47,698 bases of DNA from Rhodovulum steppense (GTDB lineage Bacteria > Pseudomonadota > Alphaproteobacteria > Rhodobacterales > Rhodobacteraceae), in NCBI RefSeq assembly GCF_004339675.1, contig NZ_SLVM01000027.1, positions 1 through 47,698 of the forward strand. Reading direction: 5' to 3'. A program made the position numbers and the translations under genes. The notes below the pieces were generated by a model that saw only the letters and a program-made list of their open reading frames with translations, had not been told where the DNA came from and made no database searches. The first letter of the stretch is position 1. The number at the start of each line of letters is the position of its first letter. Shown piece after piece: positions 1 through 47,698 of the stretch.

Positions 1-34
1 CCCCGACGAACTCCGTCAGGGGCAAGGTTCCACA

Positions 35-95
35 TGGGTCAAATCTCAATGACAATTCCGACTGCCGCTGGGTCAGTTCTCAGTGACATCCAACA
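35..95. repeat. Two imperfect direct repeats resembling an IS21-family end
   Basis: Two related units starting TGGGTCA and sharing a TCTCA(A/G)TGACA core lie at 35-59 and 69-91, with a 34-bp period. Multiple internal repeats of this GGGTCA...TGACA type are typical of the ends of IS21-family elements. The sequence at 92-95 is AACA, compatible with the TG...CA ends of that family. No transposase gene is in the window, so the family assignment rests on repeat style only. If correct, the element lies to the left and its end is near 95. Confidence 0.45.
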
Positions 96-273
96 CGCCG
101 AGGGACTTCAGCGCCTCGCCGGACGTAAACGTATTGATGATCGCGAACGAGTGCGCACCGGAGGCACGGTTTTCGGCAAGCCGCGCGCGCGCGGTGGATG
201 CAACGTCCGTCAATGCAGCGAGAGTATCCTTGGATATTCGCGCGACATCATCCCTCTGGCCCGGCTCAGTCAT
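73..273 (-). pseudogene. Small ORF downstream of NurA, probably 3'-truncated by the IS end
   Basis: This 66-residue ORF lies 39 bp downstream of the NurA-like gene, on the same strand. It has a good ribosome binding site (GAGGGG six bases before ATG), so it is probably the fourth gene of the cassette. I recognise no domain; the sequence is mildly charged and helical with no signal peptide. Its last residues (LDVTEN) and stop are read from the IS21-like repeat at 69-95. The native reading frame therefore probably continued further and was cut by the insertion. What remains may be inactive. It could alternatively be a complete small protein whose stop happens to fall in the repeat. Confidence 0.5.
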
Positions 274-312
274 ATTCCCCTCAATGCTTGTTCTCCTGGT
301 GTGCCTCTCTCG

Positions 313-1725
313 TCAGATCCCAATGATGGACCTCACGAACATGTCTAGCGTTCGGCCCGCGGGTCTGTGAGAAATCGATGCACAACGGTGAGCAAGGTGC
401 TGGACAATGTTGGCGTCGGCATACAGTTCAGTCTCGAAGAGTTCGAGGACCCCGATCGCCCGGCCAATGTCATCTTGATAGTAACTTAGTTCTACTTTGC
501 GATCCTGGAAGCCGGTGGCCTTCACAGGGAAAGGATACGCTAAATTCAGTTCGAAGATCCTATCGTTAGCGCTCCTTACAAGAAATGCCTGGCCGTAGTG
601 GGTATCGTTCCCAAAATTTGAGTCTGCATCCTTGGCTCCGAGATCGACGTAGCGATACCGATATGGGTCGCTCATAGGTAAGAGAAGCGTCCGGCCCTTT
701 GGAAAGTGTTCAAGCAGCATTGGCTGAATTAGCTTTCCGTGATCTACAACGCGTCCACTTTTCGTTACACCCATGATCAAGGGGGGCGTGCCGACAGACC
801 TTTCACGGACTCCATGAAGCATTCTCATGATGGGCCGATGTAAGCGTGCTGGTTCACCAAAAATTCCTAGAGGACCATCAACCAGGAACACGGCGCCATC
901 CAAAATGGCGCGCGTATGTTCCGAAGCGTCTAGCCTCATGATAGTGTGCGCGAGTATGAGGTGCTCCAGCACATTCATTGCTCTAGTGTATGCCTGCTGA
1001 TTGCTGCCTTCCTCGGCGAAGGCTTCTGACAATCGCAATACATCTGTCAAGAAAAGAGGTCTGTTTCCCGCGCGTGGCGACACCGCAAAGCCGATATCCT
1101 CGGGAATAAAAACATCCACCCCTAACAGCTCTCCCGTAATTGGACACCGCCGGTTCGAAGGGACAACCACATGGCGCTTTCCATCCTTTAGCCGCGTCTC
1201 CCCAGAGATTTCGAGAAGGTCTACGAGCGTCTTATCGAGGCCCTCGTCCAAGAGTTCAAAACGTGACGACCTAAACGCCTCAAACGTTGATCTCCTGAAG
1301 CTCTCTCTTGGACCTTCATTGTCTAGATAAATGCCGGCTCCGGTGAGTGGGACTGAATATGTGTTTTTCTCTTTTTCAAGCTTCGCAATAACAATAGGGT
1401 CTGGGTCGCCTCCAGACCGCGGGTCGATTTTGTGATAGGCTTTCGTGTCAATCCAGACCTGACCAATCTTGAGCAATCCCATGCGAGCGCTTGGGAAGCC
1501 GTCGGAGACCGATGCCTCGTAGTTTGATCCATCGGCAGCAATGACATAGCCGCGCTCCGGGCGCTTGACCTGATCGGTAACGTCCACAACCGCAGACAGG
1601 ATTTCCTGTTGGTAGGCCACCGGATCGACATGATGTCTGCATCGGCCAAAAAGCGCTCGGACCTCCAAGTCCTTCATAATGTCCTCCGCACCAAGAGATG
1701 ACGGAGTTTCTTTCGCGAATGGCAT
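313..1725 (-). CDS. NurA-domain nuclease
   Basis: A 470-residue protein with the layout of NurA nucleases, Mn-dependent DNA exo/endonucleases that work with HerA at DNA ends. The N-terminal strand carries the hallmark ADGS (D65-G66-S67) for metal binding. A second hydrophobic strand ending in VDGPLG (D283) matches the family's internal acidic motif. It is followed by a GVTKSGR segment and a C-terminal YPFP region resembling the family's late conserved block. It is longer than most archaeal NurA proteins, with extra sequence around residues 180-250. The ATG overlaps the HerA stop by one base (TAATG), so translation is probably coupled and the two proteins likely form a complex. Base composition is lower in GC than in regions 2-4. 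The function is inferred from family and gene pairing; a strand-specific or RNA-guided role cannot be read here. Confidence 0.75.
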   Translation of the reverse strand: MPFAKETPSSLGAEDIMKDLEVRALFGRCRHHVDPVAYQQEILSAVVDVTDQVKRPERGYVIAADGSNYEASVSDGFPSARMGLLKIGQVWIDTKAYHKIDPRSGGDPDPIVIAKLEKEKNTYSVPLTGAGIYLDNEGPRESFRRSTFEAFRSSRFELLDEGLDKTLVDLLEISGETRLKDGKRHVVVPSNRRCPITGELLGVDVFIPEDIGFAVSPRAGNRPLFLTDVLRLSEAFAEEGSNQQAYTRAMNVLEHLILAHTIMRLDASEHTRAILDGAVFLVDGPLGIFGEPARLHRPIMRMLHGVRERSVGTPPLIMGVTKSGRVVDHGKLIQPMLLEHFPKGRTLLLPMSDPYRYRYVDLGAKDADSNFGNDTHYGQAFLVRSANDRIFELNLAYPFPVKATGFQDRKVELSYYQDDIGRAIGVLELFETELYADANIVQHLAHRCASISHRPAGRTLDMFVRSIIGI

Positions 1726-3947
1726 TATTCATGCTCCAGGTCGGGCAGAGGCCTAAACCAGTCGTTGTTGGGAATTGCCTTGACCCTTTGGAACTCTTCA
1801 CGAACCGCATCTGGCTCGAACTTCAAAATCTGCGTTGGCGTCACAAAGTTGGCCGACAGTGTTTTAATTCTCGCAAAACCAACATCCTGACTCCTTTTGA
1901 GGCCAGCGCCAAAGTCAGCAAAATCATAGAAGCCGGAAAGAGCTCTTATCTCATTGTCATTGTTAAGGTGCGTTACGAAGAAGTTCTCAGTATTGGCGAG
2001 GATGTTCGGGTGAATCGAGCTGGGCTCCTGAGTCGCATATACCAAAGCGATCCCATATTTCGCTCCCTCCTTCGCGATGCGCGGCCAAATCTCTGTCAAC
2101 TCCGCCTTCTTGCCGATTAGATTATGGGCCTCCTCAACGTAGATTACGATGCGGGGCGGACGTTCGCCCCGGTTGAACCGCCCGCTGCTCTCACGAAAAA
2201 GATCTTGGACGAGGTTCCGAGACAGTTCTTCTCGGATCGAAGGGCTTCCGACTGAGAGATCCAAGATGACAATCCTGCCCTTTTTCAAGAGCGCACATAT
2301 GTCCTGTGCTATTTCACCCGATCCGTTCGGCCCGTGATATTCGCGTGCCGCGCCGATGGCCTGTCGCCCTGCTATCGGCGCGTCGTTGACCGAGGACCTT
2401 CCAACAAGCACACTCAACAGGCTGCGTTCCGTCTCATCGAGCCAAGGAGAGCCAGGAGCATTTCTAGTTGGTTGTTTGCTCAAGATGCCGTCGGTATCGC
2501 TGGTGTATCCACCTGCAGCGCGTTCAATTTCGCGGACTGACCTCCAGAGGCGCGTTACATCTTCCAGTGAGCCAACGACCTCACTTCCCGCCTCCCGAAG
2601 ATTGAAGTACGTGCGGCAGGCATCAGCGAGTTCATCTTCAGTGGCATTGGCGTCAAGATCCCCAAGGCGAGATTGATCCAGCTTGTTGGTCCCGATGCCC
2701 TTACGCATCAGATCAGCCTGAACTTTTTTGCCCATAGTGAAGCGCTGCTGCCGCGCATTCGCGGCATCAGGTACGTATTGGGCAGTAAATAGGATGCTCC
2801 GGATGATTGACACCTTCTTGTGCCAGCGGACGGATGCCGATCGATCTGACTGAGATGGGCGCTCCAGGTTGAGTGAGAGAAAGGATCTAAAGTCACCGCT
2901 GCTGGCCACGTGCCCCTGTTCTTCCGCGGCATACCTGATCAGGTCCATTGCGATCGTTAGATCATCATAGAAATTCGAACGGAGGTCGCGAAAACCAGGG
3001 GTATCCTTAATCCGGTACCGAACAGTCAGGTCCGGGAAAACATCATTGATTGCACTGCCCGCATCCTGCTCGTTTGCATTGGAGTACTCGCCGTTTATGT
3101 CGAAGATCAATTGCCCGATAGGCTGATGGGTCTGAAAGGCTGTTGTCGCTACCTGCGACACCATCGTTTTTGTCGTGTTCGACTTGCCGGTTCGTGTCAT
3201 TCCAAACACAGCTGTCCGCCGCGCAAGAAAATCGACCGGTGAGATGTAGACTGGTACCTTTGTGCTACCGCCTCGCTCGGCCATGTGTTGCGTGGACGTG
3301 TAGCGAACAGTACCGATTTGGAACGGAACTGGAACTCCGACGCCAGCAGCTTTGGCCTCATCTTCGGCGTTCTTTACCCGGTCTGGATCTACGTAATTGA
3401 CGATCTTCTCAAGCGCGGTAGGAGTAGGTTTGTAGACCCGCATCATTCGAGTCGCAAAGATGTCTTCGATATCGGTACCCATGCGCAGCTTGCTGTCTTG
3501 ACCGACGAAAAATGTGCCGAGTATGTGGCCGCGCATTCCCGACCAACTCATCCGGTTCACGGTGATCGGTTCGAGTCCCTCAAGCCTGCCCGTCCTTACG
3601 TCGGGATTTTCCTGAAAGAACTGCGTAATTGCTCTGAGATGCTCAGAGTCAGTCTCTATCGGTGCGCGTCCTGTCACGCGAAGCAAGATTACCCTCCGAT
3701 CGACCGGTGGCGTGGTCGCGAATGCCGAAGGATCGAAGGTTGCCGCAAGCAGATAGGAGTTGTGCGGTATCCCCTCCACGTCGTTTCGCCAACGGTCGTG
3801 TACCATCACAAGCGCTTCGTTGTAGTCCATCGAAAGGGTGAAGCCGATACGTCGGCTATCTTGCGCTTGCGGATTCGAGGGATCGCCTACGACTAGTCCC
3901 ACGAGTGGGGAGGTTGCCGCTGTCGCACGCTCGATAATACTATTCAT
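1725..3947 (-). CDS. HerA-type ATPase/DNA translocase
   Basis: A 740-residue FtsK/HerA-superfamily ATPase. After an N-terminal barrel-like region (about 1-170), the protein has a Walker A motif GMTRTGKS (249-256), then a Walker B IVIYVEEAH (600-608). A downstream ATQEPSSIHPNIL segment is typical of HerA sensor regions. A long helical insertion sits between the two nucleotide motifs. HerA proteins form hexamers that thread DNA and feed a partner nuclease; the partner here is the coupled NurA-like gene. The frame is open to a TTG at 3959. The ATG at 3947 is preferred because GGAG lies six bases before it, and the upstream TTG overlaps that ribosome site. It lies 62 bp downstream of the methylase gene on the same strand. 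In bacteria, HerA ATPases often sit in defence islands with Sir2, DUF4297 or nuclease partners. Confidence 0.85.
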   Translation of the reverse strand: MNSIIERATAATSPLVGLVVGDPSNPQAQDSRRIGFTLSMDYNEALVMVHDRWRNDVEGIPHNSYLLAATFDPSAFATTPPVDRRVILLRVTGRAPIETDSEHLRAITQFFQENPDVRTGRLEGLEPITVNRMSWSGMRGHILGTFFVGQDSKLRMGTDIEDIFATRMMRVYKPTPTALEKIVNYVDPDRVKNAEDEAKAAGVGVPVPFQIGTVRYTSTQHMAERGGSTKVPVYISPVDFLARRTAVFGMTRTGKSNTTKTMVSQVATTAFQTHQPIGQLIFDINGEYSNANEQDAGSAINDVFPDLTVRYRIKDTPGFRDLRSNFYDDLTIAMDLIRYAAEEQGHVASSGDFRSFLSLNLERPSQSDRSASVRWHKKVSIIRSILFTAQYVPDAANARQQRFTMGKKVQADLMRKGIGTNKLDQSRLGDLDANATEDELADACRTYFNLREAGSEVVGSLEDVTRLWRSVREIERAAGGYTSDTDGILSKQPTRNAPGSPWLDETERSLLSVLVGRSSVNDAPIAGRQAIGAAREYHGPNGSGEIAQDICALLKKGRIVILDLSVGSPSIREELSRNLVQDLFRESSGRFNRGERPPRIVIYVEEAHNLIGKKAELTEIWPRIAKEGAKYGIALVYATQEPSSIHPNILANTENFFVTHLNNDNEIRALSGFYDFADFGAGLKRSQDVGFARIKTLSANFVTPTQILKFEPDAVREEFQRVKAIPNNDWFRPLPDLEHE

Positions 3948-4009
3948 GTTCAGCTCCAATCTCTTTGCATTGCATCGGCCCCCAGCATGAAATGCATGGA
4001 TCTTCCATG

Positions 4010-5053
4010 TTAGGGCCGCGCGATGGCGTCTAGTCTTGCGCTCGGCTCGACTGTGACTTGGGCCGCTTCACCACTATGCGCTTCACTTGTCGGACCTGGG
4101 TCACCGAAAGCGTCCTCAGTCGAGATGTCGGTTTGCTGTGCGAAGTTATGGGCGGTAACCTCCTTTGAGGAGATATCATCGATCATCGATTTCTTGTTGG
4201 CTGTGTAGCGCATATCAGCAAGCGCGTATCCTGGGAGGCTTCGTAGCGATGCTCGAGCTTCAGGGCAGTTGTCGTATGACAAGAACCACCTACCGGGGAC
4301 AGACGCTAGATGCTCCTTCAGAGCTCGGTGATCGTCATCGGCGAACCACATCCTGTAGAGCCGGTCAGCCTTGTGAAAGAAAGGTGGGTCAAGGTACCAG
4401 AAGTCATTTGGAACAATAGCTCGGCGCGTGGCAGCTGCCCTGTATGAAGCGATAAGCCGGCGGAAGTCCGTGTTCTTAACCGAAACGCGGTGCGACAGAC
4501 GTGAAAGCTCCCAGATTCTTTCCGCCAATGCATACCGATTGTAGCGACATCCAATCTTGTATTCTGACTTCTGCGCCATGCCGCCTATTGGACCGGCAGT
4601 TGCGCTTAAAGCGCCTGAAAAAGATGTTCTATTTAAAAATAGGCACTTGAAAGCACGTTCTATTTGGTCTTGCGGGGCATTGGATCGCAGTCGTATCCAT
4701 TCATCGACTGAAACCTCAGCATCCAGCACTCGGTCTGCAAGCTCGCCAGCGCGAGACGAGAAAACTGTTGCCCAAAAGTCCGCAACGAGCGGGTCCAAAT
4801 CAGAAATTACCGCACGGTCAGCAACTCTGGCTTCAAGAAACGCTATTGTTACGGAGGCTCCACCCACAAAGGGTTCAAAGATCCTATCGAAGTGGTTCAG
4901 GCCGTGACAATCCATTTTCATAGCAATTCGTGCGGCGAGTTTGCGCTTGCCGCCAGGATACCTTAATGGACTTAGATAGTATTTTTGCAGTGCCTTACGT
5001 ACTCGAGCCTCTGCACTGCTCGAAGCACCGGCCGCGCTAACTCTTCTTGACAT
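4010..5053 (-). CDS. D12-class (Dam-like) DNA adenine N6-methyltransferase
   Basis: A 347-residue protein with motifs of the D12 class of N6-adenine methylases in order: YPGGK (32-36), the SAM-binding FEPFVGG (59-65), acidic DLDP (85-88), LNRTSFSG (140-147) and catalytic DPPF (222-225; DPPY in Dam). The C-terminal 50 or so residues are polar and not part of the catalytic fold. Target sequence cannot be read from the protein. The frame extends to a TTG at 5095, but ATG 5053 is more plausible and keeps the conserved start region. It is the first gene of the methylase-HerA-NurA cassette, 62 bp upstream of HerA. No cognate restriction endonuclease is seen, so HerA-NurA is the candidate effector, with the methylase marking self DNA. 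An orphan phage-type methylase is the alternative. Confidence 0.88.
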   Translation of the reverse strand: MSRRVSAAGASSSAEARVRKALQKYYLSPLRYPGGKRKLAARIAMKMDCHGLNHFDRIFEPFVGGASVTIAFLEARVADRAVISDLDPLVADFWATVFSSRAGELADRVLDAEVSVDEWIRLRSNAPQDQIERAFKCLFLNRTSFSGALSATAGPIGGMAQKSEYKIGCRYNRYALAERIWELSRLSHRVSVKNTDFRRLIASYRAAATRRAIVPNDFWYLDPPFFHKADRLYRMWFADDDHRALKEHLASVPGRWFLSYDNCPEARASLRSLPGYALADMRYTANKKSMIDDISSKEVTAHNFAQQTDISTEDAFGDPGPTSEAHSGEAAQVTVEPSARLDAIARP

Positions 5054-5122
5054 TGCCTGATGTAACCTCTCTCGCTTTAGACCATTGCGCGGCAAAGCTC
5101 ATAAATCAAGGGGTTGGAACTA

Positions 5123-5566
5123 TCAGAGGCACAAATTCTGTGGCTCTGCAGCGGTGGGACTTCGATGAGCGCCGCGCTTTTGGCCTGAGAATTCGTCCCT
5201 CTGCATCGTCCAGCTGAGCGGGAACGGCTCAAACACCTGCGCAAGCGTCACCTCCGGCCCCTGCTTCCCGTTCAGGATCGCCTCGATGACGTGGGGCGCG
5301 AGCAGCGTCAGCCGCAGGACGCGTGCCATGTAGGTGAAGGCGATACCCTCGCGCTCAGCAAGTTCGGCGATAGTAGCAAACTCGCCCGATTCCAGCATCC
5401 GTTTCCAGCGAAACGCCCGGGCCAGCGCCTTGACCAGCGCGTTGTCCGCCTGGCGCGGCAGCGCGTTGCCTTCCGGCAACCGCATTTCCTTCCGCCCGCC
5501 GCGCTTCACGATCCGGAACGGGACGTGGAGCGTCACTGTGTCTGGAACCTGCGCTTGCCGGCTCAT
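5123..5566 (-). CDS. Conserved small protein encoded downstream of the serine recombinase
   Basis: A 147-residue basic protein overlapping the recombinase stop by four bases (ATGA). Its central part (about 45-120) has the look of a ParB/KorB-like helix-turn-helix: LARAFRWKRML, then IAELAEREGIAFTYMARVLRLTLL, given here only as segments because the annotation is structural. Proteins of this kind commonly follow DUF2924-associated recombinases in alphaproteobacterial elements and may help the recombinase bind DNA or set its direction; that role is inference. The last 20-25 residues are unlike the rest and coincide with the change to lower-GC cargo DNA. The original C-terminus may therefore have been replaced at the cargo junction. 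Confidence 0.7.
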   Translation of the reverse strand: MSRQAQVPDTVTLHVPFRIVKRGGRKEMRLPEGNALPRQADNALVKALARAFRWKRMLESGEFATIAELAEREGIAFTYMARVLRLTLLAPHVIEAILNGKQGPEVTLAQVFEPFPLSWTMQRDEFSGQKRGAHRSPTAAEPQNLCL

Positions 5567-6888
5567 GCCGCCTGCCCCATCTCGCCGCCCACCATCTCGC
5601 GTGCGAGGCCGCCGAGGCCATCGACGCGCAGGCGCACGTTCAGGCCCTCCGTGCCGATGTCCACGCGCTCGACCAACAGCGCCACGATGCGCGCCTGCTC
5701 GGCGGGGAACAGTTCGTCCCACAGCGGGTCAAGCTGCTGCAACGCCGCGTGCGCATCGGCCTCGGTGAAATCGCAGTCTTTCGCGCGTGCCGCCTTCCAC
5801 GTTCCCGCGACGATCTCTGGCTGGCGGAACACGGCGCGCAGCTGATCGATGACGGCGGCCTCGATCTCCCCCGCAGGCACGCGGCCGACCGGGCATGATC
5901 CGGCGCCATGCTTCAGCACGGTCTGGCTGACATAGTAGCGGTAGAGCCTGTCGCCCTTGCGGGTGTGTGTCGGCGAGAACGCCGCGCCATCGGGGCCGAA
6001 CAGCAGCCCCTTCAGCAGCGCGGGCGTGTCGGCGCGGGTGCGCGCGGCTCGCTTGCGCGGGCTTTCCTGCAAGATGGCGTGGACGCGGTCCCACGTCTCG
6101 CGGTCGATGATCGCTTCGTGCTCGCCGGGATAGCTATCGCCCTTGTGGACAGCCTCCCCGATGTAGGCGCGATTGCTGAGCATCCGGTAGATGTATTTCT
6201 TGTCGATCCGGTTGCCGCGCGGCGTGCGGATGCCGCGCGCGCCGACCTCCCGCGCCAGTTCGGTGCAGGACCCGATCTCGAGGAAGCGGGCGAAGATCCA
6301 GCGCACATGGTCGGCGCTTTCCTCGTCGGCTACCAGCTTCCGGTTCTCGACCCGGTAGCCGTACGGCGGTACCCCGCCCATCCACATGCCCTTTTTCCGG
6401 CTGGCGGCGACCTTGTCGCGGATGCGCTCGGCGGTAACCTCGCGCTCGAATTGGGCGAACGACAGCAGGATGTTCAGCGTCAGCCGCCCCATCGAGGTAG
6501 TCGTGTTGAACGACTGCGTGACCGAGACGAACGTCACGCCGTTCCTGTCGAACACCTCGACCAGCTTGGCGAAATCCGCCAGCGACCGGCTCAGACGGTC
6601 AATCTTGTAGACCACGACCACATCGACCAGACCGTCCTCGATATCCTCCAGCAGCCGCTTCAAGCCGGGGCGCTCCAGTGTGCCGCCCGAGATGCCGCCG
6701 TCGTCATACTGATCGCGGACCAGCACCCAGCCCTCGGAACGCTGGCTGGCGATGTAGGCCTCGCAGGCCTCTCGCTGGGCGTGGAGGCTGTTGAACTCCT
6801 GCTCCAACCCTTCCTCGGAGGATTTCCGGGTGTAGACCGCGCAGCGCAGCTTGCGGACGACCTTCGATTTTTCCGGCGGCTTCGTCAT
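5563..6888 (-). CDS. Large serine recombinase (resolvase/invertase family)
   Basis: A 441-residue site-specific recombinase. The N-terminal catalytic domain has the AVYTRKSS motif with nucleophile Ser23, the family's YDDGGISGGTLERPG segment (61-75) and the arginine-rich IDRLSRS (96-102). A recombinase domain with PPYGYR follows. The C-terminal DNA-binding half has the LYRYYV segment, but the usual zinc-ribbon cysteine pairs are mostly absent. It is expected to cut and join att sites through a 5'-phosphoserine link and so mobilise this element. ATG 6888 is chosen because AGGGGG precedes it at good spacing and it overlaps the DUF2924 stop as ATGA; an extended upstream reading frame lacks homology. 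It is the third gene of a four-gene coupled operon. Its att site was not identified. Confidence 0.93.
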   Translation of the reverse strand: MTKPPEKSKVVRKLRCAVYTRKSSEEGLEQEFNSLHAQREACEAYIASQRSEGWVLVRDQYDDGGISGGTLERPGLKRLLEDIEDGLVDVVVVYKIDRLSRSLADFAKLVEVFDRNGVTFVSVTQSFNTTTSMGRLTLNILLSFAQFEREVTAERIRDKVAASRKKGMWMGGVPPYGYRVENRKLVADEESADHVRWIFARFLEIGSCTELAREVGARGIRTPRGNRIDKKYIYRMLSNRAYIGEAVHKGDSYPGEHEAIIDRETWDRVHAILQESPRKRAARTRADTPALLKGLLFGPDGAAFSPTHTRKGDRLYRYYVSQTVLKHGAGSCPVGRVPAGEIEAAVIDQLRAVFRQPEIVAGTWKAARAKDCDFTEADAHAALQQLDPLWDELFPAEQARIVALLVERVDIGTEGLNVRLRVDGLGGLAREMVGGEMGQAA

Positions 6889-7340
6889 GTCCGCCCCCTG
6901 TGGTTCTTCAGCCCGAAGAAGGTCCACCCGTTCCAACGCGTGCCGGTGATGGCGCGCGCGATGGCGGACAGCGACTTGTACGGCCGACCTTGCCACTCGA
7001 AGCCGTCGGCGGTGACGGTTACGATCTGTTCGACGCCCTGCCATTCACGCAGGAGGCGCGTGCCGGTGATGGGGCGGTCGCGATCGGCGCGGATGCCGCG
7101 CTTGGATCGGTCGCCGCCGTCCAGTTCTTCGCCGAGCCGCTCCAGCAGCCGGATCGTCTCCGGCTTCAGTCCGCCATAGGCGAGTTCCTGGATGCGGTAG
7201 GCCAGGCGGGACTCGAGGTAGCGGCGATTGAACGGCGGCGGCTCGCTGTCGAACAGGTCGCGCCACTGCTTTTTCAGGTCAGGCGTCGGCGTGGTCTTGA
7301 GCGCGGCGAGGCGCGCGGGGATGGGATCGGGCTTGTTCAT
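6885..7340 (-). CDS. DUF2924 domain protein
   Basis: A 151-residue basic protein matching DUF2924. It has the KKQWRDLFDSEPPPFNR segment near the N-terminus, LAYRIQELAYGGL in the middle, and the C-terminal FEWQGRPYKSLSAIAR followed by TGTRWNGWTFFGL. This family is found almost exclusively next to serine recombinases in alphaproteobacterial phages and integrative elements. It is generally taken to be an accessory DNA-binding protein, but its biochemical role is not established. ATG 7340 has GGAG six bases upstream and overlaps the preceding gene's stop (ATGA). Its own stop overlaps the recombinase start in the same way, which argues for stoichiometric co-expression. Confidence 0.9.
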   Translation of the reverse strand: MNKPDPIPARLAALKTTPTPDLKKQWRDLFDSEPPPFNRRYLESRLAYRIQELAYGGLKPETIRLLERLGEELDGGDRSKRGIRADRDRPITGTRLLREWQGVEQIVTVTADGFEWQGRPYKSLSAIARAITGTRWNGWTFFGLKNHRGRT

Positions 7341-7561
7341 GCATTTCTCCGGTGCGTTGGAGTTGCATGACGGCATTGGTCGGGCGGATAGTGTAGGCAA
7401 CGTTCTCCAGTATCGTCAGATACTTCGTCCCCATCGCGCATCCGCAGCCGAACCAGCCCGAGCGCCAGCAGGCCGCACAGCTCAGTACGGCGTTCTGCGG
7501 GCGTCATCGCCGAGGGGGCGAGCGGGTTGGGGCGACGAATGGGACCGGGATCGAAAATCAT
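7337..7561 (-). CDS. Small conserved protein heading the recombinase operon
   Basis: A 74-residue protein starting MIFDPGPIRRPN, with an internal helical stretch (TPAERRTELCGLLALGLVRLR, residues about 20-40) and a histidine/cysteine-containing tail. Similar short proteins precede DUF2924 genes in related elements. No function is known. ATG 7561 is the only in-frame ATG with a family-like N-terminus, although its ribosome site (TGGA, close spacing) is weak. The stop overlaps the DUF2924 start by four bases. Being first in the operon, it could be an autoregulator or excision-control protein; this is a guess from position only. Confidence 0.6.
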   Translation of the reverse strand: MIFDPGPIRRPNPLAPSAMTPAERRTELCGLLALGLVRLRMRDGDEVSDDTGERCLHYPPDQCRHATPTHRRNA

Positions 7562-7643
7562 GATCCATCGGTGCCGGATTGCGCCGCCGGCCGCGACCTC
7601 GGAACGGGTCAGCCCGCGACCGACAGGAAAGGGTGAACCCCTT

Positions 7644-7659
7644 AGGTGTTGCAACACCT
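7644..7659. promoter_or_regulatory. Perfect 16-bp palindrome in the divergent promoter region
   Basis: AGGTGTTGCAACACCT is a perfect palindrome in the 167-bp gap between the divergent recombinase operon (starts 7561) and the 237-aa gene (starts 7729). Its size and position fit an operator for a dimeric repressor that controls both directions. No known regulator family can be assigned from the sequence. Confidence 0.5.
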
Positions 7660-7728
7660 TGGTGGGTTGAGGGCTCAGGGCGTTCCCATTATGTTCGAAC
7701 TGTCCCCAATCGATTCACGAGGCCGCCC

Positions 7729-8442
7729 ATGTCGCTGCAAACGCTCGATCGCACGCAATGGAGTTTTGCAGAGGCGTTTGCCCATGTGCAGAACGTGACG
7801 GTCGCGCGGCGCGCGGTTGAGGCGGCCAAGCTGCCGCCGAAGCCTGTGCCGGAATACCAGACCTGGAACCCGCCGCAGGACCCCAAAGTGGCCTGGAAGG
7901 CGGAGGCGGAGACCGAGTTGCTCGTCGCGCTGCGAGACGGGGATCTTCTGGCGCAGGGGCGCTTCACCGAGGAGCGAACCCATGGCTGGGGCAACGGCGG
8001 CAGTAGTAGCGGTTTCGGTCTGCATTCGGGCTATCACACCAGCATCCGCCCGGAGCAGTGGCGCGAGGGAAAGTATTCGTTCGGGCGACTGACCGCGCGG
8101 GACTGGGAGTTCATCGACATCCGCGTGGCGCGTTTCCTCGTGAAGGCGATCTGGCCGGATTACATCCCGGAGCCGGTGCGACCCGCGCAAGGCGCGGCAG
8201 ATGCGATTTACACCACGCCCTATCTCAAGCTGATGCAGACGGCGATTGCACATTTCGGGATTTCACCGGGGAACCAGGGCAAGAAGGAATGCCTGATGGA
8301 CTGGTTTCTCGAGCAGCAGATCGAGGGCGAGCCTGTGTCGAACAAGCTGGCCGACGCCATGGCCACGCTGATCCGGCTGCCGTCGGCACAGCGCGGCGGC
8401 GCGAAGCGGGTGCTGGGGCCCGATCTGCGCCAGACCGGATAG
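7729..8442 (+). CDS. Conserved hypothetical protein of the element
   Basis: A 237-residue soluble protein, starting at an ATG with GAGG eight bases upstream. I do not recognise a named domain. It contains a tryptophan-rich N-terminal third (WNPPQDPKVAWKAEAE, about 45-60), a glycine/serine-rich loop with HGWGNGGSSSG (about 85-95) and a C-terminal helical part ending near residue 237. There is no signal peptide or membrane segment. It is divergently transcribed from the recombinase operon and followed by a strong hairpin at 8462. Position suggests a role in maintenance or transfer of the element. The sequence itself gives no catalytic motif. Confidence 0.75.
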   Translation: MSLQTLDRTQWSFAEAFAHVQNVTVARRAVEAAKLPPKPVPEYQTWNPPQDPKVAWKAEAETELLVALRDGDLLAQGRFTEERTHGWGNGGSSSGFGLHSGYHTSIRPEQWREGKYSFGRLTARDWEFIDIRVARFLVKAIWPDYIPEPVRPAQGAADAIYTTPYLKLMQTAIAHFGISPGNQGKKECLMDWFLEQQIEGEPVSNKLADAMATLIRLPSAQRGGAKRVLGPDLRQTG

Positions 8443-8930
8443 GATCGGCGAAGGCGCCGGCAATCGCGTTGTTGGGGACAACGCGATTACGACGGCGGCT
8501 GGCTCTGGCCCGTGCCTTTACCATTGCCCTCGATACCCCTGTTGCAAATGCGGCTCCGGACGCTGGGCGTCTCGATGAAGGGCGGAACCGTTCACCCCGT
8601 TCGCGCGGACGAGGGGTCACCCCTCTGATCGGCCGCGGCCGCTGAGGGCGCTCCACAGGGGTCGCTAGGCTCGTTGGGGTCCACCCATGAACTGACGTTA
8701 TTTCAACGCCTTGCCGGAAGGGGTTACCCCTTTCCGGAGCGATGGCCCGTGGCCGGCCAGACCGGTTCCGAGGTCGCGAGGGTGGTCTGATGCGCGGCAG
8801 AACCGGGGGCAACGACGCCCCTATCCGGTTCTGCAGCCCCCGTGTCCGCCCGTCTTCGCCAACTCTCGCACCAAGCCGCCGCGGCTCCTTTGCCGACCGG
8901 CGTGCATGCGCCCATCCCGCGGGGGCGGCG
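8443..8930. other. 488-bp intergenic stretch with palindromes
   Basis: No convincing gene lies between the 237-aa gene and the primase-helicase. The stretch holds a perfect 11-bp inverted repeat (8462-8472 with 8478-8488, loop TGGGG) and two similar palindromes: GAGGGGTCACCCCTC at 8611-8625 and AAGGGGTTACCCCTT at 8718-8732. A related but imperfect version lies at 7629-7643. It probably contains the promoter and control region of the downstream operon. A reading frame extending upstream from 8931 exists but is arginine-rich and has no family resemblance. Confidence 0.5.
8462..8488. repeat. Hairpin with 11-bp perfect stem and GGGGACA core
   Basis: AATCGCGTTGT at 8462-8472 pairs with ACAACGCGATT at 8478-8488 around a TGGGG loop, 20 bp after the upstream stop codon. 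There is no following T-run, so it is not a standard intrinsic terminator. The GGGGACA core recurs in the palindrome at 12026-12073, so the two may be REP-like elements. Confidence 0.5.
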
Positions 8931-11900
8931 ATGAGCGGGCGGGACTGGCGGGCCTTCGACGCCGAGCTGCGTGCCCGCGTGCCGGAACTCGCGGTGGAGC
9001 TTCTGGGCAAGCCGACCTTCTGCGCGGGGCAGGAATGGCGCTGGGGCCGCAAGGGCAGCCTCTCGGTCGTCGTCAGCGGCGCGCGGGCGGGGATGTGGTT
9101 CGACCACGAGGAGGGCCGGGGCGGCTGGTTCTCGGATCTCGTCGGCCGCGACCTCGGCATGGCCCGCGAGGATGCGACCGACTGGATCGCGGACCGGATC
9201 GGCATGGGCGCCCGTCACCGCCCGGTGCGCCAGCGTCCGGCACCTCGGGAAATGCCGGCGAACGATCCGGGCGAGCCGCCTTCGGCACCGGGCACAGAAA
9301 GTTCCGAGGCGCGCGTCGATCACGATGGCGACGCTGCGCCAAACCAGGCGGACGAGGCCGCCGCGCGCGCAGCCCGGATCTGGTCTGGCGCGCGTCCCGC
9401 CCCGGAGCACTATCCCTATCTGGTCGCCAAGCAGGCCGCGCCTCTCGCCCTGCGCATGGACGCGAGCCGCCGCCTAGTCGTGCCATTGCAGGACATCGGC
9501 GGCCGGATCCACAGTCTGGAGACCATCGCACCGGACGGGGCCAAGCGCTACCTGGCCGGTGGGGTCAAGAAGGAGCATTTCGCGGTGGTGGGCGCCGAGC
9601 CCGCGCCGCTCGAGGAATGCACCGGCCCCATCCTGATCTGCGAGGGTTGGGCGACCGGCGCCAGCCTGCGCATCGCCACAGGCCATACCGTGATCGCGGC
9701 GATGGACGCGGGCAACCTGATGCCGGTCGCCGAGGCGCTGCGGGCTCGGTTCCCCGAGGCCGATCTTGTCCTCGTCGCTGACAACGACCTGAAGCCCGAC
9801 CGCGATGGAAATCCCGGTGTCGAGGCGGCGCGGAAGGTGGCCCTCGCCGTCGACGGTCGCCTCGCAGTGTCAGTCGGCCCGGGCGATGCCAACGACCTCT
9901 TCTGCTCCGAGAGGCCGGAGGCCGTTGCCGCGCTCGTCGCCGGCGCGGCCCGGATCCCGCCGCCACCGCCAACCTATCCGGAACCGATCCTCACGCCCGA
10001 GGAGGCCCGCGCCAGCCTGGCCGAGGCCATCGCCGGCTTCATGGCCGCGATCCCGGATTACTGGGCCGCCGTCGAGGCGGCGCAGGAAGAGGCCAGGAAC
10101 ACCAACGCCAACCGCGATCCGCTGGATTTCAACATCGTGGCGCGGGCGGCCTTGTCGCCGCTCCTCGGCCTGCCGGTCGACGTGGGCCTCGGCAAGACCT
10201 CGAGCGCGCGTGCCGCCATAGCGGAGCTGATCGCCGGGGGCGGGATCGGCAAGCGCAAGGTCGTCTATGCCGTCCCGCGGCACGATCTCGGCGCGGAGCA
10301 GGTCTCGGCCTTCGGGGCGTTGGGCCTCAACGCCATGCTCTGGAAAGGCCGCACCGCGCCCGATCCCAGCGACGACAAACCCGACCAACTCATGTGCCTC
10401 GACACCGAGGCGACCTTCGACGCGCTCGAGATTGAGCATCCGGTCGAGCAGAGCTGCTGCAAGGTCAAGAACGGGGCCGAACTGCTGCTCTGCCCCTGGT
10501 TTCACGACTGCGGCTACCAGAGCCAGAAGCCGCTGGCGCAGGCGGCGCAGGTCATCGTCTGCGCCCATGACAGCCTCTTTCACATGAAGCCGCAGGCCAT
10601 CGGCGAGGTCGGGCTTCTGGTCATCGACGAGGGGTTCTGGCAGTCGGGCCTGCGCGGGCTCGACGGCAAGGCGACGCTGACACAGGACGGTTTGGAGCCC
10701 GGCCGCACCTCGCTCACCTGCTACACCGGCAAGGGCAAGATGGATGTCGGCGCCACGGCCGACCTGATCGCCGCGCGGGAGCGGCTCTGCAAGGCGCTGC
10801 GGGTCACCGAACCCGGTCCTCTGCGCCTCGGCCTGCTGGAGGCCGTGGGTCTCACCCCGGAGGACTGCCGTCATGCCGCGACGCTGGAACGTCGCCGCAT
10901 GCGCGATGCCGGGCTCCTGCCGGGCATGTCGCCGGTCGAGCGGCGCAAGCGGATCGAGGCAGTCCTGCCGCAAATGGGCGAGCCATGGGCGCCGCCCGGG
11001 CGTTGCGCCACGCTCTGGCTGATCCTCGCCGAGGCGCTGGAGAACGGCCATGACGCCGCCGGCGCCGAGCTCGTGCACGAGATGACCGAGGCCGGCTCGG
11101 TCCGCGCCCTGCGCCTGCGCTGGCGCAGCCGCATGCGGACCGGCTGGGCGGCCCAGGCTCCGATCCTGCATCTCGACGCGACACTGCGCCCGGAACTTGT
11201 CGAGACCTACCTGCCAAGAATCGATATCGGCACGCCCGTCGCCGCGCGCCAGCCCCATGTCCGCGTCCGCCAGGTCACCGGCAGCCCGACCTCGGCACGC
11301 GCCCTGACGCCTTCAGCCGACGCGCCCGAGCGGGACCGCAAGGCCGCCGCGACCCGTCTGCGTGACCTCCGCGCCTGGATCGACCTCCGCGCCCGCCAGT
11401 GCCATCGCCCCGGCCATGCCATCGATCTGCTCGTGGTGGGCCAGAAGGCCGCCATCGACGCGCTCCGGTCGGCCGGCCTGCCGTCGCGGGTCGAGGCGGT
11501 GCATTTCAACGCGCTGAGCGGTCTCGACCGCTGGGGCGGCATCGGAGGCATGGTGATCCTCGGCCGCACGCTGCCAGCGCCTCGCACGGTCGAACTGATC
11601 GCGATGGCGCTGACCGGACGGATGCCCGCACCGAACCCGCAGGACGCCGGCTGGTGGTATCCGATGGTCGAGCGTCGAGTCCGGCTTGCCGGCGACCGGA
11701 CCGCGCCGCTCGCGACGGAGGAACACGCCGATCCCATCGCCGAGGCCGTGCGCTGGAGCATCTGCGAGGGCGAGCTGATCCAAGCCATGGGCCGCGGGCG
11801 CGGCGTCAATCGCACCGCCGCCACGCCGCTCGAGATCGACCTGCTCACGGATGTGGTTCTGCCGGTGACCGTCGACGCGCTCGTGCCGTGGTCCGACCTG

Positions 11901-12422
11901 CGCCCGACCCGGCGCGACCTGATGGCGCTCACCGGCATCGTGCTCGAGAACGCGGCCGACATGGCAGTGTGCTTTCCGGAGCTCTGGGCAACCCGCGAAG
12001 CCGCCAAGAAGGACGGCCAGAGGAAGGGGACAAATGACTATTATAGGGATCTCTATAATAGCAGAATGTCCCCATCCTCTGCGGAGGTGACCTGGCGCCC
12101 GGAAGGCGCCGGCCATCGCGCCCGCACCGCCCGCGTCGATCTCTCCCGCATTCCCGATCCGGAAGCCTGGCTCACCAACCGCCTCGGGCCGCTCGCCAGC
12201 TTCGAGATGCGGTCGATCGCGGGCGCCAGATCCGACGCACCCGATCTCACTGAGGCGGCACGCCTCGACACCCTCTCATCCCGCCTGACCGCCAGCATGC
12301 AGGCCGTGCTCGCCGCGCGACGTGCGGCCCTCGACGCGCTGTCTGTCCGGCTGGAGGCCGCGAAGCCCGACGCCCAGCGACACCCCCATCACCCCCAACC
12401 AGAAGAGGAGACCGAGGCATGA
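8931..12422 (+). CDS. Toprim-type primase fused to a P-loop helicase-like domain
   Basis: A 1163-residue protein. Residues 1-95 resemble the N-terminal region of TraC-like plasmid primases (CAGQEWRWGRKGSL, then WFDHEEGRGG). A Toprim domain spans about 232-330: catalytic Glu238 in ICEGW and metal-binding Asp284/Asp286 in VADND. The second part has a Walker A-like VGLGKTS (418-424), a cysteine cluster CC-x10-C-x5-C (509-527) and a Walker B LLVIDEG (Asp566-Glu567). It then continues for 600 residues with arginine-rich helicase-like segments. The likely job is priming and unwinding during replication or conjugative transfer of the element. ATG 8931 follows a GGGG ribosome site. The stop overlaps the next gene as ATGA. 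A 48-bp AT-rich palindrome lies in frame at 12026-12073. The helicase assignment of the C-terminal half rests on the two nucleotide motifs. Confidence 0.8.
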   Translation: MSGRDWRAFDAELRARVPELAVELLGKPTFCAGQEWRWGRKGSLSVVVSGARAGMWFDHEEGRGGWFSDLVGRDLGMAREDATDWIADRIGMGARHRPVRQRPAPREMPANDPGEPPSAPGTESSEARVDHDGDAAPNQADEAAARAARIWSGARPAPEHYPYLVAKQAAPLALRMDASRRLVVPLQDIGGRIHSLETIAPDGAKRYLAGGVKKEHFAVVGAEPAPLEECTGPILICEGWATGASLRIATGHTVIAAMDAGNLMPVAEALRARFPEADLVLVADNDLKPDRDGNPGVEAARKVALAVDGRLAVSVGPGDANDLFCSERPEAVAALVAGAARIPPPPPTYPEPILTPEEARASLAEAIAGFMAAIPDYWAAVEAAQEEARNTNANRDPLDFNIVARAALSPLLGLPVDVGLGKTSSARAAIAELIAGGGIGKRKVVYAVPRHDLGAEQVSAFGALGLNAMLWKGRTAPDPSDDKPDQLMCLDTEATFDALEIEHPVEQSCCKVKNGAELLLCPWFHDCGYQSQKPLAQAAQVIVCAHDSLFHMKPQAIGEVGLLVIDEGFWQSGLRGLDGKATLTQDGLEPGRTSLTCYTGKGKMDVGATADLIAARERLCKALRVTEPGPLRLGLLEAVGLTPEDCRHAATLERRRMRDAGLLPGMSPVERRKRIEAVLPQMGEPWAPPGRCATLWLILAEALENGHDAAGAELVHEMTEAGSVRALRLRWRSRMRTGWAAQAPILHLDATLRPELVETYLPRIDIGTPVAARQPHVRVRQVTGSPTSARALTPSADAPERDRKAAATRLRDLRAWIDLRARQCHRPGHAIDLLVVGQKAAIDALRSAGLPSRVEAVHFNALSGLDRWGGIGGMVILGRTLPAPRTVELIAMALTGRMPAPNPQDAGWWYPMVERRVRLAGDRTAPLATEEHADPIAEAVRWSICEGELIQAMGRGRGVNRTAATPLEIDLLTDVVLPVTVDALVPWSDLRPTRRDLMALTGIVLENAADMAVCFPELWATREAAKKDGQRKGTNDYYRDLYNSRMSPSSAEVTWRPEGAGHRARTARVDLSRIPDPEAWLTNRLGPLASFEMRSIAGARSDAPDLTEAARLDTLSSRLTASMQAVLAARRAALDALSVRLEAAKPDAQRHPHHPQPEEETEA
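12026..12073. repeat. 48-bp AT-rich bipartite palindrome inside the primase-helicase gene
   Basis: Outer arms GGGGACA (12026-12032) and TGTCCCC (12067-12073) enclose inner arms CTATTATAG (12038-12046) and CTATAATAG (12053-12061), with loop GGATCT. Both stems are perfect. The element is strikingly AT-rich in a GC-rich gene. Its length is a multiple of three, so the reading frame passes through it and adds a tyrosine- and asparagine-rich stretch. Confidence 0.7.
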
Positions 12423-12946
12423 GTTACGACAGGATGCGCCTCTACGACGCCGGCCGCTTCCACGATACCGAGCTGCCCGACTGGTATCACGATGCCGAGC
12501 GGCTGAGCGAGACCGAACGCATCGACTTCCACCGGGCGCTCGAGCGCGTCCTCGATTGCGAGCACACGCTCCTGACCGAGGAGGGCATGCTGGGCGGCAC
12601 GCTCGAGATCCGGTTCTGGCCAAGCGAGATCCATGGCGTCTTCGTGCTGATCGAAACGCCGCTCTCCTTCGTCGAGCATGTCATTCTCCCGAACCCCGCC
12701 GACTGGCTGCCGTTCCTCTCGCGCCATCTCGCGCCCCTCATAGCGGTCTCGCACCAGAGTTCCCTGATCGCGCTGCACGGCAAGATCGGCAACGCCTTCA
12801 TAGCCTGGGCGCGCCATGGCGAAGGCAGTCATGTCGATCGCGACACCGGCCTCAGCCGCATCGATTTCGACAACGACCGCGACCGTCGCCGGGCCCAGCA
12901 GGCCCGAGCAGCCATGGAACGGGCGAGGCAGGTGGGCCGTACATGA
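12419..12946 (+). CDS. Conserved hypothetical protein downstream of primase-helicase
   Basis: A 175-residue acidic protein that begins at an ATGA overlap with the primase-helicase stop and ends in an ATGA overlap with the next gene. No named domain is recognised. The N-terminus (MSYDRMRLYDAGRFHDTELP) is polar and the middle is hydrophobic (about 80-120). The C-terminus is arginine-rich and helical, with no signal peptide or clear membrane span. Tight coupling on both sides suggests that it is made together with the replication protein and acts in the same process. Confidence 0.7.
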   Translation: MSYDRMRLYDAGRFHDTELPDWYHDAERLSETERIDFHRALERVLDCEHTLLTEEGMLGGTLEIRFWPSEIHGVFVLIETPLSFVEHVILPNPADWLPFLSRHLAPLIAVSHQSSLIALHGKIGNAFIAWARHGEGSHVDRDTGLSRIDFDNDRDRRRAQQARAAMERARQVGRT

Positions 12947-13152
12947 AGACGATGCGCTGGCATCCTCCGGGCTATGGAGGCGAGCGCCGGGACCCCGACC
13001 GTGTGAAACGCGACGGTTGGCGCGATCAGGGCGTGCTGGCCATCTCCATTGACGACGAGCGGCTTAGCTGGCCGGAGCGGGAACTGGTCCGTCAGCTGGG
13101 CGATAAGCTGTATGGTCCGCGACACCGCGAACCCGAGGCGCCGGACCCGTGA
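12943..13152 (+). CDS. Small conserved hypothetical protein (69 aa)
   Basis: A 69-residue charged protein starting MKTMRWHPPGYGGERRD and ending in a proline-rich tail. Its ATG overlaps the stop of the 175-aa gene (ATGA), which is the main support for it being a real gene. A longer in-frame extension upstream has no credible start. No domain is recognised. It is the last gene of the operon and is followed within 13 bp by a strong hairpin at 13165-13192. Confidence 0.65.
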   Translation: MKTMRWHPPGYGGERRDPDRVKRDGWRDQGVLAISIDDERLSWPERELVRQLGDKLYGPRHREPEAPDP

Positions 13153-13164
13153 CCGGACTCTCTA

Positions 13165-13192
13165 TGGACCCCGGACTCCGCACCGGGGTCCA
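13165..13192 (+). terminator. 10-bp perfect hairpin after the primase operon
   Basis: TGGACCCCGG (13165-13174) pairs with CCGGGGTCCA (13183-13192) across an 8-base loop, directly after the stop at 13152. There is no T-tract, so it may be a processing or pause site rather than a classical intrinsic terminator. Confidence 0.4.
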
Positions 13193-13504
13193 CGTGGGGT
13201 CCAGGGCCTGCCCGGGGAGTTTCTGGTTCCTTTCCGGGCACTTGCGTATACGGGAGGGCACAGCGCGGCGCATCGCCAGCGACAGGACCGGTTTTTTGGG
13301 AAGCCACCCCGGAACCCGGAGTCCGGCTGATGGCGAGAAGAACCAATGATCATTGGCGTTCGAGCGGACGGGAAAGTGGATTCCACGGTGGATCCGGAAT
13401 CCGACTGGAGTCCGGTGGATACGATCTTCGCGGAGTCCACCTTTGGGAAAGCAGAATAGAATCCCACATGATGCCACGATGCGTTACCGTCGGACCGTGG
13501 ACGC
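13193..13504. other. Intergenic stretch without a convincing gene
   Basis: About 310 bp between the primase operon and the methyltransferase. Short GGAGTCC/GGTCCA-like motifs recur (for example around 13310-13320 and 13380-13445), hinting at decayed or repeated sequence. I see no gene, no clear promoter and no tRNA. Confidence 0.4.
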
Positions 13505-14143
13505 ATGCACACGATGGCAGGCGGACAGGAGCATTGGGACGGGGTCTACGGCGCGAGGTCGGAAGACGAACTGACCTGGTTCGAGGCCACGCCAGCCCTG
13601 TCGCTCGAACTCGTTCGCGCGCATCTGCGGCCGCGTGAACCGTTCATCGACATCGGCTCCGGCGCGTCCCGGCTCGTCGACGCGTTGCTCGATGAAGGGT
13701 TCGGACCTCTCGCGGTGCTGGACCTCTCCGCGGCCGCCCTGGCCGTCAGCCGGCAGCGGCTCGGCCCAAAGGCCGACGACGTTTCGTGGATCGAGGCGGA
13801 CATCACGACGTGGACGCCCGACCGGGACTACGCGGTCTGGCACGACCGGGCGGTGTTCCATTTCCTGACCACAGCCGAGGATCGCGCCGGGTATGCTCGT
13901 GCCCTGTCCGTTGCCCTGCGCCCGGGCGGGATCGCGATCATCGCGACGTTTGCCGATGACGGGCCGGAGATGTGCTCGGGCCTGCCGGTAGTGCGCTATG
14001 CGCCAGAGGCGCTGGCGCAGGAACTCGACCGACTGCTTCCGGGCCGGTTCGAGACGCTCGATGCCAGACGCCACATGCACATCACGCCGAAGGGCAACCG
14101 GCAGAGTTTCCAGTACAGCGTGTTCCGCAAGACGGACCGTTGA
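13505..14143 (+). CDS. Class I SAM-dependent methyltransferase
   Basis: A 212-residue protein of the Rossmann-fold methyltransferase class. The opening EHWDGVYGARSEDELTWFE segment is typical of a family of small cytosolic methyltransferases. Motif I is FIDIGSGASRL (about residues 48-58) and the acidic loop is VLDLS (about 70-74). A HDRAVFHFL segment and a late LRPGGIAII strand complete the core. The substrate cannot be told; relatives act on small thiols, metalloids or unknown compounds. ATG 13505 and ATG 13514 are both possible and neither has a good ribosome site. It stands alone as cargo in the element and converges on the DUF3489 gene. Confidence 0.85.
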   Translation: MHTMAGGQEHWDGVYGARSEDELTWFEATPALSLELVRAHLRPREPFIDIGSGASRLVDALLDEGFGPLAVLDLSAAALAVSRQRLGPKADDVSWIEADITTWTPDRDYAVWHDRAVFHFLTTAEDRAGYARALSVALRPGGIAIIATFADDGPEMCSGLPVVRYAPEALAQELDRLLPGRFETLDARRHMHITPKGNRQSFQYSVFRKTDR

Positions 14144-14150
14144 GACGAGA

Positions 14151-14175
14151 GCCGCCGCCCTCTTGGGGCGGCGGC
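14151..14175. terminator. 10-bp GC hairpin between convergent genes
   Basis: GCCGCCGCCC (14151-14160) pairs perfectly with GGGCGGCGGC (14166-14175) across a TCTTG loop. It lies in the 57-bp gap between two convergent genes and could stop transcription from both sides, although neither side has a strong T-run. Confidence 0.5.
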
Positions 14176-14200
14176 ATTCAACGGGATGCCGTGCGCGGGG

Positions 14201-14773
14201 TCAGTCCTTTGCGATCATGTAGGCCCTGCCACGCCCTTCGATTTTCTCGGAGGTGATCGTCAGGCCCAGCTTCTTTTTCAGCGCGCCGGATATGGCGCCC
14301 CTAGCGGTGTGAGCTTGCCAGTCGAGTGCTGCTACGATTTCCTCGATGGTCGCGCCGTCCGGCGCGCGCAGCATGGCGATCAGCGTGGCCTGCTTGGTGC
14401 CCTCGCGCGGCGTGCGCGTCTTGGGCGCGGTCTCGGCCCCGGTGGGGGTATCAGGCGCGGGCTCATCGGTCGGCGCGCCCGTCGCGCCCGCAGGCGCGGG
14501 GTTCGCGTCATCGATCTCGATGCCGATGGCGGCGAGGCCTGCGTCGGTGGCGACCAGCGTGACGCCGTGGCCGTCGCCGGTCTCGCGCCAGACGGGCTCG
14601 CCGTTGCGCACGTCCGCGTCGACCTCATCGAGGAAGCCCTTGGCGAGCATCGCGCCGACCACCTTGGCGGCGGCCCCGCCGCACAGGCTCCCGGGCAGCG
14701 GCAGGGCGATGTGCTCGGGCCGCTGGGCGGCGGCGCTGAGGATGATGGCTTGGGTATCGGAAAGCTTGGTCAT
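14201..14773 (-). CDS. DUF3489 domain protein
   Basis: A 190-residue protein. The C-terminal 60 residues match DUF3489, a small winged-helix-like domain, seen as TKQATLIAMLRAPDGATIEE, ALDWQAHTARGAISGALKKK and the final GRGRAYMI. The N-terminal half (MTKLSDTQAIILSAAAQR) looks like a second helical DNA-binding region. A proline/alanine/threonine-rich linker (about 95-125) joins the two. DUF3489 proteins are frequent in alphaproteobacterial integrative elements and are presumed to bind DNA. ATG 14773 has GGAG eight bases upstream. The 90-aa gene 95 bp upstream on the same strand is probably co-transcribed. Confidence 0.88.
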   Translation of the reverse strand: MTKLSDTQAIILSAAAQRPEHIALPLPGSLCGGAAAKVVGAMLAKGFLDEVDADVRNGEPVWRETGDGHGVTLVATDAGLAAIGIEIDDANPAPAGATGAPTDEPAPDTPTGAETAPKTRTPREGTKQATLIAMLRAPDGATIEEIVAALDWQAHTARGAISGALKKKLGLTITSEKIEGRGRAYMIAKD

Positions 14774-14868
14774 GGGGTCGTCTCCGTATTCGGGCCCGCG
14801 AAATGCGGCGCCTTCTACGACCCCGAGCCGCGCAGGGCGCGCGGCAGGAGTTCTGGCTGGGCCGGAGA

Positions 14869-15141
14869 TCAGCGGGCGTGTTCGCCCTCGCCAAACGCAC
14901 TGTCGGTGATGCGCTTGAGGAGGCTGGCGTAGTGTCCGAGGGTGCCGACGTGGCCCCAGTTCACTTCGTCGGGGCGGGCGTTGAAGTGGTCGTCGCTGAG
15001 CGCCTGCAGGCGGGCGAGCATCTCGTCGATCTCCGCCTTCTTGCCGATGAAGGCCGCGAGCGCGGCTTCCTTGTTCCGGCGCGCCTTCTCGGCGCGGAGT
15101 TCGTGGCGCGGGGTGGTGATCGGGCTCAGGCGGGTGGTCAT
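14869..15141 (-). CDS. Small conserved hypothetical protein upstream of DUF3489
   Basis: A 90-residue basic, mostly helical protein. It opens MTTRLSPITTPRHELRAEKA, then has an alanine/lysine-rich helix and a C-terminal part containing DEVNWGHVGTLGHYASLLKR. ATG 15141 has GGAG eight bases upstream. No named domain is recognised, but the pairing with DUF3489 is a familiar arrangement in integrative elements of this group. It is the first gene of a short minus-strand operon. It diverges from a truncated gene at 15253, with an inverted repeat CTTATC-N5-GATAAG in the gap. Confidence 0.7.
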   Translation of the reverse strand: MTTRLSPITTPRHELRAEKARRNKEAALAAFIGKKAEIDEMLARLQALSDDHFNARPDEVNWGHVGTLGHYASLLKRITDSAFGEGEHAR

Positions 15142-15252
15142 CGTGGTGGCTCCGTGGTGAGTTGCATCGTCCTCGTGGGATCACGTTCCCTCTGTCCGCG
15201 ACGCTTATCAACTCGATAAGGACATGATCTTGAATGATAATCGGAGCCGTCG

Positions 15253-15306
15253 ATGCAGGGCATGAGCGAGCGTCAGTACGCCGCCCATGTCGGGCTGTCG
15301 CGGGGC
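15253..15306 (+). pseudogene. 5' fragment of an element gene, broken at the right boundary
   Basis: An ATG with GGAG seven bases upstream opens MQGMSERQYAAHVGLSRG, the characteristic N-terminus of short helix-turn-helix proteins found in alphaproteobacterial prophages and integrative elements. These normally continue with a segment such as AIQKA. Here the resemblance stops after codon 18 and the frame continues through unrelated sequence. The break near 15307 marks a likely recombination or insertion junction. Confidence 0.6.
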
Positions 15307-15311
15307 GTTAG

Positions 15312-15377
15312 GCCATTGAAGGAACTTGGACCGTCTCGACCACCGCTGCTGACAAGATGGTCAGGTTGGTGGAGTGA
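15312..15377 (+). other. Possible 3' remnant of an interrupted gene
   Basis: Directly after the break, one frame reads as a plausible protein C-terminus (EGTWTVSTTAADKMVRLVE, then TGA at 15375-15377) with no start codon in front. It may be the tail of a backbone gene that was hit when the element inserted. I cannot identify the gene, and a chance reading frame is possible. Confidence 0.3.
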
Positions 15378-15412
15378 GCGCTCAAGCTGAGATCACGAAC
15401 ATTGGTCCAGTA

Positions 15413-15760
15413 TCACCTCTGAAATCTGACGATAGCCGATCCGATCCGGGCACGCACATCGGGTGGTTCACCATCCACGGCACGGGCAATGGCCAGAAGA
15501 TCCTTGCGTGTGGCGTGGAGTTGATCGATCAGGGTGATGACGACGCCGAGCGCCGTTTCGTCGAGTTCAAGACCATCTGTCAGATCGCAAAGCAAGTGCA
15601 GGCGGGCGCAGTCGACCCGGCGAAAGACATGGACTGGGTCGCCCGCATTTTCCCAGCGCAGTGGAATGATCAGTTCGGACTCGACGAATGCGAGAAGACG
15701 GGTCCGCGTCAGCCCCGGAATGGCGACAAGCACTTCGTCCTCGGTCAGATGGTCGGTCAT
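15413..15760 (-). CDS. cbpM: Chaperone modulator CbpM
   Basis: A 115-residue MerR-like protein of the CbpM family. It starts MTDHLTEDEVLVAIPGLTR and has an LLAFVESELIIPLRWE stretch that corresponds to the family's helix-turn-helix, with a helical C-terminus. CbpM binds the J-domain of CbpA and restrains both its co-chaperone and DNA-binding activities. Its ATG overlaps the CbpA stop by four bases, the usual arrangement for this pair, so the modulator is made with its target. Function is assigned from family and neighbour. Confidence 0.88.
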   Translation of the reverse strand: MTDHLTEDEVLVAIPGLTRTRLLAFVESELIIPLRWENAGDPVHVFRRVDCARLHLLCDLTDGLELDETALGVVITLIDQLHATRKDLLAIARAVDGEPPDVRARIGSAIVRFQR

Positions 15761-16701
15761 GATGCGGCCTCGTTGAGCAGATCGACGCGCGGGTCATGGG
15801 AATGGGTCTTGCGCCATTCGGTCAGGAAGTCGCGCAAGGATCCGTCGATCTCCGGGGGTGTCACGATCTTCAGGTCAACAAGCTGATCACCGGCGGTCTT
15901 TCCCCCTTGATGTGCCACGCCGCGTCCACGCAAGCGCAGAACCCGGCCGGAACTTGCGCCTTTCGGGATCGTCAGATTGACAGGCCCGGAGATAGTCGGC
16001 GCCGTGACCTTCCCTCCAAGAATGGCCTCATCAATGGTGATGGGCAGGGTGACGAAGACGTCATCGCCGATTCGACGGAAGACGGGATGTTGGCTGACCG
16101 ACAGCGTGATCAGCGCGTCACCCGGAGCACCACCCCCAAAGCCCGGCCCACCCTTGCCGCGAAGGCGCAGGGTCTGACCGTCATGTGCCCCTTGCGGGAT
16201 CCGCACCGCCAGGCTGGCGCCGTCCGGCAGGGTGATGCGCATCTCACCCCCGCGCGCGGCGTCGAGAAAGGGCACCTCGAGCGCATATCGAAGATCAGAG
16301 CCGGGCGCGGAATACCCGTGGCCACTGAAATCATCGCTGTCCTGGCGTGTTCGCTGGCGCAGGATTTCCGCAAAGATGTCAGCCGGATCAACGTGGCGTT
16401 CAAACCCGTGCCGTTGCTGGTACGGATTTCCTCCGGCCTCGGCGAAATCGCGGTAGTATTGGCGCTGCGGCCGTTCAGCACCCGCCCCATCGATCTCGCC
16501 CGCGTCGAAACGGGCACGGGTGTCGGGATTCTTCAGCAGGTCATGGGCGGCAGCGATGGCCTTGAACCGCGCCTCCGCCCCGGCGTCGTCGGGGTGCAGG
16601 TCAGGATGGCTGGTGCGCACCAGCTTGCGGTACGCCTTCTTGATGTCATCCGGTGTGGCGGATTTGGTCAGGCCGAGCGTCTCATAGGGATCGACAGTCA
16701 T
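15757..16701 (-). CDS. cbpA: DnaJ-type co-chaperone CbpA
   Basis: A 314-residue J-protein. The N-terminal J-domain (about 4-68) contains the HPD tripeptide at 32-34 that stimulates DnaK ATPase. A Gly/Phe-containing linker follows, and then the two C-terminal substrate-binding beta domains (ARGGEMRITLPDGASL around 150, and the GKGGPGFGGGAPGDALI region). The zinc-finger repeats of DnaJ are absent, as expected for CbpA. In Escherichia coli, CbpA also binds curved DNA and acts under starvation. The gene diverges from an efflux operon, and the shared gap holds a TGAT-N4-ATCA site, suggesting induction at low oxygen. Confidence 0.93.
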   Translation of the reverse strand: MTVDPYETLGLTKSATPDDIKKAYRKLVRTSHPDLHPDDAGAEARFKAIAAAHDLLKNPDTRARFDAGEIDGAGAERPQRQYYRDFAEAGGNPYQQRHGFERHVDPADIFAEILRQRTRQDSDDFSGHGYSAPGSDLRYALEVPFLDAARGGEMRITLPDGASLAVRIPQGAHDGQTLRLRGKGGPGFGGGAPGDALITLSVSQHPVFRRIGDDVFVTLPITIDEAILGGKVTAPTISGPVNLTIPKGASSGRVLRLRGRGVAHQGGKTAGDQLVDLKIVTPPEIDGSLRDFLTEWRKTHSHDPRVDLLNEAAS

Positions 16702-16768
16702 CCGTCAGCCTTCCCTTCCCGGCAGGACCACCAGCCTCCCACATCGCATAGGGCTGTCGGTGCGGGCC

Positions 16769-16782
16769 TTGATGCAGATCAG
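16769..16782. promoter_or_regulatory. FNR-type box between cbpA and the efflux operon
   Basis: TTGATGCAGATCAG contains a perfect TGAT-N4-ATCA core, matching the FNR/Dnr consensus TTGAT-N4-ATCAA with one terminal mismatch. It lies 68 bp before cbpA and 84 bp before the HlyD-type gene, in a divergent promoter region. The sites at 27190 and 40266 share the core. Confidence 0.6.
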
Positions 16783-16866
16783 CACATGGCAAAAACCGAG
16801 CTGATATCATGATCCAATCAACCGTCTTCCGTCCCATCCGGGCTGTTCGCGGGCTTGGAGAGGCAG

Positions 16867-18045
16867 ATGGAAACGCCGGAACGACAAAAGGGATCCGACC
16901 CTTCAGACAAGGTCGCCGTCGCGTCCACCATGGCCGGTGAGCCCCGTTTGCCAGCAGTGCGTCCGCAACCTGCGGCTCCCGTCCGCCGGCCATCGCGGCG
17001 CGTCTGGACCTGGGCCATTGGCGGTGTCCTTGCCGGGGTGGCGGGTTTGGGTCTCTATGTCCAACCGTGGGCAACCGGGCCGCTGGTCGTTGCCGTGGAA
17101 ATTGCTGCCCTCGCCCCCGCAACACGGGTTCTGGCTGTCAACGGCAGGATTGCCGCTCTGCATACGATCGATGTGCGTGCGCTGGTCGGCGGCACGCTCG
17201 CGGATGTCCCAGTGACCGAGGGTGACAGCGTGGAAACGGACGAAGACCTGGCCCGGATCAGCGCCGCGGCCCAGCACGCCATGGTGCGGCAGGCCGTGGC
17301 GGGGCTCGACGCTGCCCTGGTGGCCGAGGCGCAGGCACGGGACACGCTTGCACGGACCGAGGCACTTGGCGCAAACGTCCCCCGTTCATCGCTCGAGGCT
17401 GCCGCCCGCGCCGTTCAATCGGCAGAACAAGAAGTGGCGCGGACCACCGCACTGGTCGATCAGGCGCGGGTGCAGCTTGACAACCACACCATCCGCGCGC
17501 CCATGACCGGCACGATTCTGGCGCTGAATGTCGAGCCTGGGCAAAGCATTGACCCTTCGACCCTGTTGATGACGATCGCCGACCTTGAACAACTGGTCGC
17601 CCGGACGGATGTCGACGAGGCCTACGCCACCCAGATACACACGGACCTGCCCGCAGTGATGCAACTGGCCGGTGAGACGGCCCGGCGCGATGGCCGTGTC
17701 GCGCGTGTGTCGCAGCGGGTCGACGCGGCGACCGGGGGCCTTGCGGTCGAACTCGGCTTCGACGCGCCGGTGCTTGCCCCGGTCGGCCTGACGGTCACGA
17801 TCAACATCATCATGGACAGCCTCGATGCAGCGATCACCGTGCCGCGCGCGGCGATCCAGACGACCGAGGCGGGCGACGCGGTCTTCGTGATCACCGATGG
17901 GACCGCGCAACGCCGCCCCGTATCGGTGATCGACTGGCCCGCCGCGCGGCTGATCGTGACCGCCGGACTGGCCCCGGGCGAGGTGCTGATCCTGGACGCG
18001 ACCGGGATCACCGACGGGCAAGCGGTGCGCGTGGGGGCACCCTGA
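16867..18045 (+). CDS. Periplasmic adaptor subunit of a MacA/HlyD-type efflux pump
   Basis: A 392-residue membrane-fusion protein. A cytoplasmic proline-rich N-terminus is followed by one membrane anchor (about 45-65, VWTWAIGGVLAGVAGLG). It then has the barrel-sandwich half ALHTIDVRALVGGTLADVPV, a coiled-coil hairpin (about 125-205) and the second half IRAPMTGTILALNVEPGQSI. The beta-barrel region follows. It should link the inner-membrane ABC transporter to the periplasm. ATG 16867 has GGAGAGG before it, so the TTG twelve bases upstream is not needed. The stop and the permease start share one base (TGATG). The substrate is unknown. Confidence 0.9.
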   Translation: METPERQKGSDPSDKVAVASTMAGEPRLPAVRPQPAAPVRRPSRRVWTWAIGGVLAGVAGLGLYVQPWATGPLVVAVEIAALAPATRVLAVNGRIAALHTIDVRALVGGTLADVPVTEGDSVETDEDLARISAAAQHAMVRQAVAGLDAALVAEAQARDTLARTEALGANVPRSSLEAAARAVQSAEQEVARTTALVDQARVQLDNHTIRAPMTGTILALNVEPGQSIDPSTLLMTIADLEQLVARTDVDEAYATQIHTDLPAVMQLAGETARRDGRVARVSQRVDAATGGLAVELGFDAPVLAPVGLTVTINIIMDSLDAAITVPRAAIQTTEAGDAVFVITDGTAQRRPVSVIDWPAARLIVTAGLAPGEVLILDATGITDGQAVRVGAP

Positions 18046-19250
18046 TGCTCTATGCGCTCAAGATCGCCACCCGCTATCTGACCGCCAGCAAGGCGCAGAC
18101 GGCCCTTCTGGTGCTGGGGGTCGCGGTGGGGGTCTTCATCTTCATCTTCATGTCGGCGCTGATCGGCGGGCTGGCGGAGTTCATCCTGTCGCGCACCGTG
18201 GGTGACATCAGCCATGTCACCATAACGGCCGAGGACCGCGACCCAGCCATCCTGATCAGCCCCGATGGCATGATCCTTGCCGTCACCGAACGCGGCCGCG
18301 CCCGTACCGCAACGCTGGCCGAGGCCGCAACCTTTGTCCCTCTCATAGAGACCGTACCGGGGGTCATCGCCGTCTCGCCCCAGATCACCGGTGCAGGGTT
18401 CCTGACAAGAGGGGCACAGGTTGCGCAGGTGTCGGTGACCGGGCTGGAGCCGGGTCGCGAATCCGCGATCCTCAACCTGGACGGCTACATGACCCAAGGC
18501 TCGGCCCGTCTGGGTGCGGGGTTGATCGTGCTGGGCGAGACCCTGGCCGACGATCTGTCGCTCCGACTGGGCCAAACGCTGCGGCTGCAATCCTCGAGTG
18601 GGGTTTCCGCAGTGCTGACGCTGAGCGGCATCTATAGCACCGGCAATGGCATGATCGACGCCAGCAGCACCTACGTGAGCCTGTCCACCGCGCGGACACT
18701 CTTCGGGTTGCCGCAGGGCGTCACACGGATCGAGATCAAGCTGGCCGACCTGAACGCCGCCGACGCCACGGCTCTGCGCATCCGGGCGCTGACGGGGCTG
18801 GATGCCGTGCCCTGGACCGACGGCGCGGAACAACTGATGGAGGCGCTGAACGCGCAGGCCCAGACCGGGTATTTCCTCAAATCCTTTGCGCTGATCACCA
18901 TCGTGATCGGGGTGGCCTCGGCGCTCCTGCTGTCCACCTACCGCCGTCGCCCGGAAATCGGGATCATGCGCGCGATAGGGGCGGGGCGCGGGTTCGTGAT
19001 CTTCGTCTTCGTGACCCAGGGCGCGCTGATCGGGCTGATGGGCGGGCTGACGGGCGCGGCACTCGGGTATCTGGCGCTGCTGCCGTTTCCGTCGCGCGAT
19101 GCGTTCGAGGTTGGCACCCTGCCGATGGACATCACCCAAGGCTCCTATGGCCTCGCGATCACGCTGACGGTGATCGGCGCGATCCTCGCGTCGATCCTGC
19201 CCGCACGGGCGGCGGCGCGGGTCGATCCGGTCACGGCTATTGGTCAATGA
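18045..19250 (+). CDS. MacB/LolC-like ABC transporter permease (FtsX fold)
   Basis: A 401-residue membrane protein with the FtsX/MacB layout. One N-terminal membrane segment (about 20-45, LLVLGVAVGVFIFIFMSALI) is followed by a large periplasmic core domain (about 50-275) and three C-terminal membrane segments. The loop RRRPEIGIMRAIGAGR is the typical coupling region between segments. The final RAAARVDPVTAIGQ is a family signature. It transports, or transmits force to, a lipid, peptide or small-molecule substrate together with the adjacent ATPase and adaptor. It overlaps both neighbours, so the three genes form one operon. Confidence 0.92.
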   Translation: MLYALKIATRYLTASKAQTALLVLGVAVGVFIFIFMSALIGGLAEFILSRTVGDISHVTITAEDRDPAILISPDGMILAVTERGRARTATLAEAATFVPLIETVPGVIAVSPQITGAGFLTRGAQVAQVSVTGLEPGRESAILNLDGYMTQGSARLGAGLIVLGETLADDLSLRLGQTLRLQSSSGVSAVLTLSGIYSTGNGMIDASSTYVSLSTARTLFGLPQGVTRIEIKLADLNAADATALRIRALTGLDAVPWTDGAEQLMEALNAQAQTGYFLKSFALITIVIGVASALLLSTYRRRPEIGIMRAIGAGRGFVIFVFVTQGALIGLMGGLTGAALGYLALLPFPSRDAFEVGTLPMDITQGSYGLAITLTVIGAILASILPARAAARVDPVTAIGQ

Positions 19251-19924
19251 CCGCGCTGCTGGAGGTGTCGGATCTGGTCAAAACCTTCGGGACCGGCGAG
19301 GCAGAAACCCGCGTTCTGCGCGGCCTGTCGCTGACGCTGGATGTGGGCGAGATGGCGGCGCTGCTAGGGCCGTCAGGGTCGGGCAAAAGCACGCTGCTGA
19401 CGATCCTCGGCACGCTGATGAAGCCGACATCGGGCCGCCACGCCATGCTGGGGCAGGATCTGGTGGCCGCCAATGACCGCGCCCTGACCGAATTTCGCAA
19501 CCTGCACATCGGTTTTGTCTTTCAGTTCCACAACCTGTTGCCCGATTTCACCGCGCTGGAAAACGTGGTGTTCCCCACCGCCGTGCGGATGGGGCGCGAG
19601 ACTCCGGTCGCCCGTGCGCGCGGGCGCGAACTGCTGACGCGCATGGGACTGGAAGCACGGTTCGACTTCCCCTCGGCCAATCTGTCAGGCGGGCAGAAAC
19701 AGCGCGTCGCGGTGGCACGTGCGCTGATGAACCGGCCCGAACTGGTGCTGGCAGACGAGCCCACCGGCAACCTCGACCGCGCCTCGGCCATGCAGGTCAT
19801 GGACCTGATCGCCGAGATCAACCGCGACGAGGGGACGACCTTCCTGATCTCGACCCACGACGAAAAGATCGCGGGCCTTTGCCGCCGGCAGATCGTGGTG
19901 GGCGACGGTGTTGTGACGGGGTGA
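19247..19924 (+). CDS. LolD/MacB-like ABC transporter ATPase
   Basis: A 225-residue nucleotide-binding subunit with Walker A GPSGSGKST (about 42-50), ABC signature LSGGQKQR (about 145-152) and Walker B LVLADEPTG (about 165-173), followed by the switch His in STHDEK. Where many relatives have FQxFNLL, the Q-loop region reads FQFHNLLPDF. It energises the FtsX-type permease, whose stop it overlaps as ATGA. There are no membrane segments, so the transporter is split into separate permease and ATPase polypeptides, unlike single-chain MacB. Confidence 0.95.
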   Translation: MTALLEVSDLVKTFGTGEAETRVLRGLSLTLDVGEMAALLGPSGSGKSTLLTILGTLMKPTSGRHAMLGQDLVAANDRALTEFRNLHIGFVFQFHNLLPDFTALENVVFPTAVRMGRETPVARARGRELLTRMGLEARFDFPSANLSGGQKQRVAVARALMNRPELVLADEPTGNLDRASAMQVMDLIAEINRDEGTTFLISTHDEKIAGLCRRQIVVGDGVVTG

Positions 19925-19989
19925 CCGGTCGCGCGCTGTCAGGGGCATGGCCAATACCCAGCGAAGCGCTCTCGGAGCGTTCCGGTCTG

Positions 19990-20850
19990 TTATTGCGCAA
20001 ATCGATAGGCGACCCGCGCGACCGTCCCCCGAAAATACGGCCGCTCGCCCTGCGGTGTGATCCATGCCACCTCGCCGAAAAAGGGGACCATCATCCCATC
20101 CTGAAGGCGGTAGTCCCGGAATCGGCCTTCCCACGGCATCATGACGGTTTCTCCCCCCACCAGCGCGCCGCGCTCCTCGACACGGATGCCTGACACCAGC
20201 CCATCCTCGCCAAAGCGGAACAGCATGGTCAGCGTGATCGACCCGTCGATCAGTGTGGCCTGCGCCGACGCGTCATCCACGGGTTGCCAGGTGACGCCTT
20301 GTCCGGGCAGCAGGACGGTCGGATACCACACGCTTTCCGCCAGCCAGCGCATCAGCTCGCCCCGCGCGATTTCTCCATCGCCCTCAACCGTTCCCAGCGA
20401 AAAAAGCCCGAACAGCGCGGGGCGGAGCACACCTGTCCCCGCCACATAGGCATCATGCACGCGCACGGGGACGCCGGGAAACATCGAAATCCGCCCGCTC
20501 CAGACAAAGCCCGGGCGGTTGGCAACGACATGCTGCGTGGAGGTGAACGGCTTCCATTGTGGTGCATCAAGGCTCAAGTTGAACATGCCGCCCAGTTCAA
20601 GATCGACCGATCTGACCATCGGCTGGCCGTCTGTCAGAACCTGCTCGAAGTATCGCCTGACCGGGGCGGGAAGATCGGCAATATCGCGGGCATCGTAGCG
20701 CAGGGGGCCATTCGTAAAGTCCGCCGCGTCCAGCCGCGCGACAAGCACCCCTGTCGCCTCCTTCCAGCGCCACGCACCAAAGGCCACGAGGCCGCCGTAG
20801 AGGATTGCGACCAGGATCAACGCAGCGGCGATCAATTTCAGAATGTCCAT
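19990..20850 (-). CDS. DUF6544/DUF6920-like membrane-anchored protein
   Basis: A 286-residue protein with one N-terminal membrane segment (about 5-28, LKLIAAALILVAILYGGLVAFGA, so cytoplasmic N-in). The rest is a beta-rich extracytoplasmic domain. The segment LPAPVRRYFEQVLTDGQP, then MFNLSLDAPQWKPFTSTQHV, resembles a family of uncharacterised proteins (DUF6544, also seen as DUF6920). No enzymatic motif is apparent. It is the last gene of the long minus-strand operon, four bases after the M23 peptidase stop. It converges on the efflux ATPase gene. Family assignment is from memory of the pattern, so it is moderate. Confidence 0.7.
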   Translation of the reverse strand: MDILKLIAAALILVAILYGGLVAFGAWRWKEATGVLVARLDAADFTNGPLRYDARDIADLPAPVRRYFEQVLTDGQPMVRSVDLELGGMFNLSLDAPQWKPFTSTQHVVANRPGFVWSGRISMFPGVPVRVHDAYVAGTGVLRPALFGLFSLGTVEGDGEIARGELMRWLAESVWYPTVLLPGQGVTWQPVDDASAQATLIDGSITLTMLFRFGEDGLVSGIRVEERGALVGGETVMMPWEGRFRDYRLQDGMMVPFFGEVAWITPQGERPYFRGTVARVAYRFAQ

Positions 20851-20854
20851 TGCA

Positions 20855-21829
20855 TCATCTATCCGGGCTGTTTCGGTGACGTGGCAAGGTCAGGTCCACG
20901 ATGTCGTTGCGGACCAGGAAGCGCCCCTCAAAGCGGATGGGAACCGGGGTGCCGGAGAACGGCCTCTCAGGCGTGCCTGGAAGCTGGGCGTGAATGTGCA
21001 GATGCGGCTCGCCGGTTTCGCCCGAATTGCCGACTTCGCCGATCTGCTGACCCACAGCGATGATATCGCCCGTCGCGACCTGCACGCTGCCCTGCCGGAA
21101 GTGACCCAGCAGGATGTCGATGCCGGCGCAGCGCAGAAGGACATGGTTCCCGGCCGGATAGCCATCGTCGACCAAGGGCACCGTCATGTCGGGGCGGTCA
21201 TCAACTGCCATAACGACCTCGCCTGCGCACGGCGCAAGCACGGGTGTACCGAAGATGGCATAGGCCGACGGCTCGGAAGGTTGGATGCCAGCGGTGCGAA
21301 TGCCCCAGCGATTGACGGCGATTAGATCGACGCCATAGCCACTACCACCAAACCCTGCGTGCAAGGGATGCGAGGGGTCGATCAGCGCCGCATGCGCGTT
21401 GATCGATGGTGACGCGCCGCCGTTGGCAACAAGATAGATCCCGGGTGCCAGTGGCCAGCCAAGGTCGATCGCTTGCCCTTGGGGGATCTGACGTGCCGAT
21501 ATCGCCGCCCATGATTGCGCGCCGGACCAAGCGGCGATCGCGACCAGAACCGCAACGGGCAGGTATCCGACGCGGCTGGTCGGCAGGATAGGTCTTCCCT
21601 GCGCCCGGATGAGGTGCAACGTCACGGCGGCAACGAGCGACAGGGCCAGCAGATATGGCACCCACCATGGCGGAAACACCCATACGCCCTGCAAGGCCAC
21701 CATCAGGATCAGGAGCGCTGCGGCAACAGACAACAGCCAGAAGCCGACCAGGTTGCGCGGCGGCAGAAGCGCCATCCAGAGGACCAGCGTCAGGGGCAGA
21801 AGTGTTTGCAGGATGTAGATGACAATCAT
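20855..21829 (-). CDS. Membrane-anchored M23-type metallopeptidase
   Basis: A 324-residue protein. The N-terminal 120 residues contain three to four hydrophobic membrane segments. The remainder is an M23/LytM-like fold: a LHAGFGGSGYGVDL segment (first metal region), LLGHFRQGSV and the late GETGEPHLHIH motif with the paired histidines. M23 enzymes cut peptide cross-links in cell-wall or protein substrates outside the membrane. The ATG overlaps the CPBP gene's stop (ATGA). The lysostaphin-type HxxxD is not textbook here (GYGVD), so activity may differ from classical endopeptidases. Confidence 0.82.
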   Translation of the reverse strand: MIVIYILQTLLPLTLVLWMALLPPRNLVGFWLLSVAAALLILMVALQGVWVFPPWWVPYLLALSLVAAVTLHLIRAQGRPILPTSRVGYLPVAVLVAIAAWSGAQSWAAISARQIPQGQAIDLGWPLAPGIYLVANGGASPSINAHAALIDPSHPLHAGFGGSGYGVDLIAVNRWGIRTAGIQPSEPSAYAIFGTPVLAPCAGEVVMAVDDRPDMTVPLVDDGYPAGNHVLLRCAGIDILLGHFRQGSVQVATGDIIAVGQQIGEVGNSGETGEPHLHIHAQLPGTPERPFSGTPVPIRFEGRFLVRNDIVDLTLPRHRNSPDR

Positions 21830-22659
21830 GGCGGATTTCCCGCCGCCGCTGGATGTGGGCCAGGTTTCAGCATCACTGCGACAGCGAGCAGCATCACCAG
21901 CCCCATGACGATCGAGTAGGGTTGTGTATCGCCGCCCGCCGGCATGACCGGCAGCACCATCGACGACCAGTTGATCACCCCGTGCAGCAGGATTGCGGGC
22001 AGGACGCTGAACTGCGTGTTCACGGACAGTCGCGCAAAAACCACCGACAACGCGACAGTGCTCGCCAGAAACAGTCCCATCGGCAGTTCGGCCTGCGCCG
22101 TGCCGGGCATCCAGAACAATGGCAGGTGCCAGAGCCCCCAGACAGCGCCGATCAGGATCGCCGCCCATCGCCATCCCAACAGGTCCGACAGCGCGGGCAG
22201 TGCGTAGCCGCGCCAGCCGAATTCCTCGCCCAAGGGGCCGCCGAAGACCGTGATGACAGCGAATTGCGCGATGATGATCAGGATCGGACACTGAACGGGC
22301 ATCGGGGGTGTGGTGCCGCCTGAAATCGCATTGAGCCCGAGCGCTGTCCCCATCGCAAGCGGAGCGGCAAGCACCGCAAGCGCATACCATCTCCATCCAA
22401 GCCGCCAGCGCAGGCACCGTCTGAGCCAGTGCGCAAAGCCTGCCTTGCCGTGGAAGCCCAGGACCGTGACGAAAGCCGCCACGCCCGGACCGAAGGCTGA
22501 CGCCAGAAACAGCGCCCCGCTCAGGCGCGGCGCTGAGGGGCCAATCAGCGAGACGGCGGCCCATAACCCCCATGTCCATCCGAAGGTCAGCGCAACAAAG
22601 GTCCAGATTGCAGCTTGCGGGTGCCGTTGCGCCGTTGCCTGAGGCGTCGCGGCGATCAT
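21826..22659 (-). CDS. CPBP-family intramembrane glutamic protease
   Basis: A 277-residue polytopic membrane protein of the CAAX/bacteriocin-protection (Abi/CPBP) family. The diagnostic EExxxR motif appears as GEEFGWRGY, and a second conserved histidine is in GLWHLPLFW. A third is in LLHGVINWS. Relatives process prenylated or membrane peptides, or protect against self-made bacteriocins; the substrate here is unknown. Both ends overlap neighbours by four bases, so it is co-translated with the DUF6064 and M23 genes. The pairing of two membrane proteases in one operon points to an envelope-maintenance function. Confidence 0.88.
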   Translation of the reverse strand: MIAATPQATAQRHPQAAIWTFVALTFGWTWGLWAAVSLIGPSAPRLSGALFLASAFGPGVAAFVTVLGFHGKAGFAHWLRRCLRWRLGWRWYALAVLAAPLAMGTALGLNAISGGTTPPMPVQCPILIIIAQFAVITVFGGPLGEEFGWRGYALPALSDLLGWRWAAILIGAVWGLWHLPLFWMPGTAQAELPMGLFLASTVALSVVFARLSVNTQFSVLPAILLHGVINWSSMVLPVMPAGGDTQPYSIVMGLVMLLAVAVMLKPGPHPAAAGNPP

Positions 22660-23306
22660 CGTGTCGCTCGACCCTGCCAGAAGGCAGCCGCCAGAAGTGC
22701 TGCAAGCAGGGCTCCTGCGATGGGCATTCCCAGATCCTCCGGGATGCCAAGCTGAACTGCGGCGGACAGTCCGATGAGTGACCACAGGATCGGGATGGTG
22801 GACAGCCAGACGACCCAGCGCCCATGGGCGATCATCAGTATTCCAATCGTGAAGATCGTCGTCGGGCATGGCGCCACGCCGAACATCGGGCCAGCCATCA
22901 ATCCATGTCCCGCCCACAGTCCAAGGACCGGATAGATCGCTAGCGCATAGACAATCGTCATCAGACCCGCGACGAACCGAAAGCCCCACCTTCGGCGCAG
23001 GCGCAGGTCGCCGGGTTGGATTGCACTGGCCAGCAACAGCACGGCCTGAAGGACGAAAGACGCCGCAAACACCGGCGCAACCGGATTGATCGGCGCAAAG
23101 AAGATCATGTGATAGCCGATGCCGTTGACTGCCCAAAGCACTGCCAAGCCCGCAAACCCCAGCCGCATCAGCGCATGGCTCTGCGCGACAAGTGCGAAGG
23201 CCACGACAAGCCCCAGCCCATAGGCGACGATCTGAAACGGCCAGATCGCAGCATTGTAGGCAGCAAAGACGGCCAGGAACTCGTCGATGGCGAAGGGCAT
23301 GGTCAC
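22656..23306 (-). CDS. DUF6064-like polytopic membrane protein
   Basis: A 216-residue protein with about six membrane segments and short loops. The N-terminus MPFAIDEFLAVFAAYNAAIWPFQ and the mid-sequence FAPINPVAPVFA match the DUF6064 pattern. The family has no known activity. The GTG at 23306 overlaps the preceding gene's stop (GTGA), and ATG 23300 lies two codons later; either could be used. The stop overlaps the CPBP gene start. A conserved-looking GVAPCPTTIFTIG segment in a membrane span could bind a metal or cofactor through its Cys, which is speculation. Confidence 0.75.
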   Translation of the reverse strand: MTMPFAIDEFLAVFAAYNAAIWPFQIVAYGLGLVVAFALVAQSHALMRLGFAGLAVLWAVNGIGYHMIFFAPINPVAPVFAASFVLQAVLLLASAIQPGDLRLRRRWGFRFVAGLMTIVYALAIYPVLGLWAGHGLMAGPMFGVAPCPTTIFTIGILMIAHGRWVVWLSTIPILWSLIGLSAAVQLGIPEDLGMPIAGALLAALLAAAFWQGRATR

Positions 23307-24403
23307 ACCATCACCGCTTCGACCGGTCTGCGCGCCGACATCGGCATCGCGGGCGCGCGGCCGAACCGCATCACGATGTCGGGCCGGCGCCCCGGCAGAC
23401 CGACCAGTGCGGCGAGGTCGGCCCGCAGACCGGGGACTTCGACAGGCTGATTGATGTATGCGGTCTTCAATCCCAGCGCGGTCGCCTGCAAGGAAAACCG
23501 CTGGCAGGCGCGACCGGCCTGCACCCAGTGTTCGGGGTTGGCTTGTGCTGCAACAAACACCGCGACCCCGGAGGAGGAAGCGATCTGGCGGGCGTATTTC
23601 TCGTTCTCCGCCTGCGCGGTGAACACCATGTCAAAGAGGCGTGGCCCCAGCCAATCCGGGAGAGCTGGGTTGCCGCTGGCGACGCTGTAGAGGCCATCGC
23701 CGGTTGTCATCGCCGCTGCCGGATTGAACCGCAGCCAGTGCATGAGTTCCGTCACGAAGGCCGGGTCGGCCATCTGCGCGGTATTGCCCGCGATCACGAG
23801 ATCGCGCAGTTGGTCGATCTGCGCCCGCTCGGAGATCAGGATCAGATCGACGCCTGGAACCGCTGCTGACATCGCAAGCTGCGACAGATCGGCGGCACTC
23901 ACCGCGCTGCCATCATAGTCAGACCGCGTGGATTGCCGCAGCGGGATCGCCTCGAACAGCGCCGCATCGCCGCCCTGAGCCGTGCCAAGATCGACGCGCA
24001 CCCTGCCGCCGCCTTCGGGATCGAACCCGATCTCGCCCGATTTCCCCCGCGCGCCTGCGGCAAGTGCAAGGTTCTCGGCTGCACATCCGAGGCTTGCGAA
24101 AAAGTGGTGATCGTCGGGGTCCACGACGGGGGTGCGGCGCGTGACGTCGGGAAGGATGTCGATGCCCCGCGCATCCGGACGGAACAGCCAGGGCTGCGTG
24201 TTGTGCCCGTTCGCGGCGAGCGTCGCATAGCGGATCAGATCACGGCTGGATGCCGGGAGGGGCAGGGTTTGCCGCTGACGGGTAACAAGGGCCGCCATCT
24301 CCGCCGACGACCCCATGCCGCGCCATCCCAGCCAGCCCGCAGCGCCAAGACTCGCCAACACCACCCCGCCGCCAGTCAGCAGGCCTCTGCGACCCATCGT
24401 CAT
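23303..24403 (-). CDS. Tat-exported Acg-family nitroreductase-like flavoprotein
   Basis: A 366-residue protein with an N-terminal twin-arginine signal (GRRGLLTGG followed by a hydrophobic stretch, residues about 4-25). It then has a nitroreductase fold of the Acg type: ATLAANGHNTQPWLF near 60-74 and RQSTRSDYDG near 155-164. A late segment, ACQRFSLQATALGLKTAYINQ, matches the family. Acg in Mycobacterium tuberculosis belongs to the hypoxic DosR regulon, and the family is thought to bind or sequester FMN rather than reduce nitro groups. Export to the periplasm is predicted from the signal. It overlaps both the bactofilin-like gene (ATGA) and the DUF6064 gene (GTGA). Confidence 0.85.
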   Translation of the reverse strand: MTMGRRGLLTGGGVVLASLGAAGWLGWRGMGSSAEMAALVTRQRQTLPLPASSRDLIRYATLAANGHNTQPWLFRPDARGIDILPDVTRRTPVVDPDDHHFFASLGCAAENLALAAGARGKSGEIGFDPEGGGRVRVDLGTAQGGDAALFEAIPLRQSTRSDYDGSAVSAADLSQLAMSAAVPGVDLILISERAQIDQLRDLVIAGNTAQMADPAFVTELMHWLRFNPAAAMTTGDGLYSVASGNPALPDWLGPRLFDMVFTAQAENEKYARQIASSSGVAVFVAAQANPEHWVQAGRACQRFSLQATALGLKTAYINQPVEVPGLRADLAALVGLPGRRPDIVMRFGRAPAMPMSARRPVEAVMV

Positions 24404-25530
24404 GTCGCCGCCTCACTACGCCGCAGCAACATGCCGCGCGGCAGAACGAAGGCTGCCAGCGTGCCGATCCCCAGCATTGTCAGGCCCAGAACAAAGAACC
24501 AGCCGGCCACCGGCACGAGCCAGGCCAGCCCGGCAATAAAGGCGCCAAGACAAGCAAGCCCGAACTTGCCCGCGATCCCGTCTGGCATCGCCCGCCCCGC
24601 CGCCAGCCACAGCCCGACGCCCAGCACATAGGATCCCAGCGCATAGCCCGCGAAGATCGCCACGGCGGTGACGATCAGCATGACCGGCAGCAGGAACATG
24701 CCGATGATGGTCAGCATCAGCACAAAGCCCGATCCTGCCAGCGCGGAGGTGACCAGAAAACCCGACCAGATCGCCCGGCCCGGATGAGCCAGCGCCAGCT
24801 CCCGCCAGCTTTGCACCGCTTTGGGCGCGATGGCGATCACCATGGCCAGGATCAGGCCCGAGATCAGGACACCGACCAGAAACCCGCCGACGATCTGCCA
24901 CAGCGCGGGACTCGGCGACGCCATTCTTGACCAGTCCGCCCGGTCATAGTTCGCCCGCTGCTCGATAGTGACCCGCGCCGCCGGGGCGACGGTTTCAGGG
25001 ACGCGGACGCGCTCGGGATCCTCGGCATAGATCGTCAGCGACCCCGCAACCGTGGCTTCGGGGCCGAACCTGATGTCATCCGCCACCAGAACGGCATCGC
25101 CCGCAATCGAGCCGGTCAGGCTGACATCGGCCCCGATGATCAGCGCATAGCCCCCGACAGGCCCGATCGTGATCTCTGATCCGGTGACGCGCAGGTTGCC
25201 TGCGACGGACCCGGTGATGACCTCATAGCCCATGGCGGTGGCATCGCCACCCACCGCCCCGGCCACCTCGACCCGGTAGCCCGCCGCGAACACATCGCCC
25301 GCAACCGCCCCCTCGACCGTCATGCGCCGTCCAGCCAAATGCGCGGACCCCGCAACGGGGGCCGCCACGACCACGCGATTGCCCGCCATGAACAGGTCCT
25401 GCACAGGTGGTCCGTCGAACCGCAGGTTGGCGCCTGCCTCGTATCGGTCCTGCGTGATGGTCAGCAAAGAGGTGTCGGCAAGTACCGGACCCGTCAGAAG
25501 GCAAGAGGCAAGAATCAAGGATCGCAACAT
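24400..25530 (-). CDS. Exported bactofilin-like beta-helix protein with C-terminal membrane domain
   Basis: A 376-residue protein. A cleavable signal peptide (MLRSLILASCLLTGPVLA) is followed by a repetitive region (about 35-170) made of V-A-G-D-like turns every 15-20 residues, as in the polymer-forming bactofilin fold. A linker and four membrane segments (about 210-365) complete it. Bactofilins assemble into filaments in the cytoplasm, but the signal here would place the beta-helix outside the membrane, so it may be an envelope scaffold. The stop overlaps the Acg gene start. The gene follows the hydrolase by 64 bp on the same strand. Confidence 0.8.
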   Translation of the reverse strand: MLRSLILASCLLTGPVLADTSLLTITQDRYEAGANLRFDGPPVQDLFMAGNRVVVAAPVAGSAHLAGRRMTVEGAVAGDVFAAGYRVEVAGAVGGDATAMGYEVITGSVAGNLRVTGSEITIGPVGGYALIIGADVSLTGSIAGDAVLVADDIRFGPEATVAGSLTIYAEDPERVRVPETVAPAARVTIEQRANYDRADWSRMASPSPALWQIVGGFLVGVLISGLILAMVIAIAPKAVQSWRELALAHPGRAIWSGFLVTSALAGSGFVLMLTIIGMFLLPVMLIVTAVAIFAGYALGSYVLGVGLWLAAGRAMPDGIAGKFGLACLGAFIAGLAWLVPVAGWFFVLGLTMLGIGTLAAFVLPRGMLLRRSEAAT

Positions 25531-25594
25531 GACGGAGTCCTTTTGGAGTAGTAGTCACCGTAACGCGGAAGCCTTCAGCCGGTCGCAACCTGCG

Positions 25595-26725
25595 TCAGTC
25601 CCCTGCCGGCCCGTCCGCCAACCGGACGCGATTGAACAACACGTCCTGTCTCAGGATCTCGCGGGCGCGCAGCGGCTCTTCGAACAGCGGACTGTGGGCC
25701 GATGCATCGAATGTGTAGAACCCCTTCACCGGGGCATCGATCTGGTCGAAGTACATACGCGACAGGTCGTGATTTGCTGTCAGGTCATGCGCGCCGGTAA
25801 AGAAGTACACCGGCAGATCGAGCCGGTGGATCCGTGTCGTCAGGTCCGTTGCGATGAATTCATCCCATAGGAAACGTCTGGACCACGCCATTCCTCGCCA
25901 GATCGCGATCTTTTCGCAGATGGTGTAGGCGCGGCAGCGCCACACGGGAATGAACACCCCGGAGATGACCGATCGCATGTCGCGCGTCGTGCCGACGCCG
26001 AGCCTGTGCATCGCGTCGTCGCGCACCCGCAGCCAGGCATCCGACAGGCCGTCCGCCCTGCTGACAGGGGCCGCCTCCAGCCTGCGCACCATCGCGGTAT
26101 CACCCAGCGCGCGGTATTGCTCCAGCAGGAACGCGTTGGCCGCGACCTCTGATTGCAGTTGATAAGAGACCTGTCCCATGCCGACATAGGCATGAAACCG
26201 CTCGGGGGCCGCCGCGGCGACCTGTATGCCCAGGAAGCTGCCCCAGGAATGACCGAGAAGGTAGATCTTGTCCTGTTGGAAGCGGTCGCGCAGGTAGTCT
26301 GCCACCGCGACCGTGTCCGCGATCATTTGCGCGACAGTCATGCTCTGTGGCGGGATATCGGCTGAAAATGACAGGCCCGCACCGCGCTGTTCCCACCAGA
26401 CCACGGTGAAGTCATTCTCGAGTCCTGTGGGATGCGTGGTGTTCAGAAAGAACTCGGGCATGCCCGGTCCGCCGTGCAGGAACAACAGAACGGGGTTTGA
26501 CGGATCCCGGCCCTGGATGATAATCCCCTGACGGATGCCGTTGATCGGGACAAAAACCCGTTCAGACAAACTCCCTGCGATCCGATGCCCGGCCTCATCG
26601 ACCAGCCGCGGCGGCTCACCGGGGCTCAGGGCCCGCAGAGCTCCACCAGTCCCGATGAGCGCAGCGTCAAGCACCGCTGCGCCGCCGATCAGAAGCCTGC
26701 GACGGCTACTCGGTTGCCACGCCAT
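25595..26725 (-). CDS. Tat-exported alpha/beta hydrolase (proline-iminopeptidase-like)
   Basis: A 376-residue hydrolase. The N-terminus has a twin-arginine-like signal (SSRRRLLIGGAAVL, about 6-20). The S33-type oxyanion motif HGGPG is at 84-88, and the nucleophile elbow GHSWG (158-162, Ser160) follows. A late FFTGAHD and a SAHSPLF supply the Asp and His of the triad. Relatives are prolyl aminopeptidases, but many have other esterase or amidase substrates, so the substrate is open. ATG 26725 lies inside the end of the cupin gene (20-bp overlap). The shared exported location and matching signal style link it to the Acg protein in the same operon. Confidence 0.88.
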   Translation of the reverse strand: MAWQPSSRRRLLIGGAAVLDAALIGTGGALRALSPGEPPRLVDEAGHRIAGSLSERVFVPINGIRQGIIIQGRDPSNPVLLFLHGGPGMPEFFLNTTHPTGLENDFTVVWWEQRGAGLSFSADIPPQSMTVAQMIADTVAVADYLRDRFQQDKIYLLGHSWGSFLGIQVAAAAPERFHAYVGMGQVSYQLQSEVAANAFLLEQYRALGDTAMVRRLEAAPVSRADGLSDAWLRVRDDAMHRLGVGTTRDMRSVISGVFIPVWRCRAYTICEKIAIWRGMAWSRRFLWDEFIATDLTTRIHRLDLPVYFFTGAHDLTANHDLSRMYFDQIDAPVKGFYTFDASAHSPLFEEPLRAREILRQDVLFNRVRLADGPAGD

Positions 26726-27101
26726 CGAAGGTCTCGTGCGAAGCCTCGGCCTCGGCCTTCTTTTGCTGGACCAGACGATCCATGTGTTCGGGCGGACCAT
26801 AGAGCGTGTAGAGATGCAGGGGCTTGTCGCCGGTATTGGTCAGGTTGTGGACCGCGCCGGCGGGCACGATGACGCAATCGCCGTCCTTGACCTTGTGGGT
26901 CACGCCGTCGATCACGATGGCACCCTTGCCTTTTTCGATGCGAAAGAACTGGTCATGGGTCGCGTGCGTCTCGGTCCCGATGTCCTGCCCGGGTTTCAGC
27001 GCCATCAACACCAGTTGCAGATGCGTGCCGGTGTAGAGAACATGCCGGAAATCCTCGTTCTTCTCGGTCAGCTTCTCGATATCGGCAACATAGCCCTTCA
27101 T
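26706..27101 (-). CDS. Single-domain cupin protein
   Basis: A 131-residue protein with one small cupin barrel. The first motif is seen as ETHATHDQFFRIEKGKG and the second as VPAGAVHNLTNTGD. The His/Glu residues of these motifs normally bind one metal ion. The C-terminal 20 residues are lysine/glutamate-rich. Similar short cupins are common next to stress genes; the substrate is unknown. ATG 27101 has GGGAG upstream. It is the first gene of the minus-strand operon, which reaches to 19990. Its promoter region holds an 18-bp palindrome and an FNR-type site. Confidence 0.88.
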   Translation of the reverse strand: MKGYVADIEKLTEKNEDFRHVLYTGTHLQLVLMALKPGQDIGTETHATHDQFFRIEKGKGAIVIDGVTHKVKDGDCVIVPAGAVHNLTNTGDKPLHLYTLYGPPEHMDRLVQQKKAEAEASHETFDGVATE

Positions 27102-27132
27102 CGCGGTCTCCCTTTCCATGGCTGCATCTGGC

Positions 27133-27150
27133 GGCGTCCGATCGGACGCC
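27133..27150. promoter_or_regulatory. Perfect 18-bp palindrome upstream of the cupin operon
   Basis: GGCGTCCGATCGGACGCC is a perfect palindrome 32 bp before the cupin ATG, in the divergent gap with atpD. The position overlaps the likely 5' leader or promoter of the cupin operon. It could be an operator for a dimeric regulator or a stable leader hairpin. Confidence 0.5.
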
Positions 27151-27189
27151 AACTCAAGGGCAGTCAACGCGCAATTGTCTGCTCCGTCC

Positions 27190-27203
27190 CTGATGCACAT
27201 CAG
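27190..27203. promoter_or_regulatory. FNR-type box between cupin operon and atpD
   Basis: CTGATGCACATCAG is a fully symmetrical site with the TGAT-N4-ATCA core of FNR/Dnr boxes. It lies about 79 bp before atpD and 89 bp before the cupin gene, so it could serve both the N-ATPase operon and the long minus-strand operon. Confidence 0.65.
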
Positions 27204-27257
27204 TGCAGGGACCGGTCCACTCGATCACAATCGGGTCAAACGCCCGATGCGGCGTGA

Positions 27258-29100
<1,843 letters not shown>

Positions 29101-29104
<4 letters not shown>

Positions 29105-29382
29105 GCGACCCTGAAGACGACGATCCCCTGATCCGCGAAGTGCGCACCCATCAGGCAAGGCGTGCGGCATGGGCGCGTGACGGAGAGGCATCGGTCGGTC
29201 GGCGGCTGGCGCAGATCGGCGTGTTGGGCTGGATCATCGTGGCGCCGATGCTGGGCGGGATTGCTCTGGGTCGCTGGCTGGACGGGCGGTTCGATACGGG
29301 GCTGTTCTGGACGGCACCGCTGCTGATGGTCGGGCTTGTGCTTGGTGGCTGGTTCGCCTGGCGCTGGATGGGCAGCGCATGA
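29101..29382 (+). CDS. atpQ: N-ATPase accessory membrane protein AtpQ
   Basis: A 93-residue protein with a charged N-terminus and two membrane segments (about 38-57 and 66-88), resembling the AtpI/AtpZ family. In N-type ATPase operons this position is occupied by AtpQ, thought to aid c-ring assembly or ion supply. The start is at the ATGA overlap with atpC. The assignment relies on size, topology and gene order. Confidence 0.85.
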
Positions 29383-29645
29383 GCGGTCTGTTGATCCTGA
29401 CGCTGTGGCTGGCGGGTGGGGTGCTGATCGGCCTGATCTACTTCCGCATGGTGCGGCACAGCGCCGATCTCATGCTGTCGCGGCGGCGCGGCGGCCCATG
29501 GTTCGGTGTGGCGCTTGTGCTGTTGCGGATGGCCGGGCTTGGCGGGGTGCTTGTCATCGCGGCGATGCAGGGGGCCGGGCCGTTGCTGGCAGCCGCACTT
29601 GGACTGCTGATCGGGCGCTTTGCCATGATGCGGAGGGCGGTGTGA
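29379..29645 (+). CDS. atpR: N-ATPase accessory membrane protein AtpR
   Basis: An 88-residue, almost entirely hydrophobic protein with about three membrane segments and the short basic loop SRRRGG. AtpR is restricted to N-type ATPases. Conserved arginines in its membrane segments are proposed to interact with the c-subunit glutamates during ring assembly; several arginines are visible here. It overlaps atpQ as ATGA and shares one base with atpB (TGATG). Confidence 0.85.
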   Translation: MSGLLILTLWLAGGVLIGLIYFRMVRHSADLMLSRRRGGPWFGVALVLLRMAGLGGVLVIAAMQGAGPLLAAALGLLIGRFAMMRRAV

Positions 29646-30349
29646 TGGACAGCCCGCTGGAAACATTCCCGCTGTTCATGGTGGGGCCAGAATCGTTCGC
29701 TGTGCCGATCATGGCGTCGGTGGTGGTGACATGGGCGATCATGGCGGTGCTGGTATTGGGCGCGGCCTTGCTGACTCGCCGCCTGACAATGGTCCCGTCA
29801 AGGGCGCAGGCGACGGCGGAATTGCTGGTCGGCACCGTCGATCAGCAGATCCGCGATGTGACCGGAGCCGCGCCGGCGCCTTACCGCGCCTTTGTCGGCA
29901 CGCTCTTCCTGTTCATCCTGATCGCCAACTGGTCCTCGCTCATCCCCGGCGTCACACCGCCCACCGCCACGATGGAAACGCCCGCAGCACTGGCCGCCAT
30001 CGTGTTCCTGTCAATCATCTTCTTCGGCATCCGGGGCGGTGGCGTGGGCGGCTTTCTGCGCGGCTTTGCCCTGCCCAACCCCGTGATGATCCCGCTCAAC
30101 ATGCTTGAAAGCATCACCCGCAGCATTTCGATGTTCGTGCGGCTGTTCGGCAACGTGATGAGCGGGGTGTTCGTGATCGCCATCGTCGGATCCTTGGCCG
30201 CCCTGTTGGTGCCAATCCCGCTGATGGTGCTCGATCTGCTGACGGGCGCCGTGCAGGCCTACATCTTTGCGGTGCTGTCGATGGTGTTCATCACGTCCGC
30301 CGTGGAGAAGGGCAAGCCTCAAACCGCCCCCGAAACCAAGGAGTCCTGA
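29645..30349 (+). CDS. atpB: N-type ATPase Fo subunit a
   Basis: The 234-residue ion-channel subunit. Several membrane helices are present. The essential arginine is in FVRLFGNVMSG, which matches the RLFGN motif of subunit a, and the last helices contain AVQAYIFAVLSMVF. It forms the two half-channels next to the c-ring in the inner membrane. ATG 29645 follows atpR by a one-base overlap, and its stop is immediately followed by atpE. Confidence 0.95.
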   Translation: MDSPLETFPLFMVGPESFAVPIMASVVVTWAIMAVLVLGAALLTRRLTMVPSRAQATAELLVGTVDQQIRDVTGAAPAPYRAFVGTLFLFILIANWSSLIPGVTPPTATMETPAALAAIVFLSIIFFGIRGGGVGGFLRGFALPNPVMIPLNMLESITRSISMFVRLFGNVMSGVFVIAIVGSLAALLVPIPLMVLDLLTGAVQAYIFAVLSMVFITSAVEKGKPQTAPETKES

Positions 30350-30595
30350 ATGGATTATGTCAACATCGTCAGCATCTTCTGCGCCGCCTTTGCAGTGTCT
30401 TTCGGCGCGCTTGGCCCAGCGCTGGCCGAGGGACGCGCGGTTGCCGCCGCGATGGATGCCATCGCTCGCCAGCCCGAGGCTGCCAACACCATCTCGCGGA
30501 CGCTGTTCGTAGGTCTGGCGATGATCGAGACAACGGCCATCTACTGCCTTGTCATCGCGCTGTTGCTGCTGTTCGCCAACCCGATGATGCCATGA
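30350..30595 (+). CDS. atpE: N-type ATPase Fo subunit c with Na+-type ligands
   Basis: An 81-residue two-helix hairpin. The first helix has GPALAEGRA with Pro23 and Glu27. The loop is ARQPE (39-43). The second helix has the ion-binding Glu60 followed by Thr61 and, five residues on, Tyr65 (IETTAIY). In the Na+-dependent c-ring of Ilyobacter tartaricus the ligands are Gln32, Val63, Glu65, Ser66 and Tyr70. Glu27, Glu60, Thr61 and Tyr65 fall in equivalent places. This favours Na+ over H+ as the coupling ion, as proposed for N-ATPases generally. The stop overlaps the atpF start (ATGA). Confidence 0.95.
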   Translation: MDYVNIVSIFCAAFAVSFGALGPALAEGRAVAAAMDAIARQPEAANTISRTLFVGLAMIETTAIYCLVIALLLLFANPMMP

Positions 30596-31341
30596 CGTTC
30601 GACTACTGGACCCTTGGCTTTCAGGCGGTCAATGTCCTTGTCCTGATCTGGCTGCTGCACCGGTTCTTCTGGAAACCAGTGGCTGCGATGATCGCCGCGC
30701 GGCAGGCAACCGTTGCGACCCTGCTGGACGAGGCAAAGGCAAAACAGGCCGAGGCCGAGGCTGCACTGGCCAAGATTGCCGCCACAAAGGCGGGGCTTGC
30801 TGCCGAGCGTGACGCGATGCTGGCCACGGCCCGCAAGGATGCACAGGCCGCCCGAGAAACCCTGCTGGCCGAAGCGCGGGCCGAAGCCGAAGCCCTGCAC
30901 GCCACCGCCAAGGCCGCCCGCGTCCGCGCCGCCGAGACGCTGAAGGCCAACGCAATTGACGAGGCACAAGGCCTCGCGCTGACCATTGCCGGTCAACTTG
31001 CTGCGCGGCTCGACGGCCCGGCGACCGATGCGGCGTTTCTGCGCTGGCTGGTGGAGGGTCTTGCGGCGCTGTCCGATACCGAGCGCACGGCGCTGGCGGG
31101 TGTGGAGTTGGAGCTCGTGAGTGCCGCCGATCAGGACAGCCCGGTCCAGGACCGGATTGCCGCAGCAATCACAAACGCCCTTGGCACCCCTGCCAAGCTG
31201 ACCTTCCGCACCGAACCGGCGCTGATTGCGGGGCATGAACTTCACGCGCCGCATTTCAGCTTGCGGAATTCGTGGCGCGCCGATCTGGACCGCATCGCCG
31301 CAGCCCTTGGCGAAAAGGGCGATCTTTCCGATGCCGCATGA
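30592..31341 (+). CDS. atpF: N-type ATPase subunit b with delta-like C-terminal region
   Basis: A 249-residue stalk protein. One N-terminal membrane segment (about 10-30) contains [15 protein letters not shown], a typical start of subunit b. A long Ala/Lys/Glu-rich coiled coil follows (about 40-135). The C-terminal third (about 150-249) is longer than in ordinary b subunits and ends in a region reminiscent of delta. No separate atpH (delta) gene is in the operon, so the C-terminus probably substitutes for delta in tethering F1. It overlaps atpE by four and atpA by eleven bases. Confidence 0.9.
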
Positions 31342-32845
31342 TGCGCTCTGGCTGAAAGACGCCGCCGCCCGCGTCAGGTCCACCGCGCTCGGCCCCCTCG
31401 CCGAACACCGGGGTCGGGTCGAGGAGATTGCCGACGGTGTTGCGATGATTTCAGGCCTGCCGGACGTGCGGCTCGATGAATTGCTGCGCTTTGACACCGG
31501 GCCTTTTGGCTTTGCGCAGGTTCTGGAACCCGACCGGATCGGCTGTGTGCTGCTGGATGCCGCCCACGCCCTGCAAGCAGGGGACGCCGTCCACGGCACG
31601 GGCGATGTGGTGCGTGTGCCAGTGGGGGCCGGCCTTTTGGGGCGCATCGTCGACCCGCTGGGTCGCCCGCTGGATGGCAAGGGGTCGATCAGCGCCGACG
31701 CGACCCTGCCCATCGAGCGTGAGGCCCCCGGCATCATCGAGCGCGACCTGGTCGTCAATCCGGTGCAGACCGGGGTGCTGGTGGTCGATATGCTGTTCGC
31801 ATTGGGGCGGGGCCAGCGCGAGTTGATCATCGGCGATCCGGCCACGGGCAAGACGACGCTGGCGATTGATACGATCATCGCGCAGCGCGACACCGACATG
31901 ATCTGCATCTATGTCGCGGTCGGCCAGAAAACCTCTGCCGTGCGCCGCGCCGTCGATGCGTTGCAGACCCATGCCGCCTTTGAGCGCTGCATCGTGGTGG
32001 TGGCCGGGCCCGCCACCCCGCCCGGCCTGCAATGGATCGCCCCCTTTGCCGGCATGACCATGGCCGAGCATTTCCGCGACAAGGGCCAGCATGCCCTGAT
32101 CGTGATCGACGATCTGAGCAAACACGCCGCCACCCACCGCGAGATCGCCCTGCTGACCCGCCAGTCACCGGGGCGCGAGGCCTATCCGGGCGATGTGTTT
32201 TACGTCCACGCCCGCCTGCTGGAACGCGCAGCCAAGCTGTCAGCAGCCAAAGGCAGTGGGTCGCTCACGGCGCTGCCGATTGCGCAGACCGAGGCGGGGA
32301 ACCTGTCGGCCTATATCCCGACCAACCTCATCTCGATCACCGACGGGCAGATCGTGCTGGATGCGCGGCTGTTCCAAGAAGGCCAGAAACCCGCTGTCGA
32401 TGTGGGCGTGTCGGTCAGTCGCGTGGGCGGCAAGACGCAGGCCCCCGCGCTGCGCGATGCGGCGAAATCCCTGCGGCTGGACTATGCGCAGTTTCTGGAG
32501 ATGGAGGTGTTCACCCGCTTCGGCGGCACCATCGAGCCGCGGGTGCAGGCAAAGCTGACGCGCGGGGCGCGGCTGCGCGCGGTGCTGCGCCAGAACCAGC
32601 ATACGCCGATGCGGCTGGGCGAAGAGGTGGCGCTGGTGCTGGCGGTGCAGGAGGGGCTGCTGGACGCGCTGGCGCCCGATCAGCTCGCCAGATTTCGCGA
32701 CGATCTGGCCACGTCTCTGGAAGCAGGAGGCGCTGACGTGCTACGCAAGATCGAGACAACGGGGAAACTGGAGACGGCTGACGAGGCCGCGCTGCTGGCG
32801 GTTCTGAGCAAGCTGGCCATTTCACAGGCCACCACCGATGTCTGA
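31331..32845 (+). CDS. atpA: N-type ATPase F1 subunit alpha
   Basis: The 504-residue regulatory nucleotide-binding subunit. The P-loop is GDPATGKT (168-175), where housekeeping alpha usually has GDRQTGKT. The [10 protein letters not shown] and [11 protein letters not shown] segments are alpha signatures. The start ATG at 31331 lies inside the end of atpF. The N-terminus is short, consistent with attachment to a b/delta-type stalk. The last eight bases overlap atpG. Confidence 0.96.
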
Positions 32846-33680
32846 CGCCGACCTCTCTGCCCGGATTGACGGCATCCGCCAACTGGGCAGCGTCGTGCGC
32901 GCAATGACAGGTATTGCCGGTGCCCGCGCCCGCACCGCCCGCGCCCAGATCGCGGCCGTGGACGAATATGCCGCCACGCTGGACGCGGCATTGTCGCAGG
33001 GCCTGGCGGGGATGCCTCAGGAAGAACCTGACCTGACGGCCCGTCCGGCGCTTTTGGTGTTCTGCGCCGAACAGGGGTTCGTCGGCGGATTCTCGGAGCG
33101 TGTGCTGGACGCCGTTGGAGCGATCCCGGAAGGCACCGATCTGTTCCTGATCGGAAATCGCGGGACGGCGATTGCGGCGGCACGGGGGACCCTTCCCGTA
33201 TGGTCGGCCGCGATGCCGTCCCGCTCTGCCAGCCTGCCGAAGTTCGCGGACCGGGTGCTGGGGGCGGTGCTCGCAGACGGCGACCTGCGCCCGGTGTCCG
33301 TGGTTCATTCGATCTGGAACCATGGACAGGCGGCGGTTGAACGCAGCGCCTTGTTCCCGCTGCCGCCCGCGAAAGACGCCGCACCTCGGGCCGCACCGCT
33401 GACCAACCTGCCTGCCGCCGATCTTGCTGCCGCGCTGGCACTGGACCAACTTCACGCCGGACTGACCCGTGCCGCACTCCATGCTTTCGTCGCAGAGAAC
33501 GAGGCGCGGATGGCCGCCATGTCCGCCGCATCCCGCCAGATTGAGGATGAGTTGGGTGTCCTGGAGGCCCTTGCACGCAGAGAGCGGCAAGAAGCGATCA
33601 CCGCCGAGATCATCGAGATCGCGTCTGGGGCGATGGCGGGCCTCCAAGGGCGCAGCGCGGTTCAGAGTGTCCACACCTAA
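32838..33680 (+). CDS. atpG: N-type ATPase F1 subunit gamma
   Basis: A 280-residue central-stalk protein. The N-terminal helix [19 protein letters not shown] and the [14 protein letters not shown] segment correspond to gamma, although similarity to housekeeping AtpG is modest. A C-terminal helix contains [21 protein letters not shown]. It is the last gene of the ATPase operon. A 70-bp gap with no obvious terminator separates it from the transporter gene, so read-through into the arginine genes is possible. Confidence 0.92.
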
Positions 33681-33750
33681 CCTGCGTCAGCACATCCCGG
33701 CCTCATCCCGGCTACCCTGATCCCGACACTTCACTTCCGGGAGCAGCCTC

Positions 33751-35193
33751 ATGCCATCCACTGAAGAACCGGATATAAAATCGGGGTTTCGCTTCCCGTC
33801 GGCGTTCACCATTCTGTTCGCGCTGATCGTCCTGGTCGCAGTCCTGACCTGGATCATCCCCGCAGGACAGTATGAGCGCGTCGCCTCCGAGGCCCTTGGC
33901 AAGGATGTGCCCGTCGCGGGCACCTATGCGCCCACGGACGCCGCCCCGCAGGGCTTTTTCGACGTCATCCTCGCCCCGATCGCGGGCTTCTATGACCCCG
34001 TCGAATACGTAGCCCGTGCCATCGACGTGTCGCTGTTCGTGCTGATCATCGGCGGGTTCATCGGGGTGGTGACGAGGACAGGCGCCATCGATGCCGGGAT
34101 TGCGCGGGCCATGGTGCGTCTTAAGGGGCGCGAGAACTGGATGATCCCGATCCTGATGGCGCTATTTGCCCTTGGCGGCACGACCTATGGCATGGCCGAG
34201 GAAACGCTGGCTTTCTACGTCCTGCTGATCCCGGTGATGATCGCGGCAAAATACGACGCGCTGACGGCGGTGGCTGTAATCCTGCTGGGGGCCGGTGTGG
34301 GCGTCCTGGGATCAACGGTCAACGCTTTCTCGACCGTAATCGCCTCCGATGCGGCGGGGATCAGTTTCGCCGATGGTCTGGTGCTGCGGCTGATCATTCT
34401 GGTGGTTTGCTGGGGGGTCACAGTGGCCTTCGTGATGCGCTATGCGGCAAAGGTTCGAGCCGATCCGACGAAATCGCTGGTCTATGACAGACAGGCAGCG
34501 AACGAGGCGCATTTCCTTGCCGAGACCCCGTCAGAGAACGTCGGATTCACCGTGCTGCACAAGATCGTTCTGATCATGTTCGCGCTGACCTTTGGCGTGA
34601 TGGTCTGGGGCGTATCCATCGGCGGCTGGTGGATGGCGGAAATGAGCGGGCTGTTTCTGGCGGCCGCAATCGTGATCGGCATCGTCGCCCGGCTGGGTGA
34701 GGGCAAGCTGGTGGAGGCTTTCGTGAACGGCGCGCGCGATCTGCTGGGGGTCGCGCTGATCATCGGGCTCGCACGCGGAATTGTCGTCGTGATGGATGCC
34801 GGGATGATCACCGACACTATCCTGCACGCGGCGGAAACGAGCGTGGCCGGCCTGTCGCAGACCGCCTTTATACTCGTGATCTACTGGGTTCAGGTCGGGC
34901 TGTCGTTCTTCGTGCCTTCCACCTCCGGGCTGGCCGTTCTGTCCATGCCCATTCTCGCCCCAGTCGCTGATTTCGCGGGCGTCAAGCGCGAACTGGTCGT
35001 CACCGCCTTCGCCACCGCCAGCGGCATGGTCAATCTGATCACGCCCACGTCGGCCGTGGTCATGGGCGGGTTGGCCATTGGCCGCGTTCCCTATGAACGC
35101 TGGCTGCGCTTTGTCTGGCCGCTTCTTCTTGTTCTCACTGTCATCGTCATGGCCGCCCTCGCGCTCGCCGTCCTGTTTGGAGCCCCCGCATGA
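33751..35193 (+). CDS. yfcC: YfcC-family transporter, probable arginine/ornithine exchanger
   Basis: A 480-residue polytopic inner-membrane protein with about twelve membrane segments. The N-terminal [20 protein letters not shown] followed by AGQYER is typical of YfcC/ArcD-type carriers. [11 protein letters not shown] and the late [20 protein letters not shown] are conserved segments. In several bacteria, family members in arc operons exchange arginine for ornithine, which fits the ATGA overlap with arcA here. Direct evidence for the substrate is lacking; dicarboxylate or peptide transport is possible. The start has GGGAG eight bases upstream. Confidence 0.88.
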
Positions 35194-36413
35194 CACTCAC
35201 TTACGGCGTTCATTCCGAGGCGGGCCAGTTGCGCCGCGTCATGGTTCACCGGCCCGGGTCGGAAATGGCGCGGCTGACGCCCGCCAATGCGGAAAGTCTG
35301 CTGTTCGACGATGTGCTCTGGGTCAAGCAGGCCCGCATTGACCACATGGCGTTCGTCGATGTGCTGCGCGAGCGCGGCGTCGAGGTGGTTCTCCTGCGGG
35401 AACTGCTGGAGGAGGTCGTCACCAACCCCGAGGCGCGTCGCTGGTTGCTGGATGCGCGCATCAATGACAATTCGGTGGGTGTGGGGCTGGCTGCCGACCT
35501 GCACGCCTGCCTGATGGAGATGCCGGCCAACGCGCTGACCCATATCCTGATCGGTGGAATGAGCCGGGCGGAACTGCCCATTCCGATGAAGGGCGTCGTG
35601 GCCCCCATGCTGCGGGACGAGGATTTCCTGCTGCAGCCGATGCCCAACCAGATATTCACGCGCGACAGTTCCTGCTGGATCTACGGCGGAGTGACGCTCA
35701 ACCCGATGTTCTGGCCCGCCCGCCGGCTGGAGACGCTGAACCTGGCCGCGATCTACCGGTTTCACCCCGATTTCAAGGATGCCGGTTTCCCGATCTGGTA
35801 TGGCGATCCGATGGTGGATCACGGCCTTGCCACGCTCGAAGGCGGCGATGTGATGCCAGTTGGCAATGGGGTCGTGCTGGTCGGCATGGGCGAGCGCACC
35901 ACGCCGCAGGCGGTGGGCCAACTGGCGCGCGCGCTGTTTGCCGGCGGCGGGGCGGAACGGGTGATCGCCTGCCAGTTCCCGCGCGCCCGGTCCTCGATGC
36001 ATCTCGATACAGTCTTCACTTTCTGCGACCGCGATTTTGCGACGGTGTTCAGCGAAGTTACCGACGCGATCCAGGCCTATTCGCTGCGCCCGGATGACAC
36101 GGGCGGCGTGCAGGTGACGACGGAGAAGGCCCCGTTCCTCGACGTTGTCGCCGGGGCTATGCGCCTTAAAAGACTGCGCACCGTATCAACCGGCGGCGAC
36201 GCCTACGAGAGCCAGCGCGAACAATGGGACGACGCCAACAACCTGCTGTGCATCAGCCCCGGCGTCGTGGTGGGCTACGCGCGCAACACTCATTCCAACA
36301 CGCTCCTGCGCAAGGCCGGGGTCGAGGTCATCACCATTTCCGGCGCCGAACTGGGGCGCGGTCGCGGCGGGTCGCACTGCATGACCTGTCCGCTCGTCCG
36401 CGATGCGGTGTGA
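35190..36413 (+). CDS. arcA: Arginine deiminase
   Basis: A 407-residue cytoplasmic enzyme that hydrolyses arginine to citrulline and ammonia, the first step of the ADI pathway. Catalytic features are visible: FTRDSS with the substrate-binding Asp, LEGGDV with the acidic pair, SSMHLDTVF with the catalytic His, and [10 protein letters not shown] with nucleophile Cys397. The length matches the family. Its ATG overlaps the transporter stop. All steps needed to turn arginine into ATP are encoded in the next 3.3 kb. Confidence 0.97.
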
Positions 36414-36443
36414 TGCGCGCGATTTTCCTGAAAGGACCACCCC

Positions 36444-37445
36444 ATGCCCCAAAACCTGCACGGTCGCAGTTTCCTGAAACTGTTGGACTTCTCACCCGAC
36501 GAGTTGAGGTTTCTCCTTCGCCTCGGTGCCAGCCTGAAGGAGGCCAAGGCGACAGGCACCGAAAAACAGCTTCTGAAGGGCAAGAACATCGCGCTGATCT
36601 TCGAGAAGGACAGCACGCGGACCCGCAGCGCGTTCGAGGTTGCCGCCTTCGATCAGGGCGCACATGTCACCTATCTTGGGCCCTCGGGCAGCCATATCGG
36701 CACCAAGGAGACGATGAAGGACACGGCGCGGGTTCTGGGCCGGTTCTACGACGCCATCGAATATCGCGGCTTTGGCCAGGCGGATGCAGAAGTGCTGGCG
36801 CAATTTGCCGGGGTGCCCGTCTACAACGGGCTGACGGACGAATTTCACCCGACGCAGATCCTTGCCGATCTGATGACGATGCGCGAATACACCCACAAGC
36901 ACCTGTCCGACATTTCGTTCTGTTTCATCGGCGACACCGGCAGCAACATGGGAACATCCCTGATGGTTGGCGCGGCCTTGATCGGTATGGATATCAGGCT
37001 GTGCGGCCCGCAAAGCCTGTGGCCCGATCAGGCATTGGTCGATCAATGTCACAAACTGGCGGAAACCAGCGGCGCGCGGATCACCCGGACCGAAAAACTG
37101 GCAGAAGGGGTGGAGGGCTGCGACTACATCTACACTGATGTCTGGGTGTCGATGGGCGAGCCCGAAGAGGTCTGGGCCGAACGCATCGCATTGCTGTCGC
37201 CCTATACCGTGACGCGGGAGGTATTGGCCCTGACTGGCACGCCGCATACCAAGTTCCTGCATTGCCTGCCTGCCTTCCACAACCGTGACACCGACACCGG
37301 CGAGAAGATCTTCCAGACCTACGGGATCGACTGCATGGAGGTGACGGACGAGGTGTTCGAATCCCCTGCCTCGGTCGTATTCGATCAGGCGGAAAACCGG
37401 CTGCACTCGATCAAGGCGGTTCTTGTCGCCACGATAGGCGCCTGA
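36444..37445 (+). CDS. arcB: Catabolic ornithine carbamoyltransferase
   Basis: A 333-residue enzyme that phosphorolyses citrulline to ornithine and carbamoyl phosphate. The carbamoyl-phosphate motif STRTR is at 57-61 and HPTQ at 135-138. The ornithine-binding SMG loop is in [25 protein letters not shown] follows late. Placement between arcA and arcC indicates the catabolic isoform rather than biosynthetic ArgF. The ribosome site is AAAGGA, and the gene starts 30 bp after arcA. Confidence 0.96.
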
Positions 37446-37446
37446 G

Positions 37447-38445
37447 ATGCGGATCGTGGTTGCCCTGGGCGGCAATGCCCTGTTGAAGCGCGGCGAGCCG
37501 ATGACCGCAGAGGCGCAGCATACCAATGTCCGCGTCGCGGCGGCCGCTCTGGCCGATCTCGCGCGCGATCATCAGATCATCGTGGCGCATGGCAACGGCC
37601 CGCAGGTCGGGCTGATGGCGCTGCGCTCTGCCGCCTATGCGCCGGACAACCCCTGGCCGCTGGATATCCTCGGCGCCGAGACCGAAGGCATGATCGGTTA
37701 TCTGATCGAACAGGAACTGATGAATGCCCTTCCGAAGGGCACCGATTGCGCCACGCTGCTGACGCGGGTGGAGGTGGACCCGCAAGACCCCGCATTTGAC
37801 CAGCCCACGAAACCCATCGGCCCGGTCTACACGGCGGAAGAGGCAAAACTGGTGCGCGCCGAACACCGCTGGTCGATGGTGGAAGAGTCGAAGGGCGGGT
37901 TGCGCCGTGTCGTGCCATCCCCGCTGCCGGTGGCCATTCTGGGCATCGGGCCGATCCGTTTGCTGGTCGAAGCCGGTGTCTGCGTGATCTGTGCGGGCGG
38001 TGGTGGCATCCCGGTGGTGCGTGGTGCAGATGGCAAGATGGAGGGCGTCGAAGCGGTGATCGACAAGGATCGCACTTCGGCCTTGCTGGCGCAGGCTCTG
38101 CACGCCGATGTCCTCTTGATGCTGACCGACGTGGAAGCGGTGTATCGCGACTGGGGTGGGCAGCATCAGGCCGCTATCGGCCAGGTCACGCCGGATGCGC
38201 TCGACGCCATGAGCTTCGCGGCAGGCTCAATGGGGCCAAAGATCACCGCCGCCTGCGATTTCGTGCGGTCGGGCGGTGCCATGGCCGGGATTGGCCGCCT
38301 GCAAGACGCGCGCCGGATCGTTGAAGGGCACGCTGGCACGCAAGTGCGCATGGAACAACTGCCGGATGAAAATCGATTGCCCGGCGAAAAGAGCTCCGCA
38401 AAGCTATCGAACCACCAACATGAATCAGTGCGGGGCCATGCTTGA
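37447..38445 (+). CDS. arcC: Carbamate kinase
   Basis: A 332-residue amino-acid-kinase-fold enzyme that uses carbamoyl phosphate to make ATP from ADP, the energy-yielding step of the pathway. VALGGNALL opens the protein and HGNGPQVG follows near residues 51-58. ICAGGGGIPVV and the IDKDRTSALLAQ segment are family signatures. The C-terminal 25 residues (DENRLPGEKSS onward) extend past the usual end. It starts one base after the arcB stop. Confidence 0.95.
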   Translation: MRIVVALGGNALLKRGEPMTAEAQHTNVRVAAAALADLARDHQIIVAHGNGPQVGLMALRSAAYAPDNPWPLDILGAETEGMIGYLIEQELMNALPKGTDCATLLTRVEVDPQDPAFDQPTKPIGPVYTAEEAKLVRAEHRWSMVEESKGGLRRVVPSPLPVAILGIGPIRLLVEAGVCVICAGGGGIPVVRGADGKMEGVEAVIDKDRTSALLAQALHADVLLMLTDVEAVYRDWGGQHQAAIGQVTPDALDAMSFAAGSMGPKITAACDFVRSGGAMAGIGRLQDARRIVEGHAGTQVRMEQLPDENRLPGEKSSAKLSNHQHESVRGHA

Positions 38446-38514
38446 CGGTTCATCGTAGATTACAACCTTGCGGCAGGCCTCGTCCCCGATGGCTCCGCAG
38501 GGTGCTACCCCGTC

Positions 38515-38556
38515 CCACCCGATGCACCTGTCCCCCTCGTCCGATGCATCGGGTGG
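38515..38556. promoter_or_regulatory. 12-bp perfect inverted repeat upstream of the SDR gene
   Basis: CCACCCGATGCA (38515-38526) and TGCATCGGGTGG (38545-38556) are perfect inverse complements 18 bp apart, about 55 bp before the SDR start. It may be an operator, or a terminator for the arc operon without a T-tract. The gap otherwise holds no gene. Confidence 0.4.
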
Positions 38557-38610
38557 ACGGTCCAATGCCTGCGCTCAGATGCGGCGGTGGGTGACCCAGA
38601 AGGATAGAAG

Positions 38611-39384
38611 ATGACCCAATCCATGACCGGCAAGATCGCTCTCGTCACCGGCGCCGCAGGTGCTCTTGGGATGGCTGCCGCCAGGTTGCTTGCAGACCGC
38701 GGCGCGACTATCGCCGCCACTGACATGGCGGGCGCGGATTTCGGTCCACTGCGCGCGGCAATCCCGGATGCGCAACGCTTACTGACCGTTGAGGCCGATG
38801 TGACCGATGAGACTGCGTTCGGTGCTGCCGTAGCGGAGACCGTCGAGAAGTTCGGCACCATCGACATCTTCTTCAACAACGCAGGAATCGAGGGGCCGGT
38901 CGCCCCCATCCCAGACTTCCCGACTGACGGCTTCCGCAAGGTGATGGACGTCAACGTGACGGGCATCTTCCTCGGGCTGAAGCTGGTTATCCCGGTCATG
39001 GCCAAGGCCGGGCGCGGCAGCATCATCAATTCCTCCAGCGTGGCCGGGCTGACCGGATCTGCAGGCCTATGCGCCTATGTCGCCAGCAAGCATGCCGTGT
39101 TGGGCCTGACCCGCGCGGCGGCGGTCGAATGGGGGGCCAAGGGCATCCGCGTGAACTGCATCAACCCCGGCCCCATCGAAAGCCGAATGATGTCTTCAAT
39201 CGAGGAAGGCGCCAGCCCCGGCGCAGCCGCCGCCGTTCATGACGGTTTCGCGGCGACGATCCCGATGAAGCGCTATGGGACGCCGGACGAAGTCGCAGGT
39301 GTCGTGGCTTTTCTTGCATCCGACGAGGCCGCCTATGTCAACGGGGCAGCCTATACCGTCGATGGCGGCATGACGGCCGCCTGA
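38611..39384 (+). CDS. Short-chain dehydrogenase/reductase
   Basis: A 257-residue classical SDR. The cofactor motif TGAAGALG is at about 14-21, and the acidic ADVTD region follows. FNNAG is near 90, the catalytic Ser is in NSSSVAG, and YVASK supplies Tyr and Lys. An Asp-containing second strand (TDMAG) favours NAD over NADP. The substrate cannot be told; the closest pattern is 3-oxoacyl or sugar/polyol dehydrogenases. AGGATAG precedes the ATG. Its TGA directly abuts the stop of the convergent regulator gene, with no base between. Confidence 0.9.
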   Translation: MTQSMTGKIALVTGAAGALGMAAARLLADRGATIAATDMAGADFGPLRAAIPDAQRLLTVEADVTDETAFGAAVAETVEKFGTIDIFFNNAGIEGPVAPIPDFPTDGFRKVMDVNVTGIFLGLKLVIPVMAKAGRGSIINSSSVAGLTGSAGLCAYVASKHAVLGLTRAAAVEWGAKGIRVNCINPGPIESRMMSSIEEGASPGAAAAVHDGFAATIPMKRYGTPDEVAGVVAFLASDEAAYVNGAAYTVDGGMTAA

Positions 39385-40116
39385 TCACTTGAGCAAAGGT
39401 CCGTCGTGATCGAGATAGGTCTTGTCGAACTCTGCAAGCGCCACCAATCCGTCCAGATCGTGAATCTCGACCTGTCCGTGCTGGAACGTCACAAGGCCGT
39501 CCTCGCGCAGCTCACGCAGGACGCGATTCACATGAACCGCGCTCAGCCCCAACGTGTCGGCCAGCAGGTATTGCGACAGCGGGCAGGCATAGCCCGACGT
39601 CGATCCCAGCCCAACCAGTTTCAGCCTCGCACCCAATTCCAGAAGGAAATGCGCGGTACGCTCCTTCGCATCCCGACGGCCGATGCTCACAAGATGCTCG
39701 ACCACCATGGCCTCATCGCGCGACGCGGCCCAGAGCACAGCGGTGGCAAGTCGCGGTGTCTCGTTGAAGGTTTCCAGCAGATCGCGTACCAGCACTTCGG
39801 AAGCCTCGACCTTCGTCACGGGTTCAATGTTGTGGTCCGAGGTTCGGAACAGCACAGACCGCAGGCCAAGGAAGTCTCCGGGGATCTGGAAATCGACGAT
39901 CTGTCGCGTGCCATCCGCGAGGATCTTGTAGGAACAGACCCAGCCCGATGCCAGGATATAGGCCGCCTGATCGGTCTGCCCCTGATGCACCATGTCCACG
40001 CCGACGGGAAAGACCTTTCGCCGACCATGCAATCTGTCAAGCGCCGACTGCTCTTTGTTGGACAGGGCGACAAAGGCACCGAGTTTACGCGCGAATGGGC
40101 TGTGAATGACACTCAA
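39385..40116 (-). CDS. Crp/Fnr-family transcription regulator (non-FNR specificity)
   Basis: A 243-residue regulator. The N-terminal cyclic-nucleotide-like barrel (about 15-125) has GQTDQAAYILASGWVCSYK. A dimerisation helix follows, and the C-terminal winged helix has CPLSQYLLADTLGLSAVHVNRVLREL. No N-terminal cysteine cluster is present, so it should not carry the oxygen-sensing Fe-S centre of FNR. The recognition helix aligns VxxNR where FNR has ExxSR, so it is unlikely to bind TGAT-N4-ATCA. A TTG at 40116, eight bases after GGAG, is taken as the start because no ATG fits; the start is not certain. The effector is unknown. Confidence 0.88.
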   Translation of the reverse strand: MSVIHSPFARKLGAFVALSNKEQSALDRLHGRRKVFPVGVDMVHQGQTDQAAYILASGWVCSYKILADGTRQIVDFQIPGDFLGLRSVLFRTSDHNIEPVTKVEASEVLVRDLLETFNETPRLATAVLWAASRDEAMVVEHLVSIGRRDAKERTAHFLLELGARLKLVGLGSTSGYACPLSQYLLADTLGLSAVHVNRVLRELREDGLVTFQHGQVEIHDLDGLVALAEFDKTYLDHDGPLLK

Positions 40117-40265
40117 TGCCAACGCTCCTCTGACGACAGATGTCCCGGAGGGACGGACGCGGGCACATGGGACTGTGTCTGTGCAAACGACACATAGGCG
40201 CCAGGACACCTGTTCGAACTGATCTGCCTCAGCCAACGCTACCACACATCTGCGACACTGGCGCA

Positions 40266-40279
40266 CTGATCCCGATCAA
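40266..40279 (+). promoter_or_regulatory. FNR-type box before the 78-aa gene
   Basis: CTGATCCCGATCAA holds a perfect TGAT-N4-ATCA core and matches the consensus TTGAT-N4-ATCAA at all but one position. It ends 43 bp before the ATG of the small gene at 40323 and faces away from the Crp/Fnr gene. A degenerate half-site (CTGAT) lies near 40217. Confidence 0.6.
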
Positions 40280-40322
40280 CGGGCGTCTCACACCCGACAT
40301 CTGTTCACGGAAGGCCAAGCCA

Positions 40323-40559
40323 ATGCCCCACATCCCCGACGTGCCAGGAAGTGCGGCGCTCGCGATCTGCGAGTCGCTTCTGCTTGCACTGAATGACCGC
40401 AACATCCTGCCGGAACGCGAGATCGTCGGAATCCTTCGCGATGCCGCCGCGGCGCACGCAAATGACACGGGTGATGACGGACAGACCGAGCTCCACGCCG
40501 CAGTCGCGGCCCTGATCAACGGAATTCTTGCTGGTGGAAACTCGGTCCGTCGCAGGTGA
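40323..40559 (+). CDS. Small conserved hypothetical protein (78 aa)
   Basis: A 78-residue acidic, helical protein starting MPHIPDVPGSAALAICESLL and ending in NSVRRR. GGAAGG eight bases before the ATG supports translation. No named domain is recognised; there is no signal peptide. The FNR-type site in its promoter suggests low-oxygen expression and is the main clue to its role. It diverges from the Crp/Fnr gene and is otherwise monocistronic. Confidence 0.65.
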   Translation: MPHIPDVPGSAALAICESLLLALNDRNILPEREIVGILRDAAAAHANDTGDDGQTELHAAVAALINGILAGGNSVRRR

Positions 40560-40707
40560 CGGCTGTTGAAGCGATAGAAGCCCACTGTCCATCTGCAACA
40601 GGAGAGGCCAGAAAAGGTCAAAAACACGCAGCGCAGGATAAAGGCGGCCAGTTCGATGAACCGAATCCCAGGTCGGCGGGGTCGAATGGAAGCTGGCGTA
40701 TCCGCGC

Positions 40708-41829
40708 TCACTCCCGCCCCCGACCGATCCAGCCCTTGCTGCGAAACCAGATCAGCAGCCCGGCCGCGATTATCGCCATGAGCATCAGGATCGCCGGATA
40801 GCCGTAGCGCCAGCCGAGCTCCGGCATGGACAATGGCCCTGCTTCGGGATCGAAGTTCATGCCGTAGACGCCGACGATGAAGGTCAGCGGGATGAAGATC
40901 GTGGCGATGATGGTCAGCACCTTCATCACCTCGTTCATCCGGTTGCTGACGCTGGAGAGATGGATGTCGACCAGGCCCGAGCATATTTCGCGATAGGTCT
41001 CGATCATGTCGATCAGCTGGCTCGCGTGGTCGTGGCAGTCGCGCAGGTAGATCAGCGTCTGCTTTTCGATCAGGGGCGAGTCCTCGCGCAGCAGCGCATT
41101 GACCATGTCGCGCAGTGGCCATAGCGCGCGGCGGGCCGTCAGGAGGTTCCGCTTCAGTTCATGGATGCGGGCGATCTGCCGGTTTCCGGGCTGTGCAATG
41201 ACATCGTCCTCCAGTTCCTCGACTTGCTCGCCATACGCCTCAAGGATCGGAAAGAACGCGTCGATCGCGGCGTCGGTCAGCGCATAGGCCAGATAGTCCG
41301 GGCCGCGCTGGCGGATCTGGCCGCCGGGATTGCGCAGCCGGTGGCGTACCGGGTCGAAACTGTCTCCCGGGCGCTCCTGGAACGTCACGACGAAGTCGCG
41401 CCCCAGTGCCATGGTGACCTGCTCCGTCTCCAGTCTGGCCGGTGAAACGTCCACCGTCGATGGAGAGGCCACCGGCATGCGCAGGACGATGAAGAGATAG
41501 CTGTCATAGGCCTCGACCTTGGGGCGCTGGTGCAGGTTCACGATGTCCTCGAGCGCCAGCGGATGAAGCCCGAATTCCTTGCCAATGTGCTGAAGCGTGG
41601 GGATGTCTCCCAGCCCGTCGACATTGATCCAGCGGACAGCCGGGGCATGCACAGATGCGGCCAGGTCAGTGAGGACCGCGGACGCGGTTTCTTCAAAGCT
41701 GTCCGCACCGTAGGCAATCGTCTGGATCTGCGGATGCACGGCCTCCGGCGCCACGGTCAATGTTCCGGGGGCGGCACCCGGCGGGGTCCGGCGGCGATGT
41801 CTGTTCCGGTGCGGTTTCGGGTGGCTCAA
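40708..41829 (-). CDS. corA: CorA-type Mg2+/divalent cation channel
   Basis: A 373-residue protein. The large cytoplasmic funnel spans about 40-300 and contains LEDIVNLHQRPKVEAYDSYLF given in part. Two C-terminal membrane helices follow, with the selectivity motif YGMNF at the end of the first and a basic RGRE tail. CorA forms pentamers in the inner membrane for passive Mg2+ (also Co2+/Ni2+) entry. The start is uncertain: TTG 41829 opens the frame and no ATG lies nearby, while a GTG with GGAGG close upstream is an alternative about 26 codons in. Confidence 0.92.
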   Translation of the reverse strand: MSHPKPHRNRHRRRTPPGAAPGTLTVAPEAVHPQIQTIAYGADSFEETASAVLTDLAASVHAPAVRWINVDGLGDIPTLQHIGKEFGLHPLALEDIVNLHQRPKVEAYDSYLFIVLRMPVASPSTVDVSPARLETEQVTMALGRDFVVTFQERPGDSFDPVRHRLRNPGGQIRQRGPDYLAYALTDAAIDAFFPILEAYGEQVEELEDDVIAQPGNRQIARIHELKRNLLTARRALWPLRDMVNALLREDSPLIEKQTLIYLRDCHDHASQLIDMIETYREICSGLVDIHLSSVSNRMNEVMKVLTIIATIFIPLTFIVGVYGMNFDPEAGPLSMPELGWRYGYPAILMLMAIIAAGLLIWFRSKGWIGRGRE

Positions 41830-41891
41830 GCCGTGTCTCGATTCAGTTGCAGGTCAGACCTTGGCAGAGATGTCGTGCAGCAGAGCATGCC

Positions 41892-42893
41892 TCACTCCCT
41901 CCACGACGAGACTAACCTGGCGGCGGGAGCCACCAGATACTTGACGAGCGGGATCGTTGTGAGACCGAGCGCAAGTCCGAAGAGGCCGTCCAGACTGGCG
42001 GTCACTGTCCACTCAACGACGGCGCCTGCAGCCCCGACCAGTCGCGCTGCACCCGCCGCCACATCATGGATCTGGTGACCGATCATGCCCCATCCCAGCA
42101 CTTCCAGGCCATGGATCACGATCGAACCGCCAACCCACAGCATCGCGGCCGTGCCGATCGCGGATATCACCGCCAGCACCGACGGCATCGCCTTCACGAT
42201 CCCCACGCCAAGGGAGCGGGTGACCGGCCAGTGCCCAACCTGCGCCAACCGCAGACCGACATCATCTGCTTTGACGAGGATTGCGACGCTGCCGTAGACG
42301 AGAACGGTTATCCCGATGGCGACCAACGCGAGGGCCGATCCCGTAACCCAGAGGCTGTCGGATGTGATCTGCGCCAACGCGATGGTCATGATCTCGGCAG
42401 AGAGGATAAAGTCCGTCTTGATCGCCCCCGCGACACGGTCCGCCTCCAGATGCGCGGCGTCGAGCGTCTCGGGCGCGGGTCCGTGATGGGCCTCGGGGCG
42501 GATCAGATGCAGGATCTTCTCCGCCCCCTCGAAACACAGATAGGTGCCGCCCAGCATCAAGAGGGGCGTCAGAAGCGAGGGCGCGAAGATGGACAGCAGC
42601 ATCGCCGCAGGCAGCAGGATGACCAGCTTATTGAAGATTGACCCGCGCGCGATCTTCCAGACCATCGGTAGCTCGCGCGCGGCGGGCAGGTTCTGGACGT
42701 ACTTGGGCGTAACGGCGGCATCGTCGATGACGACGCCGAGCGATTTCGTTCCGGCCTTTGCGGCGTCATTGATCACCGACCCGGCGATCTTCACGCCAGC
42801 TCGGGAGGCCTGAGACGCAACATCGTCAATATGAACAGCCGCGAGCTTGGCAAGTGCGGCTACGTCGTCGAGCAGTGAAAGCAGGCCGCTCAT
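41892..42893 (-). CDS. DUF808 (YedI-like) membrane protein
   Basis: A 333-residue protein of the DUF808 family. The opening SGLLSLLDDVAALAKLAAVH with IDDVA, the VVIDDAAVTPKYVQ segment and FEGAEKILHLI are characteristic. About six membrane segments lie between residues 85 and 320. The family is widespread, but its activity is unknown. ATG 42893 has AAGGAG eight bases before. It lies 62 bp upstream of corA on the same strand, so the two could be co-transcribed. Confidence 0.9.
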   Translation of the reverse strand: MSGLLSLLDDVAALAKLAAVHIDDVASQASRAGVKIAGSVINDAAKAGTKSLGVVIDDAAVTPKYVQNLPAARELPMVWKIARGSIFNKLVILLPAAMLLSIFAPSLLTPLLMLGGTYLCFEGAEKILHLIRPEAHHGPAPETLDAAHLEADRVAGAIKTDFILSAEIMTIALAQITSDSLWVTGSALALVAIGITVLVYGSVAILVKADDVGLRLAQVGHWPVTRSLGVGIVKAMPSVLAVISAIGTAAMLWVGGSIVIHGLEVLGWGMIGHQIHDVAAGAARLVGAAGAVVEWTVTASLDGLFGLALGLTTIPLVKYLVAPAARLVSSWRE

Positions 42894-42942
42894 TCGCTAT
42901 GCTCCTTGGTAACCGCTGCCGCAGATGTCAAATAATGCCGTA

Positions 42943-44292
42943 TCAAACATTGGCCCCGCCGGCAGGCAACCTGACGGACGCCTCAAACCCCGAAGCAGCG
43001 CCGGAACGCGGTGACCTCAGAACCAGCGGGCTTTCGATGCGATCCGCGATGGCGGCGACAATCGCGAGGCCCAGCCCGCTGCCATCTGCACTTGCGCCCG
43101 CGCGCTCGAAGCGGGCTGTGAGCCGTTCCAGAGTTTCAGGTGGCAGGACGGGCCCGTCGTTCGCGACGATCAACTGGCCATCCCGCGTCAAGGTCACGTC
43201 GACCGGGGCGGCGTCCGAGCCATGTCGCAGAGCGTTCTCCACGAGGTTTCGACACAGGATCCCGAAGGCATCGGGATCGAGGTCCGACATCACCGGTGCC
43301 TCCGGCAGCGTCAACGCGATGCGGCCAGGCGATCCAGTTCGGGCGACATCGTCGACTACCAGGCGCGCAACGATCCTGAGATCGGAGCATCGATCCAGAC
43401 GAAGCTGTCCGCCTTCGGCCCGCGCGAGTTGCATCAGGCGTTCGGACAGGCGGGTCAGTCTCTTGAGAGTGGCCTCGATCTCGGCCGCCCGCCCCCTGGC
43501 GGCCGTGTCGCCAGTTTCCGACTGCAGGCGCTGGACTTGGGCGATGGCGCCGGCCAAGGGCGTGCGAAGCTCATGCGCGGCGTTCGCGGCAAAGCTTCGT
43601 TCGGCATCAAAAGCGGCCTTCAGCCGGTCGAGCAGCCTGTTGAGGGTGGCCGCCACAGGAGCGATTTCGGATGGAATGTCACCGCTTGGAACGGGTGACA
43701 GGTCCCGGGCATTGCGCGCATCCAACCGTTCGCCGAAGCGTCGAAGGGGTGCGAGGCTCGCCTTGACGGCGAAAACGATGGACAGCAACGCCAGGGGCAC
43801 CACGATCAGCAGGGGTAGACCCAGACCCATCTGTATCTCGCGCGCGACGGAGGCGCGGTGGTCCAGGGGTTCGGCAACCGTGATCCTGACCGTGCCCTGC
43901 AGCGCGTCTTCGTTGTAAAGCCGGTGGGTTGCGGTCTGGCGGAAGCCCGGACCGTCGTAGGCCGGAAAAGCCGCCACGTCGGCTGCGTGCGACTGAAGCA
44001 GGATGCGACCGCCGGCGTCACGCACGATGTAGGTGAAGAGCTCGTCATGCGCGCGGATGGCGCCAAGCCGCTGCGTGACCCAATCCTCTTCATCCTCTTC
44101 GCGCCCGACGATATCCACGACCGCCAGTGGCAACAGGCGCTGCGCAGTCTCCTGCAGCGCAGAGTCGAAGACCTCGTCCATCTCACTCCGCAGGATCAAG
44201 GCCGTCACGGAGGCGGCAGCGATCCACAGCACGGTCAACAGAATGCCAAGGAACAGTCCGAGCCGGGCCTGCAGGCTCGCGGGTCCCCTCAT
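42943..44292 (-). CDS. Sensor histidine kinase
   Basis: A 449-residue membrane kinase of the QseC/TctE group. Membrane segments at about 12-33 and 158-176 flank a periplasmic sensor domain with an acidic EEDEEDW patch (65-71). A HAMP-like region is followed by the phosphoacceptor His240 in AANAAHELRTPLAG. The catalytic domain has the N-box NLVENALRH and GSGLGLAIV. It phosphorylates the adjacent response regulator. Its ATG overlaps the regulator stop (ATGA). The acidic periplasmic patch could bind a cation, as in related metal or polycation sensors; that is inference. Confidence 0.94.
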   Translation of the reverse strand: MRGPASLQARLGLFLGILLTVLWIAAASVTALILRSEMDEVFDSALQETAQRLLPLAVVDIVGREEDEEDWVTQRLGAIRAHDELFTYIVRDAGGRILLQSHAADVAAFPAYDGPGFRQTATHRLYNEDALQGTVRITVAEPLDHRASVAREIQMGLGLPLLIVVPLALLSIVFAVKASLAPLRRFGERLDARNARDLSPVPSGDIPSEIAPVAATLNRLLDRLKAAFDAERSFAANAAHELRTPLAGAIAQVQRLQSETGDTAARGRAAEIEATLKRLTRLSERLMQLARAEGGQLRLDRCSDLRIVARLVVDDVARTGSPGRIALTLPEAPVMSDLDPDAFGILCRNLVENALRHGSDAAPVDVTLTRDGQLIVANDGPVLPPETLERLTARFERAGASADGSGLGLAIVAAIADRIESPLVLRSPRSGAASGFEASVRLPAGGANV

Positions 44293-44948
44293 GGCTTGCC
44301 CAGGCGGTAGCCCATGCCGCGCTCGGTCTCGATGAAGTTTGGCCCGAGCTTCTTGCGCAGGCGGCTGACATGGACCTCGATGGTGTTGCTCTCCACCTCG
44401 GCGTCGAAGGCGTAGAGTTTCTCTTCCAGCTGCGCCTTCGACAGAAGCTGACCGGGGCGGGACAGGAGCGCCTCGAACAGCGCCCATTCCCGTGCGGTCA
44501 GCGAGACTGGCTTGCCCTCGCGGCGGATGCTGCGCGCGGCAAGGTCGATCTCCAGCGCGCCATGGCTGATGATCGGGTTCGGATTGCCGGTGTATCGCCG
44601 GGCGACCGAGCCGATGCGCGCCGACAGTTCCGACAGGTCGAATGGCTTCACGAGGTAGTCGTCGGCCCCGGCATTCAATCCTTCGATCCGGTCCGACACC
44701 TGGTCGAGCGCGGTCAGGATGATCACGGGCGTCACGTCGCCGCGCGCGCGCAGGGTTCTGAGAAAGCCGATGCCGCGGCCATCGGGCAGCATCAGGTCGA
44801 GCAGCACGAGATCGTAAGCGGCGCCGGCCATGGCATCTCCCGCCGCATCCAGCCGCGTGACCCAGTCCACCGACTGACCGTCGCCTGCGATCTGATCGCG
44901 CACGGCGGCGCCCAGAACCGTGTCGTCCTCGATCAGCAGGATGCGCAT
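44289..44948 (-). CDS. OmpR-family response regulator
   Basis: A 219-residue regulator of the QseB/TctD/PmrA group. The receiver domain has the acidic pair ED at 8-9, phosphoacceptor Asp51 (LLDLMLPDG) and Lys101 (VKPFD). The winged-helix output domain contains LTAREWALFEALL and NTIEVHVSRLRKKLG. ATG 44948 is preferred over an upstream in-frame ATG because the family begins MRILLIEDD. It is divergent from the PepSY gene. Matching direct-repeat boxes before that gene and before the Asp-rich gene are the likely binding sites. Confidence 0.95.
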   Translation of the reverse strand: MRILLIEDDTVLGAAVRDQIAGDGQSVDWVTRLDAAGDAMAGAAYDLVLLDLMLPDGRGIGFLRTLRARGDVTPVIILTALDQVSDRIEGLNAGADDYLVKPFDLSELSARIGSVARRYTGNPNPIISHGALEIDLAARSIRREGKPVSLTAREWALFEALLSRPGQLLSKAQLEEKLYAFDAEVESNTIEVHVSRLRKKLGPNFIETERGMGYRLGKP

Positions 44949-44992
44949 GTTGGTCCCGATCCTTTCCCGATGACCCTCCATGACTTGTCTGG

Positions 44993-45010
44993 CTGACGCA
45001 AAGCTGACGC
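44993..45010. promoter_or_regulatory. Direct-repeat box in the regulator/PepSY divergent promoter
   Basis: CTGACGCAAAGCTGACGC contains two GCTGACG/CTGACG half-sites with an 11-bp period, the spacing bound by tandem OmpR/PmrA-type regulators. A third, inverted copy (CGTCAGC) is at 45036-45042. Fifteen of 18 positions match the box at 46850-46867. Confidence 0.6.
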
Positions 45011-45092
45011 CGCCGGGCTCCGAGCTTCAGGCTCCCGTCAGCTTCGCCGCGCATGTGTTGCATCAAGAGGCGTGCCACGAGGAGTTTGCCCC

Positions 45093-45416
45093 ATGAAGAA
45101 GACATTGACAATTCTCGGCTTTCTCGCGGCCTTCCCGGCGGGGGTAGCGCTTGCCGATGACGACTGCTTCGTGCCCATGGCGGACTGGCAGCCGAGGGAT
45201 GCCGTTCAGCGCCTCGCCGAAGACAACGGCTGGACCGTGCGCCGCATCAAGATCGACGACGGCTGCTATGAGATCGACGGCCGGGATGCCGAGGGGCGCC
45301 AGATCGAGGTGACGGTTCATCCCGCCACGCTGGAAGTCATCGAGTTCGAATACGAAGACGATGAGGACGAAGACGATCGCTCTCGCAGGGATCGGGAGCA
45401 GCGAAGCGATGACTGA
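45093..45416 (+). CDS. Exported PepSY-domain protein
   Basis: A 107-residue protein. A signal peptide (MKKTLTILGFLAAFPAGVALA) is followed by a short PepSY domain (about 25-90): DAVQRLAEDNGWTVRRIKIDDG and the YEIDGRDAEGRQIEVTVHP pattern. The C-terminal tail is strongly acidic (EYEDDEDEDD) and then charged. Small periplasmic PepSY proteins are often controlled by an adjacent two-component system and may act in metal or redox homeostasis. GAGGAG precedes the ATG. The end overlaps the reductase gene by eight bases. Confidence 0.88.
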   Translation: MKKTLTILGFLAAFPAGVALADDDCFVPMADWQPRDAVQRLAEDNGWTVRRIKIDDGCYEIDGRDAEGRQIEVTVHPATLEVIEFEYEDDEDEDDRSRRDREQRSDD

Positions 45417-46764
45417 TCTGGCGCAGCCCACAAAGAACGTGAACGTGGGGCCAGTCCGGTCGTCCATTTCCTGGACGACAGCCGTTGGCGACCTTCTGAA
45501 CCTGTCTGGCCTCTTGCTGGTCGCCCTGATGTGCGTTCTGGCGGGGCTGCTCGGCTTCACCACCTATGCGTCCTACGGTTCGGAGGCAGCCATCGGTATT
45601 GCCGTCGGGGCCGCGGCGGTGGTCGCCATGAGCCAGACCCTGATCCTTGCCGCACGACCGCGTCTGCTGGAGCCGTTTTTCGGTGGGCTCGACCGCATGT
45701 ACCGGGTCCACAAGTGGCTGGGTATCTCCGCGATGGTCCTGATGATCCTGCACCAGCAAATCGAGCCGGATTTCGAGCGGACGGTGCGCGAGACCGGTTT
45801 GGGGGAGCTGGCCGAGGAGGCAGGGGAGTTCGCCTTCAATGCGCTGCTCGTGCTGATCGCAATCAGCTGGTTCCGGCGCCTGCCGTTTATCGGGCTGGAG
45901 ATTCCCTATCAGTTATGGCGTTTCAGCCATCGGTTCATGGGCGTCCTTTTCGCCGTCATCGTGTTTCACCAGTTCTTCGTCGACATGCCGACCGGGGTCG
46001 ATCCGTCGCTGTCGGTGATGCTGAACACGTTCGGGCTCGGTGGAGTGATCGCCTGGGTGCATACCGAATTCGTTGCACCGAGCCTGCGGCGCAGGGAGTA
46101 TACGGTCAGCGACATCAGCCGACATGGCGACACCACCGCGTTGACGCTCAGCCCCAAAGGGCGGGCCATGCGCTGGCGGCCTGGGCAGTTCGCCTTCTTC
46201 CGCGCGCCTGAGGCGGGTTTTTCCGAACCGCACCCGTTCACGATCACCAGCGCCCCACGCCCTGACGGCGCGCTGACCCTGTCAATCAAGGGGCTGGGTG
46301 GCTGGACCCGGCGCTTGCCTGACGCCCTTCGAACCGGGATGAGCGTGCAGGTCGAGGGGCCCTATGGCCGGTTCGACTTCCGCAAGGGTGGCGCGCGCCA
46401 GATCTGGCTTGCGGGCGGCATCGGCATCACGCCGTTCCTTGCGTGGGCGGAAAGCCTGACCGAGGCAGAGCGGCGAAACATTCACCTCGTTCATTGTGTC
46501 AGCACACCCGAAGAGGCGATTGGTGTTGAGATCCTTCAAGCGGCGGCGGCGCGCAACCCGCGGTTCAGCTTTCAGTTGGTCGCAACCGCGCGTGATGGGC
46601 GCCTGACGGCCGAGCGTCTGATCGGTATGGCGCCATTCGCGGTCCGGGATGCCGATCTGTGGTTCTGTGGCCCGAAGGGCCTGAAAGACGGGACCCTGAA
46701 GGGTTTGAAGGCGCTGGACCAGACGCCGCGATGCGTCCGCTTCGAGTATTTCGAGTTCGCCTGA
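45409..46764 (+). CDS. Ferric-reductase-like transmembrane flavohaem oxidoreductase
   Basis: A 451-residue protein. The N-terminal half has about six membrane helices. Two helices carry paired histidines for haem (HKWLGISAMVLMILHQ and HRFMGVLFAVIVFHQ). The C-terminal half is a ferredoxin-reductase-like module. Its FAD-binding segment is RPGQFAFFRAP followed by HPFTITSAP, and the NAD(P)H-binding part has GGIGITPFLAW and the late FCGPKGLKD. It should pass electrons from cytosolic NAD(P)H across the membrane to haem and an external acceptor such as ferric iron or a periplasmic protein. Co-translation with the PepSY gene suggests that the two work together. Confidence 0.92.
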   Translation: MTDLAQPTKNVNVGPVRSSISWTTAVGDLLNLSGLLLVALMCVLAGLLGFTTYASYGSEAAIGIAVGAAAVVAMSQTLILAARPRLLEPFFGGLDRMYRVHKWLGISAMVLMILHQQIEPDFERTVRETGLGELAEEAGEFAFNALLVLIAISWFRRLPFIGLEIPYQLWRFSHRFMGVLFAVIVFHQFFVDMPTGVDPSLSVMLNTFGLGGVIAWVHTEFVAPSLRRREYTVSDISRHGDTTALTLSPKGRAMRWRPGQFAFFRAPEAGFSEPHPFTITSAPRPDGALTLSIKGLGGWTRRLPDALRTGMSVQVEGPYGRFDFRKGGARQIWLAGGIGITPFLAWAESLTEAERRNIHLVHCVSTPEEAIGVEILQAAAARNPRFSFQLVATARDGRLTAERLIGMAPFAVRDADLWFCGPKGLKDGTLKGLKALDQTPRCVRFEYFEFA

Positions 46765-46820
46765 CAATCAGAACATCCGTTCAGCGCACTTACCAGGCTC
46801 CGCTCGCGCCCCAGCTTCCC

Positions 46821-46848
46821 GCCCCGCCAGATCGGCGGGGCTTTTTTT
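46821..46848 (+). terminator. Intrinsic terminator after the reductase gene
   Basis: GCCCCGCC (46821-46828) pairs perfectly with GGCGGGGC (46834-46841) around loop AGATC and is followed by seven T. It is the clearest intrinsic terminator in the window and ends the PepSY-reductase operon. Confidence 0.92.
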
Positions 46849-46849
46849 C

Positions 46850-46867
46850 CTGACGGCAAGCTGAAGC
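46850..46867. promoter_or_regulatory. Direct-repeat box upstream of the Asp-rich gene
   Basis: CTGACGGCAAGCTGAAGC matches the box at 44993-45010 at 15 of 18 positions, with the same 11-bp half-site period. It lies 78 bp before the ATG at 46945. It also overlaps the left arm of an 11-bp inverted repeat (TTCCTGACGGC at 46847-46857 with GCCGTCAGGAA at 46880-46890). Confidence 0.6.
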
Positions 46868-46944
46868 GGGAATCGCAAGGCCGTCAGGAAGGCCTCAGGT
46901 CAGGTCTGCATATCGGTCTCAGAAAACGAAAAGGAGACCCTCCG

Positions 46945-47310
46945 ATGCGAAAGACCCTCACCCTGCTTGTCGCCTCCACAGCGCTGACCGCCGTGATCGG
47001 CAGCACCGCCTGGAGTGCGATGAGCACCGCCCCCGATGGGAGCCCTCGGCCCTTCGCGGCGATCTGGCAGGACGCGGCGCAGTCCTTGCCCCTCATCCTC
47101 GCCAGTGACGACGATGACGACGATGATGAAAACCGCGGCTCGCTGCGTGATCACGACGACGATGATGACGAAGAAGACTGCGACGACGACGATGATGACG
47201 ACGACGACTGCGGCACCGGCGCTCCCAATCCTGCGCCCGCCGGCACCGTCGCCCCACCGCAGAACGGGCTTTTCGGGAACGGCGCTCCGCCGCAGGTCCA
47301 GGTGAACTGA
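46945..47310 (+). CDS. Exported aspartate-rich protein
   Basis: A 121-residue protein. A signal peptide (MRKTLTLLVASTALTAVIG and onwards, to about residue 25) is followed by a short normal stretch, then three runs of aspartate (about residues 54-91). One run includes a CDDDDDDDDDC pattern with two cysteines. A proline/glycine-rich tail ends the protein. It looks like a low-affinity, high-capacity cation binder in the periplasm or outside the cell, but no named family is recognised. AGGAG precedes the ATG. The preceding promoter has the same box as the PepSY gene, and DUF2271 follows 38 bp later, so it probably belongs to the regulon of the neighbouring two-component system. Confidence 0.82.
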   Translation: MRKTLTLLVASTALTAVIGSTAWSAMSTAPDGSPRPFAAIWQDAAQSLPLILASDDDDDDDENRGSLRDHDDDDDEEDCDDDDDDDDDCGTGAPNPAPAGTVAPPQNGLFGNGAPPQVQVN

Positions 47311-47348
47311 GCCACTCCGCCGCAACTCTCCGAACAAGGACCGATCCG

Positions 47349-47698
47349 ATGAAACTGAAATCTCTTCTCGCAACGCTCGCGCTCACCACTGCGCTGACGC
47401 TTCCCGGTCTCGCCATGGCAAGGCCGGTGACGCTCACCACGACCCTTAACACCTACGGCGGCGACGGCGCCTACCTCGCGCTCTATGTCACCGACGCCTC
47501 GGGCGCCTATGTCGGCAGCCTCTGGATGGCCGGCGACAAGTCGAAGTACTACGAGCATCTGAGCGATTGGTACCGCGCCACCGGCGGCGACACTGCTCAG
47601 GTCAACGGCATCACCGGCGCCAGCGTCGGCGCGGGCCGCACGCTCGAGATCACGCTCGATCTGGCCGACGCGCTGTTCGATGCGGGCTACACGCTCCA
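47349..47698 (+). CDS. DUF2271 periplasmic protein, 5' part only
   Basis: The frame starts at ATG 47349 and runs off the window after about 116 codons. A signal peptide (MKLKSLLATLALTTALTLPG, cut near AMA) is followed by a DUF2271-like beta-rich domain: GAYLALYVTDASGAYVGSLW, then GDKSKYYEHLSDWYRATGG and ITGASVGAGRTLEITLDLAD. DUF2271 proteins often accompany PepSY and flavin-transfer genes and may take part in extracytoplasmic flavin or metal redox chemistry; their activity is unknown. It is probably co-transcribed with the Asp-rich gene. Confidence 0.88.
   Translation, partial: MKLKSLLATLALTTALTLPGLAMARPVTLTTTLNTYGGDGAYLALYVTDASGAYVGSLWMAGDKSKYYEHLSDWYRATGGDTAQVNGITGASVGAGRTLEITLDLADALFDAGYTL

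What the first reader, a model, noticed from the sequence alone, without database searches (positions are those of the whole stretch)
73..5053. Candidate new defence cassette: adenine methylase + HerA + NurA
A D12 adenine methylase, a HerA ATPase and a NurA-like nuclease lie in one minus-strand cluster, in low-GC DNA beside a serine recombinase. HerA-NurA pairs are best known from archaeal end resection. Bacterial HerA partners in defence are more often Sir2 or DUF4297. Pairing the NurA version with a self-marking methylase and no restriction enzyme suggests that methylation state decides whether HerA-NurA degrades DNA. The observed facts are gene order, motifs and TAATG coupling; the defence role is inference.
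Basis: partly seen in the sequence, partly recalled or inferred. Interest (0 to 1): 0.78.

Follow-up and report, generated by a model that had tools for sequence, protein, structure and literature searches.

The report
Methylase-linked HerA-NurA DNA-destroying cassette
Three neighbouring genes, for a DNA-marking enzyme, a DNA-pumping motor and a DNA-cutting enzyme, form a rare set that recurs on mobile DNA in bacteria and in one archaeon, and most likely destroys foreign DNA that lacks the cell's own mark.

Summary
Window 313-5053 (minus strand) carries an intact D12 adenine methylase, a HerA ATPase and a diverged NurA nuclease, 53% GC against 65.5%, beside a serine recombinase; a repeat end cuts the contig at base 95. 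The set recurs. Of 16 complete NurA relatives (near copies removed), 11 have a methylase directly beside the HerA-NurA pair (HerA unseen in one): proteobacterial genomes, phage or viral contigs, a Deferribacter megaplasmid, a haloarchaeal plasmid. They include all three new loci of a late class-wide search made as a test. The other five: three cyanobacterial plasmids without one, one remnant, one undecided. Methylases differ: D12 in six, N6_N4 in five, upstream, downstream or convergent. Six of six inspected SIR2-HerA plasmid loci have no annotated methylase nearby. Best reading: a restriction-modification-like defence in which an exchangeable methylase marks self and HerA-NurA, a dsDNA exonuclease in a published archaeal case, destroys unmarked DNA. 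Defence itself, and methylation as the brake, are untested. Main rival: DNA donation, shown for a similar Thermus operon (ICETh1). Five searches of an open-access library, each seen only as a listing, showed no description of the unit.

The parts
4010..5053 (-). D12-class N6-adenine DNA methylase, 347 aa (ATG at 5053; a TTG start at 5095 would add 14 aa). YPGGK, EPFVGG and DPPF present
   Evidence: PF02086 E 2.7e-14; PADLOC PD-Lambda-5_B model E 9e-64; motif positions
1725..3947 (-). HerA-type translocase, 740 aa (ATG at 3947; TTG at 3959 also open). Walker A GMTRTGKSN, EEAH, YATQE
   Evidence: PF01935; nearest solved protein TdpA 8wet E 1.3e-24; motifs in 10 rows, invariant residues in 13 rows
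313..1725 (-). NurA-like nuclease, 470 aa. D65, D228, D283, G284, L286 and K322 invariant in 16 of 16 rows
   Evidence: dN/dS 0.053 against the Chelativorans copy
73..273 (-). not part of the unit: about 59 N-terminal residues of a UvrD-like protein, cut by the repeat end
1..95 (.). end of a repeated element (insertion-sequence-like, by eye); identical at five other contig ends
5563..7044 (-). large serine recombinase, neighbour of the unit and probably a mobility gene
   Evidence: PF00239 E 9.8e-40, PF07508, PF13408

Best explanation
A restriction-modification-like defence unit in which no site-specific restriction endonuclease was found. The methylase marks the DNA of host and element. The HerA ring loads on double-stranded DNA, pumps it and feeds it to NurA, which destroys both strands (ring and pairing from established knowledge of HerA-NurA). 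Unmarked invading DNA is degraded; marked DNA is spared, either because the mark stalls loading or pumping or because it stops an initiating cut. Shown here: gene set, motifs, selection on NurA, recurrence, change of methylase family and position, mobile-element settings. Inferred: complex formation, degradation of unmarked DNA, methylation as the brake, and defence itself.
For: (1) Recurrence: 11 of 16 complete NurA relatives have a methylase directly beside the HerA-NurA pair: window, L006, L014, L013, L021, L018, L022, L005, L044, L045, L046. HerA is seen in 10 of the 11; L013's record starts at NurA. The last three came from a NurA search of 385 class genomes made after the pattern was seen: 3 of 3 new hits have HerA-NurA-methylase, overlapping or within 8 nt. 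(2) Exchange: D12 in 6 loci, N6_N4 in 5. In four of those five the PF01555 match and SPPY motif lie in permuted order, in L018 in ordinary order. On a HerA+NurA tree of 13 rows (L015 unlabelled; L013 and L022 not in it) type needs at least three changes, two between D12 and N6_N4 and one loss, and position at least three. (3) D12 methylases linked to HerA-NurA are not one clade (11 rows, AU p 0.0086; a first tree had been seen); they interleave with relatives beside PD-Lambda-5_A-type genes (L030, L032) or OLD/AriA-like ATPases (L029, L031). (4) The window D12 protein matches PADLOC's PD-Lambda-5_B; PD-Lambda-5 protected against phages in tests (PMC9519451, passages). (5) Control: 6 of 6 other plasmid HerA loci pair with SIR2 and list no methylase within 4 kb. 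(6) Selection: NurA dN/dS 0.053, dS 1.16, against L007; dS saturated against L006. (7) T. kodakarensis HerA-NurA cuts both strands of dsDNA exonucleolytically and its authors suggest an antiviral role (PMC12977600, abstract and passages). (8) Nearest solved relative of the window HerA is TdpA, from the Tdp machinery modulated by DNA phosphorothioation (title in a reference list; the rest recalled).
Against: Three cyanobacterial plasmids (one lineage) carry HerA-NurA behind an HTH gene with no methylase beside it: PF01555 and PF02086 match 0 of 3 whole plasmids; PF00145 matches 1 of 3, about 19 kb away. Other marks, and the rest of those genomes, were not searched. L007 keeps a complete NurA with only the 3' end of HerA. 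L015 cannot be judged upstream. The methylase family changes are few (two swaps, one loss), on a tree with long branches. NurA of L044 and L046 has no Pfam NurA match at E <= 0.01, L045 is at 20.5 of 21 bits, HerA of L044 at 23.1 of 23.2; their membership rests on the A5 profile (E 2.8e-47 or better). No PADLOC model matches NurA. Defence genes around the unit were not surveyed. A similar Thermus operon has a shown role in DNA donation. No structure could be obtained.
Confidence: 0.6

Rival explanations
1. DNA donation or element mobility module: HerA pumps and NurA trims DNA for export or for the element's own transfer, and the methylase is of minor importance, as in Thermus ICETh1.
For: ICETh1 has a type IIG enzyme, a NurA-like protein, TdtA (HerA/FtsK) and a 410-aa PF01555 methylase in one operon; the 14-kb element lies in a tRNA gene and has an integrase. 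NurA loss cuts donation by 4-5 orders; TdtA loss leaves no detectable transjugants (PMC5365140, abstract and passages). Methylase loss has minor effects (PMC7767461, passages). L018 looks like a similar element of about 9.4 kb with an integrase and a tRNA-Thr end repeated.
Against: Present in two phage records labelled complete genomes, near copies of each other, and on plasmids. No type IIG enzyme is annotated beside L005, L021 or L022; it was not sought by profile. The methylase, of minor effect in ICETh1 donation, is kept in 11 of 16 relatives here.
Confidence: 0.17
2. End-resection or repair pair serving the element or host, with the methylase as an unrelated neighbour.
For: HerA-NurA has been assigned to end resection in archaea (PMC12977600 abstract). 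Cyanobacterial copies lack the methylase.
Against: Patchy: besides the own genome, matches in 2 of 291 order, 0 of 397 phylum, 1 of 393 family and 3 of 384 class genomes, overlapping draws with three different profiles. A methylase beside the pair in 11 of 16 relatives, of two families and three placements, is hard to put down to chance.
Confidence: 0.08
3. Abortive system: HerA-NurA is set off by an invader signal and degrades any DNA, so that the infected cell dies; the methylase tunes or restrains it.
For: SIR2+HerA and DUF4297+HerA are called Abi systems (PMC12345140, passage). PD-Lambda-5 is called a compacted prophage version of an RM+Abi system (PMC9519451, passage).
Against: No toxin or sensor family was matched in the three window proteins in Pfam, PADLOC or NCBIfam.
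Confidence: 0.1

Closest known systems
Tdp machinery (HerA-like TdpA, PDB 8wet, 8wfd, 8y1k)
   Same: TdpA is the nearest solved relative of the window HerA (phmmer E 1.3e-24, next 1.3e-12). Its machinery is modulated by a DNA mark (title only; the rest recalled).
   Different: The mark there is phosphorothioation, here base methylation by a D12 or N6_N4 enzyme. Whether TdpB is related to NurA was not tested.
Thermus thermophilus ICETh1 donation operon (TthHB27I, NurA-like, TdtA, methylase)
   Same: HerA-type ATPase, NurA-like nuclease and PF01555 methylase in one operon, in an element with an integrase (PMC5365140, passages).
   Different: Has a type IIG enzyme; NurA-like 377 aa and TdtA 568 aa against 435-470 and 653-741 aa here. 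Shown role is DNA donation. Sequences were not compared.
PD-Lambda-5 (A + methylase B)
   Same: Methylases of window, L006, L014, L013 and L021 match PADLOC PD-Lambda-5_B models best.
   Different: No PD-Lambda-5_A match in the window's HerA or NurA, nor in L014's.
SIR2-HerA and DUF4297-HerA defence
   Same: HerA-type ATPase in operon with an effector enzyme.
   Different: The effector is NurA and a DNA methylase is added; six inspected SIR2-HerA loci list none.
HerA/FtsK capture systems (DndH and kin; BREX-related capture)
   Same: HerA/FtsK motors in predicted counter-invader systems with nucleases, some with DNA-modifying enzymes (PMC10853773, PMC12839542, passages).
   Different: The text of PMC10853773 has no mention of NurA (0 occurrences); the gene sets described in the passages differ.
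Archaeal HerA-NurA (T. kodakarensis)
   Same: Same two enzyme families; a NurA D49A complex served as the inactive control (PMC12977600, passage cut short in view).
   Different: The word stem 'methyl' does not occur in the main text; no methylase partner is described there.

Membership tests
HerA-NurA nuclease pair | HerA: DUF87 domain, Walker A, Walker B, sensor Q | tested here: met
HerA-NurA nuclease pair | NurA domain with catalytic acidic residues | tested here: met
   Met through homologues: window protein alone under the Pfam cut-off (12.5 of 21 bits); L014 39 bits full length; D65, D228, D283, K322 invariant in 16 of 16 rows. Which residues are catalytic is recalled
HerA-NurA nuclease pair | physical complex and ATP-driven dsDNA degradation | not testable with these tools
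   no structure obtained
Restriction-modification system | DNA methylase gene coupled to the nuclease genes | tested here: met
   11 of 16 complete NurA relatives, the window among them; not in three cyanobacterial plasmids
Restriction-modification system | site-specific restriction endonuclease | tested here: not met
   none matched in the readable window unit; the far side is cut by the contig end
Restriction-modification system | unmodified DNA restricted, modified DNA spared | not testable with these tools
   needs bench work
PD-Lambda-5 | PD-Lambda-5_B methylase | tested here: met
   E 9e-64
PD-Lambda-5 | PD-Lambda-5_A partner | tested here: not met
   no hit in window HerA or NurA; A-type genes do lie beside such methylases in L030 and L032, split in two ORFs in L032
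ICETh1-type DNA donation module | type IIG restriction enzyme in the operon | tested here: inconclusive
   none in window 1-5700, but the far side is cut by the contig end
ICETh1-type DNA donation module | function in DNA donation | not testable with these tools
   needs mating assays
Tdp machinery | HerA-like TdpA | tested here: inconclusive
   nearest solved relative, two stretches aligned
Tdp machinery | phosphorothioation enzyme (TdpC, recalled) | not tested
   not sought by profile; the three window genes are a methylase, HerA and NurA

The most novel reading that the evidence does not exclude
Restriction without a restriction enzyme, in bacteria and archaea: a ring translocase-exonuclease (HerA-NurA) reads methylation while pumping DNA, so that a methylated site acts as a stop or release signal and unmethylated DNA is shredded from its ends.
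Probability: 0.35. Interest if true: 0.87.

Novelty: new variant of a known kind. Interest (0 to 1): 0.72.

Why it matters
The role of HerA-NurA is disputed between end resection and antiviral degradation (PMC12977600, abstract), and how a HerA-driven exonuclease would spare its own cell is open. A recurrent unit that couples HerA-NurA to methylases of more than one family, on phages, plasmids and islands in bacteria and an archaeon, gives a compact three-gene test of both questions. It would also show that self-marking can gate a nuclease without sequence specificity of its own.

Tried and rejected
Fourth gene: the ORF at 73-273 was considered and rejected. It is the start of a UvrD-like protein (41% over 56 residues to an 897-aa Aminobacter protein) cut at base 95. 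In L006 a dGTPase-like ORF follows NurA.

Rows left out of the tally: L016 and L020, near copies of L013 and L021 (L016's NurA lies in two frames; L020's HerA is annotated in two pieces); L008, L009 (same stretch as L017) and L012, fragments. Kept in the 16 but not among the 11: L002-L004, L007 (HerA reduced to its 3' end) and L015, whose D12 gene 2.1 kb off on the other strand was not counted because it is a very distant branch. L022's HerA is interrupted by an IS200/IS605-TnpB insert; it counts for adjacency and is not in the HerA tree.

Searches that gave nothing or nothing new: viral contigs with the HerA profile, L014 NurA (only itself), L018 NurA and A5 (the four loci); E. coli genomes with L013 DNA; NurA against solved structures (no credible hit); Rfam on window 1-9000; promoter and terminator scans, not above shuffles; window NurA in PHROGs. 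Searches meant for TdpABC papers found none of them; only a title in reference lists was seen.

Literature on the unit: 18 papers; 40 of 377 listed; 20; 14; 12 of 425 listed; listings, plus passages of the papers named.

Limits: the control covers 6 of the 62 plasmid HerA records that are not HerA-NurA (67 less H5-H9), picked by hand from the listed rows; the plasmid gene table is incomplete. PADLOC was run on three window proteins only. No structure was obtained.
Full report
What is there. The window is the whole contig C27 of an unnamed 3.66 Mb genome. On the minus strand lie a D12 adenine methylase (4010-5053), a HerA ATPase (1725-3947) and a NurA-like nuclease (313-1725). HerA and NurA share TAATG; the methylase stops 62 nt before the HerA ATG. 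GC is 53.3% against 65.5%. Upstream are a large serine recombinase and a DUF2924 gene. Bases 1-95 are identical to five other contig ends and cut a UvrD-like gene. The sequence motifs of the three proteins are present. The window NurA scores below the Pfam cut-off, but its full-length relative L014 is well above it. Against the Chelativorans copy (L007) NurA has dS 1.16, dN 0.061, dN/dS 0.053; against L006 dS is saturated for the three genes, with pN 0.154 to 0.335.

Is it a unit? Relatives of this NurA came from plasmids, phages, genome contigs, viral contigs and whole genomes. After removing near copies and fragments, 16 complete NurA rows remain. In 11 a methylase lies directly beside the HerA-NurA pair: the window; L006 Sedimentimonas and L014 viral contig (D12-HerA-NurA); L013 viral contig (NurA, convergent D12; the record starts at NurA); L021 Vibrio phage (integrase-HerA-NurA, convergent D12); L018 (N6_N4-HerA-NurA, beside an integrase); L022 Deferribacter megaplasmid (methylase-HerA-NurA, HerA interrupted by an insert); L005 Halorarius plasmid, an archaeon; and L044, L045 and L046 (HerA-NurA-methylase). 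The last three are a test: they came from a search of 385 class genomes made after the pattern was seen, and 3 of 3 new hits have the methylase overlapping NurA. Their NurA and HerA score near or below Pfam cut-offs; the A5 profile finds them at E 2.8e-47 or better.

Not fitting: three cyanobacterial plasmids, one lineage, with HTH-HerA-NurA and no methylase beside them. Their whole plasmids have no PF01555 or PF02086 match, and one of three has a PF00145 match about 19 kb off. L007 has a complete NurA but only the 3' end of HerA. L015 is undecided because its contig ends 470 bases above HerA. As a control I read six other plasmid HerA loci: 6 of 6 pair with SIR2 and list no methylase within 4 kb.

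Exchange of the methylase. Six loci have D12 and five have N6_N4 enzymes. Four of the five N6_N4 enzymes (L005, L022, L044, L045) have the motifs in permuted order, while L018 does not. On a HerA plus NurA tree of 13 rows, methylase type needs at least three changes (two between families, one loss) and placement at least three. Among 11 D12 enzymes those linked to HerA-NurA are rejected as one clade (AU p 0.0086; a first tree had been seen). They interleave with phage enzymes beside PD-Lambda-5_A-type genes (L030, L032) or OLD/AriA-like ATPases (L029, L031). So the nuclease pair changes methylases and this methylase family changes partners, as expected of modification modules. Few rows and long branches limit this.

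Mobility and rarity. The unit lies beside a serine recombinase (window), beside integrases (L018; L021 by its annotation; L013 by eye) and on plasmids. In L018 the tRNA-Thr 3' end is repeated 9,447 bases on (88% over 24 nt), which may bound an element; the same scan lists 25 repeat families, and another integrase-like ORF lies outside that span. Besides the own genome, matches were found in 2 of 291 order, 0 of 397 phylum, 1 of 393 family and 3 of 384 class genomes, in overlapping draws with profiles A1, A1, A4 and A5; narrow profiles may miss diverged members.

How it most likely works. HerA-NurA of Thermococcus kodakarensis cuts both strands of dsDNA exonucleolytically whatever the end, and its authors propose an antiviral role (PMC12977600; abstract and passages). 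An enzyme of that kind would need a way to spare self DNA. A kept yet exchangeable methylase fits that need. The nearest solved relative of the window HerA is TdpA, whose machinery is modulated by a DNA mark (title only; the rest recalled). The step from mark to brake is inference: the mark could stall the ring, or block an initiating cut by an unseen factor. Ten of 13 NurA rows have 4-5 cysteines of zinc-ribbon type between the first two motifs; the window clade has one.

The strongest rival is DNA donation. In Thermus ICETh1 a type IIG enzyme, a NurA-like protein, TdtA and a PF01555 methylase form one operon; the nuclease and TdtA are needed for donation and the methylase matters little (PMC5365140, PMC7767461, passages). 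That operon may be kin; I could not compare sequences. Presence in phage genomes and retention of the methylase favour defence here, without excluding the rival.

Novelty. The window NurA matches no model in PADLOC, NCBIfam or PHROGs. Five literature searches showed no description of a methylase-HerA-NurA defence unit; they were seen as listings, two of them capped, in a library that lacks most subscription papers. Parts and logic are known; the combination is a new variant.

Noticed in passing
L018 7671-17193: Possible compact integrative element: tRNA-Thr 3' end repeated at 17170-17193 (88% over 24 nt) around an integrase, NurA, HerA, an N6_N4 methylase and an ORF at 15594-16898 without a Pfam match.
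   Followed up: partly
L029 4211-6846 and L031 4122-6810: PD-Lambda-5_B-like methylases in a Streptococcus and a Citrobacter phage sit beside OLD/AriA-like ATPases, near an integrase (L029) and an excisionase (L031): possibly another methylase-effector pair.
   Followed up: partly
L037 4986-7257: In a Pseudomonas phage an unannotated D12 methylase of this family converges with a 464-aa protein that looks ParB-like by eye.
   Followed up: no
L002-L004, about 7686-11372: Three cyanobacterial plasmids carry HTH-HerA-NurA with no adjacent methylase; AbiTii follows in L004, and an exonuclease/STAND-type ATPase gene lies downstream in L002.
   Followed up: partly
window 1039-1173 (NurA residues 185-229): Zinc-ribbon-like cysteines between NurA motifs I and II in 10 of 13 rows, reduced to one Cys in the window clade.
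   Followed up: partly
window 8742-12422 (+): A 1226-aa protein with a Toprim_3 domain near the DUF2924 and recombinase genes; perhaps part of the same mobile island.
   Followed up: no
window 27282-28688 (+): An ATP synthase alpha/beta-family subunit gene (PF00006, E 3.4e-72), far from the unit.
   Followed up: no
L020 1309-3502 and L021 1309-3501: Two near-identical Vibrio phages: HerA is one gene in one record and two overlapping annotated pieces in the other.
   Followed up: no
L006 3433-3522: ARAGORN calls a tRNA-Pro inside the NurA gene of L006, probably spurious.
   Followed up: no
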